NCBI RefSeq assembly: GCF_028416635.1
Contig: NZ_CP114013.1
Location: 3,596,001-3,660,000 of the forward strand
From: Baekduia alba
GTDB taxonomy: Bacteria; Actinomycetota; Thermoleophilia; Solirubrobacterales; Solirubrobacteraceae
Direction: 5' to 3'
DNA: 64,000 nucleotides
Position numbers and translations under genes: made by a program. Positions 1-64,000 of this stretch are shown one piece after another. The notes beneath the pieces were generated by a model, which had not been told where the DNA came from, ran no database searches, and was given only the letters and a program-made list of their open reading frames with translations. How positions within the stretch are numbered: the stretch's first letter is position 1; each line of letters opens with the position of its first letter.

Positions 1-362
1 GGACCGTCACCCGAACGGGATGAAGCAGGCAGCGACGCCGAGGATTCGCACACGGCGGTGGCGTGATGTGACCGCATCGGACTCACACCGGGACGCGCCG
101 TTGCTGGGCGCCTCCGACTCCCGCGACGCTTCTGTGCCCACCAGGCCGACCCGCCAGGCGGCACGACCCAGCCAGGCCGCCTTGATGATGTTCGACGCCA
201 TCGTCCCCTAGCGACCGCGCTGAGACCGTCGTCGACTGCTCATGCCATCCAGCCTGGACCCTCGGCCGCGACGGTCACGTCATCCGCAATGGATGATGCT
301 CCCGCCGCGGTCCGTGCCGATGCTGGTGTCCACCGCCCGTCGCGACTCGAGAGGACCGCCCC
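1..362. other. Left-edge stretch without a supportable gene
   Basis: Short open frames exist on both strands (about 20-211 forward, 7-201 reverse), but their translations are low-complexity Arg/Ala/Ser text typical of GC-rich shadow frames, with no recognisable motif. The last part presumably holds the promoter of the sulfatase that starts at 363, but I see no convincing -35/-10 pair. Confidence 0.5.
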
Positions 363-2738
363 ATGGCCAGCACCAACGGACGTTCGACGCAGCGCGAGGT
401 CCTGCCCGTGCCCGACATCGCTCGTTCCGGGCTCGTGACCTTCGACGCCAAGGACCCGGACACGTCGTTCGCTCCGATCGAGGAGGTGCGGCCGCCGGCC
501 GGCGCGCCGAACGTCCTCGTGGTCCTGCTCGACGACGTCGGCTTCGGGGCCTCGAGCGCCTTCGGCGGGCCGTGCGCCACGCCCAACGCCGAGCGGCTCG
601 CGACCGGCGGGCTGAAGTTCAACCGCTTCCACACGACCGCCCTGTGCTCGCCTACGCGTGCGGCATTGCTGAGCGGTCGCAACCACCACACGGTCGGCAT
701 GGGCGGCATAACGGAGATCGCGACCTCGGCGCCGGGCTACAACTCGATGCGGCCGAACACGTGCGCGCCGCTCGCCGAGATCCTGCGGCTCAACGGCTAC
801 TCGACCGGCCAGTTCGGGAAGTGCCATGAGGTGCCGGTCTGGCAGACCAGCCCGATGGGGCCGTTCGACAACTGGCCCACCGGAAGCGGCTTCGAGTACT
901 TCTACGGGTTCATCGGCGGCGAGGCCCATCAGTACTACCCCGCCTTGTACGAGGGCACGACGCCGGTCGAGCCCGACCGCACGCCCGAAGAGGGCTACCA
1001 CCTGATGGGCGACATGACCGACAAGGCGATCAAGTGGATCCGCCAGCAGAAGTCGCTCATGGCCGACAAGCCCTTCTTCGCGTACTTCGCGCCGGGCGCC
1101 ACGCACGCACCCCATCACGTCCCGAAGGAGTGGGCAGACAAGTACGCCGGTCAGTTCGACGACGGGTGGGACGCGCTGCGCGAGCAGACCTTCGCACGCC
1201 AGAAGGAGCTCGGCGTGATCCCGCAGGACGCCGAGTTGACGCCACGCCACGACCAGATCCCGGCGTGGAGCGACATGCCCGAGGACCTCAAGCCGGTGCT
1301 GCGTCGCCAGATGGAGATCTACGCCGGCTTCCTGGAGTTCTCCGACCACCACGTCGGCCGGCTCGTCGACGCGCTCGAAGACCTCGAGATCCTCGAGGAC
1401 ACGCTCATCTACTACATCGTCGGCGACAACGGGGCGTCGGCCGAGGGCACGCTGAACGGCACGTTCAACGAGATGATCAACTTCAACGGCGCGGCCGCGC
1501 TGGAGACCCCCGAGTTCCTGCTCGAGCGCCTCGACGACTTCGGCGGCCCCGACTCCTACAACCACTACGCGGTCGGCTGGGCGCATGCGATGGACACGCC
1601 GTACCAGTGGACCAAGCAGGTCGCCTCGCACTTCGGCGGCACGCGCAACGGCACGATCGTCCACTGGCCCGACGGCTTCGACGCGAGCGACGAGCTCCGG
1701 ACCCAGTTCGCCCACGTGATCGACGTGGCACCGACCGTGCTCGACGTCGCGGGCATCCCGGAGCCGAAGTTCGTGCACGGCGTCCAGCAGACCCCGATGC
1801 AGGGCGTCTCGATGGCCTATTCCTTCAGCGACGCCGCCGCGCCGGAGCGTCACGAGACCCAGTACTTCGAGATGTTCGGCAACCGCGGGATCTACCACAA
1901 GGGCTGGACCGCGGTGACGCGGCACAAGACCCCGTGGGTCCTCGTCGGGGAGAAGGCGCCCGCGTTCGACGACGACGTCTGGGAGCTGTACGACACGAGC
2001 GTGGACTGGACGCAGTTCGAGGACGTCGCGGCCCAGCATCCCGGACGGCTCCACGAGCTGCAGCGGCTGTTCATCATCGAGGCGACCCGCAACAACGTCC
2101 TGCCGCTCGACGACCGGGTGGCGGAGCGGCTGATGCCGGAGGTGGCGGGCCGCCCGAAGCTCGCCAGGGGCAACCGGCAGCGGCTCTTCGGCGGCATGGG
2201 CCGACTGACGGAGAGCTCGATCGTCAGCATCAAGAACAAGTCCCACGCGGTGACGGCCGAGATCCTCGTGCCAGAGGACGGTGCGCAGGGCGTGATCATC
2301 GCCCAGGGCGGCAGCATCGGCGGCTGGAGCCTGTACGCCAAGGACGGCCGGCTGCGCTACTGCTACAACCTGCTCGGCCTTCAGCGCTTCTACGTCGGGA
2401 GCGAGAGCGCGATCTCGCCCGGCGCCCACCAGGTCCGGATGGAGTTCGACTACGACGGCCCCGGCCTCGGCAAGGGCGGCTCCGTGAAGCTCTTCCTCGA
2501 TGGGGACGAGATCGGCAACGGCACTGTCGGCGCGACCGCCGCGATGATCTTCTCCGCCGACGACACCTGCGACATCGGCCGTGAGGACGGCGCCCTGGTC
2601 GCCGACGACTACCCCGCCCCCAACGTCTTCTCCGGCGAGATCGACTGGGTCGAGATCGACGTCGGCGAGGCGTCGGTCGACGACGACCACACCCTCGCGC
2701 CGGACGAGCTCATGCGCGTGGCGATGGCCCGGCAATAG
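363..2738 (+). CDS. Arylsulfatase (formylglycine-dependent sulfatase), 791 aa
   Basis: A type I sulfatase that would hydrolyse sulfate esters. The metal-binding start of the fold is seen in NVLVVLLDDVGFG (about residues 50-62), and the CSPTR signature begins at Cys95, the residue converted to formylglycine in this family. GDNGAS further on is also typical. At 791 residues it belongs to the long actinobacterial sulfatases: after the catalytic part (to about residue 540) there is a C-terminal beta-rich, concanavalin/LamG-like stretch. No signal peptide is evident, so it is probably cytoplasmic. The ATG at 363 follows GAGAGGACCGCCCC, an acceptable ribosome site. It is monocistronic and convergent with folD. 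The substrate cannot be told from sequence, and no formylglycine-generating enzyme gene is seen in the window. Confidence 0.9.
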   Translation: MASTNGRSTQREVLPVPDIARSGLVTFDAKDPDTSFAPIEEVRPPAGAPNVLVVLLDDVGFGASSAFGGPCATPNAERLATGGLKFNRFHTTALCSPTRAALLSGRNHHTVGMGGITEIATSAPGYNSMRPNTCAPLAEILRLNGYSTGQFGKCHEVPVWQTSPMGPFDNWPTGSGFEYFYGFIGGEAHQYYPALYEGTTPVEPDRTPEEGYHLMGDMTDKAIKWIRQQKSLMADKPFFAYFAPGATHAPHHVPKEWADKYAGQFDDGWDALREQTFARQKELGVIPQDAELTPRHDQIPAWSDMPEDLKPVLRRQMEIYAGFLEFSDHHVGRLVDALEDLEILEDTLIYYIVGDNGASAEGTLNGTFNEMINFNGAAALETPEFLLERLDDFGGPDSYNHYAVGWAHAMDTPYQWTKQVASHFGGTRNGTIVHWPDGFDASDELRTQFAHVIDVAPTVLDVAGIPEPKFVHGVQQTPMQGVSMAYSFSDAAAPERHETQYFEMFGNRGIYHKGWTAVTRHKTPWVLVGEKAPAFDDDVWELYDTSVDWTQFEDVAAQHPGRLHELQRLFIIEATRNNVLPLDDRVAERLMPEVAGRPKLARGNRQRLFGGMGRLTESSIVSIKNKSHAVTAEILVPEDGAQGVIIAQGGSIGGWSLYAKDGRLRYCYNLLGLQRFYVGSESAISPGAHQVRMEFDYDGPGLGKGGSVKLFLDGDEIGNGTVGATAAMIFSADDTCDIGREDGALVADDYPAPNVFSGEIDWVEIDVGEASVDDDHTLAPDELMRVAMARQ

Positions 2739-2812
2739 AGGCCGGTCGAGCGCAAGATCACCAGACACCGAGGCGGGCGGCCGGACGGTGCGCGCGTCGC
2801 GCAGTGCCTGGT

Positions 2813-2844
2813 GACGTCCCGGACGTCCGGTGGCACCGCGGTGC
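2813..2844. terminator. Possible bidirectional terminator between sulfatase and folD
   Basis: Between two convergent genes lie two adjacent perfect inverted repeats: GACGTCC-C-GGACGTC (2813-2827) and GCACCGCGGTGC (2833-2844). There is no U-tract, so intrinsic termination is only a guess based on position and dyad symmetry. Confidence 0.3.
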
Positions 2845-2908
2845 ACAAGCCCGACGCGCTGACGAAGGCATGACCGAGGACGCCGACCAGGTTCGCGCCA
2901 ACTTCGCG

Positions 2909-3838
2909 TCACTCGGCAGTGAGCACCGCTGGCCGTTCGGAGCCTTGGCGCTCCCGTGCGGCCTCGAGCGTGTTGCGCATGAGCATCGCGATGGTCAACG
3001 GCCCGACCCCACCCGGTACGGGCGTGATCGCACCGGCGATGGCCGCGGCGGCCGCGAAGTCGACGTCGCCGCAGAGTCCGTCCGAGGTCCGGTTGATGCC
3101 GACGTCGAGCACCGTCGCACCCGGCTTGACCCAGCTGCCCTGCACCAGCCCCGGCCGACCGACCGCCACGATCAGGACGTCGGCCCGGCGACACAGCAGC
3201 GGCAGGTCCTTGGACCGCCGGTGCGCGATCGTGACAGTGGCGTCGGCGGCGAGCAGGAGCTGCCCCATCGGCTTGCCGAAGAGGTTCGAGCGGCCGACCA
3301 CGAGGGCGTTCGTGCCGCAGAGCTCCACACCGACCTCCTCGAGCAGCCGCATCACGCCGGCCGGCGTGCACGGGCGCAGGCCGGCCCGGCCGAGCGCGAG
3401 GGCGCCGGCACTGGCCACGGTCAGGCCGTCGACGTCCTTGCCGGCCGCGATCCGACCGGTCAACGCAACCCCGTCCAGATGCGGCGGCACGGGGAGTTGG
3501 CAGAGGATGCCGCTGACGGCCGGATCGGCGTTGAGCCGGTCGATCAGCGCCTCGACCTCGCCGCTCGGCGCGTCGGCGCCCAGACGATGCGCGAAGGACC
3601 TGATGCCGACCTCCTCGCACGCGCGGTGCTTGGCGGCGACGTACACCGCGCTGGCCGGGTCGTCGCCCACGAGCACGGTGGCCAGCCCCGGGGGCCGCCC
3701 ACCGGCGGCGGTGAACGTCGCGACCTCGCGCCCCACCTCCTGGCGCAAGCGCGCGGCGATCGCCTTGCCGTCGATGATCGTCGCCGGGCCCGCGCGGCGC
3801 TGCCAGTCCGGCACGCCGCGGAGGTTGCTCAGGCCCAT
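2909..3838 (-). CDS. folD: Bifunctional methylene-THF dehydrogenase / methenyl-THF cyclohydrolase FolD
   Basis: Oxidises 5,10-methylene-THF to methenyl-THF and hydrolyses it to 10-formyl-THF in the cytosol. Family signatures are clear: VLVGDDPASAVYV with the following catalytic Lys (YVAAKH), GKDVDGLT, the nucleotide-binding VVGRSNLFGKPMGQLL, and the C-terminal VPGGVGPLTIAML. The length, 309 aa, is slightly long because of an N-terminal extension of about 20 residues. The ATG at 3838 shares a base with the purU stop (TGATG), so the two are translationally coupled. As last gene of the N-methylglutamate operon it takes the one-carbon unit released by the dehydrogenase. It may duplicate a housekeeping folD elsewhere. 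Confidence 0.93.
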   Translation of the reverse strand: MGLSNLRGVPDWQRRAGPATIIDGKAIAARLRQEVGREVATFTAAGGRPPGLATVLVGDDPASAVYVAAKHRACEEVGIRSFAHRLGADAPSGEVEALIDRLNADPAVSGILCQLPVPPHLDGVALTGRIAAGKDVDGLTVASAGALALGRAGLRPCTPAGVMRLLEEVGVELCGTNALVVGRSNLFGKPMGQLLLAADATVTIAHRRSKDLPLLCRRADVLIVAVGRPGLVQGSWVKPGATVLDVGINRTSDGLCGDVDFAAAAAIAGAITPVPGGVGPLTIAMLMRNTLEAARERQGSERPAVLTAE

Positions 3839-4755
3839 CAGAAGACGACCGTCGTGTTGCCGTGCACGAGGACACGGTCTTCGCAATGCCACTGGACCGC
3901 CCGGGCGAAGACGACGCGCTCGATGTCCGCTCCGAGCCGCTCGAGCGTCGGCGCGTCGTTCTCGTGGCTGACGCGCACGACGTCCTGCTCGATGATCGGC
4001 CCGGCGTCCAGGTCCTCGGTGACGTAGTGCGCCGTGGCGCCGACCAGCTTGACGCCGCGGTCCTTCGCGCGCTGGTACGGCCCCGCGCCGGCGAACGCCG
4101 GCAGGAACGAGTGATGGATGTTGATCACCGGTGTGCCGACCCGCTCGAGGAACTCACCGCTGAGGACCTGCATGTACCGGGCGAGGACGACCACCTCGAC
4201 GGGCCCGTATTCCTGGAGGACCTCGAGCTGCCGGGCCTCGGCCTCGGCCTTGCGGCCCTTCTCGACGGGCACGTGGACGAACGGCAGGCCGAACGCCTCG
4301 ACGTCCTCGCGCAAGTCCTCGTGGTTGGAGATGACGACGGCGATGTTCGCGTGCAGCTCACCGCGGCGCCAGCGCCAGAGCACGTCGAGCAGGCAGTGGT
4401 CGTAGCGCGAGACGAGCACGGCCATGCGCTTGGGGTGGGCGGCGTCGGCGAGCGTCCAGGTCATGCCGAACCGATCGGCCACTTCGGTGTCGAACGCCCG
4501 CTTGAACGCGGCGAAGTCCTCAGCGCTCGCGTCCAGCTCGAACTGCACCCGCAGGAAGAAGACGCCGTCGTGGGGGTCCGTCGAGTACTGGGCCGAGTGC
4601 GTGATGTTCGCGCCGGCCTCGCGCAGGAAGCTGGCGACGGCGGCCACGATCCCGGGGCGGTCGGGGCAGGACACGAGCAGGCGTGGACGTCGGCCCGGCG
4701 AGGCCGGCTCGGGCGGCGCGGCGGGTGTGCTGAACGTGGCGGTTGCGCTGGTCAT
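3838..4755 (-). CDS. purU: Formyltetrahydrofolate deformylase PurU
   Basis: Hydrolyses 10-formyl-THF to formate and THF. The 305-residue protein has an N-terminal ACT domain (about residues 25-105, [19 protein letters not shown]) and a C-terminal formyl-transferase domain with [17 protein letters not shown] and [19 protein letters not shown], which carry the catalytic Asn, His and Asp expected in PurU. It lies between the four-subunit dehydrogenase genes and folD. Together FolD and PurU would recycle THF and let methylene carbon leave as formate during growth on methylamine. The ATG at 4755 lies 15 bases after the stop of the beta-subunit gene. Confidence 0.93.
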
Positions 4756-4770
4756 GGCCTCAGGGTGGGG

Positions 4771-5982
4771 TCAGTGGCTCACGGCGGCGGCGGCGAGCTC
4801 GGACACGAGCTCGTCGGTGTAGAAGCGCTCCAGCTCGAACGGAGCGATCAGGTCGGGGACGCGGTTGGTGGCGACCAGCTCGGCCATCGTCTGGCCGACG
4901 ATCGGAGCGGCCTTGAAGCCGTAGGTCCCCCACCCCGCGCTGACGTGGAAGTTCTCCACCTCGGTCCGGCCGAGGATGGGGCTGTAGTCCGGCGACAGGT
5001 CGCACAGCCCTGCCCAGGCGCGCAGCAGCCGCGCGTGTTCGAGCTGCGGGAAGAGCTCGAGCGTGTGGCGGGTCAGGTCCTGGAGGAAGTTCAACGTGTT
5101 GCGCGTCCGGTAGGTCGTCCACGGCTCGATCTCCGAGCCCATGACGAACTCGCCCCGGTCGGACTGCGAGAGGTAGACGTGCATCTGCGACGAGACGACC
5201 ACGACGTCGAGGAACGGCTTGACCGGCTCGGTCACGCACGCCTGGAGGATGTGGGTCGTGATCGGGAGCTGGACGCCGGCCATGTCGCAGAGCAGCGTCG
5301 ACCAGCCGGCGGTGCAGTTCAGGACGACCCCGGCGCCCACCCGCCCGCGGTCGGTCTGCACCGCGGTGATCCGGTCGCCCGTCCGCTCCAGCCCCGTCAC
5401 CTCGGTGTGCTGGTGGATCTCCGCCCCACCCTCGTCGGCGCCGCGTGCGAAGCCCCAGACCACCGCGTCGTGGCGGATGATCCCGCCCGGCGGGTGGTAG
5501 AGGGCGCCCAGGATCGGGTGCGTCGTGTCGGGCCCGACGTACATCGCGGGCGCGAGCGCCTTGACCTCGTCGGGCCCGACGAGCTGCGAGTCGATGCCGT
5601 AGAGGCGGTTGACCTCGGCGCGGTTGGCCATGACGAAGAGCGCGCGGTCGGTGTGCGCGAGCGTCAGGTGGCCGCACTGGCTGAAGAGCAGGTTGAAGTT
5701 CAAGTCCTGCCCGAGCTTCTCGTACAGCTTGACGCTGGCGTCGTAGAACCGGGCGCCCTCGGGCGTCTTGTAGTTGGAGCGGATGATGGTGGTGTTGCGG
5801 CCGGCCGCTCCCGACCCGATGTAGCCCTTCTCGAGGATCGCGACGTCGGTGATGCCGTGCTGGCGCAGGTAGTACGCGGTGGCCAGGCCGTGGGAGCCAC
5901 CGCCGATGATCACCACGTCGTAGCGCGACTTGAGCTCCGGGCGGCTCCGCCACATCCGGCGCTTGCGGAAGAGGTCACGCAC
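4771..5982 (-). CDS. mgdA: N-methylglutamate dehydrogenase beta subunit (SoxB/DAO family)
   Basis: FAD-dependent amine oxidase subunit of a heterotetrameric enzyme that oxidises the N-methyl group of N-methylglutamate (or sarcosine). The dinucleotide-binding motif [19 protein letters not shown] begins near residue 20. GGIIRHDAVVWG carries the His that holds covalent FMN in SoxB proteins. The C-terminal GWGTYGFKAAP is also typical. I chose GTG 5982, which overlaps the gamma-subunit stop by 8 bases and gives an N-terminus that aligns with the paralogue at 43.7-45.0 kb; ATG 5955 is the alternative. The gmaS/mgs context, absent from the second cluster, argues for N-methylglutamate over sarcosine. 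The gene name is by position and homology. Confidence 0.87.
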   Translation of the reverse strand: MRDLFRKRRMWRSRPELKSRYDVVIIGGGSHGLATAYYLRQHGITDVAILEKGYIGSGAAGRNTTIIRSNYKTPEGARFYDASVKLYEKLGQDLNFNLLFSQCGHLTLAHTDRALFVMANRAEVNRLYGIDSQLVGPDEVKALAPAMYVGPDTTHPILGALYHPPGGIIRHDAVVWGFARGADEGGAEIHQHTEVTGLERTGDRITAVQTDRGRVGAGVVLNCTAGWSTLLCDMAGVQLPITTHILQACVTEPVKPFLDVVVVSSQMHVYLSQSDRGEFVMGSEIEPWTTYRTRNTLNFLQDLTRHTLELFPQLEHARLLRAWAGLCDLSPDYSPILGRTEVENFHVSAGWGTYGFKAAPIVGQTMAELVATNRVPDLIAPFELERFYTDELVSELAAAAVSH

Positions 5983-6664
5983 CGGTGATCGCCTCCTCCA
6001 ACACGAGCGGTCCGCCGCCCAGCGTGTCGACGCCGACCGGGCGTCCGCCGAGGCCGTTCGCCGCGTCGGACACGACCGTCCAGAGGTGCTCGGCGAGCGC
6101 GGCCCCGACGAGCACCAGCAGGCGGTTCGGACCCTCGACCAGGACGAGCCCGGGGGTCCGGGCGACCGAGCCGGGCCGCAGGGCCGTCGGCGGCGCGGCC
6201 ACCGGCCGCAGGTCGAGCGCGCAGAATCGCGCCATGAGCTGCTGCGTGAGCGGCCCTTCGATGCGCAGCCCGCAGTACTGGCTCGTGACGTCGACCGCGT
6301 GCGCTCCCTCGATCGCCGTCGGGTCCGGCTCCGGACCGAGCACGAGCGCCCGGGTCGGCGTGATCGGGCACCACCACGCGCCGTCGTGGGCGGTGGCGGT
6401 TCCGAGCGTGAGCCCGCCGGCGAGCGTGGCGAGCATCGCGGCCGGCGCCCGCAGCTCGACCTTGGCCAGCGCCGACGCGTCGGCGAACGCGACCGTCTCC
6501 GCGGCGGCACGCCGCTCCTCGACCGCCTCCGCGAAGGCCACCGGGACGCGCCAGCCGTCGCGTACCTCCAGGCGCGCGCCGCTGCGCTGCGCAACGGCCG
6601 CGATCGGGCTCTCGGCGGGCGGCGCGCCGTCGGCCACGGCGGCTCTCAGGAACTCGTAGGTCAT
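5975..6664 (-). CDS. mgdD: N-methylglutamate dehydrogenase gamma subunit (SoxG-like)
   Basis: The small 229-residue subunit of the sarcosine-oxidase-like tetramer, related to the GcvT/YgfZ fold. It is the least conserved of the four and is recognised by size, by weak SoxG features (AFADASALAKVELRAP; DVTSQYCGLRIEGP) and by position between the alpha and beta genes. Its ATG overlaps the alpha stop (ATGA at 6661-6664), and its own stop lies inside the beta start region. A structural role in assembly of the complex is known for the family; no catalytic residues are expected. Confidence 0.8.
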   Translation of the reverse strand: MTYEFLRAAVADGAPPAESPIAAVAQRSGARLEVRDGWRVPVAFAEAVEERRAAAETVAFADASALAKVELRAPAAMLATLAGGLTLGTATAHDGAWWCPITPTRALVLGPEPDPTAIEGAHAVDVTSQYCGLRIEGPLTQQLMARFCALDLRPVAAPPTALRPGSVARTPGLVLVEGPNRLLVLVGAALAEHLWTVVSDAANGLGGRPVGVDTLGGGPLVLEEAITGA

Positions 6665-9531
6665 GCGCGCAGCACCTCGCCGTCGGGGTCGTAGAAGGGC
6701 TTCGCGGTGACCACGCCCGCGTAGGTCCGGCCCTCGTAGGAGATCGAGATCCGCGCGCCGTCCGCCGCGAGCTCGGCGGGCACCGTCGCCATGCCGATCG
6801 ACGCCCCGAGGTGCGGCGACCAGCGCGCGCTGGTCACCTGGCCGGAGGGCGCTCCGTCACGCAGGACGACGGCGCCCTCGGCCATCACCTCGCCGCTGGG
6901 GACCGTGAAGCCCACCAGCTCGACGTCGACCGGCCGGTCGGCCTTCTGCTCGAGCGCCCAGCGCCCGATGAAGTCCTGCTCCTTGTCGAACTTGACGGCC
7001 CAGCCCATCGCCGTGTTGAACGGCGTGGACTCCGAGTCGGTGTCCTGGCCGACGATGACGTGCAGCTTCTGCAGGCGCAGGACGCGCTGGGGCTCGAGGC
7101 CGAAGGGCGTGACGGTGACGCCCTCGGCGTCCAGGAGCGCGTCCCACAGGTGCGCGGCCTGCGGCGCCGGGCAGTGGATCTCGTAGCCCAGCTCGCCGAC
7201 GAAGCCGATACGCAGGATCAGCGCTGGGACACCGGCGACGGTCGCCCGCCTGGCGTCGAGGTAGCGGAGGCCGTCCTTCGAGCAGTCCGCGTCCGTCAGC
7301 TGCGTGAGGATCGTCCGGGCCTCGGGGCCGGCGAGGTTCATCGCCGCGACCCCCTGCGTGACGTCGGTGACGCGCACGTCGAGGTCCCACGCCGTCAGCC
7401 ACCACGCCATCTGCTGCTCGACCGCGGCGACGCCCGCGCTGGTCGTCGTGACGTAGAACGCGTCGTCGTCGAGGCGGCCAACCGTGCCGTCGTCGGTGAT
7501 GCGCCCGGCCTCGGAGACCATGACTCCGTAGCGGATGCGCCCCGGCGCGAGGTTGGACATGCGGTTGGTGTAGAGGCGGTCGAGCAGCTCGCCCGCGTCG
7601 GGCCCCTGGACCAGCAGCTTGCCCAGGGTCGAGACGTCGATGAGCCCGGCGGCGCGCTGGACGGCGAGCGTCTCCGCCGCCGGATCGCCGTAGTGGTAGG
7701 CGCGCCGCCAGTCGCCGGCCCATCGCACGTCGGCCCCCAACGCGTGGTGGCGGCCGTGCAGCGCGGAGCGCTTGGCGGGCTCGAACGGCCGACCGGCAAG
7801 CGCCCCCAGCGGAACTGTCAGCCACGGAGGCCGCGCCGTGGTGAGGCCGACCGTGCCCAGGTCGAGGCCCGTGACGTCCGCGACCGCGCGCGCGGCCGGC
7901 ACCTGCGAGAAACGGCCCTGCGACGGCCCCATGGTGACGGTCGTGTAGCGCTTGGACAGCTCCAGCGAGTCGTAGCCCTCGGCCACGGCCTGGGCCACGT
8001 CCTTGAACGTGACGTCCTCGTCGAGGTCGACGAAGCACTTGCCGCCGCGCCGCCCGTCGGTGGCGCACGCGGGCGGGACCGCGACGACGACGGGCCGGCC
8101 GGCCGCGTCCAGCCGGGCGCGCGCGTGGTCGGCCACCGCGGCCGTCGCGGCGCCGCAAGCGGCCGCGGCGGCGAGCCCTGCGGTCTGTCCGGAGAGCTCG
8201 GCGATCGCCTCGTCGGCGTGGCCGGCCAGGGCACCAGCGGCCCAGAGGCCCGGCGGCACCTCGGCGACGCGGAAGCCGGCGCGCACGTCGTCGTACTCGG
8301 CACGACCGCCCGCCTGGAGCAGCAGCGACAGCGCCGGCTGAGCACCGCCGGAGACCGCCAGCAGGTCACACGGGACCTTCTCGTGCGTGCCGCTCAGCGC
8401 GTGACCCCGCGCGTCGACCCTGGCGATCGTCGCGGCCCGGACGCGATCGCGACCGTGACCGCGCACGACGGTCGCCGACGACACGACCGCGATCCCGGCC
8501 GCCCGCAGCGCCGCGAGCCGGTCGCCGGCCTGCGGCGCGGCGCGCAGGTCGGCCACCGCGCGGACGTCCACGCCGAGCGCGTGCAGGGCGAGGGCGTCGT
8601 CGAGCCCACGGTCGTCCACGCTGGCGACGACGGCGCGCTCGCCGGGCTTGACGGCGTAGAGCGCCGCGAGGCGGCGCGCGCCGCCCGACAGCATGACGCC
8701 CGGAAGGTCGTTGTCGTCGAACACCAGGGGCTGCTGGATCTCGCCGGTGGCGATGACGTGCTGCGCGGCCCGGATCTGGTGCAGCGTGTCGCCCTGCCAG
8801 ACCGCCACCAAGCCGTCGAAGAAGCCGAGCGCGGGCGCGCGAGTCAGCACCTCTACCCCAGCGCTCCGCGCCCGCTCGGTCAGCTCGGTCGCGCGATCGC
8901 CGCGACCCTCGGCCAGCAGCAGCCCTCCCGGGGTGATGTCCTCGTCGCACAGGACGACGTCAAGGCCGGACTCGGCGGCGTGGACGGCGGCGCTCAACCC
9001 CGCGACGCCGCCGCCCACGACCAGCACGTCACAGTGCCGGCGCCGGTACTCGGTCTGCCACTCGCGCTCGTCCTGATGCGCGGGCAGGCGCCCGAGGCCG
9101 GCCGCCTTGCGCAGGACCTTCTCGTACAACGGCCAGAGCCGCCGGGGCCGGATGAACGTCTTGTAGTAGAAGCCGACGGGCGTGAACGGGCCGCCGACCT
9201 TGTCGGTGATCCGCATGACGTCGAAGCCCAGCGAGGGCCAGGCGTTCTGGTGGCGGACCCGCATCCCGTCGGCGACCGGCTCCGCGCAGGCGCGGACGCC
9301 CGGGCGGCCGTCCGCGTCGACCAGCGAGTTCGCGCACTGGCCGCAACCGCACAGCTCGCCGCGCGGACGGTGGTACTTGAACGAGCGCGAGAACGTCCGT
9401 CGCCCCTCCGCGTACAGGGCGCTGACGATGGTGTCGCCGGCGTAGGCCTTCACCGGTCGGCCGTCGAAGGTGAAGGTCACGGGCCGAGAGCGGTCGATCC
9501 GCTCGCCGGGCTGCTGCGCCAACCGGCTCAT
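6661..9531 (-). CDS. mgdC: N-methylglutamate dehydrogenase alpha subunit with N-terminal [2Fe-2S] motif
   Basis: Large 956-residue subunit. The N-terminal ferredoxin-like part has four cysteines, C61, C63, C66 and C82 (C-x-C-x2-C-x15-C), as in [2Fe-2S] amine dehydrogenases of this superfamily. Then comes an FAD/NAD Rossmann region starting at CDVLVVGGGVAGLSAAVHAA (about residue 168). From about residue 560 there is a GcvT-like THF-binding domain (TALHGRHHALGA, VDVSTLGKLLVQGPDA-type segments) that would pass the methylene group to THF. The ATG overlaps the delta stop by ATGA. The paralogue at 40.2-43.1 kb lacks all four N-terminal cysteines, which suggests a different electron acceptor (dehydrogenase here, oxidase there). 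Confidence 0.9.
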   Translation of the reverse strand: MSRLAQQPGERIDRSRPVTFTFDGRPVKAYAGDTIVSALYAEGRRTFSRSFKYHRPRGELCGCGQCANSLVDADGRPGVRACAEPVADGMRVRHQNAWPSLGFDVMRITDKVGGPFTPVGFYYKTFIRPRRLWPLYEKVLRKAAGLGRLPAHQDEREWQTEYRRRHCDVLVVGGGVAGLSAAVHAAESGLDVVLCDEDITPGGLLLAEGRGDRATELTERARSAGVEVLTRAPALGFFDGLVAVWQGDTLHQIRAAQHVIATGEIQQPLVFDDNDLPGVMLSGGARRLAALYAVKPGERAVVASVDDRGLDDALALHALGVDVRAVADLRAAPQAGDRLAALRAAGIAVVSSATVVRGHGRDRVRAATIARVDARGHALSGTHEKVPCDLLAVSGGAQPALSLLLQAGGRAEYDDVRAGFRVAEVPPGLWAAGALAGHADEAIAELSGQTAGLAAAAACGAATAAVADHARARLDAAGRPVVVAVPPACATDGRRGGKCFVDLDEDVTFKDVAQAVAEGYDSLELSKRYTTVTMGPSQGRFSQVPAARAVADVTGLDLGTVGLTTARPPWLTVPLGALAGRPFEPAKRSALHGRHHALGADVRWAGDWRRAYHYGDPAAETLAVQRAAGLIDVSTLGKLLVQGPDAGELLDRLYTNRMSNLAPGRIRYGVMVSEAGRITDDGTVGRLDDDAFYVTTTSAGVAAVEQQMAWWLTAWDLDVRVTDVTQGVAAMNLAGPEARTILTQLTDADCSKDGLRYLDARRATVAGVPALILRIGFVGELGYEIHCPAPQAAHLWDALLDAEGVTVTPFGLEPQRVLRLQKLHVIVGQDTDSESTPFNTAMGWAVKFDKEQDFIGRWALEQKADRPVDVELVGFTVPSGEVMAEGAVVLRDGAPSGQVTSARWSPHLGASIGMATVPAELAADGARISISYEGRTYAGVVTAKPFYDPDGEVLRA

Positions 9532-9809
9532 GCGAGGCTCGCCGCGTCGATCGGGGCGTCGGCGGGGAGCGCGGTCCAGGCCACGTCGTTGGTGCGCGTG
9601 TCGCGCTCGGCCAGGAACCACGCGCGGCAGCCGGCGCGGTGATGCCACCACTCGACCTGCGGCCCGGCCGGGTTGCGGCGGAAGTAGAGGTACGCGTTGA
9701 GCTCGCGCGGAGCGGGCTTGGACGCGGGCCGTGGGTGGACCTCGCCCCCGAAGCCGAAGTCGGTGACCTCGCGCGGGCCGCAGTTGGGACAGGCAAGCTG
9801 GAACGACAT
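9528..9809 (-). CDS. mgdB: N-methylglutamate dehydrogenase delta subunit (SoxD-like, zinc-binding)
   Basis: A 93-residue subunit with the CPNCGPRE zinc-ribbon start typical of SoxD, followed by AYLYFRRNPAGP and the C-terminal HHRAGCRAWFLAERDT. In the family a Zn ion is held by Cys/His residues and the subunit bridges alpha and beta. It starts at ATG 9809, 7 bases after the gmaS stop, and ends inside the alpha start (ATGA). Confidence 0.87.
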   Translation of the reverse strand: MSFQLACPNCGPREVTDFGFGGEVHPRPASKPAPRELNAYLYFRRNPAGPQVEWWHHRAGCRAWFLAERDTRTNDVAWTALPADAPIDAASLA

Positions 9810-9816
9810 GGCGCTG

Positions 9817-11151
9817 CTACGTCCTCCGGAGGTAGGTGTCGAGCTCCCACGAGGTGATGACCTCCATGTAGCCGCTCCACTCGAGGCGCTTGACGGCGAC
9901 GAGCTCCGCCACCGCCTCTCGGCCGAGCGCGTCGCGCAGCACGGTGTCGCCCTCGAGCTCGTCGAGCGCCTCGGCGAGCGTGCGCGGCAGCACGGCGGCG
10001 CCGAGGCTGCTGGCCGCACCCTTCACGGGGGCGCCCGGATCGAGGCCGCGCTCGACCCCGTCCAGGCCCGCGGCGATCGTGCCGGCCAGCGCGAGGTAGG
10101 GGTTGCACGAGCCGTCGATCGCGCGGTTCTCGAACCGTCCCGGGCCTGGGATGCGCAGCATCGTGGTGCGGTTGTTGGCGCCGTAGACGATGGCGTTGGG
10201 CGACCAGGTGGCGCCCGAGCTGCCGCCAGAGCTGTGGATGCGCCGGTACGAGTTGACCGTCGGCATCGTCAGCGCGCTCAGCGCGCGGCCGTGCTCGAGG
10301 ATGCCGCCGATGAACGCGTACGCGGTCCTGGAAAGCCCGAGCCCGCGCGGATCTCCTTCGTCCTCGAAGCGGTTCTCGCCGTCCTCGTCGACGACGGACA
10401 TGTGGAGGTGGGCCCCGGAGCCGGTCCGGCCGGACAGCGGCTTGGGCATGAAGCTGGCGATCGCGCCGTGGCGGCCGGCGATGTCGGCGATCAGTGTGCG
10501 CAGCAATGTAAAGCGATCTGCTGTCGTCAGCGCTTCCGCGTAGCCGAAGTTGACCTCGTACTGACCGTTGGCGTCCTCGTGGTCGAGCGCGCTGACGCCC
10601 CACCCCAGCGCCTCCATCGCCGCGACGACCTCCTTGAGCACCGGCGCTGTGCGCAGCAGCGCCTTGAGGTCGTAGCAGGGCTTGTCGAGGACGTCGAGCC
10701 CGTCGTATGGGAGGTAGCCGCCCTGACCGTCTTCGCGCAGCAGGAAGAACTCCGGCTCGATCCCGACCAACGGCAGGAGCCCACGCTCGGCCGCCTGGCG
10801 CTGTACGCGCGCGAGGATCGAGCGTGCGTCGCACGTCGCAACCTGATCGCCGTCCATGACCGTCGAGAAGGCCACCGCGATGTCGGGCTGGTGGGGTAGG
10901 ACGGTGATGGTCGCCGGATCCGGGATCGCGACGAGCTCGGGATGCTCCGGCCCGCGCGCGAAGCCATGGTTGGCGAACGCCGCGAACGCCGCGCCGCCCT
11001 GCTGCTCGCAGGTGGGCGTCCACGCGCCGCGCGGGACGAGCTTGGCCTTGCTGGCGCCGTGGACGTCGACCCACTGGACGGCGACGAACTCCACGCCCGC
11101 CGGGAGCGTCTCGCTGGTCGACGGCAGCTGCGTCGGGGTCTCTGCGCTCAC
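9817..11151 (-). CDS. gmaS: Gamma-glutamylmethylamide synthetase (glutamine synthetase type III-like)
   Basis: Would ligate methylamine to glutamate using ATP, the entry step of the N-methylglutamate pathway. The 444-residue protein is a glutamine-synthetase homologue: GIEPEFFLL (metal-binding Glu), QYEVNFGYAEAL, GSGAHLHMSV, then NRTTMLRIPGPGRFENRAIDGSCNPYLA (key residues NRxxxxR and E-R). It ends in a WSGY..EVITSWELDTYL tail of the kind seen in GmaS-like members rather than in GlnA. The length matches GmaS. GTG 11151 overlaps the mgsC stop (GTGA). Its place between mgsABC and the dehydrogenase genes is the main reason to call GmaS rather than an amine-specific glutamine synthetase of another type (GlnT, PuuA). 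Confidence 0.85.
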   Translation of the reverse strand: MSAETPTQLPSTSETLPAGVEFVAVQWVDVHGASKAKLVPRGAWTPTCEQQGGAAFAAFANHGFARGPEHPELVAIPDPATITVLPHQPDIAVAFSTVMDGDQVATCDARSILARVQRQAAERGLLPLVGIEPEFFLLREDGQGGYLPYDGLDVLDKPCYDLKALLRTAPVLKEVVAAMEALGWGVSALDHEDANGQYEVNFGYAEALTTADRFTLLRTLIADIAGRHGAIASFMPKPLSGRTGSGAHLHMSVVDEDGENRFEDEGDPRGLGLSRTAYAFIGGILEHGRALSALTMPTVNSYRRIHSSGGSSGATWSPNAIVYGANNRTTMLRIPGPGRFENRAIDGSCNPYLALAGTIAAGLDGVERGLDPGAPVKGAASSLGAAVLPRTLAEALDELEGDTVLRDALGREAVAELVAVKRLEWSGYMEVITSWELDTYLRRT

Positions 11152-12476
11152 GACGTCCTCCTTGCTGGATCGACGCTGGCGCCGGGGACCCACGACGTCC
11201 CCACCAGCGGCACCCGCGCCATCGCCGAGGACTCGACGGTCAGCGCGACGAGGTCCTCCGGCTCCAGGTTGTGGACATGGGACTTGCCGCAGGCGCGAGC
11301 GATGGTCTGCGCCTCCAACGTGACGACGCGCAGGTAGTTGGCGACCCGCTGCGCCGCGGCCTCCGGGTCGAGTCGTGCGGCGAGCTCGGGGTCCTGCGTC
11401 GAGATCCCGGCGGGATCGCGACCCTCGTGCCAGGCGTCGTAGGCCCCGGGTGCCGTGCCCATCGCCGCGTAGTCCTCCGCGAGCTCCGGGCTGTTGTCGC
11501 CCAGCGCGATGAGCGCGGCGACGCCGACCGACACCGCGTCGGCGCCCAGCGCGATGGCCTTGGCGACATCGGCGCCGGTGCGGATGCCGCCGGAGACGAC
11601 GAGCTGCACGCCCGAGCGGTGCATGCCCAGCTCCTGCAGCGCCTCGACGGCCGGCGGGATCGCGGCGAGCGTCGGGATGCCGACGTGCTCGATGAAGACT
11701 TCCTGCGTGGCGGCCGTGCCGCCCTGCATGCCGTCGAGGACGACGACGTCCGCGCCGGCCTTCACCGCCAGCGCGGTGTCGTAGTACGGCCGCGAGGCGC
11801 CGACCTTCACGTAGATCGGGATCTGCCAGTCGGTGATCTCGCGCAGCTCCTGGATCTTGATCTCCAGGTCGTCCGGTCCGGTCCAGTCGGGGTGCCGGCA
11901 GGCGCTGCGCTGGTCGATGCCCGCGGGCAGGTCCCGCATCGCGGCGACGCGCTCGGAGATCTTCTGGCCGAGGAGCATGCCGCCGCCGCCCGGCTTCGCA
12001 CCCTGGCCGACGACGATCTCGATCGCGTCGGCGCGCCGGAGGTCGTCGGGGTTCATGCCGTACCGCGACGGCAGGTACTGGTAGACGAGCTTGTCGGACG
12101 CCAGCCGCTCTTCGGGCGTCATGCCGCCGTCGCCGGTGGTCGTGCTCGTGCCGACCTTCGACGCCCCTTCGCCGAGCGCCTGCTTGGCGTTGGCCGAGAG
12201 AGCGCCGAAGCTCATCCCGGCGATCGTCACGGGGATGTCGAGCCGCAGCGGGCGCGCCGCGTGGCGCGTGCCGAGCGCGACGTCGGTCCCGCACGCCTCG
12301 CGATAGCCCTCGAGCGGGTAGCGCGAGATGCTGGCGCCGAGGAACAGCAGGTCGTCGAAGTGCGGGACGCGCCGCTTGGCGCCGAAGCCGCGGATCGCGT
12401 ACATCCCCTCGCGCGCGGCGCGCTGGATCTCGGCGATCGCCGGAGTGTCGAACGTGGCGGACGGCCGCATCGTCAT
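11148..12476 (-). CDS. mgsC: N-methylglutamate synthase subunit C (FMN-binding glutamate-synthase domain)
   Basis: The 442-residue subunit corresponds to the FMN/2-oxoglutarate domain of glutamate synthase. Clear blocks are IAGMSFGALSANAKQALGEG, GQGAKPGGGGMLLGQKI, ADVVVLDGMQGGTAATQE and VSGGIRTGADVAKAIALGAD, the FMN/phosphate-binding barrel. It would reductively combine 2-oxoglutarate with methylamine released from gamma-glutamylmethylamide, giving N-methylglutamate. ATG 12476 overlaps the mgsB stop by ATGA. Also known as GlxD in related rhizobial clusters. Confidence 0.88.
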   Translation of the reverse strand: MTMRPSATFDTPAIAEIQRAAREGMYAIRGFGAKRRVPHFDDLLFLGASISRYPLEGYREACGTDVALGTRHAARPLRLDIPVTIAGMSFGALSANAKQALGEGASKVGTSTTTGDGGMTPEERLASDKLVYQYLPSRYGMNPDDLRRADAIEIVVGQGAKPGGGGMLLGQKISERVAAMRDLPAGIDQRSACRHPDWTGPDDLEIKIQELREITDWQIPIYVKVGASRPYYDTALAVKAGADVVVLDGMQGGTAATQEVFIEHVGIPTLAAIPPAVEALQELGMHRSGVQLVVSGGIRTGADVAKAIALGADAVSVGVAALIALGDNSPELAEDYAAMGTAPGAYDAWHEGRDPAGISTQDPELAARLDPEAAAQRVANYLRVVTLEAQTIARACGKSHVHNLEPEDLVALTVESSAMARVPLVGTSWVPGASVDPARRTS

Positions 12477-13174
12477 CGGTCCTCCGCCCCGTCGGGGTGC
12501 TGCCAGTGGTAGAGCTGTCGCGCCGAGCCGTAGCGCCGGAAGTCGCTCGCACTGACGTCGGTGACGCCGGCGTCGGCCAGCAACGCCGCCAGCTCGTCGA
12601 GGTGCTCGTCGCGCATCGGCTTCTCGACGCAGTCCGCGCCGAGCTCGCCGACCGTGCCGCGGACGTACACACGGGTCTCGTAGATCGAGTCGCCGAGGCC
12701 CGGGCCGGCGTCGCCGAGGACGACGAGCCGTCCCGTCTGCGCCATGAACGCGCTTGCGTGGCCGACGGAGCCGCGGACCACGACGTGCGCGCCCTTCAGC
12801 GAGATCGCGCAGCGTGCCGCCGCATCGCCATGGATCACCAAGAGCCCTCCGCGCGCCGTCGCACCCGCCGCCTGCCCGGCGCTCCCGAGCACGTCGACCC
12901 GTCCGGACATCATGTTCTCGGCGAGGCCGACGCCGGCGTTGCCGTGCACGCGGACCGTCGCCCGCTGGTTCATCCCGGCGCAGTAGTAGCCCGCGTGACC
13001 GAGCACGTCGACGGCCACCTCGGCGCGCAGCCCGGCGGCGATCGCGTGCAGGCCGTTCGGGTTGGCCAGGGAGAAGCCCTCCCCCGCGGCGGCCTGCTGC
13101 AGCGTCCGGTTGACCCCGCGCAGGCCGAGGTCGTCGAGGTTGAGCGTCCCGGCGGTCGTCTCGATCGTGCTCAC
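12473..13174 (-). CDS. mgsB: N-methylglutamate synthase subunit B (GXGXG domain)
   Basis: A 233-residue protein made of the right-handed beta-helix of the glutamate synthase C-terminal (GXGXG) domain. Repeated turns such as VDVLGHAGYYCAGMN, VRVHGNAGVGLAENM, GLLVIHGDAAARCA and LVVLGDAGPGLGDS are seen. It acts as a structural subunit linking the amidotransferase and FMN subunits. GTG 13174 overlaps the mgsA stop (GTGA). Confidence 0.88.
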   Translation of the reverse strand: MSTIETTAGTLNLDDLGLRGVNRTLQQAAAGEGFSLANPNGLHAIAAGLRAEVAVDVLGHAGYYCAGMNQRATVRVHGNAGVGLAENMMSGRVDVLGSAGQAAGATARGGLLVIHGDAAARCAISLKGAHVVVRGSVGHASAFMAQTGRLVVLGDAGPGLGDSIYETRVYVRGTVGELGADCVEKPMRDEHLDELAALLADAGVTDVSASDFRRYGSARQLYHWQHPDGAEDR

Positions 13175-14088
13175 GCCGCCACCTCCGCACGGGACCAGGA
13201 GTACACCTTCGCCGGCTCGGGCTCCCACATCACCGCGTCCGCCGCACCGGGCAGCGTGGCGATGGCCCGGTACTCGGTCGCCATGGCCACCCAGTCGTCG
13301 GTCTCCGCCATCACCGCGGGCTTGCACGCGATCGGGTCGCGCAGGACGGCGAAGCCGTCGCGCGTGCCGACGGCGAAGGTGAAGAACCCGTCGAGGTCCT
13401 CGAGCGCCGCTTCGAGCGCCGCGTTCAGCGGGTCGCCCTCCCGGAGCCGCCACATCAGGTAGCCGGCCGCCACCTCCGAGTCGTTCTCGGTGGCGAACGT
13501 CACGCCCTGGCGGCGCAGCTCGCGGCGCAGGCGGTTGTGGTTCGACAGCGACCCGTTGTGCACCAGGCACAGATCCTCACCAGTGGAGAACGGATGCGAA
13601 CCGGCGGTCGTCACGCGGCTCTCGGTCGCCATGCGGGTGTGGCCGAGCCCGTGGGTCGCGTCGAGCGCGCGGATGCCGCAGCGGTCCAGGAGGCTCGTCG
13701 GCAGCCCCGCGCGCTTGTGGAGCTCGATGGCCTGGCCGGAGGCGATGACGGCGACGTCGGCGACGTGCTCGGCGAGCCAGGCGCGCGCCGCATCGGCGTC
13801 GGCCTCGACGCGCAGGACGGCGTGATCGCCGTGCTCGGCCACGACCGAGGAGGCGCCGACTGGGTCGCCCATCGCCTCGGCGAGGCCCACCCAGTCGACG
13901 CCATCACCCGAGGACAGCAGCGAGAGCTTGGTCCCGGTCGCGACGGGGTCGCGGTAGAGCGCGACTCCGGCGCTGTCGGGGCCGCGCTCCACGAGCTGGT
14001 GGAGCATCCCCGCGAGCAGGCCGCCCAGCTCGCGTTCGATCGACGAGGACTTGGCGAAGAGAGCGGAGATGCCACACACAGGGCGCAT
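13171..14088 (-). CDS. mgsA: N-methylglutamate synthase subunit A (class II glutamine amidotransferase)
   Basis: N-terminal-nucleophile amidotransferase of about 300 residues that would release methylamine (rather than ammonia) from gamma-glutamylmethylamide and channel it to MgsC. Family blocks are CGISALF near the N-terminus, VERGPDSAGVAL, LGHTRMATES, DLCLVHNGSLSNH and TENDSEVAAGYL. The catalytic Cys must become N-terminal. From ATG 14088 (GGAGG nine bases upstream) the product begins MRPVCGI, so four residues would have to be removed. GTG 14079 would give Met-Cys directly but lies 18 bases from that GGAGG. First gene of the operon running to folD. Confidence 0.87.
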   Translation of the reverse strand: MRPVCGISALFAKSSSIERELGGLLAGMLHQLVERGPDSAGVALYRDPVATGTKLSLLSSGDGVDWVGLAEAMGDPVGASSVVAEHGDHAVLRVEADADAARAWLAEHVADVAVIASGQAIELHKRAGLPTSLLDRCGIRALDATHGLGHTRMATESRVTTAGSHPFSTGEDLCLVHNGSLSNHNRLRRELRRQGVTFATENDSEVAAGYLMWRLREGDPLNAALEAALEDLDGFFTFAVGTRDGFAVLRDPIACKPAVMAETDDWVAMATEYRAIATLPGAADAVMWEPEPAKVYSWSRAEVAA

Positions 14089-14181
14089 GGTGCCGTGCCT
14101 CCGCCACACCGAACATGGCCCAAAATCCACTCTTGTTCCGTTACTATGTAGCAGCACTCCATACTTTCTAGGATCGACGTG
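14089..14181. promoter_or_regulatory. Divergent promoter region of the methylamine operon and its regulator
   Basis: The 93 bases between mgsA and the GAF-PucR gene are noticeably AT-richer (around TTGTTCCGTTACTATGTAGC) than the surroundings and must hold both promoters. GGAGG lies just before mgsA, and AGGA (14170-14173) lies 8 bases before the regulator ATG. I see no clear operator. Confidence 0.5.
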
Positions 14182-15837
14182 ATGACCGAGCCCGATTCCG
14201 CCCAGCCGATGCGCGCCGAGTCGCTCTACGCCGTCATCGGCGCGATCGCCCACGGGCCCGACCTCGACGGAGTCCTGCGGGCGATCGTCGACCTGCTGGT
14301 CGACGCCACCGCCTGCCACGCGTGCTTCGTCTACCTGCGCGAGGGCGACCTGCTGCGCGTCCGCGCCGCCTCCCCGGTCTTCGAGCACGTCGTCGGGAAG
14401 GTCACCGTCGGCATGGACGAGGGCCTCGCCGGCTGGGTCGCGCGCAACCGCACGCCGGCCTTCATCCGCGAGGCGGCGCTCGACGACCCGCGCATGAAGT
14501 ACGTCCCCGAGCTGGACGAGGAGCACTTCCAGTCGATGGTCGCCGTCCCGCTGGTCGACCGCCGCGGCGACGTCATCGGCGTCGTGGTGCTGCACACCGA
14601 GGCGCCGCGCGAGTTCGGCCAGGACGTGCTCGACCTGCTCGTCCACGTGGCGTCGCTGGTCGTCGGCGCCATCGACAACGCGCGGCTGTACGAGCAGACG
14701 CAGCGCCAGGTCGCCGCGCTCTCGGCGCTGAGCGACGTCAGCCAGAAGCTCGCCTCGCTGACCAGCCGCGAGGACCTCTACCCGGCCGGGTGCGAAGGGA
14801 TCGGCCGCCTGCTCGGCGCCGACCGCTGCCGGCTGGAGCTGCTCGACGCGCACGGCGCGGCCGTCGAGGTCGCGACCTTCCCCGCCGAGGACCGAGAGGA
14901 CGGCGGTGCGCTCGTGCACGCGCCGTCCGGAGGCCGGCTGACGACCCAGCTGCTCATGGGCGGACGGGCCTTCGGCCTCGTCCACGTCGCCCGCAAGACC
15001 ATGTTCGACGCGGACGACGCCCAGCTGCTCGAGACCGTCACCAATCAGCTTGCGCTCGCGCTCCGGACCGCCGAGCTCATCGAGCACCTGGCCGCCGAGA
15101 ACCTCGTGCGCCAGGTCTTCGACGCCCTCGAGCGCGCCAGCCCGAACGCGGCCGCCGCCCGAGCCCGCGCGGCCGGATGGAACCCCCACCGCACGCACGT
15201 CGCCGTCGTCGCCACGGCCCCGCCGGACCGAGCCGCGACGTGGGAGGAGGACCTCGGGCCGGAGGTCGAGCGCCGCCTCAAGCTCGCGGCGGGCGCCGCG
15301 CTCACCGATGTCACCGCGGATCGGCTCAGATCGCTGGTCCCGCTCGTCGGCTCGCTGGACCAGCTCCACGACCGCCTGGTCGCGCTCGGCGCGGAGGTCG
15401 GCGTGGCGTTCGGCATCAGCCGGACGCGCGGCACGCTCGGCGAGGATCGCGCGATCCTCGTGGAGGCGACCGACGCGGCCTGCGTCTCCGCCGCGCTCGA
15501 CCGTCGCGGCGGCGCGCGCCGCTACGACGACCTCGGGGCCTACCGCTTCCTCGTCAGGCTCATCGGGTCGACGCCGCCCGACGGCGGCTACGCCCGGGCT
15601 CTGGACGCCCTGGTCGCCTACGACGAGCGGCGGCGCTCCGCGCTCTTCGCGACGCTCGAGGCCTACCTCGAGGCGCGCGGTGCGGTGCGGGCGACGGCCG
15701 AGGCGCTGCTCATCCACCCCAACACGCTCCGGCAGCGGCTCGATCGGATCCGCGAGCTCACGGGCTTGGAGCTGGAGCAGGAGGACCTCCTCTCGCTCGA
15801 GCTGAGCGTCAAGCTGCACCGCCTCGGGAGCACATAG
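14182..15837 (+). CDS. GAF-domain transcriptional regulator with PucR-type helix-turn-helix
   Basis: A 551-residue regulator. Residues about 10-170 form a GAF domain (IVDLLVDATACHACFVYL; GLAGWVARNRTPAFIREA; SMVAVPLVDRRGDVIGVVVL). A second GAF-like region follows, to about 300, and the C-terminus has a PucR/CdaR helix-turn-helix (ATAEALLIHPNTLRQRLDRI). Placed head-to-head with the ten-gene methylamine operon, it is the obvious candidate for its regulator, with the GAF domain sensing a metabolite. ATG 14182 is preferred because of the spaced AGGA; GTG 14179 in the same frame is possible. The effector is unknown. Confidence 0.88.
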   Translation: MTEPDSAQPMRAESLYAVIGAIAHGPDLDGVLRAIVDLLVDATACHACFVYLREGDLLRVRAASPVFEHVVGKVTVGMDEGLAGWVARNRTPAFIREAALDDPRMKYVPELDEEHFQSMVAVPLVDRRGDVIGVVVLHTEAPREFGQDVLDLLVHVASLVVGAIDNARLYEQTQRQVAALSALSDVSQKLASLTSREDLYPAGCEGIGRLLGADRCRLELLDAHGAAVEVATFPAEDREDGGALVHAPSGGRLTTQLLMGGRAFGLVHVARKTMFDADDAQLLETVTNQLALALRTAELIEHLAAENLVRQVFDALERASPNAAAARARAAGWNPHRTHVAVVATAPPDRAATWEEDLGPEVERRLKLAAGAALTDVTADRLRSLVPLVGSLDQLHDRLVALGAEVGVAFGISRTRGTLGEDRAILVEATDAACVSAALDRRGGARRYDDLGAYRFLVRLIGSTPPDGGYARALDALVAYDERRRSALFATLEAYLEARGAVRATAEALLIHPNTLRQRLDRIRELTGLELEQEDLLSLELSVKLHRLGST

Positions 15838-15873
15838 CGCAGGGCTCATAGGCACGTTCCCGCGAGAGCGTCC

Positions 15874-17337
15874 TCAGACCTTCCAGGTGTGCGGCCAGCG
15901 GGCCGGGAAGCTCGGCTCCCCGTCGAACCAGCCCTGACGTTCCAGTCGCTCCCACATCCGCTCGACGACCGCGCCGGCGCGTTCGAGGACGCGCTCCTCG
16001 TCGTCGATCAGGAGCCGGCCGTGGAACACCTGGAACGTCCCGTCGGTGATCACGTGCCGCACCGACAGACCGTTGGCGTACAACAAGTGGTTGAGCGGTT
16101 CCCGCGGCGTCGTCCCGACCCCGACGAGCAGCCCGGTGACGTCGACGCTGCACAGGTCCGCCTTGGCCCCGACCTGGATGCGCCCGATGTCGTCACGGCC
16201 CAGGCCGTTGGCCGTGTTGATCGTCGCGGCGTTCATCGCGTCGATCGGGTTGGGCATGCGCATCGGGACGCTGGAGCGCTCGTTGAGCAGGTAGTAGCGC
16301 GCCCGGCCGTCGAGGACCGCGAGCTTCAGGTTCTCGACGAGGTCGTTGGAGTGCGTGTCGTGGCCGAGCGCCACGTTCGCGCCGCACGCGAGCATCTCGG
16401 GGAGCGGCTGCGTCGCGTTGCTGGCTCCCGCGCCGAGCGACGAGGGGCAGTGCGCGTAGGTGAACGTGTCCCTGAGCAGGATGTCCCGGTCGGCCTCCAC
16501 GTCGGCGTACCAGAGGTGCGCCGCGAGCACGCGCTCGGAGAACAGGCCCAAGCTGTCGAGCCAGCGCAGCGGCGTCATGCCCCAGAGCCGCTGGACCGAC
16601 GCGACCTCGCTCTCGGACTGCGCGACGTGGATGTGGATGCCGTTGCCGAGGCTCCGTGCCGCGTCCATCGTCGCCGCGAGCGTCTCCGGCGTGTGCGTGT
16701 CGGGCGCGTGCGGCATCATCATCGGCCGGATCCGGCCGTCCTCCGCCCCGTTGAGCCCGCTCGCCACCGCGACGTACTGCTCGATCTCGGCGACGGTCGC
16801 GGCCGTGGAGTCGAGGAGCTCCCGGTCGTCGGTCCGGTGCCAGATCGGGCCGAGGCGTGGCCAGCCGGGGATCATCGCGCCGGCGTAGCTGCGGACGCCG
16901 TAGCGCCGGGCGACCCGCACGTGGGCCTCGAACTGCCGGAGGCTGAGGCTCATCTCGACGTGCGTCGTGCAGCCCGAGCGGACCAGCTCGGCGACGTTGA
17001 GCGCGGTCAGCGCCTCCAGCTCCTCGTCCTCGAGCTGCTCGATCGAGTCCAGCGCCGCGAACGCCGAGCGGCCCGTCTCGACCGTGCCGCGCGTGGCGGT
17101 GCCCGCGGCGGTGTGCACGTGCGCGGTCATGAGCCCCGGCAGGAGGATCTGCCCCTTCAGGGCCACGCGGGGCACGTTGCCGACCAGGCGCCGGTCCGAG
17201 ACCTCCACGATCCGGTCGTCACGCACCCGCACCGACCCGTGCCGCAGCAGCCGCGGCGTGTCGTCGTCGTGGCTGAGCACCCAGTCCGCGTCGAGGATGA
17301 ACTCCCTCGCGGGTGGCGGTCCGTCCTCTGCGCTCAT
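15874..17337 (-). CDS. Amidohydrolase (deaminase / chlorohydrolase subfamily)
   Basis: A 487-residue metal-dependent hydrolase of the cytosine-deaminase/TrzN/guanine-deaminase branch. Metal ligands visible in order are HVH in LMTAHVHTAAG, PHAPDTHTPE, the His of HIHVAQSESE, and the Asp of LGHDTHSNDLVE. Such enzymes deaminate or dechlorinate N-heterocycles. It is the last gene of the operon that begins with the ABC-transporter binding protein, so it probably acts on the imported compound or its product. Given the hydantoinase and N-carbamoylsarcosine-amidase-like genes next door, an amino- or imino-heterocycle such as creatinine (giving N-methylhydantoin) is an attractive but unproven substrate. 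Confidence 0.82.
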   Translation of the reverse strand: MSAEDGPPPAREFILDADWVLSHDDDTPRLLRHGSVRVRDDRIVEVSDRRLVGNVPRVALKGQILLPGLMTAHVHTAAGTATRGTVETGRSAFAALDSIEQLEDEELEALTALNVAELVRSGCTTHVEMSLSLRQFEAHVRVARRYGVRSYAGAMIPGWPRLGPIWHRTDDRELLDSTAATVAEIEQYVAVASGLNGAEDGRIRPMMMPHAPDTHTPETLAATMDAARSLGNGIHIHVAQSESEVASVQRLWGMTPLRWLDSLGLFSERVLAAHLWYADVEADRDILLRDTFTYAHCPSSLGAGASNATQPLPEMLACGANVALGHDTHSNDLVENLKLAVLDGRARYYLLNERSSVPMRMPNPIDAMNAATINTANGLGRDDIGRIQVGAKADLCSVDVTGLLVGVGTTPREPLNHLLYANGLSVRHVITDGTFQVFHGRLLIDDEERVLERAGAVVERMWERLERQGWFDGEPSFPARWPHTWKV

Positions 17338-17356
17338 CGTCGCCTCCGTTCCGATC

Positions 17357-17806
17357 TCACACCGCGCGCCGGCCGAACCGGGCCCCGAGGTTCTCGAAGC
17401 CGACCTGGAAGAGCTGCTGCTCGAAGTGCTGTTCCCAGTGCTCGACCTCGTCGAGTGCGCAGTCGAAGGTCGCCCACCACTCGACGAACGCCTGGTCCCC
17501 GACGGTCACCGGCGTCACCCGTAGGGTGGCCCGGTAGTGCTCGATCGCCAGCGGCGAGTCGGGCACGCTGTAGGTGCAGGAGCGCTCCACGTCCGAATGA
17601 CTCAGCAGGTGCTCCTGGACCCGGACGCCGTCGGCGAGCACGCAGGTCCGGACCGCGCCGACCTGGTCCCCAGCCTTGCCGTCGTCGATCGCGCTGCTGA
17701 CGACGAGCGGGGCGAACCACGACGCCAGGTCCCCGAAGTCGCGTACGCCGCCCCAGACCGCGTCGGCGGTCGCGTCGATGACGGCGCTGGCATAGGCCCG
17801 GGCCAC
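17357..17806 (-). CDS. SRPBCC-family ligand-binding protein (polyketide cyclase/PYR-like)
   Basis: A 149-residue START/Bet v1-like protein: ASAVIDATADAVWGGVRDFGDLASWF is the standard first strand/helix of the fold, and the C-terminal helix is rich in Gln, Phe and Glu (EHWEQHFEQQLFQVGFENL). The family binds hydrophobic or small organic ligands in a deep pocket, and the role here is unknown. GTG 17806 is five bases after the amidase stop. It lies between an amidase and a deaminase-like hydrolase in one operon, so a ligand-carrier or detoxifying role for a pathway intermediate is possible. Confidence 0.75.
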   Translation of the reverse strand: MARAYASAVIDATADAVWGGVRDFGDLASWFAPLVVSSAIDDGKAGDQVGAVRTCVLADGVRVQEHLLSHSDVERSCTYSVPDSPLAIEHYRATLRVTPVTVGDQAFVEWWATFDCALDEVEHWEQHFEQQLFQVGFENLGARFGRRAV

Positions 17807-17811
17807 GGCGC

Positions 17812-19320
17812 TCAGCCGCCCGTCGCGAGGTCCGGCGCGCTCGCGGGCGGCCGGCGATGCCGCGTCGCCTGCTCGAACGCGTAGCCGAGCTTGAGCAGCG
17901 TCGGCTCGTCGTAGGGCATGCCGACGACCTCCAGGCCGACCGGCAGCCCCTCCGTCGTGAAGCCGGCGGGGACGGTGATGGCCGGGATCCCGGCGTGCGC
18001 GGCGATGAGCGTGTTGGTCGGGAACGCCAGCTCCGGCCACTTGCCCGCGTCGAGCTCGGCGAACGTCGGCGGGCCGACCTGGACGGTCGGGTAGCACAGC
18101 GCCGCGAGGTCCTCCGAGGCCATGATGTTGAGGATCAGCCGCTGCAGCTCCTCACGGGCGACGCGCTTCTCGAAGTAGCCGGGGTGGTCACCCGGCTCCT
18201 CCGGTCCGGCCGCCATGAGCTCGAGCATCTCGAGCTGCGGGTGGTACTGCTTGGCGGCGACGATCTCCTCGACCGAGCGCATGGGCAGCTCCGGGCGAGC
18301 CGCGAGGAACGCGTTGAGGTCGTGCCGCCCGTGCGCGCCGATCAACAGCGTCGACATGATCCACTCGTCCAGGTCGGGGATCGTGACCTCGACGAGCGTC
18401 GCGCCGGCGTCCCGCAAGGCGTCGAGCGCCTGCTCGACAACCCGGTTCACCGGCGCCGCGTCGGGATCGTCGTCGGCGCCGAGCAGGTGCCGGACGAACC
18501 CGAGCCGCGCACCCTGCAGACCCTGCGCGTCCAGGTGGTCCACGTACCGGCCGGCGAGGCGGGCCACGCGGTGCGTCGTCGTGTAGGGGTCGGCCGGGTC
18601 GTAGCCCGCCAGCACGTCCATCATGATCGCGCAGTCGGCGACGGTCCGGGCCATCGGCCCGGGCGCGTCCTGCAGGATCACGATCGGCGACGAGCCGGTG
18701 CGGCTGATGAGCCCTGGCGTCACCTTCAGCCCGACGAGGTTGTTGAAACTGGAGGGCAGCCGGATCGATCCGCCGGTGTCCTCCCCGAGCCCCACGGCGG
18801 CCAGGTTCGCGGCGACGGCCACGCCGTTGCCGGCGCTCGACGCGCCGGGGTCGCGGTCCAACGCATAGGGGTTCTTCGTCGGGCCGCTCATCGACGAGAG
18901 GGTGAACCAGGACGTCGCGAAGTCCGGCAGCGTCGTCTTGGCCAGGATGAGTGCGCCGGCCGCCCGCAGCCGGGCCACCGCGGTGGCGTCGGCCTTCGGG
19001 ACGTAGCCCTCGAACGCGATCGACCCGAAGGTCGTGACGATGCCCTCGGTCTCGATCTGGTCCTTGACGACCACCGGGATCCCGTGCAGCGAGCCGGTGA
19101 GCTCACCGGTGTTGGCGAGCTCCTCGTCGAGCCGCGCCGCCTCGGCCAGCGCCTGGGGGTTGACCGTGACGATGGCGTTCAGCTCCGGTCCCGACCGGTC
19201 GTAGGCCTCGATCCGGGCGAGGTAGGCCGCCACGAGGTCGTGGCAGGTGAGGCTCCCACCGCGGTACGCCGCGTGGATGTCCTCGATCGTCGCCTCGATC
19301 AGGTCGAAGCCTGAGCTCAT
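17812..19320 (-). CDS. Amidase (amidase-signature family)
   Basis: A 502-residue amidase-signature enzyme with the Ser-cisSer-Lys triad: Lys in IPVVVKDQIETEG, the Ser region DPGASSAGNGVAV, and the nucleophile Ser in GEDTGGSIRLPSS. It hydrolyses an amide to acid plus ammonia. Its ATG overlaps the stop of the preceding GAF gene (ATGA). Within the window it is the natural partner of the nitrile hydratase at 35-37 kb (nitrile to amide to acid), though it sits in the transporter operon. It could equally hydrolyse an amide intermediate of the heterocycle pathway. Specificity cannot be read from sequence. Confidence 0.85.
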   Translation of the reverse strand: MSSGFDLIEATIEDIHAAYRGGSLTCHDLVAAYLARIEAYDRSGPELNAIVTVNPQALAEAARLDEELANTGELTGSLHGIPVVVKDQIETEGIVTTFGSIAFEGYVPKADATAVARLRAAGALILAKTTLPDFATSWFTLSSMSGPTKNPYALDRDPGASSAGNGVAVAANLAAVGLGEDTGGSIRLPSSFNNLVGLKVTPGLISRTGSSPIVILQDAPGPMARTVADCAIMMDVLAGYDPADPYTTTHRVARLAGRYVDHLDAQGLQGARLGFVRHLLGADDDPDAAPVNRVVEQALDALRDAGATLVEVTIPDLDEWIMSTLLIGAHGRHDLNAFLAARPELPMRSVEEIVAAKQYHPQLEMLELMAAGPEEPGDHPGYFEKRVAREELQRLILNIMASEDLAALCYPTVQVGPPTFAELDAGKWPELAFPTNTLIAAHAGIPAITVPAGFTTEGLPVGLEVVGMPYDEPTLLKLGYAFEQATRHRRPPASAPDLATGG

Positions 19321-19811
19321 CGGTGTCCTCCTGGTCTGGCCTGCATCGGTTGGACGTCGAGCACGGACGCGATCGTCGCAGCCGCGGCGAACGCCAGCTC
19401 GCACTCCTCGGGGGTCCAGTCCCGGCACGCGGCGTCGTGGACGGACAGCAGGCCGAGAAGGCGGCCACCGGTCGACGCGCGCACGGCGCTGACGACCTGC
19501 GCGCGCACGCCGTAGCGCCGCATCAACGCCAGGAACGCGGGGTCGTCGGAGATCGCGCGCACGTCGGGCTGCACGACCTGCGCCGCGCCGCCGGACAGGG
19601 CGACGACGACCGGCTGACCGCGCAGGTCGGAGCGGTCGTCGCGCAGGCTCGCCACGCCGGCGCCGAGGCTCTCGCCGACCACGGGGAAGCCGCCGGCGCC
19701 GTCGGCCTCCCGCAGGGTGCAGCGCGAGGCGCCCAAGCGCTCCCGCAGCCCGGCGAGCAGCGCGTCGAGGTCGGGGCGACCGTGCTCGCTATCCGCCGGC
19801 ACGCGCCTCAA
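19317..19811 (-). CDS. GAF-domain protein
   Basis: A 164-residue stand-alone GAF-like domain (MRRYGVRAQVVSAVRASTGGRLLGLLSVHD; ELAFAAAATIASVLDV). There is no output domain, so it may bind a small molecule or heme/redox signal, or act as an accessory sensor. The longest reading starts with TTG 19811 and overlaps the permease end by 23 bases; GTG 19802 is an alternative, and neither has a good ribosome site. It is embedded in the transporter-amidase operon. Confidence 0.6.
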   Translation of the reverse strand: MRRVPADSEHGRPDLDALLAGLRERLGASRCTLREADGAGGFPVVGESLGAGVASLRDDRSDLRGQPVVVALSGGAAQVVQPDVRAISDDPAFLALMRRYGVRAQVVSAVRASTGGRLLGLLSVHDAACRDWTPEECELAFAAAATIASVLDVQPMQARPGGHR

Positions 19812-20889
19812 CGACCTCGTCGTCGACGCCGGGAACCGGCCCGCCGTCCGGCGGGTGCGCCGGTCTGCGATGGTGGCTGAACGAGCGCGAGATCGCCGCC
19901 CGCATCGCCTGCCAGCGGCCGCCGCGCGTCAGCTGGTCGAGCGCGACCGCGATCAGGATGATGAAGCCCTTGGTGATCATCACCCACGAGTCGTTGATGC
20001 TCTGCGTGTTGAAGTAGTTCTGCAGGACGGCGAGCAGCGCGACGCCCGCGACCGCACGCCAGACCGCCCCCTCCCCTCCGGAGATGGAGATCCCGCCGAT
20101 CAGGCACGCCGCGATGACGTCGAACTCGATGAGCTCGCCGACGCTCGCCTGCGCCGAGCCGACGCGGCCGACGTACATCGCGCCGGCCAGGCCGGCCGCC
20201 GTCCCGGAGATGACGTAGGTGATGGTCCGCGCGCGGTCGGTCCGGATGCCGGACAGGAAGCTGGCCTCGTCGTTGCCCCCGATCGCGTAGATCCGCCGGC
20301 CGAAGACCGAGAAGGCGAGGGCGACCCCGCCGAAGACCGCGGCGGCGGTCGCGACGATCAGCGGGATCGGGACGTCGCCGAGCCGCCCGGACCCGAGGTT
20401 CTCGAGGAACGGGTCGTTCGGGGTGACGCTGCTGTTGTGGCTGTAGAGGTACGCGAAGCCACGGACGACCTGGGCGGTGGCGAGGGTCGTGATGAACGGG
20501 TTGATCTTGAGCTTGGTGACCGCGAGCCCGTTGATCAGCCCGACGCCCGCCCCGAGGCCGATCGCCGCCAGCATCCCGACCGATCCGGCGTGGTGCGCGC
20601 CGATCGTTCCCGACAGCACCGCCGAGAAGGCGTAGATCGCGCCCACCGACAGGTCGAACCCGCCCGCGATGAGCACGAAGGTCATCCCGACGGCGAGCAC
20701 GATGATGTCGGAGTACTGCGCGCCGATGTTGAACAGGTTCGCCTCGGTGAGGAACCCGCTGTTCTGCGACTGGACGAAGATGACCAGCGCCACGAGGCCC
20801 AGGACGAACCCGTAGCGTCGGACGAGCTCCGGGCCGAACGCCTCCGGGCGCCGGCTCGACTTGGTTGGAGTGGCAGCGTGCTCGGTCAT
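19789..20889 (-). CDS. Ribose-type ABC transporter permease
   Basis: A 366-residue inner-membrane permease of the RbsC family with many hydrophobic segments and the family signature VLIAGGFDLSVGAIYAFSA. VTKLKINPFITTLATAQVVRGF and a conserved loop before GIRTDRARTITYVISG also match. It works with the ATPase and lipoprotein encoded immediately upstream. ATG 20889 overlaps the ATPase stop (ATGA). The long hydrophilic C-terminal tail after SFSHHRRP is unusual in composition but has no motif. Confidence 0.9.
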   Translation of the reverse strand: MTEHAATPTKSSRRPEAFGPELVRRYGFVLGLVALVIFVQSQNSGFLTEANLFNIGAQYSDIIVLAVGMTFVLIAGGFDLSVGAIYAFSAVLSGTIGAHHAGSVGMLAAIGLGAGVGLINGLAVTKLKINPFITTLATAQVVRGFAYLYSHNSSVTPNDPFLENLGSGRLGDVPIPLIVATAAAVFGGVALAFSVFGRRIYAIGGNDEASFLSGIRTDRARTITYVISGTAAGLAGAMYVGRVGSAQASVGELIEFDVIAACLIGGISISGGEGAVWRAVAGVALLAVLQNYFNTQSINDSWVMITKGFIILIAVALDQLTRGGRWQAMRAAISRSFSHHRRPAHPPDGGPVPGVDDEVVEARAGG

Positions 20890-22481
20890 GATGGTGGGAA
20901 CATTTGCCTGAGGATGAGTTCGCGTCCTACGCCGGCGGGGTGGACGCCTCGGATGGAGCCGCCCGACAGGACGGCGATGCGCTCGGCGAGCGCCTCGAGC
21001 TCTTCGATCTCCTCGCACGCGACGATGACGGCGAGGCCGTCCGCGGTGAGCAGGGAGATCAGCTCGAGCAGCTGTGCCTTCGCCCCGACGTCGATCCCGC
21101 GGAACGGCTCGTCGAGCAGGACGATCTTCGGCCGCGTGTCGAGGACCTTCGCGAGCACGACCTTCTGCTGGTTGCCGCCGGACAGCGTCCGCGCCGGCGC
21201 CGCGAGCTTCGCGCGGGCCAGGGACGCGCGGTCCGCCGGCCCTTCGGCGGCCCGCACCAACCGACGGCGCGTGATCAGGGCGCTGGGCGCGCGCAGGGAG
21301 CGCCCGAGCTTCGGCAGCGCGATGTTCTCGGCGCACGAGAACTCGGGGACCAGCCCTTCGGAGCGCCGGTCCTCGGGGGCGAGGAGGATGCCGCGGCGCA
21401 GCGCGTGACTCGGCCCCTTGGGCCACCGGACGGCCTTGCCGTCCACCCACATCTCGCCCGCGGCGGGATGGATCGCGCCGACCAGCGTCTTGAGCAGCGT
21501 GGAGCGACCCGAGCCCACGAGCCCCGCCAGGCCGAGCACCTCGCCGTCGCGAAGGGTGAGGTCGACGCCCTCGAGCTTGCCGGGCACCGTGAGACCGCGG
21601 ACCTCCAACGCGGGTGCTCCCCGCGCGCGCCGCGGGGCGCCCTCGGTCTCCTTGCGCACCCGCGCCTGGGCCTTCTCGAGCTCGTGTCCGAGCATGGCGT
21701 TGATGAGCGTGCCGGTGTCGGCGCCCGCCGTCGACCGGGTGAGCACGTGGCGGCCGTCGCGGAACACGCTGACGGTGTCGCAGACCTCGATCACCTCGTC
21801 GAGGTTGTGCGAGATGAGGACCACGGACACGCCGCGCTCCTTGAGGCGGCGGATCACGCGGTAGACGCCCTCGCGCTCCGGCCCCGTGAGCGACCCGGTG
21901 ACCTCGTCCATGATCACCACCTTGGCTTGGCGCAGCTGCGCGCGGAGCACCTCGAGCGTGCGCTGCTTGCCGCGCGGCAGCGCGCTGGTCTGCGCCCGTG
22001 GCGAGATCGTGACCCCGAGGTCGTCGCACAGCTGCGCGTACCGGTCGCGCATCGCCGACGACGACAGCTTCGACAGCCGTGAGGTCTCCTGCCCGAGGAA
22101 GACGTTGGCGACCGGCGAGAGCGTGCCGACGATCGCCGGCTCCTGGTAGATCATCGCCACCCCGGCCTCGAGCGCCGCCTTCGGATCGCCGGGGTCGATC
22201 GGCTCTCCGTCGATGCGGATGTCGCCCGCGTCGGGGCGCACCGCGCCGGCGATGATCTTCGCCAGCGTCGACTTCCCCGCGCCGTTCTCGCCGACGAACG
22301 CGTGGACGGACCCGGCGCCGATCTCCAGGTCGACGTCGCGGACCGCCCGGACGTTGCCGGGGTAGGTCTTCGCGGCCTGGCGCACCGAGATGGCCGGTGG
22401 CCTGGGCGGCGTCGCCACCGCGCCGGCGGGGCTCGTGGGCCGGTGACCTTCGCCACCGGCCCGCTGGGTCTCACGAGTCAT
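20886..22481 (-). CDS. Ribose-type ABC transporter ATP-binding protein (double NBD)
   Basis: A 531-residue RbsA-like protein with two nucleotide-binding domains. NBD1 has a good Walker A (GENGAGKST) but an altered signature (ALPRGKQRT instead of LSxGxxQ) and Walker B VVIMDEVTGSLT with Val instead of Pro. NBD2 has the usual weak Walker A (GLVGSGRST), a full signature (LSGGNQQKVVLAKVL) and LLDEPFRGIDVGAKA. It drives import through the adjacent permease. The gene follows the binding-protein stop by about 20 bases. Confidence 0.9.
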   Translation of the reverse strand: MTRETQRAGGEGHRPTSPAGAVATPPRPPAISVRQAAKTYPGNVRAVRDVDLEIGAGSVHAFVGENGAGKSTLAKIIAGAVRPDAGDIRIDGEPIDPGDPKAALEAGVAMIYQEPAIVGTLSPVANVFLGQETSRLSKLSSSAMRDRYAQLCDDLGVTISPRAQTSALPRGKQRTLEVLRAQLRQAKVVIMDEVTGSLTGPEREGVYRVIRRLKERGVSVVLISHNLDEVIEVCDTVSVFRDGRHVLTRSTAGADTGTLINAMLGHELEKAQARVRKETEGAPRRARGAPALEVRGLTVPGKLEGVDLTLRDGEVLGLAGLVGSGRSTLLKTLVGAIHPAAGEMWVDGKAVRWPKGPSHALRRGILLAPEDRRSEGLVPEFSCAENIALPKLGRSLRAPSALITRRRLVRAAEGPADRASLARAKLAAPARTLSGGNQQKVVLAKVLDTRPKIVLLDEPFRGIDVGAKAQLLELISLLTADGLAVIVACEEIEELEALAERIAVLSGGSIRGVHPAGVGRELILRQMFPPS

Positions 22482-22502
22482 GCCGAGCCCTGATCCCGGG
22501 AG

Positions 22503-23624
22503 CTAGAAGCTCCACTGGGGCTTGTACTTGGTCACGTCCGCCTTGAAGATGAGCGGCCCGCGACCTCCGAACATCGGATCGTCGAACATGTTGTACGCCT
22601 TCGTCTTGGGGTTGTACCCAGGAACGGCGGTCAGGGGCTTGCCCTCCAGGTGCAGGATCGCCAGCTTCGCGCCGTTGGCGGCCTCGGTCTCCCCGAGCAG
22701 CATGACCGTCGAGGACATCTCACCGGTCTTGATGAGGTCGAACGCCTGCTGCGTGCCACCCATCCCCGCGACGACCGTCTTGCCCAGGGCACCGGCCTCC
22801 GCGAGGGCCTTGGTTCCAGCCCCGGCGCTCATGGCGTCCTCGGTGTACATGACGCCGCGGATCTCGGGATGCGACTGGATCAGGTCCTGCGTCGCGGTGT
22901 AGGCCTTGGCCGGGTCCCACTGGCCGTTGACCGTCGCGACCAGGTCGAGGTTCGGGAACTTCTTCAGCTCGTCCTTGACCGTCTTGTCGAAGACGCGCGA
23001 GATCGCCACGGCCTGCGGCCCGGTGACGTAGCCCACCGGCACCTTGCCCGTCAGCCCCTTCTCCTTGATGCCCTGCGCGAGACCCTGGACGAGATAGCGC
23101 CCGGCGGCCACGGTGTCGTAGCCGGAGAATGCAACCATGCCGTCCGTATACAGCTTGGCGTAGTCACCGCAGATGGGTACGTCGAAGACGATGACCGGCA
23201 TACCGGTCTTCGCGGCGTCCTTGAGCGCCTTGCACACGACGTCGCCGTCGACGGCCTCGACGACGAGGGCATCGTACTTGTGGCTCGAGACGGCGTCCTG
23301 GACCTGCGTCAGCTGGGTGCCGGGGTTCCAGTCCGCGCTGAGCACGTCCATCTTGACGCCCTCCTCCGCGGCGACCTTCTTGGCCGCGTTCGTGGCGTTC
23401 AGGACGTACTTGTTGTCCAAGGCATCGGTGAAGAACGCCAGGCGGATGTCCTTGGCGGCCATGCCCTTGTGGTCGCCGGATCCCGATGAGCCCGAATCCG
23501 CGGAGCTCGAGTCGCCGCATGCCGCGGCGGACGTCATCAACAGCAAGCCGGCTCCGACGAGCGCGAGGCGGTGACCAGCTCGCCTCGTGGATCGCCAGAT
23601 GGTGTTCCTCTCTGGGGTCGTCAC
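22503..23624 (-). CDS. ABC transporter substrate-binding lipoprotein (sugar-type, peripla_BP family)
   Basis: A 373-residue extracellular binding protein with a lipoprotein signal: Arg-rich N-terminus, LALVGAGLLLMTSAAAC with lipid-attachment Cys36, then a Ser/Gly linker. The body is an RbsB-like two-lobe domain (RLAFFTDALDNKYVLNATN; DALVVEAVDGDVVCKALKDA; PVIVFDVPICGD). GTG 23624 has AGGAGGAG eight bases upstream. It heads a seven-gene operon with ATPase, permease, GAF protein, amidase, SRPBCC protein and amidohydrolase, which suggests the cargo is not a sugar but the substrate of those hydrolases. Its promoter carries the shared operator. Confidence 0.9.
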   Translation of the reverse strand: MTTPERNTIWRSTRRAGHRLALVGAGLLLMTSAAACGDSSSADSGSSGSGDHKGMAAKDIRLAFFTDALDNKYVLNATNAAKKVAAEEGVKMDVLSADWNPGTQLTQVQDAVSSHKYDALVVEAVDGDVVCKALKDAAKTGMPVIVFDVPICGDYAKLYTDGMVAFSGYDTVAAGRYLVQGLAQGIKEKGLTGKVPVGYVTGPQAVAISRVFDKTVKDELKKFPNLDLVATVNGQWDPAKAYTATQDLIQSHPEIRGVMYTEDAMSAGAGTKALAEAGALGKTVVAGMGGTQQAFDLIKTGEMSSTVMLLGETEAANGAKLAILHLEGKPLTAVPGYNPKTKAYNMFDDPMFGGRGPLIFKADVTKYKPQWSF

Positions 23625-23663
23625 TGTCCACTCTCCTCCTGAGTCGATCGACGAGCTTGCTAC

Positions 23664-23693
23664 ATTGTATGCGATGTATACGATCCCTGTCAA
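23664..23693 (-). promoter_or_regulatory. Promoter and operator of the importer/amidase operon
   Basis: Read on the minus strand: TTGACA (23693-23688), an 18-base spacer, TACAAT (23669-23664), predicted start near 23657 and a leader of about 33 bases. The spacer and -10 contain the 15-bp pseudo-palindrome GTATACATCGCATAC (23681-23667), a perfect fit to GTATnCnnnGnATAC. A repressor bound here would block RNA polymerase. Confidence 0.78.
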
Positions 23694-23758
23694 CCAGGAT
23701 CGGCGGATCTGAGAAGCGCCTCGAGGCGAGACGCTTCCCAGACGACGGCGGCCGCCGG

Positions 23759-24472
23759 CTACGCCGCGGCGCGGACGCCGGCGCGACTCTCGAACGGTGC
23801 GATCTGCTCCAGGTACTCGACGACGCGGTCGACCGACTCGACGTCGCCGAACTTCGCGTCGAGGTCGAAGAGGTTCCATTGCACGACGCCGGGCACGCGA
23901 TCGCCGACCGCCTCGCGGACGACGATCGGGCGGAAGCCCTCAGCGATCGCGTCCTCGACGGAGTGGCGCACGCAGCCGGCCATGGTCACCCCCGTGACGA
24001 TCACTGTGTCGACACCCTGCGCGTTGAGGAAGCTGGAGAGGTTCGTTCCATGGAACCCGCTCGCGCGCTTCTTGACGATCACCTGCTCGCCGGGCTCCGG
24101 CGCGATGCGGTCGTCGATCGCGACCGCCTCACTGCCGATCGCCAGCGTCTCGAGCGGGATCTTCTGCGCCCACAGGCCCATGTCGCTGACCGAACCGTCG
24201 ACGACGTCGTACGCGGTGGTCGTGTACACGATCGGGCAGCCCTTGGCCCGCGCCGCGACGTTCAACCGCTGGACCGCGGGGATGATCACGTCCATGTGAT
24301 CGCAGCTGAACGCGTGACCCGGGCGGGTCCAGGCGTTCGCCAGGTCGATGTGGACGAGCGCCGGACGCTCGCCGAAGCCGACGCGCCGCTGGAACCCGCG
24401 CTCCTGGTAGATGGTCGAGTCAGCCGCGAAGACGTGCTCGAGCGCATCGGCGACCTGCCGATCCTCCTGCAT
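23759..24472 (-). CDS. Isochorismatase-family amidohydrolase, N-carbamoylsarcosine amidase-like
   Basis: A 237-residue cysteine hydrolase. The family catalytic triad is visible as Asp43 (ALVHIDLANAW), Lys134 (VIVKKRASGF) and Cys167 (TGVTMAGCVRHS). The N-terminal YQERGFQRRVGFGERPAL layout and the CVRHSVEDAIAEGFRP block resemble N-carbamoylsarcosine amidohydrolases, which split N-carbamoylsarcosine into sarcosine, CO2 and ammonia. It lies directly downstream of the hydantoinase fusion (29-base gap), as expected for ring-opening followed by decarbamoylation. Other isochorismatase-type activities (nicotinamidase, ureidoacrylate, biuret hydrolase) are less likely but not excluded. A sarcosine-using operon lies 14 kb away. 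Confidence 0.82.
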   Translation of the reverse strand: MQEDRQVADALEHVFAADSTIYQERGFQRRVGFGERPALVHIDLANAWTRPGHAFSCDHMDVIIPAVQRLNVAARAKGCPIVYTTTAYDVVDGSVSDMGLWAQKIPLETLAIGSEAVAIDDRIAPEPGEQVIVKKRASGFHGTNLSSFLNAQGVDTVIVTGVTMAGCVRHSVEDAIAEGFRPIVVREAVGDRVPGVVQWNLFDLDAKFGDVESVDRVVEYLEQIAPFESRAGVRAAA

Positions 24473-24501
24473 GGTGTTCTCCTTGTTGTGTGGTTGTGCG
24501 G

Positions 24502-27500
24502 TTAGCCGGAGACAGCCCGGCCGACCCGCTCCTCGCGCGTCCGGCGCGTGCCGTCTGCGTCGAGCTCGAGTGAGTTGGGGTTGATCACGACGCCGTAGTG
24601 CAGCTCGGCGCTCGCGATCGTCGTGAAGCCGTCGAGCACGTCGGCGAGCACAAGCTCGGGGTCGCGGTCGAGCGGCTCGCCGTAGCCGCCGGAGCTCGGC
24701 GTCACGATCTGCAGCGCGTCGCCGGCGGACAGCCGCATCGCCGTGACCTTGGACGGCCACGCCTCCTCGTCGGGGGCGCCGGGGTTCTTGACGAGCGAGG
24801 CGTTGAGCCCGTCGTCGCCGCCGAAGGCGCCCCACGGCGCGTCGCTCTCGTGGCGCTCGCCCTCGCAGGTGACGATCGTGTCCTCGAGGAAGCGGTTGAC
24901 GCGGACGACGCCGATGCCGCCGCGCCACTCCCCGGGCGCGCAGGGCTCCTCGCGCAGCTCGTAGCGCTCGGTGCGCATCGGGAAGCGCCACTCGAGCTCT
25001 TCGATCGGGTTGTTGCGCGTGTTCGCGATCAGGCAGTCGACGGAGTCCATGCCGTCGCTTCCGGGCCGTCCGCCGTAGGAGCCCTCGTCGACCTCCAGGT
25101 ACACCCAGTACTCGCCCTCCTGCTCGTCGAAGCCGGAGTAGCTGATGAAGTGCAGGTGCGCCGAGTTGCCGGCGGTGACGCGATCCGGCACCACGGGCGC
25201 CAGCGCGCGCAGCGCCAGGTCGACGGCGCGCTGGACCTGGCAGAAGCGGGCGAAGCACGCGCGCGGGAACCGGGGGTTGAAGATCGAGCCCTCGGGCGCC
25301 ACGACGTGGACGGGCTTCAGCATGCCCTCGTTCTGGGGCACGAACACCGGATGGGTGGCCTCGTCGAGGAAGATCATCCGGGCGATGAACGTGAACGCGG
25401 AGACCGTCGTCCCCTCGAACGGGCAGTTGTACCCGGTCGGGACCTCGTCGCTGGACCCCGTGAGGTCGAAGGTGATCTCGTCACCGGAGACGACGACCTT
25501 GACCTTGACCGGGAGCTTGACCCCGCGGTTGCGGCCGTCGTCGTCGAGCCAGCCGACCTCGGTCTCGTAGGTGCCGTCGGGGACCTTCGCGATCTCCTGG
25601 CGCAGCATGCGCTCGGAGTAGGAGATCCAGTACGCGCCCGCCTCGGCCACCGCCTCGGCGCCGTAGGCGTCGAGCAGCCCGACGTAGCGTCGCCGCGCCA
25701 GGTCGCACGCCGCGATCATCGCCTCGATGTCGCCCTTGTTGTGCGTCGGCGTGCGCGTGTTCTCGAGGATGTAGCGCCACAGCGCGTCCTGCCGCACGCC
25801 GCGGTCCTGCAGCTTGACCGCGCGGTAGATGCTGCCCTCGCTCCAGTGGTCGACGAGGTCGACCGCGAGCCCGGGATAGGCCCCGCCGATGTCCGTCAGA
25901 TGCGCCGACGCTCCGGAGAAGCCGACGAGCTCGCCCTCGTGGAAGATCGGGACGACGATCGCCGCGTCGGGCGAGTGCGTCGCGCCGAGGTACGGATCGT
26001 TGTGGAGGATCACGTCCCCCTCGTGGATGTCGTCCCCGAGGAGCGACATCACGCCGCGCACGATCTTCGGCATGGCGCCCATGAACATCGGCGTCGAGTC
26101 CGACTCGGCGAGCACGTTGCCGTCACGGTCGAAGATGCCGGCGCCGAGGTCCTCGGACTCCCGGATGATCGACGAGTAGGACATGCGGAACAGCACGCCC
26201 GCCATCTCCTTCGCGATCGCCGAGAACGCGCCGCCGATCACGCGCATCAGGATCGGCGTCGAGAGGCCCGCCTCGCGGTCCGCCGTCTCCGGGACGCGCA
26301 CGGTGCAGTCCACGACGATGTTGCCGTAGCGGTCGACGTCCGCGACGAGGCCGGGCGGGATCACGGTCGTCGTGTCGTACTGCTCGACGATCGCGGGCCC
26401 GACGATGCGGTGCCCGGCGCGCAGCTGCTCGCGGTCGTAGACCTGCGTCGCGCAGCGGCTCGGCCGCCCGCCGACGTCGAAGACGGCCTCGCTCTCGACG
26501 ATCGGGACGGGCTCGCCGTCGGCCGGCTCGAGCTCCGGCCAGGCCAGCTCGTCGATCCGTCCGACGCCGACGGCCCGGATGTTGATGATCTCGATGTCGG
26601 CCTCGAAGCGATGGCCGTACTCGACCTCGTGCGCCTTGTGGAAGGCCTCGGCGACCTGCGCGACCCACTCCTCGTCGATGTCGCCCGCGGGGACGTCGAA
26701 GCGGACCTCGTAGCCCTGGCCGGCGTAGCGGCAGTCGGCCAGGCGCCGGACCAGCCGGCGATCCTCGGGGACCCCGTCCTCGGAGAGCTGCCCGACCGCC
26801 TGCTGGCACAGGACGTCGTAGGCCGCCTGCAGGCGGGCGCCGTCGAGCGACTTCAGCGCGTGGCGCTCCGTCGCGACGTACTCGTGCTGCAGGTCGGTCG
26901 CGAGCAGGCCGGTCGCGGCGATGATGCCCGGGTGCGGCGGGATCAGCACCCGCGGGATCTCGAGCTCCTGCGCGATCTCGCACGCGAAGAGCGGGCCGGC
27001 GCCACCGGCGGCCACGAGCGTGAAGTCGCGCGGGTCGTAGCCGCGACGCACCGAGTTGAGCTCGATCGCCTGCGTCATGCCGAACCGCTGGATCTGCAGC
27101 GCGCCGAGCGCCGCCTCCTCGGCGGACATGCCGAGCTTCTCGGCCAGCGGCACGATCGCCGCGCGGGCCAGCTTGGGATCGAGGGTCATCTGACCGCCGA
27201 TCAGGCCCCGGTCCGGCCGCAGCCGGCCGAGCACGAGCTGGGCGTCGGTCGACGTCGGCTCCGCGCCGCCGCGGCCGTAGCAGGCGGGGCCCGGGTCGGC
27301 GCCCGCCGAGGCCGGCCCGACGCGGAAGACGTCGCCCTCGTCCACGTAGGCGATCGAGCCGCCGCCGGCGCCGATGGTGTCGATGTCGACCATCGGCACC
27401 ATCGCCTGGTAGTCGCCCACCTTCGTGTCGAGCAGGTGGCGCATGCGCAGCTCACCGCCGGCGGCGACGCCGATGTCGGCGGACGTCCCGCCGATGTCGA

Positions 27501-28365
27501 GCGTCACGACGTCGTCGAAGCCGGACATCCGCCCCGCCCAGATGCCGCCGATGAGCCCGGCGACGGGGCCCGACATCAGCAGGTTGACCGGGCGCTGCGT
27601 GGCGGCGCCGATCGTCGTCATGCCGCCGGAGGACTGCATGAGCTGGACGCCGTGCGTGAAGCCGGCGTCCTGCATCGCCTCGTCCAGGCGGACCAGGTAC
27701 TTGGAGACCTTCGGGCCCACATAGGCGTTGAGGCTCACGGTCGAGAAGCGCTCGTACTCGCGGTAGAGCGGCAGCACGTCATGCGAGACCGACAGGTAGC
27801 AACCCGGGAACTCCTCGAGCACGAGCTCCGCGATGCGCTGCTCGTGCGCCGGGTTGAGGTAGGAGTGCAGCAGGCACACGGAGATCGCCTCGACGCCCGC
27901 GTCCCGGAGCTCGCGGATCCGGTCCCGGACCTCGTCCTCGTCGAGCGGTGTGAGGACGTCGCCGGCGGGCGCGGTGACCCGCTCGCCGACCGTCAGCCGG
28001 TGGCGCCGCTTCACGAGCGGACGCGACTGCCACGGCAGGTCCTGCTGCAGGGAGAAGTTCAGGGGCTTCTTGTGCCGGGCGATGTGCAGGATGTCGCGGA
28101 AGCCCTCCGTGGTGAGCATCCCCACCTCGGCACCGGTGTGCGTCAGCACGATGTTGGTCGCCACGGTGGTCCCATGCAGGAGGTGCTCGACCTGGTCGAG
28201 GGTGATCTCGCCCTTCGCGCACAGCTGGTGCACGCCGTCGATCACCGCACGCGCCGGATCGTCCGGCGTCGAGGACAGCTTGTCGACCGTGATCCGCCCT
28301 GATTCCTCATCCACGAGGATCAGGTCGGTGAACGTCCCTCCAACGTCAACACCAATGCGCTTCAT
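24502..28365 (-). CDS. Hydantoinase A/B fusion (ATP-dependent N-methylhydantoinase / 5-oxoprolinase family)
   Basis: A single 1287-residue chain. The HyuA half (1 to about 690) has the ASKHA-type start MKRIGVDVGGTFTDLILVD, TLDIGGTSADIGV and TIGAGGGSIA. The HyuB half begins near residue 700 (ILMRVIGGAFSAIAKEMAG) with DPYLGATHSPD and SSGGYGEP. Family members use ATP to open cyclic amides (5-oxoproline, N-methylhydantoin). The length equals that of eukaryotic-type 5-oxoprolinase fusions, so pyroglutamate remains possible. The coupled N-carbamoylsarcosine-amidase-like gene and shared operator favour N-methylhydantoin, whose product is N-carbamoylsarcosine. ATG 28365 has GAGGAGAG just upstream. 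Confidence 0.87.
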   Translation of the reverse strand: MKRIGVDVGGTFTDLILVDEESGRITVDKLSSTPDDPARAVIDGVHQLCAKGEITLDQVEHLLHGTTVATNIVLTHTGAEVGMLTTEGFRDILHIARHKKPLNFSLQQDLPWQSRPLVKRRHRLTVGERVTAPAGDVLTPLDEDEVRDRIRELRDAGVEAISVCLLHSYLNPAHEQRIAELVLEEFPGCYLSVSHDVLPLYREYERFSTVSLNAYVGPKVSKYLVRLDEAMQDAGFTHGVQLMQSSGGMTTIGAATQRPVNLLMSGPVAGLIGGIWAGRMSGFDDVVTLDIGGTSADIGVAAGGELRMRHLLDTKVGDYQAMVPMVDIDTIGAGGGSIAYVDEGDVFRVGPASAGADPGPACYGRGGAEPTSTDAQLVLGRLRPDRGLIGGQMTLDPKLARAAIVPLAEKLGMSAEEAALGALQIQRFGMTQAIELNSVRRGYDPRDFTLVAAGGAGPLFACEIAQELEIPRVLIPPHPGIIAATGLLATDLQHEYVATERHALKSLDGARLQAAYDVLCQQAVGQLSEDGVPEDRRLVRRLADCRYAGQGYEVRFDVPAGDIDEEWVAQVAEAFHKAHEVEYGHRFEADIEIINIRAVGVGRIDELAWPELEPADGEPVPIVESEAVFDVGGRPSRCATQVYDREQLRAGHRIVGPAIVEQYDTTTVIPPGLVADVDRYGNIVVDCTVRVPETADREAGLSTPILMRVIGGAFSAIAKEMAGVLFRMSYSSIIRESEDLGAGIFDRDGNVLAESDSTPMFMGAMPKIVRGVMSLLGDDIHEGDVILHNDPYLGATHSPDAAIVVPIFHEGELVGFSGASAHLTDIGGAYPGLAVDLVDHWSEGSIYRAVKLQDRGVRQDALWRYILENTRTPTHNKGDIEAMIAACDLARRRYVGLLDAYGAEAVAEAGAYWISYSERMLRQEIAKVPDGTYETEVGWLDDDGRNRGVKLPVKVKVVVSGDEITFDLTGSSDEVPTGYNCPFEGTTVSAFTFIARMIFLDEATHPVFVPQNEGMLKPVHVVAPEGSIFNPRFPRACFARFCQVQRAVDLALRALAPVVPDRVTAGNSAHLHFISYSGFDEQEGEYWVYLEVDEGSYGGRPGSDGMDSVDCLIANTRNNPIEELEWRFPMRTERYELREEPCAPGEWRGGIGVVRVNRFLEDTIVTCEGERHESDAPWGAFGGDDGLNASLVKNPGAPDEEAWPSKVTAMRLSAGDALQIVTPSSGGYGEPLDRDPELVLADVLDGFTTIASAELHYGVVINPNSLELDADGTRRTREERVGRAVSG

Positions 28366-28414
28366 GTCTCTCCTCTTGAGCCGACCGGGCGACGACACGT
28401 TCGCCAGACCGAGA

Positions 28415-28442
28415 AGAATACAGTGTATACATCGGATGTCAA
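28415..28442 (-). promoter_or_regulatory. Promoter and operator of the hydantoinase operon
   Basis: Minus strand: TTGACA (28442-28437), a 16-base spacer, TATTCT (28420-28415). The operator half GTATAC and the sequence GTATACACTGTATTC (28430-28416) overlap spacer and -10. This fits GTATnCnnnGnATAC with one arm mismatch. Predicted leader about 45 bases to ATG 28365. Confidence 0.75.
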
Positions 28443-28472
28443 GAGATCTTTCGCGCGCGCCGACACGAAGCC

Positions 28473-28489
28473 GTCACGCGCCGCGTGAC
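28473..28489. repeat. Perfect 17-base palindrome GTCACGCG-C-CGCGTGAC
   Basis: Eight-base arms around one central C, between the hydantoinase promoter and the end of the GntR gene. It could be a terminator stem for GntR transcription or a protein-binding dyad; no U-tract follows. Confidence 0.5.
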
Positions 28490-28545
28490 AGCCAGGGCAC
28501 GCGAACGCGCCGCGTCGTCGAGAGCGGATCGGCGCGTCACGCCGC

Positions 28546-28565
28546 GCGACGGCCGGGGCCGTCGC
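28546..28565. terminator. Strong GC hairpin downstream of the GntR gene
   Basis: GCGACGGCC-GG-GGCCGTCGC: nine-base perfect arms with a two-base loop, about 125 bases beyond the GntR stop (minus strand). It is a plausible rho-assisted terminator separating gntR from the hydantoinase promoter. Confidence 0.4.
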
Positions 28566-28567
28566 GG

Positions 28568-28651
28568 CGCCGACGCGCCGCGAGCGCTACAGGTTCGCCG
28601 CGCCGACGCGCCGCGAGCGTGTACAGGTTCGCCGCGCCGACGCGCCGCGCC
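28568..28651. repeat. Tandem repeat, 33-34 bp unit, about 2.5 copies
   Basis: The unit CGCCGACGCGCCGCGAGCG followed by YTACAGGTTCGCCG starts at 28568 and 28601 (second copy one base longer, GTGTACAGG for GCTACAGG), and a partial third copy starts at 28635. It is non-coding as far as I can tell. The 28366-28690 gap otherwise contains only the hydantoinase promoter and the two dyads listed separately. Confidence 0.7.
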
Positions 28652-28690
28652 GCGCCGGCGTGAGCGGGCGGCGCGGTGCCGCGCGGGCGT

Positions 28691-29422
28691 TCAGCTCACG
28701 CCGTCGGGGAACAGCCGGTTCACGAACGCTCGCGCGGCCTGGGAGGCCGGCGTGGCCGCGGGCGGTGGCGTCGCCGACCGACCCTCGGCCCAGTCGACCA
28801 TCAGCGCGCGCACGCGGATGCTGCTGCGTTCGAGGACGTCGCGGAGCGTCTGGGCGTCCCGGTTCTCCAGGGCCGCGATCATCTCGCGGTGCTCGGACTG
28901 CGCGGCGTCCTTGCCCTGGAGGCGCTTCACGGCCACCCGGGAGTACGGCTCGATGAGCGTCAGGACGCGCCTCGCGACGCTTGCGAACTGCGCCAGACGC
29001 GCCATCCGGTACATCGCCATGTGGAACTGGTAGTTGAGGTCCGACCACTCGTCGCCGTCCTTGGCGTGGTCCATCGCGTCGACCAGGCCGCGGAGCTCGT
29101 CGAGCTCCGAAGGACCGATGTTCTTGGCGGTCGCCTCGGCCATCGAGGCCTCGATCACCGCCCGCAGCGTCCACAGCTCGTAGATCTCCGCGGTGGACAG
29201 CAGCGTCACCCGCGCGCCGTCGTCGCCGAACGTGACCAGGCCCTCCGAGGCGAGGTACTGCAGCGCCTCGCGCACCGGAATCCGACTCACGCCGAACGCC
29301 TCGGCGATCGCCGACTGCACGAGCGGCGCCCCGGGGGTGAGGAGGCGCTGCCGGATCGCGTCCCGGATCACTTCCGTGATCGGTGGTTCGCCAGTCTGCC
29401 TCGGTCGGGTGGGTGCATCCAT
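28691..29422 (-). CDS. GntR-family transcriptional regulator (FCD subfamily)
   Basis: A 243-residue regulator. The N-terminal winged helix has the GntR block AIAEAFGVSRIPVREALQYLASEGLV (about residues 38-64). The C-terminal FCD all-helical ligand domain has DLNYQFHMAMYRMA and SEHREMIAALENRDA, containing the Asp/His residues that commonly bind a metal or carboxylate ligand. It sits centrally between the operons whose promoters share GTATnCnnnGnATAC, a motif of the type bound by FCD regulators, and a partial copy lies just before its own start. It is most likely the repressor of the set. The effector is unknown. Confidence 0.9.
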   Translation of the reverse strand: MDAPTRPRQTGEPPITEVIRDAIRQRLLTPGAPLVQSAIAEAFGVSRIPVREALQYLASEGLVTFGDDGARVTLLSTAEIYELWTLRAVIEASMAEATAKNIGPSELDELRGLVDAMDHAKDGDEWSDLNYQFHMAMYRMARLAQFASVARRVLTLIEPYSRVAVKRLQGKDAAQSEHREMIAALENRDAQTLRDVLERSSIRVRALMVDWAEGRSATPPPAATPASQAARAFVNRLFPDGVS

Positions 29423-29430
29423 CGCAGCCT

Positions 29431-29447
29431 CAGTATACGCAAACGAA
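29431..29447 (-). promoter_or_regulatory. Possible gntR promoter with half operator
   Basis: Minus strand TATACT (29437-29432) would be a -10 nine bases before ATG 29422, so the mRNA would be almost leaderless. The overlapping GTATAC on the plus strand (29433-29438) is one operator half; the other arm is poorly conserved (GCAAACGAA). Autoregulation is possible but weakly supported. Confidence 0.4.
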
Positions 29448-29479
29448 CCGCGCCCTGGCGAACACCCGTTTCCGCCGTA

Positions 29480-29493
29480 CAGCGTTAGCGCTG
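29480..29493 (-). terminator. Possible small terminator hairpin after the M28 gene
   Basis: CAGCG-TTAG-CGCTG, five-base arms and four-base loop, about 30 bases downstream of the M28 stop and upstream of the gntR promoter. Short and without a U-tract. Confidence 0.25.
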
Positions 29494-29525
29494 CGCCGAT
29501 CTTGAGCGCTCACCGCCCGCCGGGC

Positions 29526-30836
29526 TCAGGAGAAGGGCAGCTGAGCGTGCACCCGCGTCCGCACGGCGCGCCCGAGGGTGACCTCGGGCAGCGACGCGAG
29601 GCGCGCCGCCAGGTACCCGCTCGCCTGCGCGACGTCCTCGACGCGCCGCAGATCCACGTAGCGCATGACGTCGCCGGCCGTGTGGTAATAGGGGTGCTGC
29701 GGCGGATAGCGCCAGTACCAGACGGCCGGGACCCCGGCGTCGAGGAACGGGTTGTGATCGGACCAGGCGTTGACGCTCGCGTCGATGCCGCCCTCCGGCA
29801 CCCAGCCGACGCGCGTCGCGCTCTCCACCGCGAAGTCGGCGATCGACCCGTCGGCGACGACCAGGCGGGTCCCCGGGCTGGGCAGCCCGAGCGCGTCCAG
29901 GTTGATCATGCCGACCGTCTTCGCGTGCTCGGCCATGTGCGACCGGACATAGGCGTAGGAGCCCCAGATGCCGAGCTCCTCGACACCCCAGGCTGCGAAG
30001 ACCACCGTCCGCCGGGGACGGAGCGTCCGGATGCTCGCCACGAGCTCCAGCAGCGCCGCCAAACCGGTCCCGTTGTCCGCGGCGCCCGGCCCCTCCGCCT
30101 GGGTGTCGTAGTGCGCGCCGATCACGACGCGCTCCTCCGGGAGCGACGTCCCCGCCACCTCGCCCACGACGTTGCCCGACTCGCGCTCGACGTGACGGGC
30201 GCGATGGTCCACGCGCAACCGCACGCGGCTGGCGCTCATGAGGCTCAGGAGCCGGCGACCGGCCTCAGCCTCGAGCGTCACGCCGGGGATGTCGAGGACG
30301 ACCCCGGGCCACGGCCGCTCGTGAGGGAGCGGGTAGTACGACGCCGGGAAGTGGCCGATGAGCCCGTCCGGCGCCTCCGAGACGTTGACGACCGCGCAGG
30401 CGCCGCGCGCCGCCAACCGCGGCATGACCAGCCACGGGTGGACGGCATGGGCCATCACGACCTTGTCGCGCAGCTCCACCCCGCGGGCCTCGAGGGCGGC
30501 GATCTCGTCCTCGGTGCCCTTCCCGACGTAGACCACCTCACCCTCGACCGCTGCGCTCGCCGTGTACTGCAGGCCACAGCACGGCATCGACACGCCGGTC
30601 GGCAGCAACTCGCAGCGCGCCCGCTGCGGCTCGTAGGCCAGGAAGGTGAACGGCTCGACCCTGACGCGCTCCAGGCCACGGCGCTGGAACGCGTCGGCCA
30701 GGTACTCGCGCGCGCGACGCTCGCCGACCGTCCCGGCGAAGCGGTTGCCGAGCCCGACGATCCCCTCCAGCGTCGCGCCGAGGGCGGACGCCGTCGGCAA
30801 GACGATCTCGCCGGGCGCTAGATCTTCAGCGGCCAT
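29526..30836 (-). CDS. M28-family zinc hydrolase with PA-like insertion
   Basis: A 436-residue M28 aminopeptidase-like protein. The two-zinc ligands can be read as His and Asp in IGAHYDTQAEGPGAADNGTG, Glu-Glu in WGVEELG, Asp in INLDALG and His in PYYHTAGD. A protease-associated (PA) segment (VVYVGKGTEDEIAALEARG to VLDIPGVTLE) is inserted before the catalytic core. No signal peptide is present, so it works in the cytoplasm, unlike most M28 peptidases, and may hydrolyse an amide of the imported substrate. ATG 30836 has no ribosome site but lies five bases after a -10-like TACTGT, suggesting a leaderless mRNA. The operator overlaps this promoter. Confidence 0.8.
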   Translation of the reverse strand: MAAEDLAPGEIVLPTASALGATLEGIVGLGNRFAGTVGERRAREYLADAFQRRGLERVRVEPFTFLAYEPQRARCELLPTGVSMPCCGLQYTASAAVEGEVVYVGKGTEDEIAALEARGVELRDKVVMAHAVHPWLVMPRLAARGACAVVNVSEAPDGLIGHFPASYYPLPHERPWPGVVLDIPGVTLEAEAGRRLLSLMSASRVRLRVDHRARHVERESGNVVGEVAGTSLPEERVVIGAHYDTQAEGPGAADNGTGLAALLELVASIRTLRPRRTVVFAAWGVEELGIWGSYAYVRSHMAEHAKTVGMINLDALGLPSPGTRLVVADGSIADFAVESATRVGWVPEGGIDASVNAWSDHNPFLDAGVPAVWYWRYPPQHPYYHTAGDVMRYVDLRRVEDVAQASGYLAARLASLPEVTLGRAVRTRVHAQLPFS

Positions 30837-30840
30837 GTGT

Positions 30841-30861
30841 TACAGTATACACCGCATACGC
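30841..30861. promoter_or_regulatory. Shared operator between M28 hydrolase and coxG
   Basis: GTATACACCGCATAC (30845-30859) differs from the importer-operon site at one of 15 positions and fits GTATnCnnnGnATAC perfectly. On the minus strand TACTGT (30847-30842) can serve as -10 for the M28 gene; on the plus strand the same dyad lies 27 bases before the coxG start. Confidence 0.72.
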
Positions 30862-30886
30862 TGGTCACGCGACGGGGAGAGGTCAA

Positions 30887-31498
30887 GTGGGCATCACGCT
30901 GAGCAACGAGTTCTGGATCAGTGCCGGACCCGAGGAGGCGTTCGACCTCCTGATCGATGTCGAGCGGATCGCCCCGGCGATCCCCGGCGCGCAGCTCGTC
31001 GGACCGCGGGACGGCGACGCCGGCGGCTACGACGCGCGCATGGACATGCGGTTAGGCATGGTGACGATGAGCTACGCCGGCGCGATCGAGATCGCCGACG
31101 TCGACCGCGCCCAGCGCACCGCGGTGATGCGGGCCAAGGGGCGCGACCGGCGCGGCCAGGGCACCGCCAACGCGACGATGACGCTCGCGGTGACGCCCAC
31201 CGGAGACGGCAGCAACGTCTCGATCCAGTCCGAGATCGACGTCACCGGTCGCGTCGCGCAGATGGGCCGGGGCATCATGGCCGACGTCGCCGAGCGCATG
31301 ATCGAGGACATGGCGAAGTCGCTCGAGGCGACGTTCGCGACGAGCCGGCCGCCGGACCCGGCGGTGCCGTCGCCGCCCGCCGACAAGGCGCCGGTCGCGC
31401 CGGCCAAGGCGCCAAACGGCCTGGCGATCATGGCCTCCGTGATCTGGAAGCGGCTGCGCCGGCGGCTCCGTCTCGGCCCGGCTCGGAGCGAGCACTAG
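30887..31498 (+). CDS. CoxG-like SRPBCC protein
   Basis: A 203-residue protein of the carbon-monoxide-dehydrogenase subunit G family: an SRPBCC domain (SAGPEEAFDLLIDVERIAPAIPGAQ; MSYAGAIEIADVD; VAQMGRGIMADVAERMI), then a Pro/Ala linker and a C-terminal amphipathic, Arg-rich helix (IMASVIWKRLRRRLRL) that could anchor it to the membrane. CoxG proteins are thought to tether the molybdenum hydroxylase to the membrane or deliver its substrate or quinone. GTG 30887 follows GGGGAGAGG. It precedes coxM by 49 bases that contain a separate promoter. Confidence 0.85.
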   Translation: MGITLSNEFWISAGPEEAFDLLIDVERIAPAIPGAQLVGPRDGDAGGYDARMDMRLGMVTMSYAGAIEIADVDRAQRTAVMRAKGRDRRGQGTANATMTLAVTPTGDGSNVSIQSEIDVTGRVAQMGRGIMADVAERMIEDMAKSLEATFATSRPPDPAVPSPPADKAPVAPAKAPNGLAIMASVIWKRLRRRLRLGPARSEH

Positions 31499-31511
31499 GT
31501 CGGGGTCACCC

Positions 31512-31547
31512 TTGACCTAGTTCACATACGACGTATATGGTGTATTC
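31512..31547 (+). promoter_or_regulatory. Leaderless promoter and operator of coxMSL
   Basis: TTGACC (31512-31517), 18-base spacer, TATGGT (31536-31541), then only six bases to GTG 31548, so transcription should begin at or next to the start codon. The operator GTATATGGTGTATTC (31533-31547) covers the -10 and the start point. It matches the hydantoinase site at 12 of 15 bases. Confidence 0.68.
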
Positions 31548-32420
31548 GTGAAGCCTGCGCCCTTTCAGTACTCCCGGGCCGACAGCGTCGAGAGCATCCT
31601 CGCCCGGCTCAGCGAGCTCGGGTACGAGGCCAAGCTCCTCGCGGGTGGCCAGAGCCTCGTGCCGGCCATGAACCTCCGCCTCGCGCGGCCGTCGTTCCTG
31701 ATCGACATCACCCACGTCGACGCCCTCCGGGGGATCGACGCCGGGACGGCGATCACGATCGGCGCCACGACCCGGCAGGCCGAGGTGTACCGCTCGGCCG
31801 AGGTGCGGTCGGCCGTGCCGATGCTGGCGAAGGCGCTCCGCTTCGTCGGCCATCCGGCGACCCGCAGCCAAGGGACGGTCGGCGGCAGCGTCGCCCATGC
31901 CGACCCGGCGGCGGAGCTGCCCACGGTGCTCCTCGCGCTCGGCGCGACCTGCGACATCGCGGGGCCTCGCGGGGCGCGGAGCGTGACCGCCGACGAGTTC
32001 TTCCGGACCTACTTCACGACCGACGTCGGCGACGACGAGCTGCTCACCGGCGTCAGGATCCCGCGCTCGGGCCCGAACACGCGCCAGACCTTCCGCGAGG
32101 CGGCGCGGCGCCACGGGGACTTCGCGCTGATCGGGGTCGCCGCGTCCATCGACTTCGACGACGCGGACGTCGTCCGCTCGGCGCGCATCGCGCTCTGCGG
32201 CGTCGCGGACCGCCCGGTCCGCGCGACGGAGGCCGAGCGGTCGCTCGAAGGCGCCGCGCTCACCGAGGACGCGATCCGCGAGGCGGCGGCGCTCGCCACT
32301 ACGGACCTGTCCCCCCCATCCGACGTCCACGCGTCGGGCGCGTACCGCCGGCGCATCGCCGAGCAGTACGTGCGCCGCGCGCTGGGCGACTGCCACGCAC
32401 GAGGAGCGCAGCATGCCTGA
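31548..32420 (+). CDS. Molybdenum hydroxylase FAD-binding subunit (CoxM family)
   Basis: A 290-residue FAD subunit of a xanthine-oxidase-family enzyme. The FAD motifs LLAGGQSLVPAMNLRLARP and QGTVGGSVAHADPAAELP are intact. It transfers electrons from the iron-sulfur subunit to an acceptor. It starts at GTG 31548, with no ribosome site and a -10 six bases before. It overlaps coxS by eight bases (ATGCCTGA). Confidence 0.9.
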   Translation: MKPAPFQYSRADSVESILARLSELGYEAKLLAGGQSLVPAMNLRLARPSFLIDITHVDALRGIDAGTAITIGATTRQAEVYRSAEVRSAVPMLAKALRFVGHPATRSQGTVGGSVAHADPAAELPTVLLALGATCDIAGPRGARSVTADEFFRTYFTTDVGDDELLTGVRIPRSGPNTRQTFREAARRHGDFALIGVAASIDFDDADVVRSARIALCGVADRPVRATEAERSLEGAALTEDAIREAAALATTDLSPPSDVHASGAYRRRIAEQYVRRALGDCHARGAQHA

Positions 32421-32934
32421 GGAGATCCCCGGAGACGAGCCGCGCCTCGTCCGGCTCACGGTCAACGGCACCCCGCGTTCGGGGATCGCGACCGACCGGA
32501 CGCTGCTCTCGGACTTCCTCCGGCACGAGCTCGGCCTGACCGGCACCCACATCGGGTGCGAGCACGGGGTCTGCGGTGCCTGCACCGTGGCGATCGACGG
32601 CGCGCCCGCCCGCTCCTGCCTCGCCTTCGCCGTGCAGGCGGAGGGCCGCCAGGTCATCACGGTCGAGGGCCTGGCCGACGGCGAGCGGCTCAGCCCGCTG
32701 CAGCGCGCCTTCCAGGACAACCACGCGCTGCAGTGCGGCTACTGCACGTCGGGCTTCCTCATCACGGCCGGCGCGCTGCTGGACGAGAACCCCGATCCGT
32801 CGGACGACGAGATCCGCGAGTACCTCTCCGGCAACATCTGCCGCTGCACGGGCTACGTCGGCATCGTCGGGGCCGTCAAGCAGGTGGCCGCCGAACGGGC
32901 CGCGGCGTCGAACGGGAGCGCCCGCGATGCGTGA
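32413..32934 (+). CDS. Molybdenum hydroxylase [2Fe-2S] subunit (CoxS family)
   Basis: A 173-residue electron-transfer subunit with both clusters visible. The plant-ferredoxin type has CEHGVCGACTVAIDGAPARSC (C-x4-C-x2-C-x11-C). The second has CGYC ... ICRCTGY (C-x2-C, C-x-C). It joins the FAD and molybdenum subunits. It overlaps coxL by eight bases (ATGCGTGA), so M, S and L are translationally coupled. Confidence 0.93.
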   Translation: MPEEIPGDEPRLVRLTVNGTPRSGIATDRTLLSDFLRHELGLTGTHIGCEHGVCGACTVAIDGAPARSCLAFAVQAEGRQVITVEGLADGERLSPLQRAFQDNHALQCGYCTSGFLITAGALLDENPDPSDDEIREYLSGNICRCTGYVGIVGAVKQVAAERAAASNGSARDA

Positions 32935-35305
32935 CCTCTCGTCCGGTCGCCCGCCGCAGTACGTCGGCGCTCGCATCGCCCGGGTCGAGGACCCGAAGTT
33001 CCTCACCGGCCGCGCGAAGTACGTCGACGACGTCAGCTTCCCGGGCCTCCTGCACGCGGCCTTCCTGCGCAGCCCGTACGCGCACGCCCGCATCACGTCG
33101 ATCGACACCAGCGAGGCCTTGGCGCTCGACGGCGTCGTGGCCGTCTTCACCGGTCGCGACCTGGAGTCGGTCGTCCCTCCGATGGTCGCGTCGTCGGTCC
33201 GGCCCGACGTGCTGGACGCCACGCGGCGGGTCCTGCCCGTGGACAAGGTGCGCTTCGTCGGTGAGGCGATCGTGATGGTGATCGCCACGTCGCGGTACCT
33301 CGCCGAGGACGCCTGCGACCTGATCGACGTCGACTACGACCCGCTGCCGGTCGTCATCGACGGTCACGCGGCGCTCGCGCCCGACGCCCCGATCCTCGAC
33401 GAGTCGCTGGGCACGAACACCATCGTGCACGGGATGAAGGAGGGCGGCGACGTCCCCGGCGCCTTCGCGCGGGCCGAGCACGTCTTCGAGAAGAAGTTCC
33501 ACTTCGGCCGCTCGCACGCGGCGCCGCTGGAGGGCCGCGCGGTCATGGCAGACTGGGACACGTCCACGGGCGCGGTGACGATCTGGATCTCGACCCAGAT
33601 CCCCCATCTGATGCGGACGTGGATCGCGGAGCTGCTGGAGATCCAAGAGGCCCGCGTTCGCGTGATCACGCCAGCGGTGGGCGGCGGCTTCGGCCTGAAG
33701 TGCCACCTGTTCCCGGAGGAGGTTCTCATGCCGGTGGCCTCGAGGCTCCTCGGCCGGCCGGTGAAGTGGATCGAGGATCGCTACGAGGCGCTCGCGGCGA
33801 GCAGCCACTCCCGTGAGATCTCGATCGACCTGCGCCTGGCGACCGATGCCGAGGGACACTTCCTCGCGATGGAGGATCACGTCGTCGGCAACGCCGGCGC
33901 CTACTCGGCCAACCCGTTCACGCCGCTCATCGACGTGCTCGAATCCGGGGCGTGCCTCACCGGCGTCTACGACGTCGTCAACGCCCGGTACTGGCTCGAC
34001 TCGCCGCTCACCAACAAGTGCCCGAGCGGCGCGTACCGCGCCGTCGGCATGCCGCCGATCCAGTGCGCCCGCGAGCTGCTGATCGACGAGGCCGCGCGGC
34101 AGCTGGGCCGCGATCCGATCGACCTGCGCCTGCAGAACATGATCGCCGACGGCGGCGAGGTGCATACCAACGTCTTCGGCCACCACTACGACGGCGGCAG
34201 CTACCAGGAGGCGGTCTCGCTGGCGCGCGACGAGCTCGACTACTCGAGCTTCCGGACTCGTCAGGAGGAGCTCCGCACGCAGGGCCGCTACCTGGGCTTC
34301 GGCCTCACCCCGTTCGTCGAGCCGGCCGCGTTCGGCGCGGCCGCCTCGCGGGAGCAGGGCTACGAGGGCACGTCGTACTTCGACAGCGCGCGCGTCACCG
34401 TCGAGCCCGACGGGACCGTCACGATCACCACCGGGCTGCACTCCCACGGCCAGGGCCTGGAGACGACGCTCGCGCAGGTCACCGCGGACGCCCTGGGCGC
34501 CCGGCTGGAGGACGTGCACGTCGTGTTCGGCGACACGGCCAACGCCGTCTACGCGATCGGCACGTTCGCGAGTCGCAGCGCGGTGATCGGCAACGGGATG
34601 ATCACGCGCGCCGCCGCCGAGGTGCGCGAGCGGATGCTGCGGCTCGCCGCGCACATGCTGGAGGCGAACCCCGGCGACCTGGAGGCCTACGACGGCGTCG
34701 TCAGCGTCAAGGGCGACCCGGCGAAGGCGGTCTCGTTCCGCGAGCTCGCCAACCACGCCTACTTCGGCTTCGACGAGCGCGACCCCGACATGGAGGAGTA
34801 CGCGCTGACCTCGACGCGGTCCTACGACCCGCCGCCGAGCTATCCGAACGGCGTGGTCGGGGTGATCGCCGAGGTCGACCCCGAGACCGGCGAGGTCACG
34901 CTCGAGCGCATCGTCGCCGTGGAGGACTGCGGCGTGATGCTGAACCCGACCGTGGTCGACGGGCAGCTCTACGGGGCGATCGTCCAGGGCATCGGGGACG
35001 CGCTCTACGAGGACCTCGTGTACGACGAGGACGGGCAGTTCCTGTCCGGCTCGCTCGTCGAGTTCCTCTACCCCACGGCGACCGAGGTGCCGCCGATCGA
35101 GCTGCACCACCTGTGCACGCCGTCGCCGGTCACCGAGGGCGGCGTCAAGGGCATGGCCGAGGGCGCGCTGATCGCCACGCCCGCGGCCATCGCGTGCGCG
35201 GTCGCCGACGCGCTGAGCCCGTTCGGCGCCAAGGTCGACGCGACGCCGCTGCACCCCGAGCGCGTGCTCGACCTCATCCACTCCGCGACCGACGTCCCGG
35301 CATGA
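32927..35305 (+). CDS. Molybdenum hydroxylase large subunit (xanthine dehydrogenase type, not CO dehydrogenase)
   Basis: A 792-residue catalytic subunit binding Mo-pterin. Family blocks are GARIARVEDPKFLTGRAKYVDD, VGGGFGLK, SGAYRAVGMPP (Ala369-Tyr370-Arg371), GQGLETTLAQ and GGVKGMAEGALIATP, where Glu745 is the catalytic base of the family. True form I CO dehydrogenase carries AYxCSFR in the active-site loop. Here the loop reads AYRAVGM with no Cys, so the enzyme should hydroxylate an N-heterocycle or aldehyde, not CO. The maturation genes (xdhC-moxR, coxE) lie at 48.7-52 kb under the same operator type. The substrate is inferred only from neighbours. Confidence 0.9.
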   Translation: MRDLSSGRPPQYVGARIARVEDPKFLTGRAKYVDDVSFPGLLHAAFLRSPYAHARITSIDTSEALALDGVVAVFTGRDLESVVPPMVASSVRPDVLDATRRVLPVDKVRFVGEAIVMVIATSRYLAEDACDLIDVDYDPLPVVIDGHAALAPDAPILDESLGTNTIVHGMKEGGDVPGAFARAEHVFEKKFHFGRSHAAPLEGRAVMADWDTSTGAVTIWISTQIPHLMRTWIAELLEIQEARVRVITPAVGGGFGLKCHLFPEEVLMPVASRLLGRPVKWIEDRYEALAASSHSREISIDLRLATDAEGHFLAMEDHVVGNAGAYSANPFTPLIDVLESGACLTGVYDVVNARYWLDSPLTNKCPSGAYRAVGMPPIQCARELLIDEAARQLGRDPIDLRLQNMIADGGEVHTNVFGHHYDGGSYQEAVSLARDELDYSSFRTRQEELRTQGRYLGFGLTPFVEPAAFGAAASREQGYEGTSYFDSARVTVEPDGTVTITTGLHSHGQGLETTLAQVTADALGARLEDVHVVFGDTANAVYAIGTFASRSAVIGNGMITRAAAEVRERMLRLAAHMLEANPGDLEAYDGVVSVKGDPAKAVSFRELANHAYFGFDERDPDMEEYALTSTRSYDPPPSYPNGVVGVIAEVDPETGEVTLERIVAVEDCGVMLNPTVVDGQLYGAIVQGIGDALYEDLVYDEDGQFLSGSLVEFLYPTATEVPPIELHHLCTPSPVTEGGVKGMAEGALIATPAAIACAVADALSPFGAKVDATPLHPERVLDLIHSATDVPA

Positions 35306-35383
35306 CCCGCGTCGGTTCCGAGACCACACCCCGCACGACGACCAGGCCGGTTACGGCACACTCGCATTGGAGGGCTGGCGCAC

Positions 35384-36139
35384 ATGGCAACGACTGAACG
35401 CTCTACCCCGACCGACGACACGGTCGTCGCGCCTCGCGTCAACGGGGCCCATGACGTCGGAGGCGCGCTGGACGTCGGCCCGCTCGCCATCGAGGTCGAC
35501 GAACCCGTCTTCCACGAGCCGTGGGAGGGCCTCGTGCAGGCGCTCAGCATGGGCGGCATCGTCGCCGGCGCCTACACCGTGGACGACTTCCGCTGCCACG
35601 CCGAGGGGATGCACCCCGCGTCGTACATGGCCAGCAGCTACTACGAGCAGTGGCTGTACGCGCTCGAGAAGTGCCTGCTCCAGTCCGGCGCCGTCACGGC
35701 CGCCGAGATCGAGGAGCGCGCGGAGGCCGTCGCCGCCGACCCCGACGCGCCGCGGCCGCGCGGCGAGAACGCGGAGCTCCGCGCGCAGATGAAGGAGCTG
35801 CTCGCCCTCGGCGTGCCGGAGCTGGCGCCGGAGGGCGAGCCGCGCTTCGCCGTCGGCGACGAGGTGCAGACGAGGGTCATCCGCGTCGCGCCCGGTCACC
35901 AGCACGTGCGCCTGCCCGGGTACACGCAGGGCAAGCGGGGCGTCGTCGAGGTCGTCCACATGCCGCAGGCGCTGGCCGACGCGGTGGTCGCCGGCAAGGG
36001 CATCCAGCCCGAGTACGTGTACACGGTGCGCTTCCGCTCCAGCGACCTGTGGCCGGGCGCCCGCGCCACGGACAGCGTCACCGCCGAGCTGTGGGAGAGC
36101 TACCTGGAGCCGGCGCCGAGCACCGGCTCCGACCGCTGA
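35384..36139 (+). CDS. Nitrile hydratase beta subunit
   Basis: A 251-residue beta subunit: MNGAHDVGG-type start ([16 protein letters not shown]), [36 protein letters not shown], and a C-terminal SH3-like barrel ([41 protein letters not shown]). With the alpha subunit it hydrates nitriles to amides. The order beta-alpha-activator is that of cobalt-type nitrile hydratases. ATG 35384 is 78 bases after coxL with a GGAGG before it, so it may be cotranscribed with coxMSL. Confidence 0.93.
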
Positions 36140-36165
36140 ACCGAGGAGGAGGAGGAGGACGAGTC

Positions 36166-36765
36166 ATGAGCACCACACGGAGCCAAAGCGAGTTCCTGGC
36201 CCTGCGGACGAAGGCGATCGAGTCTTTGATGGTGGAGAAGGGGCTGGTCACCGCGGACGTCATCGACGACGTCGTCCGGGTCTACGAGCAGGAGATCGGG
36301 CCGCTGCGCGGCGCGAGCATCGTCGCCCGCACCTGGGCCGACCCGGAGTACAAGCGGCGCCTGCTGGAGGACGGCACGGCCGCGATGAAGGAGCTCGGCA
36401 TCCAGGGCTTCGCGGCGTCGATCATGGTCGTCCTCGAGAACACGCCCAAGGTGCACAACCTGGTGGTCTGCACGCTCTGCTCGTGCTACCCGTGGGCGGT
36501 CCTCGGCCTGCCGCCGCGGTGGTACAAGTCGCCGGCGTACCGGGGCCGGGTCGTGCGCGATCCGCGCGGTGTGCTGCGCGAGTTCGGGATCGAGCTGGCC
36601 GACGACGTCGAGGTCCGCGTGTGGGACTCGAGCTCGGAGGTGCGCTACCTGGTCCTGCCGGAGCGGCCCGAGGGCACCGAGGACCTGTCCGAGGAGCAGC
36701 TGGCCGCCCTCGTGTCGCGCAACGCGATGATCGGCACGGCCTTCGCCGACCGACCTGCGTCATGA
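36166..36765 (+). CDS. Nitrile hydratase alpha subunit, cobalt type
   Basis: A 199-residue metal-binding subunit. The claw motif is CTLCSC (Cys102-Thr-Leu-Cys105-Ser-Cys107); Thr at the second position marks the non-corrin cobalt type, whereas iron enzymes have Ser. [19 protein letters not shown] follows as usual. A very strong purine-rich ribosome site, GAGGAGGAGGAGGAGG, precedes ATG 36166. The cobalt transporter genes directly downstream agree with the metal choice. The amide product could go to the amidase at 17.8-19.3 kb. Confidence 0.95.
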
Positions 36766-37217
36766 CCACGCCGCGATCCGCTCAGGTCGACCGGTTCGTC
36801 GCGGACGCCGATGCCTCCGGAGCCGACGCCCTGCCCCGGCGCAACGGCGAGCTCGTCTTCGACACGCCATGGGAGAGCCGCTCGTTCGGCCTGGCGATCA
36901 GCCTGGCGCAGAAGGGGCTCATCGAGTGGGAGGAATTCCGCGGGCAGCTGATCGAGGAGATCGGCGCCTGGGAGGCGGGGCACGCCGCCGACTCGGACGA
37001 GTGGAGCTACTACGAGCACTGGCTGGCGTCGCTCGAGCACGTCCTGCTGGACGGTGAGCTGCTGACCCTCGAGGAGCTCGAGACGCGGACGGCGGAGGTC
37101 GCCGAGGCACAGGCGCACGAGCACGACCACGAGCACGGCCACGGCCACGACCACGGCCACGGCCACGGCGCCGACGGCGCCGGGCACCCCCAGACGACCC
37201 TCCCGGAGGTTCAGTGA
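36762..37217 (+). CDS. Nitrile hydratase activator with His-rich tail
   Basis: A 151-residue accessory protein homologous to the cobalt nitrile hydratase activators that deliver cobalt to the alpha subunit. The family core is [30 protein letters not shown] and [15 protein letters not shown]. Unlike standard members it ends in a His/Asp/Glu/Gly tail (about residues 118-138, alternating His and acidic or Gly residues) that looks like a metal reservoir. ATGA overlap with the alpha stop. Confidence 0.88.
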
Positions 37218-37453
37218 TGAGCAACGCCATCGCGGTGACACCGCAGCCCTCGGAGCTGGCGCCTCCCGAGGCGATCCACCCGCCCGCCATCTCCGTCCGC
37301 GAGATCTGGCCGTGGGCGATCCTCGCCGTCGCGCTGATCGCGCTGTGGTACATGGTCGGCGCGGAGCAGGGTGCGACGTCGCTCACGTCGGGCAACCTCG
37401 TCCACGAGTGGGTGCACGACGGCCGTCATCTGCTCGGGTTCCCGTGCCACTGA
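37217..37453 (+). CDS. cbtB: CbtB cobalt transporter subunit
   Basis: A 78-residue protein with one membrane helix (WPWAILAVALIALWYMVG) and the diagnostic C-terminal His motif HEWVHDGRHLLGFPCH. It works with CbtA in cobalt uptake. ATG 37217 overlaps the activator stop (TGATG) and is preceded by GGAGG. CbtAB genes are often under a cobalamin riboswitch; none is seen here. Expression appears tied to the nitrile hydratase operon instead. Confidence 0.92.
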   Translation: MSNAIAVTPQPSELAPPEAIHPPAISVREIWPWAILAVALIALWYMVGAEQGATSLTSGNLVHEWVHDGRHLLGFPCH

Positions 37454-37459
37454 TCCGCC

Positions 37460-38248
37460 ATGCTGCGCACGCTGCTGATCTGCGGCCTCGTCGCCGGCCT
37501 CCTCGGGGGGCTCCTCGCCACCGGGTTCGTCTCGCTGGCCGGTGAGCCGGCGGTCGACCAGGCGATCGCCTTCGACGAGGCGTCCTCGGCCGCCGACCAC
37601 GTCCATGCCGGCCACCGCCACGCGGCCGAGGCTCCGGCGCCGGTCTCGCGCGGGCTGCAGAAGTCCGCGGGGCTGCTGACCGCCGCGCTCGTCTACGGGC
37701 TGGCGCTCGGCGGCCTGTTCGCGCTGGCCTTCGCGTTCGCCTACGGGCGCGTCGGCCGGGCCAGCCCGCAGCTCACCGCGTACTGGCTTGCCGCGGGGAC
37801 GTTCGTCGTGGTCTACCTCGTGCCGTTCGCGAAGTACCCGGCCAACCCGCCCTCCGTCGGCGACCCGGCGACCATCGGGCGCCGCACCCTGCTCTACGGG
37901 ACGATGGTCGCGATCTCGCTGCTCGCGGCGCTGGCGGCAGCGCGGCTGCGGCCGCGGCTCGCGCAGCGGACCAGCGCCGCGACGCTGCTTACGCTGCTCG
38001 CGTACGTGGTCATCGTGGTCGCTGCCGCCCTGGCGCTGCCGGGGATCCACGAGGTCCCCGCGCGTTTCCCCGCCACCACGCTGTGGCGCTTCCGCGAGGC
38101 ATCGATCGGCATGCAGGCGACGCTGTGGGCGACGATCGCCGTCGCGTTCGGCTACGCGGCCCAGCGGGTCATGACGGGGCAGCCCGTGCTGCCCCGTCGC
38201 GACGCGGCGCCGGCTTCGCGAGGGGACCTCAGCACTCGACCACGTTGA
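37460..38248 (+). CDS. cbtA: CbtA cobalt transporter subunit
   Basis: A 262-residue integral membrane protein with several hydrophobic segments. [19 protein letters not shown] starts it, and a His-bearing loop ([16 protein letters not shown]), [28 protein letters not shown], and [22 protein letters not shown], all typical of CbtA, follow. The start is six bases after cbtB. The 3' end overlaps the convergent sdaA gene by 20 bases. Confidence 0.92.
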
Positions 38249-39617
38249 CCGCGAGGCCGCCGCGGGCGGTCTCCTTGTACTTGTCGCTCATGTCGGCCCC
38301 GGTGTCGCGCATGGTCTTGATGACCTCGTCCAGCGACACCCGGTGAGCGCCGTCGCCGCGCAGCGCGAGCCGCGCGCTGGCGATCGCCTTGACCGACGCG
38401 ATGGCGTTGCGCTCGATGCAGGGGATCTGCACGAGCCCGCCGACGGGGTCGCAGGTCAGCCCGAGGCTGTGCTCCATCGCGATCTCGGCAGCGTTCTCGA
38501 CCTGCTCGGGCGTGCCGCCCAGCACCTCCGCGAGGCCGGCCGCGGCCATCGCGCTCGCTGAGCCGACCTCCCCCTGGCAGCCGACCTCGGCGCCGGAGAT
38601 CGACGCGTTGCGCTTGCACAGCGAGCCGATCGCGGCGGCGGTCAGCAGGAAGCGCACGACGCCGTCGTCGTCCGCGCCCGGGACGAAGCGCGCGTAGTAG
38701 TGCAGGACGGCCGGAACGATCCCGGCCGCGCCGTTGGTCGGCGCGGTCACGACCCGCCCGCCGGCCGCGTTCTCCTCGTTGACGGCCAGGGCGAACAGCG
38801 TGACCCACTCCATGGCCCGCAGCGGGTCGGTCGCGTCGCCGTGCTGCTCCAGCGACCGCCGCAGGCCAGGCGCGCGCCGGCGCACGCCGAGCCCGCCGGG
38901 CAGGACGCCGTCGGTGCCGCAGCCGCGCCTGACGCACCGCTGCATGACCTCCCAGATGAACAGCAGCCGCTCGCGCACCGCGTCCTCCGGGCAGCGGGCC
39001 ATCTCGTTCTCCATCACGAGGCCGCTGATCGAGCCTCGGTTCGCGCGGGCCTGCGCCAGCAGCTCGGCGCTGGTGGCGAACGGGCGCGGCAGGACCCGGT
39101 CGTCGTCGCGCAGGCCCTCCTCGCCCTCGGCGACGACGAACCCGCCGCCGACGGAGTAGTACACCGCGCGGTGGAGCAGGTCACCGGCGGCGTCGCGCGC
39201 GGTGAAGCGCATCCCGTTGACGTGGCCCGGCAGGCGGTCCTTGCGGTGGGCGACGAGGTCCCAGTCCTCGTCGAAGGCGATCTCGCGTCCGCCCGGCAGA
39301 GCGAGCCTCCCCCGCTCGCGGATCCCGGCGAGCATCGCGGGAACGGCGTCGGGATCGACGAGCTCGGGGCGTTCGCCGGCGAGCCCGAGCAGCACGGCGA
39401 CCGGGGTCCCGTGGCCCGCGCCGGTCGCGGCCAGCGAGCCATAGAGCTCGACGACGACGCGCTCGGTCGCGGCCAGGGCCCCGGTGTCGTTCAGCGCCTC
39501 GCAGAACATCCCTGCGGCGCGCATCGGCCCGACGGTGTGCGAGCTCGACGGGCCGATGCCGACCTTGAAGAGGTCGAAGACGCTGATGCTCGAGGCCGGC
39601 GCGGCGGGCCGGGTCAC
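38229..39617 (-). CDS. sdaA: L-serine ammonia-lyase (iron-sulfur type, fused alpha-beta)
   Basis: A 462-residue [4Fe-4S] serine dehydratase converting L-serine to pyruvate and ammonia. N-terminal block: [22 protein letters not shown]-terminal block: [31 protein letters not shown] and [20 protein letters not shown], with the cluster cysteines. GTG 39617 overlaps the soxG stop (GTGA). As last gene of the sarcosine operon it completes glycine to serine to pyruvate. Confidence 0.94.
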
Positions 39618-40225
39618 CCCGCCGGCCCGCCCAACGGGAGGCCGCGGTACTCGGCGCTGGCGTCGAGCAGCCACGCGGCCAGGTACTCCGCGAACGAGGA
39701 CCGCACGAACAGCCAGTACGTCGGCTCGTCGCTGCGCTGCAGCACGATCACGCCGGTGCGGGCCAGCAGCGTCTGCGCGCAGCGCCCGGTGGCGAACGAG
39801 CGCGGGTGCAGATCCAACGGGCAGCCCTTGGACAGCACGGCACGCGCGGCGGTGCCGCCGACCTCGATCACCGTGTGCTGCGCCGAGCCGTCGACGACGG
39901 TCGCGTGCGCGCCCGCGACCGCAGCCACGATCCGCGCCTCCACGGCGGCCTGCTCGCCGCTCGGGCCGACGACGAGCCACTCGTCGAGGCCGAGCCAGAG
40001 CAGGTCGAGCCCCTCAGCCCGCGCGCTGGCGTTCGGGCGCGGGAGCGCGGTCCCGAGCGCGGCCTCGACGGCGCGGGCGGCGAGGCCGTCGGGTGCGACG
40101 CGCAACGTCAGCTGCGCCAGGAACGGGACCTCGGCGAGATGGACCGCGGTCGGCGCCTCCATGGCCTCGGCGAAGCGGTCGGCGTAGCCGTGCAGCGGGC
40201 TCAGGCCGGTGTGGGTGTCAACCAT
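39614..40225 (-). CDS. soxG: Sarcosine oxidase gamma subunit
   Basis: A 203-residue SoxG homologue with the late block [30 protein letters not shown] and [21 protein letters not shown], both typical of the family. ATG 40225 overlaps the alpha stop by eight bases (ATGGTTGA). Structural subunit of the heterotetramer. It is more canonical than the gamma paralogue at 6.0-6.7 kb. Confidence 0.9.
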
Positions 40226-43073
40226 CGCGGCGGCTCCCCTCCTTGTCGTAGAGGACGGCGTCGGTGACCGTGACCGGCGTGGTCTGCCCACCGAACGAGG
40301 CGTGGATCGTCTGCCCGAGGAGGTCGCGACCGCTCGCGACGAGCGCCAGCGCGAACGTCCGCCCCAGCGCGGCGCTGCGGTAGCTCGAGGTCACGTGGCC
40401 GAGCATCGCCATCGGGATCTCCAGCCGCTCGGTGGCCACGAGCTGCGCGCCCTCGGGCAGCAGCCGGTCCGGGTCCTGCGGCAGCAGGCCGACGAGCTGC
40501 TTGCGATCGGACCGGCGGGTGTCCGGACGCGCGAAGGAGCGCATCCCGATGAAGTCGTCCTTCTTCTTCGAGACCACCCAGTCCATGCCGAGGTCCTGTG
40601 GCGTGACGGTCCCGTCGGTGTCCTGGCCGATGATCGGATAGCCCTTCTCGGCCCGCAGCACGTGCATCGTCTCGGTGCCGTAGGGCGTGATCCCCTCGTC
40701 GTCGCCGGCGGCCAGCAGCGCCTCCCAGACGGCGACCGCGTGCCAGGCGCGCACGTTGACCTCGTAGGCCAGCTCGCCGGAGAAGCTGATCCGGCAGACC
40801 CGGGCCGGCAGGCCGGCGACCTCCGTGTCGCGCCAGGCCATGAACGGGAAGTGCTCCTGAGCGATCTGGAGCCCCGGCGCGAGCTGCCCCAGGACCGCGC
40901 GGGAGCGCGGCCCGACGACCGCGATCGTCGCCCACTCGTCGGTGACCGACGTGCAGTGGACACGCAGCTCCGGCCACTCGGTCTGCAGCCACTCCTCGAA
41001 CCAGTCGAGCACGGTGGCGGCGTTGCCGGTGGTCGTCGTGACGAGGTAGCGGTCCTCGGCCAGGCGGATCGCCGTGCCGTCGTCGAAGACCATCCCGTCC
41101 GGACGGCACATCACGCCGTAGCGGATCATGCCGACCTTCAACGAGCTCATGAGGTTGGTGTAGACGCGGTCGAGGAACGCGGCCGCGTCGGGGCCGTGGA
41201 CGTCGATCTTGCCGAGCGTCGACGCGTCCATCAGCGCGACGCCCTCACGCGCCGCACGGCACTCGCGCAGCACGGCCGCGTCCATGTCCTCCCCGGCGCG
41301 CGGGAAGTGGCGCGGGCGCTTCCACTGGCCGACGTCCTCGAAGACGGCACCCTGGGCGACGTGCCAGGCGTGCAGCGCTGTCACGCGGATCGGGTCGTGC
41401 AGTCGGCCGCGGTCGCGCCCGGCCAGCGCCGCGAACGACACCGGCATGTACGGCGGGCGGTAGGTGGTGGTCCCGATCTCGCCCAGCGGCACGCCGAGCT
41501 CCTGCGCGATGACCGCGGTCGCCAGGACCCCGGAGGTCTTGCCCTGCTCGTGGCCCGTCCCGGCCGTCGTGTAGCGCTTGACGTGCTCGACCGAGCGCAT
41601 CCCGGCGCCGACGGCGCGCCGGACGTCGGCGACGGTCGCGTCGCGGGCCAGGTCGACGAAGTGCGCCGCCCACGGCTCGCCCGGCCCCGGGTCGGCGACG
41701 ACCCACAGCGCGCTTGGCGGCGCCGGCCGCGGCGCGGGCTCGGCGGCGGGCAGCGCCGTCGCGGCGGCGTCGAACCCCGCCGCACGCGCGGCTCGCGCGC
41801 CGGCGTCGGCGCCGTCGCGCAGGCAGGCGCCCAGGTCGTCGAGCCCGCGCACGGCACCCGCCACCTCGACGCCGCGCACCGGCGCGCCGGGCACGAAGGC
41901 GGCGAGCGCGTCGTCGTAGCGCAGCTGGCCCTGCGCCTGGCTGAAGAGGTGCACGACGGGGTTCCAGCCGCCGGAGACCGCGAGCAGGTCGCACGCGATC
42001 GTGTCGGCCCGGCGCTTCCCGGTGAGCGTCGCGAGGCTGACCCCCTCCAGCGCGCGGTCGCCGGACGCCGCGGCGACCACGTGACCGCCGAGCACCTCGA
42101 TGCCGGCGGCGCGGCAGCGCTCGACCCAGCCCGTGGACGCGTCGCGGCGCGCGTCGACGACCGCCGCGACCTCGACGCCGGCGCCGGCGAGGTCCAGCGC
42201 GGCGGCGTAGGCGCTGTCGTTGGTGGTGAAGAGGACCGCGCGCCGGCCCGGCGCGACCGCGTAGCGGTTCACATAGGTGCGCGCGGCGCCCGCCAGCATG
42301 ATGCCGGGGCGGTCGTTGTCGGCGAAGGCGATCGGCCGCTCGTGAGCGCCGGTGGCGAGGACGACCTGGCGGGCGCGCAGGTGCCAGACGCGCTCGTGGG
42401 TGAGGTGCGCGTCCACATCGGCGTCGCGGTGCTCGGAGCGCCGTTCCAGCGCGACGAGGTAGTTGGCGTCGTAGCGCCCAAGGACGGTGGTGCGCTCCAG
42501 GAGCTCGACGTCGGGATGCTGCGCCAGCCGCGCGGTCACCGTCCGGACCCACGCCGCCGCCGGTTCGCCGTCGAGCGTCTCGCGCGTCCCGAGAAGGGAG
42601 CCGCCGAGCTCGCTCCCTTCGTCCGCGAGGCACACGCGGGCGCCGCTCTCCGCGGCGGCCAGCGCGGCCGCCAGCCCGGCCGGCCCCGCCCCGACGACGA
42701 GGACGTCGCAGTGGCGGTGCATCTTGTCGTGGTACGTGCCCTCTTCGCCGTGGCGCGGCAGCCGCCCGCGCCCGGCCAGCCCCCGCGCCAGAAGGCCGTC
42801 GCGCAACTCGACGACGGGCGCGGTCGTGATCGGCTCAGCACCAGCCCCGTCGACCGCGACAAGCGCGCTCGGCTCCTCGACCCCGGCCGTGACGATGCCG
42901 CGCGGGCGTCCGAAGCGGATGCTCGTGCTGACCTCGCGCACGCCGTTGGCCAGCAGCGCCGAGGCGAGCGTGTCGCCCCGCAGCCCGGCATACGGGCGCC
43001 CGTCGAAGGTGAAGGTCAACGGCGCGCCGCGGTCCACGCGCCCGCCGTCGGGCAGTCGGAACGGAGCGCTCAT
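40218..43073 (-). CDS. soxA: Sarcosine oxidase alpha subunit
   Basis: A 951-residue subunit with an N-terminal ferredoxin-like fold that lacks cysteines (GRPRGIVTAGVEEPSALV where the paralogue has the Fe-S loop), then the NAD/FAD region CDVLVVGAGPAGLAAALAAAE and a C-terminal GcvT-like THF-binding domain (LMDASTLGKIDVHGPDAAAFLDRVY). With beta, gamma and delta it oxidises sarcosine to glycine, giving hydrogen peroxide and methylene-THF. ATG 43073 gives the family-typical start (PLTFTFDGRPY); open frame upstream to 43250 is not needed. Confidence 0.92.
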   Translation of the reverse strand: MSAPFRLPDGGRVDRGAPLTFTFDGRPYAGLRGDTLASALLANGVREVSTSIRFGRPRGIVTAGVEEPSALVAVDGAGAEPITTAPVVELRDGLLARGLAGRGRLPRHGEEGTYHDKMHRHCDVLVVGAGPAGLAAALAAAESGARVCLADEGSELGGSLLGTRETLDGEPAAAWVRTVTARLAQHPDVELLERTTVLGRYDANYLVALERRSEHRDADVDAHLTHERVWHLRARQVVLATGAHERPIAFADNDRPGIMLAGAARTYVNRYAVAPGRRAVLFTTNDSAYAAALDLAGAGVEVAAVVDARRDASTGWVERCRAAGIEVLGGHVVAAASGDRALEGVSLATLTGKRRADTIACDLLAVSGGWNPVVHLFSQAQGQLRYDDALAAFVPGAPVRGVEVAGAVRGLDDLGACLRDGADAGARAARAAGFDAAATALPAAEPAPRPAPPSALWVVADPGPGEPWAAHFVDLARDATVADVRRAVGAGMRSVEHVKRYTTAGTGHEQGKTSGVLATAVIAQELGVPLGEIGTTTYRPPYMPVSFAALAGRDRGRLHDPIRVTALHAWHVAQGAVFEDVGQWKRPRHFPRAGEDMDAAVLRECRAAREGVALMDASTLGKIDVHGPDAAAFLDRVYTNLMSSLKVGMIRYGVMCRPDGMVFDDGTAIRLAEDRYLVTTTTGNAATVLDWFEEWLQTEWPELRVHCTSVTDEWATIAVVGPRSRAVLGQLAPGLQIAQEHFPFMAWRDTEVAGLPARVCRISFSGELAYEVNVRAWHAVAVWEALLAAGDDEGITPYGTETMHVLRAEKGYPIIGQDTDGTVTPQDLGMDWVVSKKKDDFIGMRSFARPDTRRSDRKQLVGLLPQDPDRLLPEGAQLVATERLEIPMAMLGHVTSSYRSAALGRTFALALVASGRDLLGQTIHASFGGQTTPVTVTDAVLYDKEGSRRDG

Positions 43074-43113
43074 CGGTCGCTCCGCGTGGCCGGGTCGACG
43101 TGGCGTCGCGCGC

Positions 43114-43446
43114 TCATGCGCGGTCCCTCGCCATCTCGGCGAGCGTCTCGCGTCCGGTCCGCTGCAGCGCCTGGAGGTAGTCGAGGTGGGCCGCCCACCG
43201 GGGCTCCCCCCACAGCTCGGCGGCCAGCTCCGCCGTGTCGGCGTGAGCATCGAGCAGCTCGTACACGAGCGCCTCCGTGTGCCGCGCCGGTCGAGGGGCG
43301 GCGGTCGCGTCGGGAGCGGCGACCGCGGGCGCGCGCCCGACCAGCGCCTTGACGATCGCCGCGACGGCGCCGATCGTGACCTGGACCGCCGCGGACAGCG
43401 TCGGACCGCGTGGGTCGCCGCCCGGGATCGGCACCGGACGCGTCAT
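43114..43446 (-). CDS. Hypothetical protein inserted in the sox operon
   Basis: A 110-residue protein that I do not recognise. It starts at ATG 43446, overlapping the soxD stop (ATGA), and ends 40 bases before soxA, so it is translated as part of the operon. It has a hydrophobic N-terminal segment (LSAAVQVTIGAVAAIVKALVG), a Pro/Ala linker and a C-terminal Glu/Leu-rich helical part (ALVYELLDAHADTAELAAEL, HLDYLQALQRTGRETLAEMA). It is not one of the four standard sarcosine oxidase subunits and has no counterpart in the paralogous operon at 4.8-9.8 kb. It may be an assembly or membrane-association factor. Confidence 0.72.
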   Translation of the reverse strand: MTRPVPIPGGDPRGPTLSAAVQVTIGAVAAIVKALVGRAPAVAAPDATAAPRPARHTEALVYELLDAHADTAELAAELWGEPRWAAHLDYLQALQRTGRETLAEMARDRA

Positions 43447-43718
43447 GCCGGAACCGCCGTCCCGTCGAGCAGCTTCACCGACAGGATCGCGTGCGTGGCG
43501 GTGTCGCGCACGACGTTGAACCAGCGCCGGCAGCCGGCCGCGTGGCACCAGCGCTCGGCGAACGGTCCCTTGGGGTTGTCGCGCACGAAGACGTACGCGG
43601 CCCACTCGTCGTCGCCGAGCACATGCGGATCGGCGGGATAGGCGACGTCGGCCTGGCCGCCGCAGTGGAACTCGATCTCGTCGCGCGGTCCGCACCAGGG
43701 GCAAGGGATGAGCAGCAT
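43443..43718 (-). CDS. soxD: Sarcosine oxidase delta subunit
   Basis: A 91-residue zinc-binding subunit: CPWCGPRDEIEFHCGG start and CHAAGCRRWFNVVRDT end, with the expected Cys/His ligands. It bridges alpha and beta. ATG 43718 lies 15 bases after the soxB stop; its own stop overlaps the hypothetical gene. Confidence 0.92.
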   Translation of the reverse strand: MLLIPCPWCGPRDEIEFHCGGQADVAYPADPHVLGDDEWAAYVFVRDNPKGPFAERWCHAAGCRRWFNVVRDTATHAILSVKLLDGTAVPA

Positions 43719-43733
43719 CGGATCTCCTGAGCG

Positions 43734-44966
43734 TCAGTGGGCGACGGCGGCGGCGCCGTGCTCGTCGATGAGCGCACCGGTCGCGAAGCGGTCGAGGGTG
43801 TACGGAGCGTTGAGCGGGTGCGGCTCGCCCGTGGCCACCGTGTGCGCGAAGACCCACCCGGCACCCGGCGTCGCCTTGAAGCCACCGGTGCCCCAGCCGC
43901 AGTTGATGTAGAGGTCGTCCACCGGCGTCAGGCCGATGATGGGCGAGGCGTCGGGGCAGACGTCGACGACCCCCGCCCACGTCCGGAGCACGCGCGCCCG
44001 CGCGAAGATCGGGAACAGCTCCAGCGCCGCGGCCATCTGGTGCTCGATCACGTGGAACGAGCCGCGCTGCGCGTAGGAGTTGTAGGGGTCGATCCCGGCC
44101 CCGAGCACGAGCTCGCCCTTGTGCGCCTGGCTGACGTAGACGTGGACGGCGTTGGACATGACGACGGTCGGATGCACGGGCTCGAGCAGCTCGGACACCA
44201 ACGCCTGCAGCGGGTGGCTCTGCAGGGGAAGCCGGATCGAGGCCATCTCCGCCAGCAGCGAGGAGTGACCGGCGGCGCACAGCGCGACGCGGCCGGCGGC
44301 AATCGGCCCGCGCGAGGTCTGCACGCCGATCACGCGGTCGCCGTCCACCTCGATGCCGGTCACCTCGCAGTCCTGGATCAGGCTGACGCCGAGCGCGTCG
44401 GCCGCGCGCGCGTAGGCCCACGCGACCCAGTCGTGCTTGGCGATCCCGCCGCGGGGTTGGAACGTCGCACCGAGGACCGGGTAGCGGACGTCGGGCGAGA
44501 CGTCGACGATCGGGCAGACCTCCTTGACCTGCTCGGGCGACAGCCACTCGGCGTCGACGCCGTTGAGGCGGTTGGCCTCGACGCGACGCACCGAGTCGCG
44601 GACGTCCTGCAGCGAGTGCGCCAGGTTCAGCACGCCGCGCTGGCTGAAGAACACGTCGTACTCGAGCTCGTCCGCGAGCCCCTCCCAGAGCCCGAGCGCG
44701 TGCTCGTAGAGCGCGGCGCTCTCGTCCCAGAGGTAGTTCGAGCGGATGATCGTCGTGTTGCGGGCCATGTTGCCGCCGGCGAGCCAGCCGCGCTCGAGCA
44801 CCGCGACGTCGGTGATGCCGTGGTTGCGGGCCAGGTAGTACGCGGTCGCGAGGCCGTGACCGCCGGCGCCGACGATCACCACGTCGTACGAGCGCTTCGG
44901 CTCCGGCGTCCGCCACAGCCACGGCGGGTGCTCATAGGCGTCCGCGTCGCCGTGCTCGGTCGTCAC
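43734..44966 (-). CDS. soxB: Sarcosine oxidase beta subunit
   Basis: A 410-residue flavoprotein with [21 protein letters not shown] (FAD), the covalent-FMN His in [32 protein letters not shown] and the C-terminal [14 protein letters not shown]. It holds the active site for sarcosine demethylation. GTG 44966 overlaps the glyA stop (GTGA). Confidence 0.93.
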
Positions 44967-46270
44967 CGGTGCGCTCCGTCCAAGTGCTCGTAGAGCGGGT
45001 GGCGGGTGGCGAGCGCCGCGACGCGCGCGGCGAGCGCGGCGAGCGCCGGCCCGCCGGCCTCGGGTCGCAGGGCGTCGGCGATGACGTCGGCGACCTCGGC
45101 GAAGTCGTCGGCGCCGAAGCCGCGCGTCGCGAGCGCCGGGGTGCCGATTCGCAGCCCGGAGGTGACCATCGGCGGGCGCGGGTCGAACGGCACCGCGTTG
45201 CGGTTGACCGTGATCCCGATCTCGTGCAGACGGTCCTCGGCCTGCTGGCCGTCGAGCGTGGAGTCGCGCAGGTCCACGAGCACGAGGTGCACGTCGGTGC
45301 CGCCGGTGACGACCTTGACGCCGGCCGCCGCGGCGTCGGGGCGCAGCAGCCGCTCGGCGACGATCCGCGCGCCCTCCAGGGTGCGGCGCTGGCGCCCGGC
45401 GAACTCCGCGGTGCCGGCGAGCCGGAAGGCGACGGCCTTGGCGGCGATGACGTGCTCGAGCGGGCCGCCCTGCTGGCCCGGGAAGACGGCCGTGTTGAGC
45501 CGGCGGCCGAGCTCCTCGACGGCGAGGATCGTGCCGCCGCGCGGTCCGCCGAGCGTCTTGTGGGTCGTCGTGGTGACGACGTGCGCGTGCTCGACCGGGT
45601 TGGGGTACAGGCCCGCGGCGACCAGGCCGGCGAAGTGCGCCATGTCGACCATCAGGATCGCGCCGACCTCGTCGGCGATCCTGCGGAAGGCGCGGAAGTC
45701 GAGCCGCCGGGAGTACGCCGACCAGCCGGCGACGATCAGCTTGGGACGGTGCTCGCGCGCCAGCGCCGCGACCTCGTCCATGTCGACCAGGAGGTCCGAC
45801 GCCCGCACGTGATACGCGACGGCCTCGTAGAGGCGGCCCGAGAAGTTCAGCCGCATGCCGTGGGTGAGATGGCCGCCGTGCGCCAGGTCGAGACCGAGGA
45901 TCGTGTCGCCCGGCTCGAGCAGCGCGGCCATGACCGCCGCGTTCGCCTGGGCACCGGAGTGGGGTTGGACGTTGGCGTACTCGGCGCCGAACAGGCGCTT
46001 GACGCGGTCGATCGCCAGCTGCTCCGAGACGTCGACGTGCTCGCAGCCCCCGTAGTAGCGCTTGCCCGGATACCCCTCGGCGTACTTGTTGGTCAGGACG
46101 GAGCCCTGGGCCTCCAGCACCGCCTCGGGCGCGAAGTTCTCGGAGGCGATCATCTCGAGCGTCGACTGCTGGCGGTGCAGCTCGCGGCGCAGCACCTCGG
46201 CGATCTCGGGATCCACCTCGCGGAGCGGGCGGGCCAGCAGGTTGGCGTGTGGTTCGGTGGGAGTGGACAT
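44963..46270 (-). CDS. glyA: Serine hydroxymethyltransferase
   Basis: A 435-residue PLP enzyme that makes serine from glycine and methylene-THF, both products of the sarcosine oxidase encoded after it. Signatures are [62 protein letters not shown] and the PLP-lysine site [15 protein letters not shown]. First gene of the operon ending in sdaA. Confidence 0.96.
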
Positions 46271-46410
46271 CGCGGTGACCCTTCGTGTGCTCGATCACCA
46301 CGGTGCCTGCCCCGATCGCGCAGCGACAGCGACGCTCCGTCACTCGATGGCGGCACGTGGTTGACACCATGCCACCCGCATGCCGGCTGGGCCTGCGATC
46401 ATCCGGGGTC
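46271..46410. promoter_or_regulatory. Divergent promoter region between glyA and the PucR regulator
   Basis: 140 bases separating two divergent units. A TTGACA (46361-46366) could be a -35 for the regulator, but no good -10 follows at normal distance. The GTATnCnnnGnATAC operator is absent, so the sarcosine operon appears not to belong to the GntR set. Confidence 0.4.
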
Positions 46411-48045
46411 GTGACGCACGACCCGGGAGAGGTCCCGCTGCACGACGCGGTGTTCACGATCGCCGACGTGCTGGCCCTGCCATTGGTGCGGGAAGGCGTC
46501 CCGGAGGTGCTCGCCGGCGAGGCGCACCTCACGCGTGCGATTCGCTGGGTGCACTCGGGCGAGTTCCCCGACATGCCCGCGGTGCTCAAGGGCGGCGAGC
46601 TGCTCCTGACGCACGGCCTGACGCTCAGCACGCGGTCGGACCGCCAGCGCCGGTACGTCGCCGACCTGGCGCGCGCCGGGCTCGCCGGGCTCGTCATCGA
46701 GCTCGGCCCGGGCATGAAGCGCGTGCCGTCCGCGCTCGTCGAAGAGGCGTGTGCCCAGGAGCTGCCGCTGGTCGTCCTGCAGCAGCCGATCCCCTGGGTC
46801 GAGGTCACCGAGGCCGTCCACCGCACCATCGTCAGCCGCCAGGGCGACGTGCTCGAACGTGGGCAGCGGCTGCACGACCGCTTCGCCGCGCTCGTCGCCT
46901 CGGGCGCCGACGTCGCCGACGTGCTGCACGCGCTGGCGACGTCCGTCGGCAACCCGGTCGTGCTCACCCGTGACGGCGAGATCATCTACTCGGCGTCGGC
47001 CGAGCACGACCACGCCCACCAGGTGGCCTCGACGTGGGAGGCGGTCGTGCGGGACCTGCCCCACGCGCCGGACGTCGCCAGCGTGCCGGTCGCCGTCGCC
47101 GGCGACCCGCACTGGGGTCTGGTGTCCCTGCTGGCGCTCGACCGGCCGCTGCGCCCGTTCGATCGCGTCGCCCTGGAGCGCGCCGTCCCGATCCTCGCGC
47201 TGGCCTTCCGGCACACGCACGAGGAGCTGACGCTCACGGCCCGCGACCACGGCGAGTTCCTCGACGCGTTGATGGACGACGCCGAGCTGGACGAGCCACA
47301 CGCGTACCTGCGCGCGGCCAAGATCGGCTTCGCGGCGCGGACGTCCTGGCTCGTGCCCTTCGCGGCGAACCTCGCGCCCGGAGCGGGGCAGCTCGACGAG
47401 CGCCACTGGGCGGTCGTCGAGCGCGACCTGCGCCGAGAGCTCGCCTCCCGGCAGGCGCCTGCCGTGGTCGGGACCGTCGGGCACCAGCAGCGGCACGTCG
47501 CGGTCGTGGCCGGGCTCGACGCGGCCGAGCAGCGGGCGGCGACGGCGGAGGCGATCGCCGAGGCCGTGCGCCAAGCCGTGCGGCGGACGCGCTCCAGTGC
47601 CGAGGTCGTCGTCTGCGTCGGGCCTGCGGCCGCGTCGTGGAGCCAGGCGGGCCGGGGGCTGCGCGAGACCATCGACGCGCTGCCCGCGATGCGCCAGGCG
47701 CCGGCGCGGCCCTGGCACGACGTCAGCGGGCCGGACCTCCGCCGGCTGCTGTGGGCGCTGCGCGGCGAGCGCGCGCTGGCCGAGTTCGTCGAGCGACGCC
47801 TTGCCCCGCTCCAGGCGCACGACGCGCGCGGCCGCGGCGAGCTGCTGCGGACGCTCGAGGTCTACTGCGCCCACGGCGGCCGCAAGGCCGAGGCCGCGCG
47901 GGCGCTGCATCTCGAGCGCCAGTCGCTCTACAAGCGCCTCGCTCGGATCGCGACGCTGCTGGACGCCGACCTCGACGACGAGGACACCCTGTTGGGGCTG
48001 CACCTGGCGCTGCGCGCCCAGCGACTGCTGGGCGGCAGGACGTGA
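46411..48045 (+). CDS. PucR-family transcriptional regulator
   Basis: A 544-residue regulator with the N-terminal PucR domain ([43 protein letters not shown]), a middle ligand/GGDEF-like region and a C-terminal helix-turn-helix ([25 protein letters not shown]). Divergent from the sarcosine operon, which it probably controls. GTG 46411 gives [10 protein letters not shown] just before the domain; the frame is open further upstream but without domain support. Members of the family regulate purine and amine catabolism. Confidence 0.87.
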
Positions 48046-48620
48046 GGCGCCTGCTCCTCGTGCGGCACGCGCCGACGGCCGCGACCCGAGCGGCGGCGTT
48101 CGCGACCGACGAGCCGCTGGACGAGCGTGCGCGCGCCGCGGCCGGCAAGGCCCTTCCGAGCGCGACCGGCAGCCGCGCGGCGGCGCTGTCCAGCCCGTCG
48201 CTGTGCTGCCGGCAGACCGCCGAGGCCGGCGGTCTGGCGCCGCTGATCGTCGCGGCCATCGCCGAGTGCGACTTCGGCCGCTGGGCGGGCCGGACGCTCA
48301 CCGAGCTGGCCGCGCAGGACCCGGCCGCGGTCGAGCGCTGGCTGACCGACCCGGACGCCACGCCGCACGGCGGCGAGAGCGTGCGCGGGTTCGGCGCGCG
48401 CGTCGCGGGATGGCTGGACGAGCAGGCGTCCGAGGAGGGCACGGCAGTGGCCGTCACCCACGCCGGCGTCGTCAAGGCCGCGGTCGTGCACGCGCTCGAC
48501 GCACCCCTGTCCGCGTTCTGGCGCATCGACGCCGCGCCCCTGTCGGTCACGGAGCTGCACCTTCGTCGCGGGTGTTGGAGCGTAGCGCGGCTCAACCACG
48601 CCCTGACCGGGCGGGTGTGA
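48042..48620 (+). CDS. Histidine phosphatase family protein
   Basis: A 192-residue phosphatase with the RHAPT catalytic motif at the N-terminus (LLLVRHAPTAATR), ALSSPSLCCRQTAEAGG, AECDFGRWAGRTLTEL and the second His in VAVTHAGVVKAAVVHAL. It resembles CobC/alpha-ribazole phosphatase-like and phosphoglycerate-mutase-like proteins; the substrate is unknown. GTG 48042 overlaps the PucR stop (GTGA). Confidence 0.85.
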   Translation: MRRLLLVRHAPTAATRAAAFATDEPLDERARAAAGKALPSATGSRAAALSSPSLCCRQTAEAGGLAPLIVAAIAECDFGRWAGRTLTELAAQDPAAVERWLTDPDATPHGGESVRGFGARVAGWLDEQASEEGTAVAVTHAGVVKAAVVHALDAPLSAFWRIDAAPLSVTELHLRRGCWSVARLNHALTGRV

Positions 48621-48653
48621 TCGCCCACTCAGGCGGCCGAAGCGGTGTCCGCG

Positions 48654-48696
48654 TTGACGGAGGGCTCTCGCGGCGTACTATGTATCCTATGTATGC
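48654..48696 (+). promoter_or_regulatory. Promoter and operator of the xdhC-moxR/coxE operon
   Basis: TTGACG (48654-48659), 16-base spacer, TACTAT (48676-48681), then GTATCCTATGTATGC (48682-48696), whose reverse complement GCATACATAGGATAC fits GTATnCnnnGnATAC with one arm mismatch. The dyad covers the transcription start. Leader of about 50 bases to ATG 48738. Confidence 0.7.
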
Positions 48697-48737
48697 GACC
48701 AATACGGTCGGTACCGCCGTCGCACCGGAGGCCGTCC

Positions 48738-50804
48738 ATGGCGGTTAGGCCCGGCACCGGCGACACCACGATCCAGCGGCGTATCCAGGCCACGGCGTCC
48801 AAGTGGCTCGCCGCCGGCGTCCGGACGGTCGCCTCGACGCTCATCGACGCGGACGGCTCCGCGCCGTTCGAGGTCGGCGCCACCATGCTGGTCGACGAGG
48901 CGGGTCGCATCGAAGGCTCCGTCACCGGCGGATGCGTCGAAGGCGCGCTGTTCGAAGAGGCGCAGAGCGTGCTCGCCGGCGGCGGTCCGCGCGTGCGGAC
49001 CTACGGCGTGAGCGACGACCAGGCCGTCAGCGTCGGCCTGACGTGCGGTGGCACGGTTCACGTCTTCGTCCGGGAGCTGCCGCCGCCGTCCGCGGAGGTC
49101 CTCCAGCGTGCCGCCACCGCCATCGGCCACGGCCGCGACGTCGCCGTCATGAGCGTCGTCGAAGGCGCTCAGGTCGGCGCCACGGCCGCTCTCGTCGACG
49201 GCGAGCTGCTCGGCACCCTCGGTCAGGGCGAGCGACTCGACGAGACCGTTGCCCGGGACGCGCGCGGAGCGGTCGACCACGCCAGCTCGATGCTGCGCCG
49301 GTACGGAAGCTCCGGGGACATCATGGGTCGCGAGACCGCCGTGTTCATCGAGCCCTTCTCGACGCCGCCCAAGCTCATCATCTTCGGCGCGATCGACTAC
49401 GCGATCGCCGTCGCGGCGCTGGGCAAGCAGCTCGGCTACCACGTCACCATCTGCGACGCCCGTCAGGCGTTCGCCGCCTCCGAACGACTCGGCGTCGCCG
49501 ACGAGGTCGCGGTGAGCTGGCCGGACGAGCACCTCCGCGACCAGCGGCTGACCCGCCGCGACGTCGTGCTCGTCTTCACCCACGACCCCAAGTTCGACGA
49601 GCCGGCGCTGCGGAGCGCGCTGGCGACCGACGCCGGGTACATCGGCGCCCTCGGCAGCCGTCGCACGCATCGCGACCGGGTCGAGCGGCTCCTCGCTGCC
49701 GGCGTCCCCCAGGCCGCCATCGACCGGATCGCCGCGCCCTGCGGCCTGGACATCGGCGCGCGGACGCCCGAGGAGACGGCCGTCTCGATCCTGGCCGAGG
49801 TGATCGCCAGCGGCAGTGGCCGCCAGGGCCCGTCCCTCTCCACCACGACCGGCTCGATACGCCCACCGCGCGTGCCGTCCCCCACCACGGTGCCCGGTCG
49901 GCCCGAGACCGTCGCCGACATGGAGGCCATGCTCGCCGCCGGGGGCTACCTCGCCGATCGGGGCGTGGCGTCGTCGCTCTTGCTCGCGCAGAAGCTCAGC
50001 CGCCCATTGCTGTTGGAGGGCGAGCCGGGGGTCGGGAAGACCGAGCTGGCGAAGGCGTACGCCGCGGCGACCGGTGCGCGGCTGATCCGGCTGCAATGCT
50101 ACGAGGGCATCGACGTCCACCAGGCGCTGTACGACTGGAACTTCGCGCGGCAGATGCTCTTCATCCGGGCCCTCGACGCCGATCCGAGCGCGCGCGAGGA
50201 CGCGGTGCGCCACGTCTTCGGCGAGGAGTTCCTGCTCCGCCGGCCCCTCCTGGAGGCGCTGCAGTCCGACGAGGACGTCGTCCTGCTCATCGATGAGATC
50301 GACCGTGCGGACGACGAGTTCGAGGCATTCCTCCTCGAGCTGCTGTCCGACTACCAGGTCAGCATCCCGGAGATCGGGACCGTCCGAGCGACACGAACCC
50401 CGCTGGTCGTCCTGACCTCGAACCGGACCCGCGAGCTGCACGACGCGCTGCGGCGGCGCTGCCTCTACCACTGGGTCGCCGCGCCGGACCGCGAGCGCGA
50501 GCTGCGCATCCTCGGCCTCAAGGCCCGCGAGGCGAGCGAGCAACTGGCGGAGCAGGTGTGCACGGCGGTGCAGGCGATCCGCGCGCTCGGCCCGCAGAAG
50601 CCGCCGGGCATCGGAGAGACCATCGACTGGGCGACCGCCCTGGCCATGCTCGGCGTCCAGCGGCTCGACGACGAGGCGATCGAGGCCACGCTCGGAACGC
50701 TCGTCAAGCACCGCGCGGATCAGGAACTGGTGCTCGCGGAGCTCCTGCCACTGGAACCGCCCGCCGATCCGCTGCCGTCGCCCTCGCCGTCGAGCGGGGC
50801 ATGA
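48738..50804 (+). CDS. XdhC-MoxR fusion: molybdenum hydroxylase maturation protein
   Basis: One 688-residue open frame joins two cofactor-maturation proteins. Residues 1 to about 365 are XdhC/CoxF-like: the CoxI half (GSAPFEVGATMLVDE, GSVTGGCVEGALFEEA, GLTCGGTVHVFV), then the Rossmann half (PKLIIFGAIDYAIAVAALGK, IGALGSRRTHRDRV, IGARTPEETAVSILAEVIA). After a linker rich in Ser, Pro and Thr, residues from about 400 are a MoxR/CoxD AAA+ ATPase: Walker A GEPGVGKTE (about 428) and Walker B VVLLIDEIDRAD (about 515), then LTSNRTRELHDALRRRCL. XdhC proteins insert sulfurated Mo-cofactor; CoxD remodels the enzyme's metal site. ATG 48738 starts the XdhC domain; an upstream in-frame ATG precedes the promoter. 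Confidence 0.88.
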   Translation: MAVRPGTGDTTIQRRIQATASKWLAAGVRTVASTLIDADGSAPFEVGATMLVDEAGRIEGSVTGGCVEGALFEEAQSVLAGGGPRVRTYGVSDDQAVSVGLTCGGTVHVFVRELPPPSAEVLQRAATAIGHGRDVAVMSVVEGAQVGATAALVDGELLGTLGQGERLDETVARDARGAVDHASSMLRRYGSSGDIMGRETAVFIEPFSTPPKLIIFGAIDYAIAVAALGKQLGYHVTICDARQAFAASERLGVADEVAVSWPDEHLRDQRLTRRDVVLVFTHDPKFDEPALRSALATDAGYIGALGSRRTHRDRVERLLAAGVPQAAIDRIAAPCGLDIGARTPEETAVSILAEVIASGSGRQGPSLSTTTGSIRPPRVPSPTTVPGRPETVADMEAMLAAGGYLADRGVASSLLLAQKLSRPLLLEGEPGVGKTELAKAYAAATGARLIRLQCYEGIDVHQALYDWNFARQMLFIRALDADPSAREDAVRHVFGEEFLLRRPLLEALQSDEDVVLLIDEIDRADDEFEAFLLELLSDYQVSIPEIGTVRATRTPLVVLTSNRTRELHDALRRRCLYHWVAAPDRERELRILGLKAREASEQLAEQVCTAVQAIRALGPQKPPGIGETIDWATALAMLGVQRLDDEAIEATLGTLVKHRADQELVLAELLPLEPPADPLPSPSPSSGA

Positions 50805-51955
50805 TCGCCGACCGGCTCGCGAGCTTCGCCGCGGCCCTGCGCTCCGCGGGGATCCGCGTCGCGCCGAGCGACGTGCACACCGCGCTCGACGCGCTCGCCG
50901 CCATCGGCCTGACCGACGAGCGGGACCTGTACTGGGCGCTGCGCACGAGCCTCGTCAAGCACGGCGACGACATCCCTGCCTTCGACCGCACGTTTCACTG
51001 GTTCTGGCGGAGCGAGGCGATGCCGCCGATCCCGTCGGCGAGCGAGCCCGACTCGCCGTCGAGGGCAGACGACGCCACCGCGGCCGAGCCGGTGCTGGAG
51101 GCGCCGGGCCGGGCGTCGCCGGCCGGTGTCCGGCGTCGGCTCACGGAAGCCGAGCCGTCGGAGTCCGAGCCGGAGCGCGGCCGCGACCACGATCACGCGG
51201 CGACCTACAGCTCGGTCGACGCGCTCGGCGAGAAGCCCTTCGACGAGTACGGCGCCGACGACTACGAGCGGCTGTCGGCCCGGCTGCTCGGCCTGAGCCG
51301 CGTGGGTCCGTGGCGCAGGCGCCGACGCCGTCAACCGAGCCCGCGCGGCGCCGTCGACGTCCGCCGCACGCTGCGCGCGGGCCTGCGGCGCGACGGCTTT
51401 CCCATGAGCCGCCACCATCACCGGCCGTCGATCCAGCAGCGCAAGCTCGTCGTCGTCTGCGACGTTTCCGGCTCGATGGAGCCGTTCGCGCGCGCGCTGC
51501 TCGTGTTCGCCCACGCCGCGCTGGCAGGCCGGCGCAGCGTCGAGACCTTCACGTTCGCGACGCGGCTGACCCGGGTGACGAAGGAGCTTCGCCATCAGCC
51601 TGCGCGCGCGCTGCCGGCGGCCGGCGAGGCGATCGCGGACTGGGCCGGCGGCACGCGCGTCGGCGAGTCGCTCGCGCGCCTGGACCGCTGGCACGCCGGC
51701 GCCCTCCAGGGCGCGGTGGTGATCATCGCGAGCGACGGCTGGGACCTGGGCGACCCGACGCCGCTGCGGACGGCGATGGCTCGCATCCAGCTGCGCGCGC
51801 ACAGCGTCATCTGGTTGAACCCGCAGCTGCGCGATCCCGCGTTCGAGCCCCTGACGCTGGGGATGAGCACCGCGCTGCCGTTCGTCGACCACTTCCGCCC
51901 GTGCCACGATGCCGCCAGCCTGGTGGCCCTGGTCCGGCTCCTCGATGAGATCTGA
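50801..51955 (+). CDS. CoxE-like VWA-domain protein
   Basis: A 384-residue partner of MoxR/CoxD ATPases. The C-terminal von Willebrand A domain has the MIDAS start VVVCDVSGSMEPFARALLVF (DxSxS) and a later IIASDGWDLGDP. The middle is a charged linker. ATG 50801 overlaps the fusion stop (ATGA), so ATPase and VWA protein are made together, as in cox and other MoxR-VWA pairs. It should help activate the hydroxylase encoded at 31.5-35.3 kb. Confidence 0.88.
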   Translation: MIADRLASFAAALRSAGIRVAPSDVHTALDALAAIGLTDERDLYWALRTSLVKHGDDIPAFDRTFHWFWRSEAMPPIPSASEPDSPSRADDATAAEPVLEAPGRASPAGVRRRLTEAEPSESEPERGRDHDHAATYSSVDALGEKPFDEYGADDYERLSARLLGLSRVGPWRRRRRRQPSPRGAVDVRRTLRAGLRRDGFPMSRHHHRPSIQQRKLVVVCDVSGSMEPFARALLVFAHAALAGRRSVETFTFATRLTRVTKELRHQPARALPAAGEAIADWAGGTRVGESLARLDRWHAGALQGAVVIIASDGWDLGDPTPLRTAMARIQLRAHSVIWLNPQLRDPAFEPLTLGMSTALPFVDHFRPCHDAASLVALVRLLDEI

Positions 51956-52059
51956 CCCTGCGTCGACCCGGCAGGACGATGAACGGCACGATGCCGACGA
52001 CGACGCTCACACCGCGCTGACCGGCCGCAGCGGGCGCAGGCCGCCGCCGGCGCCCGACA

Positions 52060-52433
52060 TGTTCCGGGATCGACCCGAAGTTCCCGACGTACGCACGGCC
52101 CGACGGATCCACGTACAGGTCGTTGCACGGCCCGGCCGCCTGTGCGCGCAGGTCGGCGACGACGTGCAGCTCACCGTCATCCGCGCCCAGCCGCAGCAGC
52201 CGCCGGTCCAGCATCGACGACACCAACAGCTCGCCGTCGGGCGTGAACCCGAGCCCGGACGGCTGGCCCGGCACGTCGCACACCTTCCGTCGCGACCCGT
52301 CCAACCCGTACGTGAACACCGACTTGTCGTAGAAGTCGGAGACCCACAGCCTGCCGTCACGCCAGCGCAGGCCCTCCGGGAAGTACAGGCCGTCGGCGAG
52401 CAGCTCCGCCGACCGCGCGGTCGACCCGCTCAC
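52060..52433 (-). pseudogene. Truncated SMP-30/gluconolactonase gene
   Basis: From GTG 52433 the frame encodes the N-terminal part of an SMP-30/gluconolactonase beta-propeller (LADGLYFPEGLRWRDGRLWV; SGLGFTPDGELLVSSMLDRR; GPCNDLYVDPSGRAYVGNFG). After about residue 125 similarity is lost. The frame continues only as Arg/Ala-rich text antisense to coxE, to 51807. About half of the usual 280-300 residues is missing, so it is probably a remnant. Confidence 0.72.
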
Positions 52434-52626
52434 GCGCTCGCCCCCGAGAGCTGCGCGCGCGCTCGCGCGCCGCCGTCGTCGCGCTCGCCCTCGCCGCCGA
52501 GCGGCCCGCCGATCGCCACCCCGCTCTCCAGGTCGAAGAAGTGCAGCCGCGCCGGGTCGACGGCGAGTCGCACGCGCTCGCCCTCGGCCGCGCGCTCCTC
52601 CGAGCCGACGTAATCAAGCTGCGCCG
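52430..52626 (-). pseudogene. C-terminal fragment of a sugar ABC transporter ATPase
   Basis: The frame ending at 52430 encodes the TOBE-like tail of a MalK/UgpC-type ATPase (LDYVGSEERAAEGERVRLAV; DPARLHFFDLESGVAIGG). There is no nucleotide-binding domain upstream, where an alpha/beta hydrolase gene begins to overlap. Its stop overlaps the SMP-30 start (GTGA), so both are relics of one sugar-uptake operon. Confidence 0.65.
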
Positions 52627-53504
52627 CGATTACCAGCGGTCGACGGCGGTGACCCACCGGGTGCGTGGACGGCTGCTAGGCCTCCCCGAGCCGTGTCGCC
52701 CGCGAACGCGGCCAGCTCGCGGTCGAATCGCGCCGGGTCTTCCAGGAACGGCGCGTGGCCGACGCCCTCGTACCACGACGCCCGCGCCGTCGGGCACACG
52801 GCGAGCACGTGCTCGGCCATCGACGGAAGCACGATCGCGTCTTCGCGTCCCTGCGTGACCAGCACCGGCACGGTCAGCGCCGACAGCACGTCGTCGGCGT
52901 CGATCTCACGGGCGAGCAGCGCCTGGCGAACCGCCGGCGGCACGACCATGTTCCAGCACAACGCGGTGCTCCAGTCGTCGTCGCCGAGCGGCCGCGCCGT
53001 ACACGCGCGCAGGAAGCGCCGCACGGCCGCGATGCTCGTCTCCAGGTCGGGCGCGCAGGCGTCGCCCGCGTTCTCGAGCAGGCCCGGGCCGATGTGGTCG
53101 AAGCCGGCCGTCCGCAGCACCGCGCTGCCGACGAGGTCGATCCCAGCGATCCCGTCCTCACCGTAGGAGCGCAGGTAGTCGGTCACGACGAACCCGCCGT
53201 AGGACCACGCCACCACCACGGGCCGCTCCAGCTCCGCCTGCTCGATGACCGCATGCAGGTCATCGGCCCACAGCGACGCGTCGAGGTAGTGCTCGGCGCC
53301 GACCGGCTGGGCGGACATCCCGTGCCCGCGGAGGTCGAAGGTGACCAGCCGGAAGTCCTCGGCCAACGGGCCGGCGACCTGCCGCGACCAGCACAGCTGG
53401 CTCTGCGACCACCCGTGGACGAACACGATCGGCGGGCCCTGCGGGTCGCCCCACTCCCGCACGTCCAGCTCCAGCCCGCCGCCCCCACGCACCATGCGCT
53501 CCAT
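52614..53504 (-). CDS. Alpha/beta hydrolase
   Basis: A 296-residue alpha/beta-fold hydrolase: oxyanion block PIVFVHGWSQSQLCW, DLRGHGMSAQP, nucleophile Ser in VVAWSYGGFVV, acid Asp in VTQGREDAIV and catalytic His in YEGVGHAPFLEDP. It resembles non-heme haloperoxidase/arylesterase-type members; the substrate is unknown. The tail after FAGDTARG is atypical and reads into the neighbouring ABC-ATPase remnant, so the end may be altered by the rearrangement that destroyed that gene. Confidence 0.85.
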   Translation of the reverse strand: MERMVRGGGGLELDVREWGDPQGPPIVFVHGWSQSQLCWSRQVAGPLAEDFRLVTFDLRGHGMSAQPVGAEHYLDASLWADDLHAVIEQAELERPVVVAWSYGGFVVTDYLRSYGEDGIAGIDLVGSAVLRTAGFDHIGPGLLENAGDACAPDLETSIAAVRRFLRACTARPLGDDDWSTALCWNMVVPPAVRQALLAREIDADDVLSALTVPVLVTQGREDAIVLPSMAEHVLAVCPTARASWYEGVGHAPFLEDPARFDRELAAFAGDTARGGLAAVHAPGGSPPSTAGNRGAA

Positions 53505-53546
53505 GTCGCCACCCCTTCATGTCGTCCTTCGCTGTCCCGGACGACG

Positions 53547-54677
53547 CTACGGGCGCGCGCCCCTGCCGCCATCGGGGCCACCACCCATCTCGCCCGCGGC
53601 CGGCCGACGGCCTGCACGCAGCGTCTGGGAGAACCGTGCGGCGGCGGCCGCCCGGCCCGCCTTGCCGGAGACGCGGAGCTTCACGTACACGTTGGAGAGA
53701 TGCCGCTCGACGGTGCGGACGCTCAGGCAGAGGCGCGCCGCGATCGCCTCGTTCGTCAGCCCCGCCGCGACCAGCTCGAGCACCTCCAGCTCGCGCGGGC
53801 TGAGGGTCGTCACCGCCGCGTCGGTGGCGACGGCGCCCGTCGGCTCCGTCCCGAGGAAGCCGTGCAGCTCGGCGACGAACACGTCCCAGGCGGGCTCGTC
53901 GGCCAGCAGGATGTGGTTCGCCGACTCCAGCAGGACGAACCGCGCACCGGGGACGCCGGCCGCGAGCCGCCGGCCCTCCTCGACCGGCACGACCCGGTCC
54001 CCGCGCGCGTGGAGCACCAGCGTCGGCACGGTCACCCGCGGCGCGACGTCGAGCACGTCGATGGCGTTGCGCGCCTCGTACAGGCGCGTCGCGTTCGCGG
54101 TCGAGGTCGAGCGCCGCTGCTGCTCGTCGTACCAGGCCATCTGCTCGGCGGTCCCGTGTGGGAGGAACAACATGCTGAACAGATGGCGGAACGTCGGGGT
54201 CGCCTCCGTCCAGCCGGCACGGATCGCCGCGATCATCGCGTCCGCGTGCCGCTGCTCCTCCGGACCGCGCCATCGCCGGCCGCGCCCGTAGGCGCCGTAG
54301 AGGATGAGGTGCGTCAGCCGCTCGGGATGGCGCGCGGCGTAGACGAGCGCGACCGCCGCGCCCTGCGAGACGCCGAGCAGCGCGAAGCGGTCGAGGCCCG
54401 CCGCGCTCACGACGGTCTCGAGGTCGGCCACCCACGCCTCGACGGAGAGCTCGCCGAGCTCGCGGTCCGAGAGCCCGCTCCCCCGCTCGTCGTAGCGGAC
54501 GAGCGTGTGGCCGGCGCCCAACTCGACCAACCAGTGGCGCCAGACCGGGCTCTCCCAGTCGAAGTCCAGGTGCGTCAGCCACGTGGCCGCCCGCACGATC
54601 GGCGGCCCACGGCCATGGACGGCGTAGGCCAGGCGCACGCCGTCAGCGGTGGTGCAGAAGCGGATCTGCTGCTCCAC
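53547..54677 (-). CDS. Alpha/beta hydrolase fused to LuxR-type DNA-binding domain
   Basis: A 376-residue two-domain regulator. The N-terminal alpha/beta hydrolase fold has TLVRYDERGSGLSD, nucleophile Ser in LLGVSQGAAVAL, LHARGDRVVPVEEG and LLESANHILLADEP. The C-terminal LuxR helix-turn-helix reads LSPRELEVLELVAAGLTNEAIA followed by VRTVERHLSNVYVKL. The hydrolase domain may sense or cleave an ester or lactone ligand. GTG 54677 with AGGA nine bases before gives the usual VEQQIRFCTTADG start; the frame is open to 54734. Confidence 0.87.
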   Translation of the reverse strand: MEQQIRFCTTADGVRLAYAVHGRGPPIVRAATWLTHLDFDWESPVWRHWLVELGAGHTLVRYDERGSGLSDRELGELSVEAWVADLETVVSAAGLDRFALLGVSQGAAVALVYAARHPERLTHLILYGAYGRGRRWRGPEEQRHADAMIAAIRAGWTEATPTFRHLFSMLFLPHGTAEQMAWYDEQQRRSTSTANATRLYEARNAIDVLDVAPRVTVPTLVLHARGDRVVPVEEGRRLAAGVPGARFVLLESANHILLADEPAWDVFVAELHGFLGTEPTGAVATDAAVTTLSPRELEVLELVAAGLTNEAIAARLCLSVRTVERHLSNVYVKLRVSGKAGRAAAAARFSQTLRAGRRPAAGEMGGGPDGGRGARP

Positions 54678-54770
54678 CAGCGCTCGTCCTAGACGGCCGC
54701 GGCTGCGTTGGTGCTCATCGGTCAATGTAAGCACCTGGGACGTCCCTCGCGACCGTCACGCCGCCGAGCC

Positions 54771-56228
54771 TCAGATCCCGAGGTCGAGCTCCTCTTCGGA
54801 CTTGAAGCGTCGTGGAAGCCACAGGCTGCCCACCGCGAGCACGGCCAGCAGCCCAACCTCGACGAACGCCGTCACGGCGAACGCATGCGACAGGCCGCCC
54901 CGGGCGTCCTGCGCGAAGAACACCGCGCCGAGCACCGCCACGCCGAGAACGGCTCCGAGCTGCTCGGTGGCCTTCAACGTGCCCGAGGCGGCGCCTGCGT
55001 CCTCATGGTCGACGTTCTGGAGCGTGATGGCGAAGAGCGGTCCCATCAGGAGGCCGAGACCGATGCCGGCGACCATGAGCGACGGAACCAGCGGCCAGCT
55101 CCAGGTGCCGGGGGACGCGGCGCGCAGCGCCCATGCGACGAGCACCACACCGGCCGCGAGCACCGTCGCGGCGACGGTGACGGTGTAGCGACCGATGCGT
55201 GGGGTCAACAGCTCACCCAGCACGGCGACGCCGATGACCATCCCGACGACCAGTGGAAGCGTGGTGAGGCCGGTCGTGATCGCGCTGTAGTGCTGACCAT
55301 CCTGCAAGGTCAGGGTCAGCGTCAACATGACGCCGGCGAACGTCGCCTCGGTCACGACGGTGAGCAGCAGCCCGCTGACGAACGCGCGGTCGCGGAAGAG
55401 CGACGTGACGAGCAGCGCGGGGCGGCGCCTGCGGTTGCGGCGCACCTGCGCCGCCGCGAACAACACCAGCAACCCGAGTCCCGTCCCGCTCGCGGCGACC
55501 GTCCACACCGGCCAATGGCGCGAGGCGCCAAAGGTCACACCCAACACGATGGCACCGAGAGCGGCGGCCGCGAGCGCGGCACCGAGGACGTCCAGTCGCG
55601 GAGCTCGCTCCGAGCCGCCGGCCGGCAGCACTCGACGACCGGCCACGATGGCCCCGACCGCGACGGGGAGGTTGACGAGGAAGATCAAACGCCACTCGTC
55701 GCCGTTCAGGTCGACGCGCAGCAGCAGGCCGCAGAGCAGTGGCCCTGTGGCCGCCGCGAGACCCGCCATCCCGCCGAGCAGCCCCATGACCTTGGAACGC
55801 TCGGCCGGTGAGTACATGCGCTGCACCAGCGAGGTCGTCTGGGGCACCATGATCCCCGCCGCGGCGCCCTGCATCACTCGGGCGATCACCAGCGTCAGCG
55901 GGCCGGGCGCCAGCGCAGCGCCGAGCGACGCGACGGCAAACGCCGCCGTACCGATCAGGAACGCCCTGCGGTAGCCGATCACGTCGCCGAGGCGACCCCC
56001 GAGCATGAGGGCGGACGCGAAGGCCAGCGCGTAGCCGGCGACCAACCACTGCAGAGCCATTGCGCCCGCCCCGAGGTCGCGCTGGACCGAGGGCAGGGCG
56101 ACGTTGACGATCGACGTGTCGATGAGGTCCATGACCACGCCGACCATCACGGTGGTCAACGCGATCGTTCGCGCCCGTGGCGACATGGTCGTGGGCGGCG
56201 AGGAGTTGCGGAGAGCGGTCGCTGACAT
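54771..56228 (-). CDS. MFS drug-efflux transporter (DHA2/EmrB-QacA type)
   Basis: A 485-residue major-facilitator protein with about 14 hydrophobic segments. The start VVMDLIDTSIVNVALPSVQRDL and motif A GGRLGDVIGYRRAFLIG are typical of the 14-helix drug-proton antiporters. ATG 56228 is chosen because an earlier in-frame start (56273) would lie inside the divergent TetR operators. Probably exports a toxic compound and is repressed by the TetR gene next to it. Confidence 0.9.
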   Translation of the reverse strand: MSATALRNSSPPTTMSPRARTIALTTVMVGVVMDLIDTSIVNVALPSVQRDLGAGAMALQWLVAGYALAFASALMLGGRLGDVIGYRRAFLIGTAAFAVASLGAALAPGPLTLVIARVMQGAAAGIMVPQTTSLVQRMYSPAERSKVMGLLGGMAGLAAATGPLLCGLLLRVDLNGDEWRLIFLVNLPVAVGAIVAGRRVLPAGGSERAPRLDVLGAALAAAALGAIVLGVTFGASRHWPVWTVAASGTGLGLLVLFAAAQVRRNRRRRPALLVTSLFRDRAFVSGLLLTVVTEATFAGVMLTLTLTLQDGQHYSAITTGLTTLPLVVGMVIGVAVLGELLTPRIGRYTVTVAATVLAAGVVLVAWALRAASPGTWSWPLVPSLMVAGIGLGLLMGPLFAITLQNVDHEDAGAASGTLKATEQLGAVLGVAVLGAVFFAQDARGGLSHAFAVTAFVEVGLLAVLAVGSLWLPRRFKSEEELDLGI

Positions 56229-56244
56229 CGGGCGTGGTTCCTTG

Positions 56245-56296
56245 ACTAGACGGTGCAGTCTTGTTTCAGCCAAGCTACAAGACTAGACTGTCCAGT
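56245..56296. promoter_or_regulatory. Two TetR-type operators between MFS and tetR genes
   Basis: ACTAGACGGTGCAGT (56245-56259) and ACTAGACTGTCCAGT (56282-56296) are 15-base near-palindromes identical at 13 of 15 positions, 37 bases apart start to start. A further dyad, AGTCTTGT / ACAAGACT, lies between them. The arrangement is typical of local TetR control of both divergent genes. Confidence 0.75.
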
Positions 56297-56310
56297 TCAA
56301 TCTGGCTATC

Positions 56311-56967
56311 GTGGTGGCCGTGGCTCCGGACAAGGACATGCGGGACCGACGCTCTCCGGTCAAGCGCGAAGCCATCCTGCAGGCGGCGACGAACAGCTTC
56401 TTGGCGGATGGGTTCACCCGGACGAGCGTCGATGCCGTGGCCGCCGCGGCGGGCGTCGGCAAGCAGACCGTGTACTCGCACTTCGGCGACAAGGAGCAGC
56501 TGTTCTTGGCGGCGATCGCCGCTGCGCGCGAGGCCCGCCCGACGCCGCAGAGCGCCACTGGCCTCGACGTCGACGACCCGCGATGGAGCCTCGAGCGGAT
56601 GGCCGCCAACGTCATCGACGCTGTGCTGGATCCCACCCTCGCGGCGTTGCGCCGGCTCACGATCGCTGAGCTGCCACATCACGCCGAGCTTCAAGAGCTG
56701 TGGCGCCGCGGCGTGACCCCGGATGCCACGTATCGCGACATCGCGGCGTTCTTCGCGGCGTGCCACGAGCACCGCACGCTGCTGGCCGAACAGCCCGAGC
56801 GCTCAGCGCGTCAGTTCGCCTACCTCCTTGCGACCGAAGCCCGTACCTCGACAGCACAAGGCTTCCGATCGCTTCGGCGACAGGAGCGTCAACGCATCGT
56901 GACCGAGACCGTCGACCTGTTCCTTCGGGCACATGCCCCGCCGGGGAGCGCCACGCCGGCCCGCTGA
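56311..56967 (+). CDS. TetR-family transcriptional repressor
   Basis: A 218-residue repressor: helix-turn-helix KREAILQAATNSFLADGFTR followed by TSVDAVAAAAGVGKQTVYSHFGDKEQLF. The C-terminal ligand domain resembles AefR-type members (LRRLTIAELPHHAELQELW). GTG 56311 is the first start; GTG 56320 is also possible. It very likely represses itself and the MFS pump through the two operators. Confidence 0.9.
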   Translation: MVAVAPDKDMRDRRSPVKREAILQAATNSFLADGFTRTSVDAVAAAAGVGKQTVYSHFGDKEQLFLAAIAAAREARPTPQSATGLDVDDPRWSLERMAANVIDAVLDPTLAALRRLTIAELPHHAELQELWRRGVTPDATYRDIAAFFAACHEHRTLLAEQPERSARQFAYLLATEARTSTAQGFRSLRRQERQRIVTETVDLFLRAHAPPGSATPAR

Positions 56968-56994
56968 CGCCCGACCCGCACCGTGCCCCCGGCC

Positions 56995-57120
56995 GTCGGT
57001 GCAGCTGTCGGCTGCGGTGCACGACACGCCAGTCAGGATCGCCGTGGTGGCGCCGACTGGGAGCGGCGGGATCTCCGCGGTCCAGGCGTTCCCGTCCCAC
57101 CGGGCTGCGAGAGCCGTCGT
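56995..57120 (-). pseudogene. Fragment of a 'VSCT' repeat protein
   Basis: On the minus strand a short stretch reads ALAARWDGNAWTAEIPPL then GATTAILTGVSCTAADSCT. This looks like one unit of the WDG-x-W ... GVSCTSxxxCTAVG repeats found in long secreted actinobacterial proteins. No full gene surrounds it, so it is a remnant at best. Otherwise the 56968-57158 gap holds nothing I can name. Confidence 0.42.
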
Positions 57121-57158
57121 TCGGGATGCGGCCACCACCCCCTGCCGGCGCACCCCGG

Positions 57159-57593
57159 CTAGCGCACGCGCTCGGTGCGGCCGCGGAGCTGGCTGACGAT
57201 GACGTCATCGCAACCGCCGGCGTGGCGGAGGGCGCGGCGCAACTGGGTGGCGCTGTAGCGGTGGCGCAGGGTGCCGTGGGTGTGGCAGTCGTGCAGGAGT
57301 GCTGTGGTCGTTCGGCCGCCGCGGGTCCCGACGTAGAGGGCGCGCTGGGCGGAGATCGCCGCGTGGCAGTTGGTGTACTGGTCGATGTCGGCGGGGATGG
57401 TGCGCACCGCGGCGGCCAGCGCCTTCGCGCGGTAGTGATGGTTCAACCGGCCGTCGTGCGCGCAGTCCTTGAAGATGGCGGCGGTGGCGCGCTGCGTGGT
57501 CGTGCGGGCCTGGGCGGCGGTGGCGCTCGTGATCGAGGCAGCGACCAGCGCGAGGATGAGGAGCGAGAGGGAAGCGGTGCGAGTTAGAGTCAT
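57159..57593 (-). CDS. Small secreted protein with two internal repeats
   Basis: A 144-residue protein with a clear signal peptide (LSLLILALVAASITSATA, cleavage near Ala-Gln-Ala). The mature part has two related units, FKDCAHDGRLNHHYRAKAL and LHDCHTHGTLRHRYSATQL, each with DC, G-x-L, H-x-Y and a following LRRAL-type helix, plus an extra Cys after each. I recall similar small secreted proteins in Solirubrobacterales genomes; no function is known to me. Start ATG 57593. Confidence 0.75.
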   Translation of the reverse strand: MTLTRTASLSLLILALVAASITSATAAQARTTTQRATAAIFKDCAHDGRLNHHYRAKALAAAVRTIPADIDQYTNCHAAISAQRALYVGTRGGRTTTALLHDCHTHGTLRHRYSATQLRRALRHAGGCDDVIVSQLRGRTERVR

Positions 57594-57925
57594 GATGGTC
57601 AGACCGGCGTGGTCCTGCGAAGTTGCGCCCAGGCCCTCGGACCTGGCGAGATGGTCCCGCAATCGTCATCTCCGAGCGCGCAGCCTTCTCCACGGAATGC
57701 ACGAGGTCGCCGCTCAGCGCGGCTGGCGATGCGTGTACAGGTGGGTCGCCCAGATGTAGGACAACGCGGCCAGGCCGACGCTCCAGGCGATCGCGGCGAT
57801 CGCGTCGTGTCGGTCGGGACGAAGCCCTGCCGAGGAACGGGCGCAGGGTTGAGGAACATGGGGGCGTTGCTGGCCGTCTCGACGCTCTTGGCGGCACCAG
57901 GGCGGCGGCCGGTACGCTGCGCGCC
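57594..57925. other. Intergenic stretch with only a possible membrane-protein relic
   Basis: The minus strand at about 57857-57714 encodes, after a frame change, one hydrophobic helix (AIAAIAWSVGLAALSYIWA) followed by HLYTHRQPR and a stop, without a usable start codon. It may be a frameshifted relic. The right part must contain the ArsR promoter. Nothing else is recognisable. Confidence 0.35.
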
Positions 57926-58258
57926 ATGGCGGAGACCGCGACCGGGCCGGATCCCGAGCTGCTCCGGGCGCTGCGCGCGCTGGCGAACCCCACCCGCCTG
58001 CAGGTCCTCTCGTGGCTGCGCGAGCCCGCGCGGCACTTCGACCCGGCGGTGACGATCGCCGACCCGGTCGAGGTCGGCGTCTGCGTGAGCCACATCCAGG
58101 CCAAGGCGGGCCTGGCCCAGTCGACGATGTCGGCCTACATGGCCGAGCTCGAGCGCGCGGGGCTGGTCCAGGCGACGCGCGTCGGGCGGTGGACCCACTA
58201 CAAGCGCGACGAGGCCCGGATCGGGCGGCTCGTCGCGCTCCTCGGGCAGACGCTCTAG
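57926..58258 (+). CDS. ArsR-family transcriptional regulator
   Basis: A 110-residue winged-helix protein: LLRALRALANPTRLQVLSWL, the recognition region HIQAKAGLAQSTMSAYMAEL, and the wing LVQATRVGRWTHYKRDE. No Cys pair of the ArsR/SmtB metal type is seen apart from one Cys (VGVCVSH), so metal sensing is not indicated. Convergent with the LLM oxidoreductase gene; the target is unknown. Confidence 0.85.
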   Translation: MAETATGPDPELLRALRALANPTRLQVLSWLREPARHFDPAVTIADPVEVGVCVSHIQAKAGLAQSTMSAYMAELERAGLVQATRVGRWTHYKRDEARIGRLVALLGQTL

Positions 58259-58273
58259 GGCCGTGGGGCGCTG

Positions 58274-59146
58274 CTATAGCAGCGCCTCGGCGAGCCGCCG
58301 CCAGTGCGGCATCGCCGGCTGGCCCGGCGCGACGCCGATGACCTGCACGGCCACGTGGTCGGCACCGGCCTCGACGTGGGCCCGCAGCTTCGCCACGATC
58401 GTGTCCGCGTCGCCCCAGAACACCAGGTCGTCGACGATCCGATCGCTTCCCCCATCGCTGAGCTCCGCTTCGCCGTAGCCCAGCCGCCGGAACTTCGCGA
58501 TGTTGTACTTCGTGGCGAGGTAGACCTGGAGGTGCTCGCGCGCGAGGGCGCGGGCCTTCGCCGGGTCGGTCTCGAACAGCACGGCGTGCTCGACGCCGAG
58601 GAAGGCGCCTGCGCCGAGGATCTCGCGCGCCTGCGCCGTGTGCTCGACGTTGACGTGGTAGGTCAGCGCCCCGCCCGCGCGGTCGCGCGCCAGCGCCAGC
58701 ATCTTCGGGCCATAGGCCGCCAGGAACCGCCGCATCGGCCCGGCCGGCGCCGGCGCGATCGGCTCCTGCGCGTCGAGCTCGTCCAGGTACGCCGCCATCG
58801 CCGCCATCGGGGTCGTCCCCGGCTGGCCGGCACCGAATCCGAGGCCGAGCGCGTGCCGGTCGGGGAAGGCGTCGGCCAGCAGCAGGCCGGCCGCATGGGT
58901 CCACCGCGCCGGGCGCGACCAGATCACGGCGACGGCGTTCATCACGCGGATCCGCTCGGTGCAGGAGAGCAGGAAGCCGGCGTGCGTCAGCGCCTCCCGG
59001 CCGAGCAGCTCGGGGAACCAGAAGGCGGGCCACCCCAGCTCCTCCAGCTCCTGGATCGCCTCGCGCATCTGCCCCGCGGACAGGTGCTCGAAGTCGAAGG
59101 TGTACACGCCGAAGGTGCCGACGTCCAGGCCGTTCAGGGTTCCCAT
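58274..59146 (-). CDS. LLM-class (F420-type) flavin-dependent oxidoreductase
   Basis: A 290-residue luciferase-like TIM-barrel protein: VGTFGVYTFDFEHLSA, ELGWPAFWFPELLGREAL, GLGFGAGQPG and a conserved ADTIVAKLRAHVEAGADHVAVQV near the end, matching actinobacterial F420-dependent members. Last gene of the operon that starts with the acyl-CoA synthetase. It may oxidise or reduce a substrate imported by the adjacent ABC system; whether the cofactor is F420 or FMN is not certain. Confidence 0.85.
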   Translation of the reverse strand: MGTLNGLDVGTFGVYTFDFEHLSAGQMREAIQELEELGWPAFWFPELLGREALTHAGFLLSCTERIRVMNAVAVIWSRPARWTHAAGLLLADAFPDRHALGLGFGAGQPGTTPMAAMAAYLDELDAQEPIAPAPAGPMRRFLAAYGPKMLALARDRAGGALTYHVNVEHTAQAREILGAGAFLGVEHAVLFETDPAKARALAREHLQVYLATKYNIAKFRRLGYGEAELSDGGSDRIVDDLVFWGDADTIVAKLRAHVEAGADHVAVQVIGVAPGQPAMPHWRRLAEALL

Positions 59147-59159
59147 CGCGATGCTCCCG

Positions 59160-59519
59160 TCAGCCGGCGGCCGGCGCGCCGGTGCCCGTCGCGTGCCCGG
59201 CGATCGAGCCCTTGTCGGCCTCGCCGCCCGGCAGCGCCTCGTACAACACGATCTCCGGCCCGGCGGCGAAGTAGTCGCCGACGGCCTTCAAGGCATCCTG
59301 GATGTGGTCGGTGGCGATGTGCTCCTCGAGCAGCTCGCGCGACGCCCAGCGCTCCACGAACACCATCTTGCGCGGGTCGTCGAGGCCGCGGTGGACGGCG
59401 TAGAGCAGGCAGCCGGGGTCCGCGTGGCTCGGCGCGAGCAGCTCGTCGAGGAACCGGGCGGCCGCGTCCTCCTGACCGGGATGGGTGAGGAACGTGGCGA
59501 TGACGACGACTTCGGACAT
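59160..59519 (-). CDS. Antibiotic-biosynthesis-monooxygenase (ABM) domain protein
   Basis: A 119-residue dimeric alpha-beta-barrel protein of the ABM/quinol monooxygenase group: VVVIATFLTHPGQEDAAARFL, HADPGCLLYAVHR, MVFVERWASRELLEEHIAT. Such proteins work without cofactor on quinols or polycyclic phenols, or as aldehyde-tolerance factors. The C-terminal tail after EALPGGEADKG is poorly conserved. Positioned between permease and LLM oxidoreductase genes. Confidence 0.82.
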   Translation of the reverse strand: MSEVVVIATFLTHPGQEDAAARFLDELLAPSHADPGCLLYAVHRGLDDPRKMVFVERWASRELLEEHIATDHIQDALKAVGDYFAAGPEIVLYEALPGGEADKGSIAGHATGTGAPAAG

Positions 59520-59539
59520 GGTGTTCTTCTCCTTCGTGT

Positions 59540-60592
59540 TCACGGCATGACGGGTTCGCGCACCGGCTCGGTCGCCGCGTGGGCGCCCTCGCCGATCCTG
59601 GCCAGTTGACGCTCGCGGGCGCGCGCGGCCTTGACGCGCGTCGCGTAGCCCGAGAGGCCGACGGCCACGACGAGCACGGTTCCGTTGAAGACGGGCTGGA
59701 CCCACGCGGCGGCGCCCAGCTGCTGCAGCCCGGACACGGCGACCGAGAGCGCGTAGGCGGCGAGCACCGTCCCGATCGGGTTGAACCGGCCGGGCTCGAT
59801 GGCGGTCGCGCCGAGGAACGCCCCGGCGAACGCCGGCAGCAGGTACGTGCCCTCGCCGCCGGGCACGGTCGAGCCGAGCTCGCTGCCGAGGACGACGCCG
59901 CCGAGCGCGGCGAGCACGCCCGAGCCGACGAAGGCCGCGATGACGAGGCGATCGGCGCGGATGCCGCTCAACTGCGCCGCGCGCCGGTTCCCGCCGACCG
60001 CGTACAGCCGCCGGCCCAGCGGCAGCCGGGCGAGCCCGAACCAGAGCGTCGCGGCGACCAACGCCATGTAGATGACCGGCAGCGGGAGTCCGAGCACGCT
60101 GCCGCGCGCCAGGCTCGTGAGCGAGTGCGGCACGCCTTGGTAGATCGGCGAGCCGCCCGTGTACCAGATGACCAGGCCACCCATGATCGTTCCGCTCGCC
60201 AGCGTCGCGACGAACGCGTTGATCTGCAACTTGACGATGACCAGCCCGTTGACGAGCCCCAGCAGCGCGCCGGCGAGCACCGCGAGCACGACGGCCAGCC
60301 CGGGCGGCAGGCCCTGCAGCGCGCAGAGCCCGGTCACGAGCGCCTGCGCGACGCCCAGGATGCCGGAGACCGAGAGGTCGAACTCGCCCACGATCAGCGG
60401 GAGCATCGCACCCAGCGCGAGCAGCACGACGACCGCCTGGTTGTTGAGGATCGACCGGTAGTTGTCCCACGTGGCGAAGCTGCTGGGCTTCACCAGCGAG
60501 AAGCCGGCGACCAGCACCACCAGGATCAGCGCGAGGCCGTAGCGCGCGATCCAACTCGTCCCGCGATCGCGCCGACTCAGATCAAGTGCCAT
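59540..60592 (-). CDS. Ribose-type ABC transporter permease (second system)
   Basis: A 350-residue RbsC-family permease with the signature PLIVGEFDLSVSGILGVAQ and VNGLVIVKLQINAFVATLASG, and about eight to ten hydrophobic segments. It overlaps the ATPase stop by 11 bases. Partner of the ATPase and lipoprotein upstream; the cargo is unknown. Confidence 0.9.
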   Translation of the reverse strand: MALDLSRRDRGTSWIARYGLALILVVLVAGFSLVKPSSFATWDNYRSILNNQAVVVLLALGAMLPLIVGEFDLSVSGILGVAQALVTGLCALQGLPPGLAVVLAVLAGALLGLVNGLVIVKLQINAFVATLASGTIMGGLVIWYTGGSPIYQGVPHSLTSLARGSVLGLPLPVIYMALVAATLWFGLARLPLGRRLYAVGGNRRAAQLSGIRADRLVIAAFVGSGVLAALGGVVLGSELGSTVPGGEGTYLLPAFAGAFLGATAIEPGRFNPIGTVLAAYALSVAVSGLQQLGAAAWVQPVFNGTVLVVAVGLSGYATRVKAARARERQLARIGEGAHAATEPVREPVMP

Positions 60593-62105
60593 AAGATGCT
60601 CCCGTGAGTGCGGCGACGGTGATCTCGTCGCCCTCGAGGATCGTCACCAGCCCGCCGCGGCACAGGACCGTCGCGCGGTCGGCGACCTCGGCGACCTCTT
60701 CGAAGTCGGAGCTCGCCACCAGGACCGTGAGGCCTGCGGCGCACGCGTCGCGGAGCTTCGCGTAGATGACCGCGCGGGCGCCGACGTCGACGCCGGCGGT
60801 CGGCTCGCTGAGCAGCAGGACGCGCGGCCCGGCCGCGAGCGCCCGCGCCACCAGCAGCTTCTGGGCGTTGCCGCCGCTGAACTCCGACACCTGCGCATCG
60901 CACGCGCGCGGCCGGATGTCGAAGTCCTCCATCAACACCTGAGCGGTGCGCCGCTCGGTGCGGCGGTCGACCGGGCGCCATCCGCGCTGGGACGGGTTCG
61001 GGAACAGGTTCTCCCGCGCCGTGAGCGTCGCGGCCAGGCCGGCGGCGTTGCGATCGCTCGGCACGTGATGCAGGCCGTGGGCGAGCGCCGCCGCGGGATG
61101 TGACGGCACGTAGCGCGCGCCGTCGAGCCGCACCTCTCCCCCGTCGTGCGGCCCGGCGCCGAACAGCGCGTCGACCGTCCGCAGATGGCCGGCGTCGGCG
61201 AACCCGGTCACCGCGACGACCTCGCCGGCCGCCGCGTCGAGGTCCAGCGGCCCGAACCCCGGTCCGCTGAAGCGCTCGAGCGCCAGCCGCGCGCCGCCGT
61301 CGCGGCGTGGGCGGCGCGGACCGCTCGCGGCCAGGGGCGCGTCGCCGACGATCATCTGGATCAACGACGGCGCCGTCAGCTGCGCGACGGGCGCCGTCCC
61401 GGCCAGCTCGCCATTGCGCAGGACCGTGACGCGATCGCAGTGCGTGAGCACCTCGTCGAGCCGGTGCGTCACGAGGATGCAGCCCAGGCCGGCGGCGCGG
61501 AGGCGCTGCAGGATCGCCAGCAGCCGGCCTGCCTCGCCGGCCGCCAGGCTCGCCGTCGGCTCGTCGAGCACGACCAGCCGCGCGTCGAGCGCCAGCGCCC
61601 GCACGATCGCGACCGTCGCCTGCTCGGCGATCGAGAGCTCCGCGACGAGCGCGTCGGGAGGCACGTCGACCTCGAGCCGGTCGAGGGCCGCGCGGGCGAA
61701 CGCCCGCGTGGCCTCCCAGTCGATCCCGGTCGCGCCCGTCCGATAGCCGGCGTACTGCGCGATGTTCTCGGCCACCGTCATCGAGCCGACGAGCCCGAGG
61801 TCCTGGTGGATGAACGCGATGCCGAGGTCGGCCATCGTGCGCGGCGTGCGCCCGCCGGCGACCGGCTCGCCCGCGAAGGCGATCGAGCCCCCGTCCTCCT
61901 GGTCGACCGCCGCCAGGATCCTGACGAGCGTCGACTTGCCGGCGCCGTTCTCACCGAGCAGCGCGTGGATCTCCCCCGGCGCGACGGTGAAGTCGACGCC
62001 GGCGAGCGCGGCGGTGCCGCCGTAGACCTTGGTCAGCCCGCGGATCTCGAGCAGCGGCGGCGCCGCGGCGCCGAGCCGTGGGGCGTCATGGACCATGATG
62101 CTCAC
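60582..62105 (-). CDS. Ribose-type ABC transporter ATP-binding protein (second system)
   Basis: A 507-residue two-domain ATPase. NBD1 is intact: Walker A LLGENGAGKSTLVRIL, signature ELSIAEQATVAIVRAL, Walker B LVVLDEPTASL. NBD2 is degenerate: TGFADAGHLRTV in place of Walker A, and LLLSEPTAGVDVG, with Ser where Walker B Asp is normal. The signature FSGGNAQKLLVARAL is kept. GTG 62105 overlaps the binding-protein stop (GTGA); ATG 62096 is an alternative start three codons on. Confidence 0.88.
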   Translation of the reverse strand: MSIMVHDAPRLGAAAPPLLEIRGLTKVYGGTAALAGVDFTVAPGEIHALLGENGAGKSTLVRILAAVDQEDGGSIAFAGEPVAGGRTPRTMADLGIAFIHQDLGLVGSMTVAENIAQYAGYRTGATGIDWEATRAFARAALDRLEVDVPPDALVAELSIAEQATVAIVRALALDARLVVLDEPTASLAAGEAGRLLAILQRLRAAGLGCILVTHRLDEVLTHCDRVTVLRNGELAGTAPVAQLTAPSLIQMIVGDAPLAASGPRRPRRDGGARLALERFSGPGFGPLDLDAAAGEVVAVTGFADAGHLRTVDALFGAGPHDGGEVRLDGARYVPSHPAAALAHGLHHVPSDRNAAGLAATLTARENLFPNPSQRGWRPVDRRTERRTAQVLMEDFDIRPRACDAQVSEFSGGNAQKLLVARALAAGPRVLLLSEPTAGVDVGARAVIYAKLRDACAAGLTVLVASSDFEEVAEVADRATVLCRGGLVTILEGDEITVAALTGASYGT

Positions 62106-63331
62106 GGCTGCCGCCAGAGCTTGCGGTAGACCGAGGCGTAGTCGAACAGCGACTGGAACGCGCCCACGCCCGTGCTCGGCACGGTCGCCTTGGTGTACAG
62201 GTGCGCGAGGTAGGGCAACTGCTCGGGCTTGACGTAGGGCGCCTTGTCGAGGCCGCGGATCACCTGGTCGATCGCCTGGTACATCGCCAGCTGCGGATCG
62301 ACCGAGCTGACCATCGCCAGCGTGCCGGCGTGCAGCGTCTGCTGGTTGACCGCGTCGAGGTCGTCGGCGTAGACCATGATCTTGCGCCCCGAGCTGGCCA
62401 CGGCCTGGACCGCCGACGGCATCCCGACCGAGTAGGGCATCACCAACGTGTCCATCTTGGGGTTGCCGTTGATGATCCCGGTGATGATGTTGGCCGCCTT
62501 GGCCGAGTCCGCGGCGTCGGTCACCTGCCACGTGGCGGTCTTGACCCTGCAGGTCGAGCAGCCTTCGACGACGTGCACGAGGTTGCCGATCTTGCGGATG
62601 ACGGCGGGGAAGCCCTCGTCCTTGATCGCCACGACGTTGGCCTTGCCGGCGCTGTCGGCGACGATGCCCCAGCCCAGCAGCTCGGTCGACAGGCCGTTGG
62701 CGTAGTCGGCGGCCGCGTCGAACTGGCCGCTGCCACCGGTCGGCGTCGGGTCGCAGGTCGACACCGTGACGATCCCGGCCTTGCGCGCCTGCTCGAGCTT
62801 GTCGGCGACCTGGGTCGCGGTGATGCACATGCCGACGATCGCGCTCGGGTGCAGGGCGATCGCGCTCGACATCGCCTGGTTGAGGTTCTGGATGTCGGCT
62901 TTGCCGTTGATGTTCACCAAGTGCGTCTCGAAGCCCGCGGCCTGCGCGATCTTGGCGCCGGACTGCACGGTCTCGTTGCAGATCACCGCGCCGCACGAGA
63001 CGAACGCGATGCTCTTGCCCTTGGGCACCGGCGGCGTCTGCGACGGCCCGAGCCAGCTCGTCATGACCTTCAGCTGCGCGGCGGGCGTGAACGCGTCGGT
63101 CGGCGAGTACACCAGACCGTGCTGCGCGTCCGCGCTGATCTTCTTGGCCTGCGCGACGTACGTGGCGGACGACGTCTCCGCCCCGCCGCCCGCGGGCGCC
63201 GCCGACGCGCTCGAGTCGCTGCTGCTGCTCCCGCAGCCCGCCACCCCCGCGGCGGCGCCGCCGATCGTGGCAGCGACCGCCGCCCAGCCGGCACCGCGCT
63301 TGAGGTGCCTGAACCGCTTCTGCGTCTGCAT
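62102..63331 (-). CDS. ABC transporter substrate-binding lipoprotein (second system)
   Basis: A 409-residue type 1 binding protein: basic N-terminus, IGGAAAGVAGC lipobox with Cys33 and a Ser/Ala linker, then KSIAFVSCGAVICNETVQSG and ANVVAIKDEGFPAVIRKIGN. It resembles the 'sugar-like' binding proteins used for many small organics. ATG 63331 is preferred over 63355 because GAGGGAGAGG lies just before it. Follows the acyl-CoA synthetase gene by 57 bases. Confidence 0.88.
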   Translation of the reverse strand: MQTQKRFRHLKRGAGWAAVAATIGGAAAGVAGCGSSSSDSSASAAPAGGGAETSSATYVAQAKKISADAQHGLVYSPTDAFTPAAQLKVMTSWLGPSQTPPVPKGKSIAFVSCGAVICNETVQSGAKIAQAAGFETHLVNINGKADIQNLNQAMSSAIALHPSAIVGMCITATQVADKLEQARKAGIVTVSTCDPTPTGGSGQFDAAADYANGLSTELLGWGIVADSAGKANVVAIKDEGFPAVIRKIGNLVHVVEGCSTCRVKTATWQVTDAADSAKAANIITGIINGNPKMDTLVMPYSVGMPSAVQAVASSGRKIMVYADDLDAVNQQTLHAGTLAMVSSVDPQLAMYQAIDQVIRGLDKAPYVKPEQLPYLAHLYTKATVPSTGVGAFQSLFDYASVYRKLWRQP

Positions 63332-63388
63332 CTGACCCTCTCCCTCCTCGGACACACGACATCACCTACAACAACCCACTGCTCTCCC

Positions 63389-64000
63389 TCAGCCACCGGG
63401 ACCGTGGTCGCCGGCGCGCCGAAGCTCGTCTCGGATCCGCGCGATCGCCGCGGGGTCCTCGGCCGCCGAGAGGTCCCCGGCGTCCTCCCCGAGCGCCGCG
63501 GCCCGCAGCGCGCGGCGCAGGACCTTGCCCGAGCGCGTCTTGGGGATCGCCGCGACGCGGATCACTCGCGCAGGCGTGAACGGCCGTCCGAGCTGCGCGG
63601 CGACCACGCCCGCCAGGCGCGCGGACGCATCGGCGCCGGCTGGATCGACCGGCGCCCAGAAGCACCACAGCGCCTCGCCCTTGAGCGCGTCGGGCACGCC
63701 CACCGCGGCCGCCTCGGCGACCGTCGGGTCGGCGACCAGGGCGGACTCCACCTCGGCGGGTCCGAGCCGCTGGCCGGCGATGTTGATGGTCTCGTCGGAC
63801 CGGCCGAGCAGGAACCACTGCCCGTCCTCGTCGACCCGCGCCCAGTCCCCGTGGTGCCACACGCCGGGGAAGCGCGACCAGTAGGTCGCGAGGTAGCGCT
63901 CCGCGTCGCCCCAGATCCCGCGGGTCATGCCGGGCCACGGCCGCGTGCAGACCAGCTCGCCGACGGCGCCGCGTACGGGCCGGGCGTCGTCGTCGAAGAC
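63389..64000 (-). CDS. Acyl-CoA synthetase (acetyl-CoA synthetase family), C-terminal part, cut by window edge
   Basis: The last 203 residues of an AMP-forming ligase; the gene continues beyond 64000. Visible are WHHGDWARVDEDGQWFLLGR, the hinge region SDETINIAGQRLGPAEVE and the catalytic-lysine motif PKTRSGKVLRRAL. The order of blocks fits acetyl-/acetoacetyl-CoA synthetase types. It heads the operon with the second ABC importer, ABM and LLM genes, so it may activate a carboxylic acid from the same substrate. Confidence 0.88.
   Translation of the reverse strand, partial: VFDDDARPVRGAVGELVCTRPWPGMTRGIWGDAERYLATYWSRFPGVWHHGDWARVDEDGQWFLLGRSDETINIAGQRLGPAEVESALVADPTVAEAAAVGVPDALKGEALWCFWAPVDPAGADASARLAGVVAAQLGRPFTPARVIRVAAIPKTRSGKVLRRALRAAALGEDAGDLSAAEDPAAIARIRDELRRAGDHGPGG

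Follow-up and report, generated by a model that had tools for sequence, protein, structure and literature searches.

One uninterrupted reading frame in a 64,000-nucleotide stretch of the Baekduia alba genome (hereafter, the window) encodes XdhC and a MoxR/CoxD-type AAA+ ATPase, both complete, with zero internal stop codons in the translation. The XdhC-CoxD fusion seems to be real and very rare. Taken singly, both halves are known and ordinary proteins; what is new is the combination of two well-known families, which was found nowhere else that we searched. The published Oligotropha model assigns CoxD and CoxF to different chemical steps. A natural fusion provides genetic (Rosetta-stone) evidence that XdhC and CoxD can act at the same place and at 1:1 dosage. 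The names CoxD, CoxE, and CoxF are used here to denote homology and imply no role in CO oxidation. The coordinates of the features are given in Table 1.

Table 1. Features of the fused locus and of the candidate client hydroxylase (positions are those of the window).
Feature	Position	Strand	Basis or remark
Fused xdhC-coxD gene	48738-50804	+	Single uninterrupted frame, 688 aa
XdhC part (residues 1 to about 377) with the usual C-terminal tail GRxGxxLxxxxGxI	48738-49868	+	Pfam, tail homology, fold
Tether predicted to be disordered, residues 361-386 (end of XdhC and about 10 residues from the join)	49818-49895	+	pLDDT <50, tail homology
In-frame GTG, possible relic of a former coxD start	49890-49892	+	GTGCCC, compare the L139 coxD start
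In-frame ATG, second candidate internal coxD start	49920	+	
MoxR/CoxD-type AAA+ ATPase part	49902-50753	+	Pfam, NCBIfam, motifs, NorQ fold
Shine-Dalgarno-like GGAGG	48727-48731	+	6 bases 5' of the ATG at 48738
Sigma-70-like promoter, TTGACG-16-TACTAT	48654-48681	+	Consensus match only
coxE, VWA-domain partner	50801-51955	+	ATGA overlap with the fused gene
coxM, form II-like hydroxylase, candidate client	31548-32420	+	
coxS, form II-like hydroxylase, candidate client	about 32413-32929	+	
coxL, form II-like hydroxylase, candidate client	about 32927-35305	+	

In the primary sequence of the fused protein, Pfam domains XdhC_CoxI (residues 23-90, 80.1 bits), XdhC_C (residues 213-355, 3.1e-41), and AAA_5/AAA (residues 423-575, about 1e-12) all scored above their curated cut-offs, and the succession of XdhC_CoxI and the XdhC_C Rossmann domain placed the N-terminal half in the XdhC family. 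The XdhC half retained the motifs GGCVEGA and PCGLDIGA, and the ATPase half Walker A (GEPGVGKT), Walker B (LLIDEID), and sensor 1 (TSN). These three ATPase motifs and an arginine-rich box matched the residues of free CoxD relatives, and the adjoining gene at 50801 was that of the VWA partner expected beside a CoxD; its product had an intact VWA_CoxE domain (2.4e-52) with the MIDAS motif DVSGS. NCBIfam models matched in the same order, an XdhC-related model over residues 19-357 and a MadB/MoxR-type ATPase model over residues 391-669. Both halves were left out of the corresponding equivalog families because their scores were below the curated cut-offs (XdhC_rel_AOR, 204 of 350 bits; MadB_ATPase, 263 of 475 bits). 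An earlier note on this DNA had read the frame as XdhC and a MoxR/CoxD ATPase in one polypeptide, with an ATGA overlap leading into coxE, and translation, Pfam, NCBIfam, and motifs agreed with that reading. The note had also described CoxF/XdhC as the sulfuration and insertion factor, which fits R. capsulatus XdhC but not Oligotropha, where CoxF was assigned to copper and CoxD to sulfuration (PMC4240915). Between 48400 and 52700, one sigma-70-like site was found against 0.0 expected from shuffled sequences. Most simply, the fused gene and coxE would form one transcription unit. No Rfam family was found in the window.

The structure of the fused protein was predicted by AlphaFold2 from a balanced but shallow alignment of 12 sequences (mean pLDDT 77.7, pTM 0.50). 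The model contained two folded units, residues 11-360 and 387-671, linked by residues 361-386. Structural comparison of the XdhC half with 2we8_A (Z 34.2, rmsd 5.0, 337 aligned residues, 44% identity) identified an XdhC fold, and comparison of the ATPase half with NorQ (9qh9_C; Z 19.5, rmsd 3.0, 245 aligned residues) identified a MoxR-type fold. NorQ was the nearest solved relative of the ATPase half; the NorQ/CbbQ entries gave Z scores of 17-19.5 (CbbQ 18.6), and Clp/HslU scored lower, at 14-15. The model indicated no contacts between the XdhC and ATPase halves, which is weak evidence given the shallow alignment. The predicted arrangement of two domains on a disordered tether thus does not indicate rigid coupling of the halves.

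The sequence of the join suggested how the two halves became connected. Free XdhCs of this subfamily carry GRxGxxLxxxxGxI(H/R) after the Rossmann domain, and their chains end between a few and about 25 residues beyond it. In the fused protein, this tail homology ran on in frame to GSIRP and supported the XdhC frame up to about residue 377; about ten residues separated the tail from the usual CoxD N-terminus. The free XdhC of L141/L168 ends in GPIHSHRVPVP followed by a stop codon, and the fused protein has GSIRPPRVPSPTTVPGRP at the equivalent place. The Ser/Pro/Thr stretch that the earlier note had called a linker between the domains is present, but it is mainly the ordinary C-terminal tail of a free XdhC rather than a separate linker. 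The free coxD of L139 begins with GTGCCC, and the fused gene has GTGCCC in frame at the join.

A sequencing or assembly error that masks a stop between two ordinary genes would produce the same apparent frame. The whole genome lies on a single contig of 5.86 Mb. To evaluate a hidden stop at the join, a worry that the earlier note had raised, every single substitution, insertion, and deletion was introduced at each base of codons 357-400. Of these 1056 changes, only 10 would truncate XdhC ahead of residue 400, and the run of five C contained none of the 10. The third-position GC content of codons 361-392 was 0.91, similar to the remainder of the fused gene; the total GC content of the intergenic stretch directly upstream of the gene was 0.66. 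These results and the in-frame tail homology argue against a hidden stop, which we regard as very improbable, and the sequence indicates that the fusion is genuine.

No second XdhC-MoxR fusion was detected in 40 near relatives, in 146 species of the family, in 399 species of the class, in 50 species of the family containing the closest XdhC, or, with a query spanning the join, in 232 species of the order. In 396 species of the phylum, with two candidates scored per genome, there was also none among the matches listed, although a few could be missed. The order, class, and phylum samples comprised about 800 different species in all. The fusion was likewise absent from 80 CoxD loci of named genomes. 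Among 427 plasmid records, the listed matches that covered about 80% or more of the query were not fusions, as their pieces were spread over about 3 kb, wider than a fusion needs. Phage records gave single-domain matches only, and no fusion, among the matches listed. Apparent long frames or join-spanning matches in L150, L152, L016, L128, L112, and L180-L188 were rejected as separate or out-of-frame genes. Taken together, these searches bore out the view that two normally separate proteins are fused here. Our literature search, with subscription papers and domain catalogues beyond its reach, yielded no description of XdhC fused to a MoxR/AAA+ protein.

To consider the origin of the fusion, gene order was compared among the 80 CoxD loci. 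CoxE adjoined CoxD in 77 of them, and 45 had xdhC downstream of coxD, as in the classic coxDEF order. The permuted order xdhC-coxD-coxE was seen unfused in three genera from the taxonomic order of B. alba (L047/L140, L139/L167, and L141/L168) and on a plasmid of Deinococcus sp. AJ005. These separate operons, which likely represent the ancestral layout, share gene order, strand, and short boundaries with the fused locus; they differ from it in having two genes with a stop between them, and in the three actinobacterial cases the xdhC and coxD frames differ. In its phylogenetic tree, the XdhC half was grouped with those of G378 and G431 with support of 98/95; the ATPase half had no clear place in a tree of its own. 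Descent of both halves from an L047-type operon was therefore rejected, as the XdhC half belongs elsewhere in the tree. The order in G431 (L166) is xdhC-coxM-coxS-coxL-coxD-coxE, and a loss of coxMSL from an operon of this type is another possible way in which xdhC and coxD could have become neighbors. It is plausible that both halves descend from one operon. Judged from these sequences, the simplest account would be a fusion of neighboring genes through a lost stop, for which several types of starting operon are possible.

Gene boundaries elsewhere in the module were also variable. In a Chloroflexi MAG (CF_27, VBEN01000044.1; L090:2984-5080, + strand), a CoxD-type AAA+ ATPase and a CoxE VWA protein were encoded in one frame, with the CoxD end and the CoxE start shortened. 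This is likewise a fusion of neighboring genes in the same maturation module, although the pair of partners differs from that of XdhC-CoxD. In several Acidimicrobiia/Actinomycetota MAGs and one Rubrobacter MAG, xdhC was split into two adjacent genes (L028:4247-5389, L030:7899-9068, L033, L043, L044, L072, and L077); the XdhC_CoxI half ended in W before a stop codon (TAA, TAG, or TGA), with the Rossmann half next, often in the same frame.

The B. alba genome encodes five molybdenum hydroxylase large subunits. Of these, the hydroxylase at 2832 kb (L131) alone carries AYRCSFR, the motif of form I CO dehydrogenase, and it is accompanied by its own maturation set of unfused coxD, coxE, and xdhC; the coxL of the window has GAYRAVG at that position. 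Membership of the fused protein in the form I CO dehydrogenase set was thus ruled out, the enzyme being located elsewhere with its own maturation set. In the form I CO dehydrogenase cluster (L178; G000:C1:2825864-2833090), a short XdhC-like Rossmann stretch lies between coxL and coxD. The client of the fused protein is probably a hydroxylase other than form I CO dehydrogenase. Perhaps the likeliest client is the form II-like hydroxylase encoded 13 kb upstream of the fused gene, beside which no unfused maturation set was found in the window. On the same strand, these hydroxylase genes are followed by those for a nitrile hydratase beta subunit (35384-36139) a nitrile hydratase accessory protein (36483-37217), and the cobalt transporter CbtA (37460-38248); the whole (31548-38248) looks like a cluster for nitrile or N-heterocycle degradation. 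Between this cluster and the fused gene are the alpha and beta subunits of a heterotetrameric sarcosine oxidase (40218-44978, - strand), both above the NCBIfam cut-off, and a PucR-type regulator (46285-48045, + strand), which in its N-terminal part comes closest to PmfR, an activator of the nicotine pathway, at a score far below the cut-off. The genes xdhC, VWA, and MoxR also occur on nicotine-related Arthrobacter plasmids.

The XdhC of R. capsulatus is dimeric; it binds Mo-MPT, interacts with the donor of sulfur, and carries out cofactor insertion (PMC2997495), and by analogy we propose Mo-MPT binding, dimerization, and cofactor transfer for the XdhC half. CoxD is an ATPase that forms hexamers and dimers (PMC3471820), and its actinobacterial homologue MSMEG_0748 is a hexamer (PMC12657314); on this analogy, the CoxD half is proposed to form a hexamer with ATPase activity. 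NorQ remodels its target through its VWA partner, NorD, whose finger is taken in by the pore (PMC13036017, PMC9976466); the helix-2 inserts of this pore are located at the N-terminal side (PMC13036017). Sulfuration in Oligotropha requires CoxD, and copper requires CoxE and CoxF (PMC4240915). With these systems as a guide, we consider it rather likely that the protein is a genuine fusion of neighboring maturation genes in which XdhC, tethered to a MoxR hexamer, aids handover of the Mo cofactor to a hydroxylase. Once the xdhC stop was lost and the coxD frame continued, the natural tail of XdhC would have become a flexible tether to the ATPase N-terminus. The AAA+ part of the fused protein would mediate assembly of the usual MoxR hexamer, with the XdhC parts around the N-terminal face, where NorD-type VWA partners dock. 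The XdhC parts may pair, as the known homologue dimerizes, and a tether of about 26 disordered residues would leave them free to do so and to reach the client. CoxE would recognize the apo-hydroxylase through its MIDAS site, and ATP hydrolysis would open the hydroxylase active site; the tethered XdhC would keep the sulfurated Mo cofactor at high local concentration for handover to the opened apo-hydroxylase. The benefit would be proximity and a fixed 1:1 dosage, not new chemistry.

A bolder version, which we think possible but doubtful, is a dedicated "open and load" machine. In it, cofactor chaperones would be permanently tethered on the substrate face of a MoxR hexamer, and ATP-driven opening by CoxD/CoxE would be kinetically coupled to delivery of the sulfurated Mo cofactor by XdhC. 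By the Rosetta-stone argument from the fusion, free XdhC, CoxD, and CoxE would then likewise form a transient complex in CoxDEF-type systems in general. The earlier note had suggested that cofactor loading and ATP-driven remodelling are one coupled step. Its premise of normally separate proteins fused here stands, but the coupled step is no more than possible, given the flexible tail and the separate sets that this genome and hundreds of relatives possess; none of the observations supports rigid or obligatory coupling. Those separate sets, at least the one in the same genome, also fit a fusion without consequence, in which one real polypeptide has two halves that function exactly like their free counterparts, with no contribution from the tether and with a stop loss that was simply tolerated. 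The occurrence of the fused gene in a single species, a disordered tether that is mostly normal XdhC tail, and the fluid gene boundaries indicated by the CoxD-CoxE fusion and by the split xdhC genes of Acidimicrobiia all agree with such a tolerated event. Nothing decisive stands against it: the retention of all inspected motifs in both halves fits a neutral and a useful fusion alike. We regard it as possible, though on the doubtful side. The in-frame GTG at the old coxD start position, which recalls the GTGCCC start of the L139 coxD, and the nearby ATG raise the further prospect that translation also starts internally, at GTG 49890 or ATG 49920, and yields free CoxD alongside the fused protein, giving mixed hexamers with fewer than six XdhC domains. 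However, neither codon is preceded by a Shine-Dalgarno sequence at usable spacing, whereas the gene start at 48738 has a good one, and such mixed products appear unlikely. The fused protein is of value as a natural Rosetta stone that sets XdhC beside the CoxD/CoxE motor, and as a ready construct, also for structural work.

Compared with the XdhC family, which includes R. capsulatus XdhC, the M. smegmatis homologue of Rv0376c (2we7/2we8), and CoxF/CoxI, the fused protein shares both Pfam domains and the two XdhC motifs, but it runs on without a stop into an AAA+ ATPase. With the CoxD/MoxR ATPases (O. carboxidovorans CoxD, MSMEG_0748, NorQ, and CbbQ) it shares Walker A and B, sensor 1, and the MoxR-type fold, and the position of coxE directly downstream of the ATPase is a further likeness to CoxD; free CoxDs, however, start shortly before YLADRG, whereas the fused protein has an XdhC at its N-terminus. 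In the eukaryotic Moco sulfurase, a functional counterpart of XdhC is fused to its interaction partner, the cysteine desulfurase (PMC2997495). XdhC-CoxD differs from that enzyme in having another partner and in being built from other protein families.
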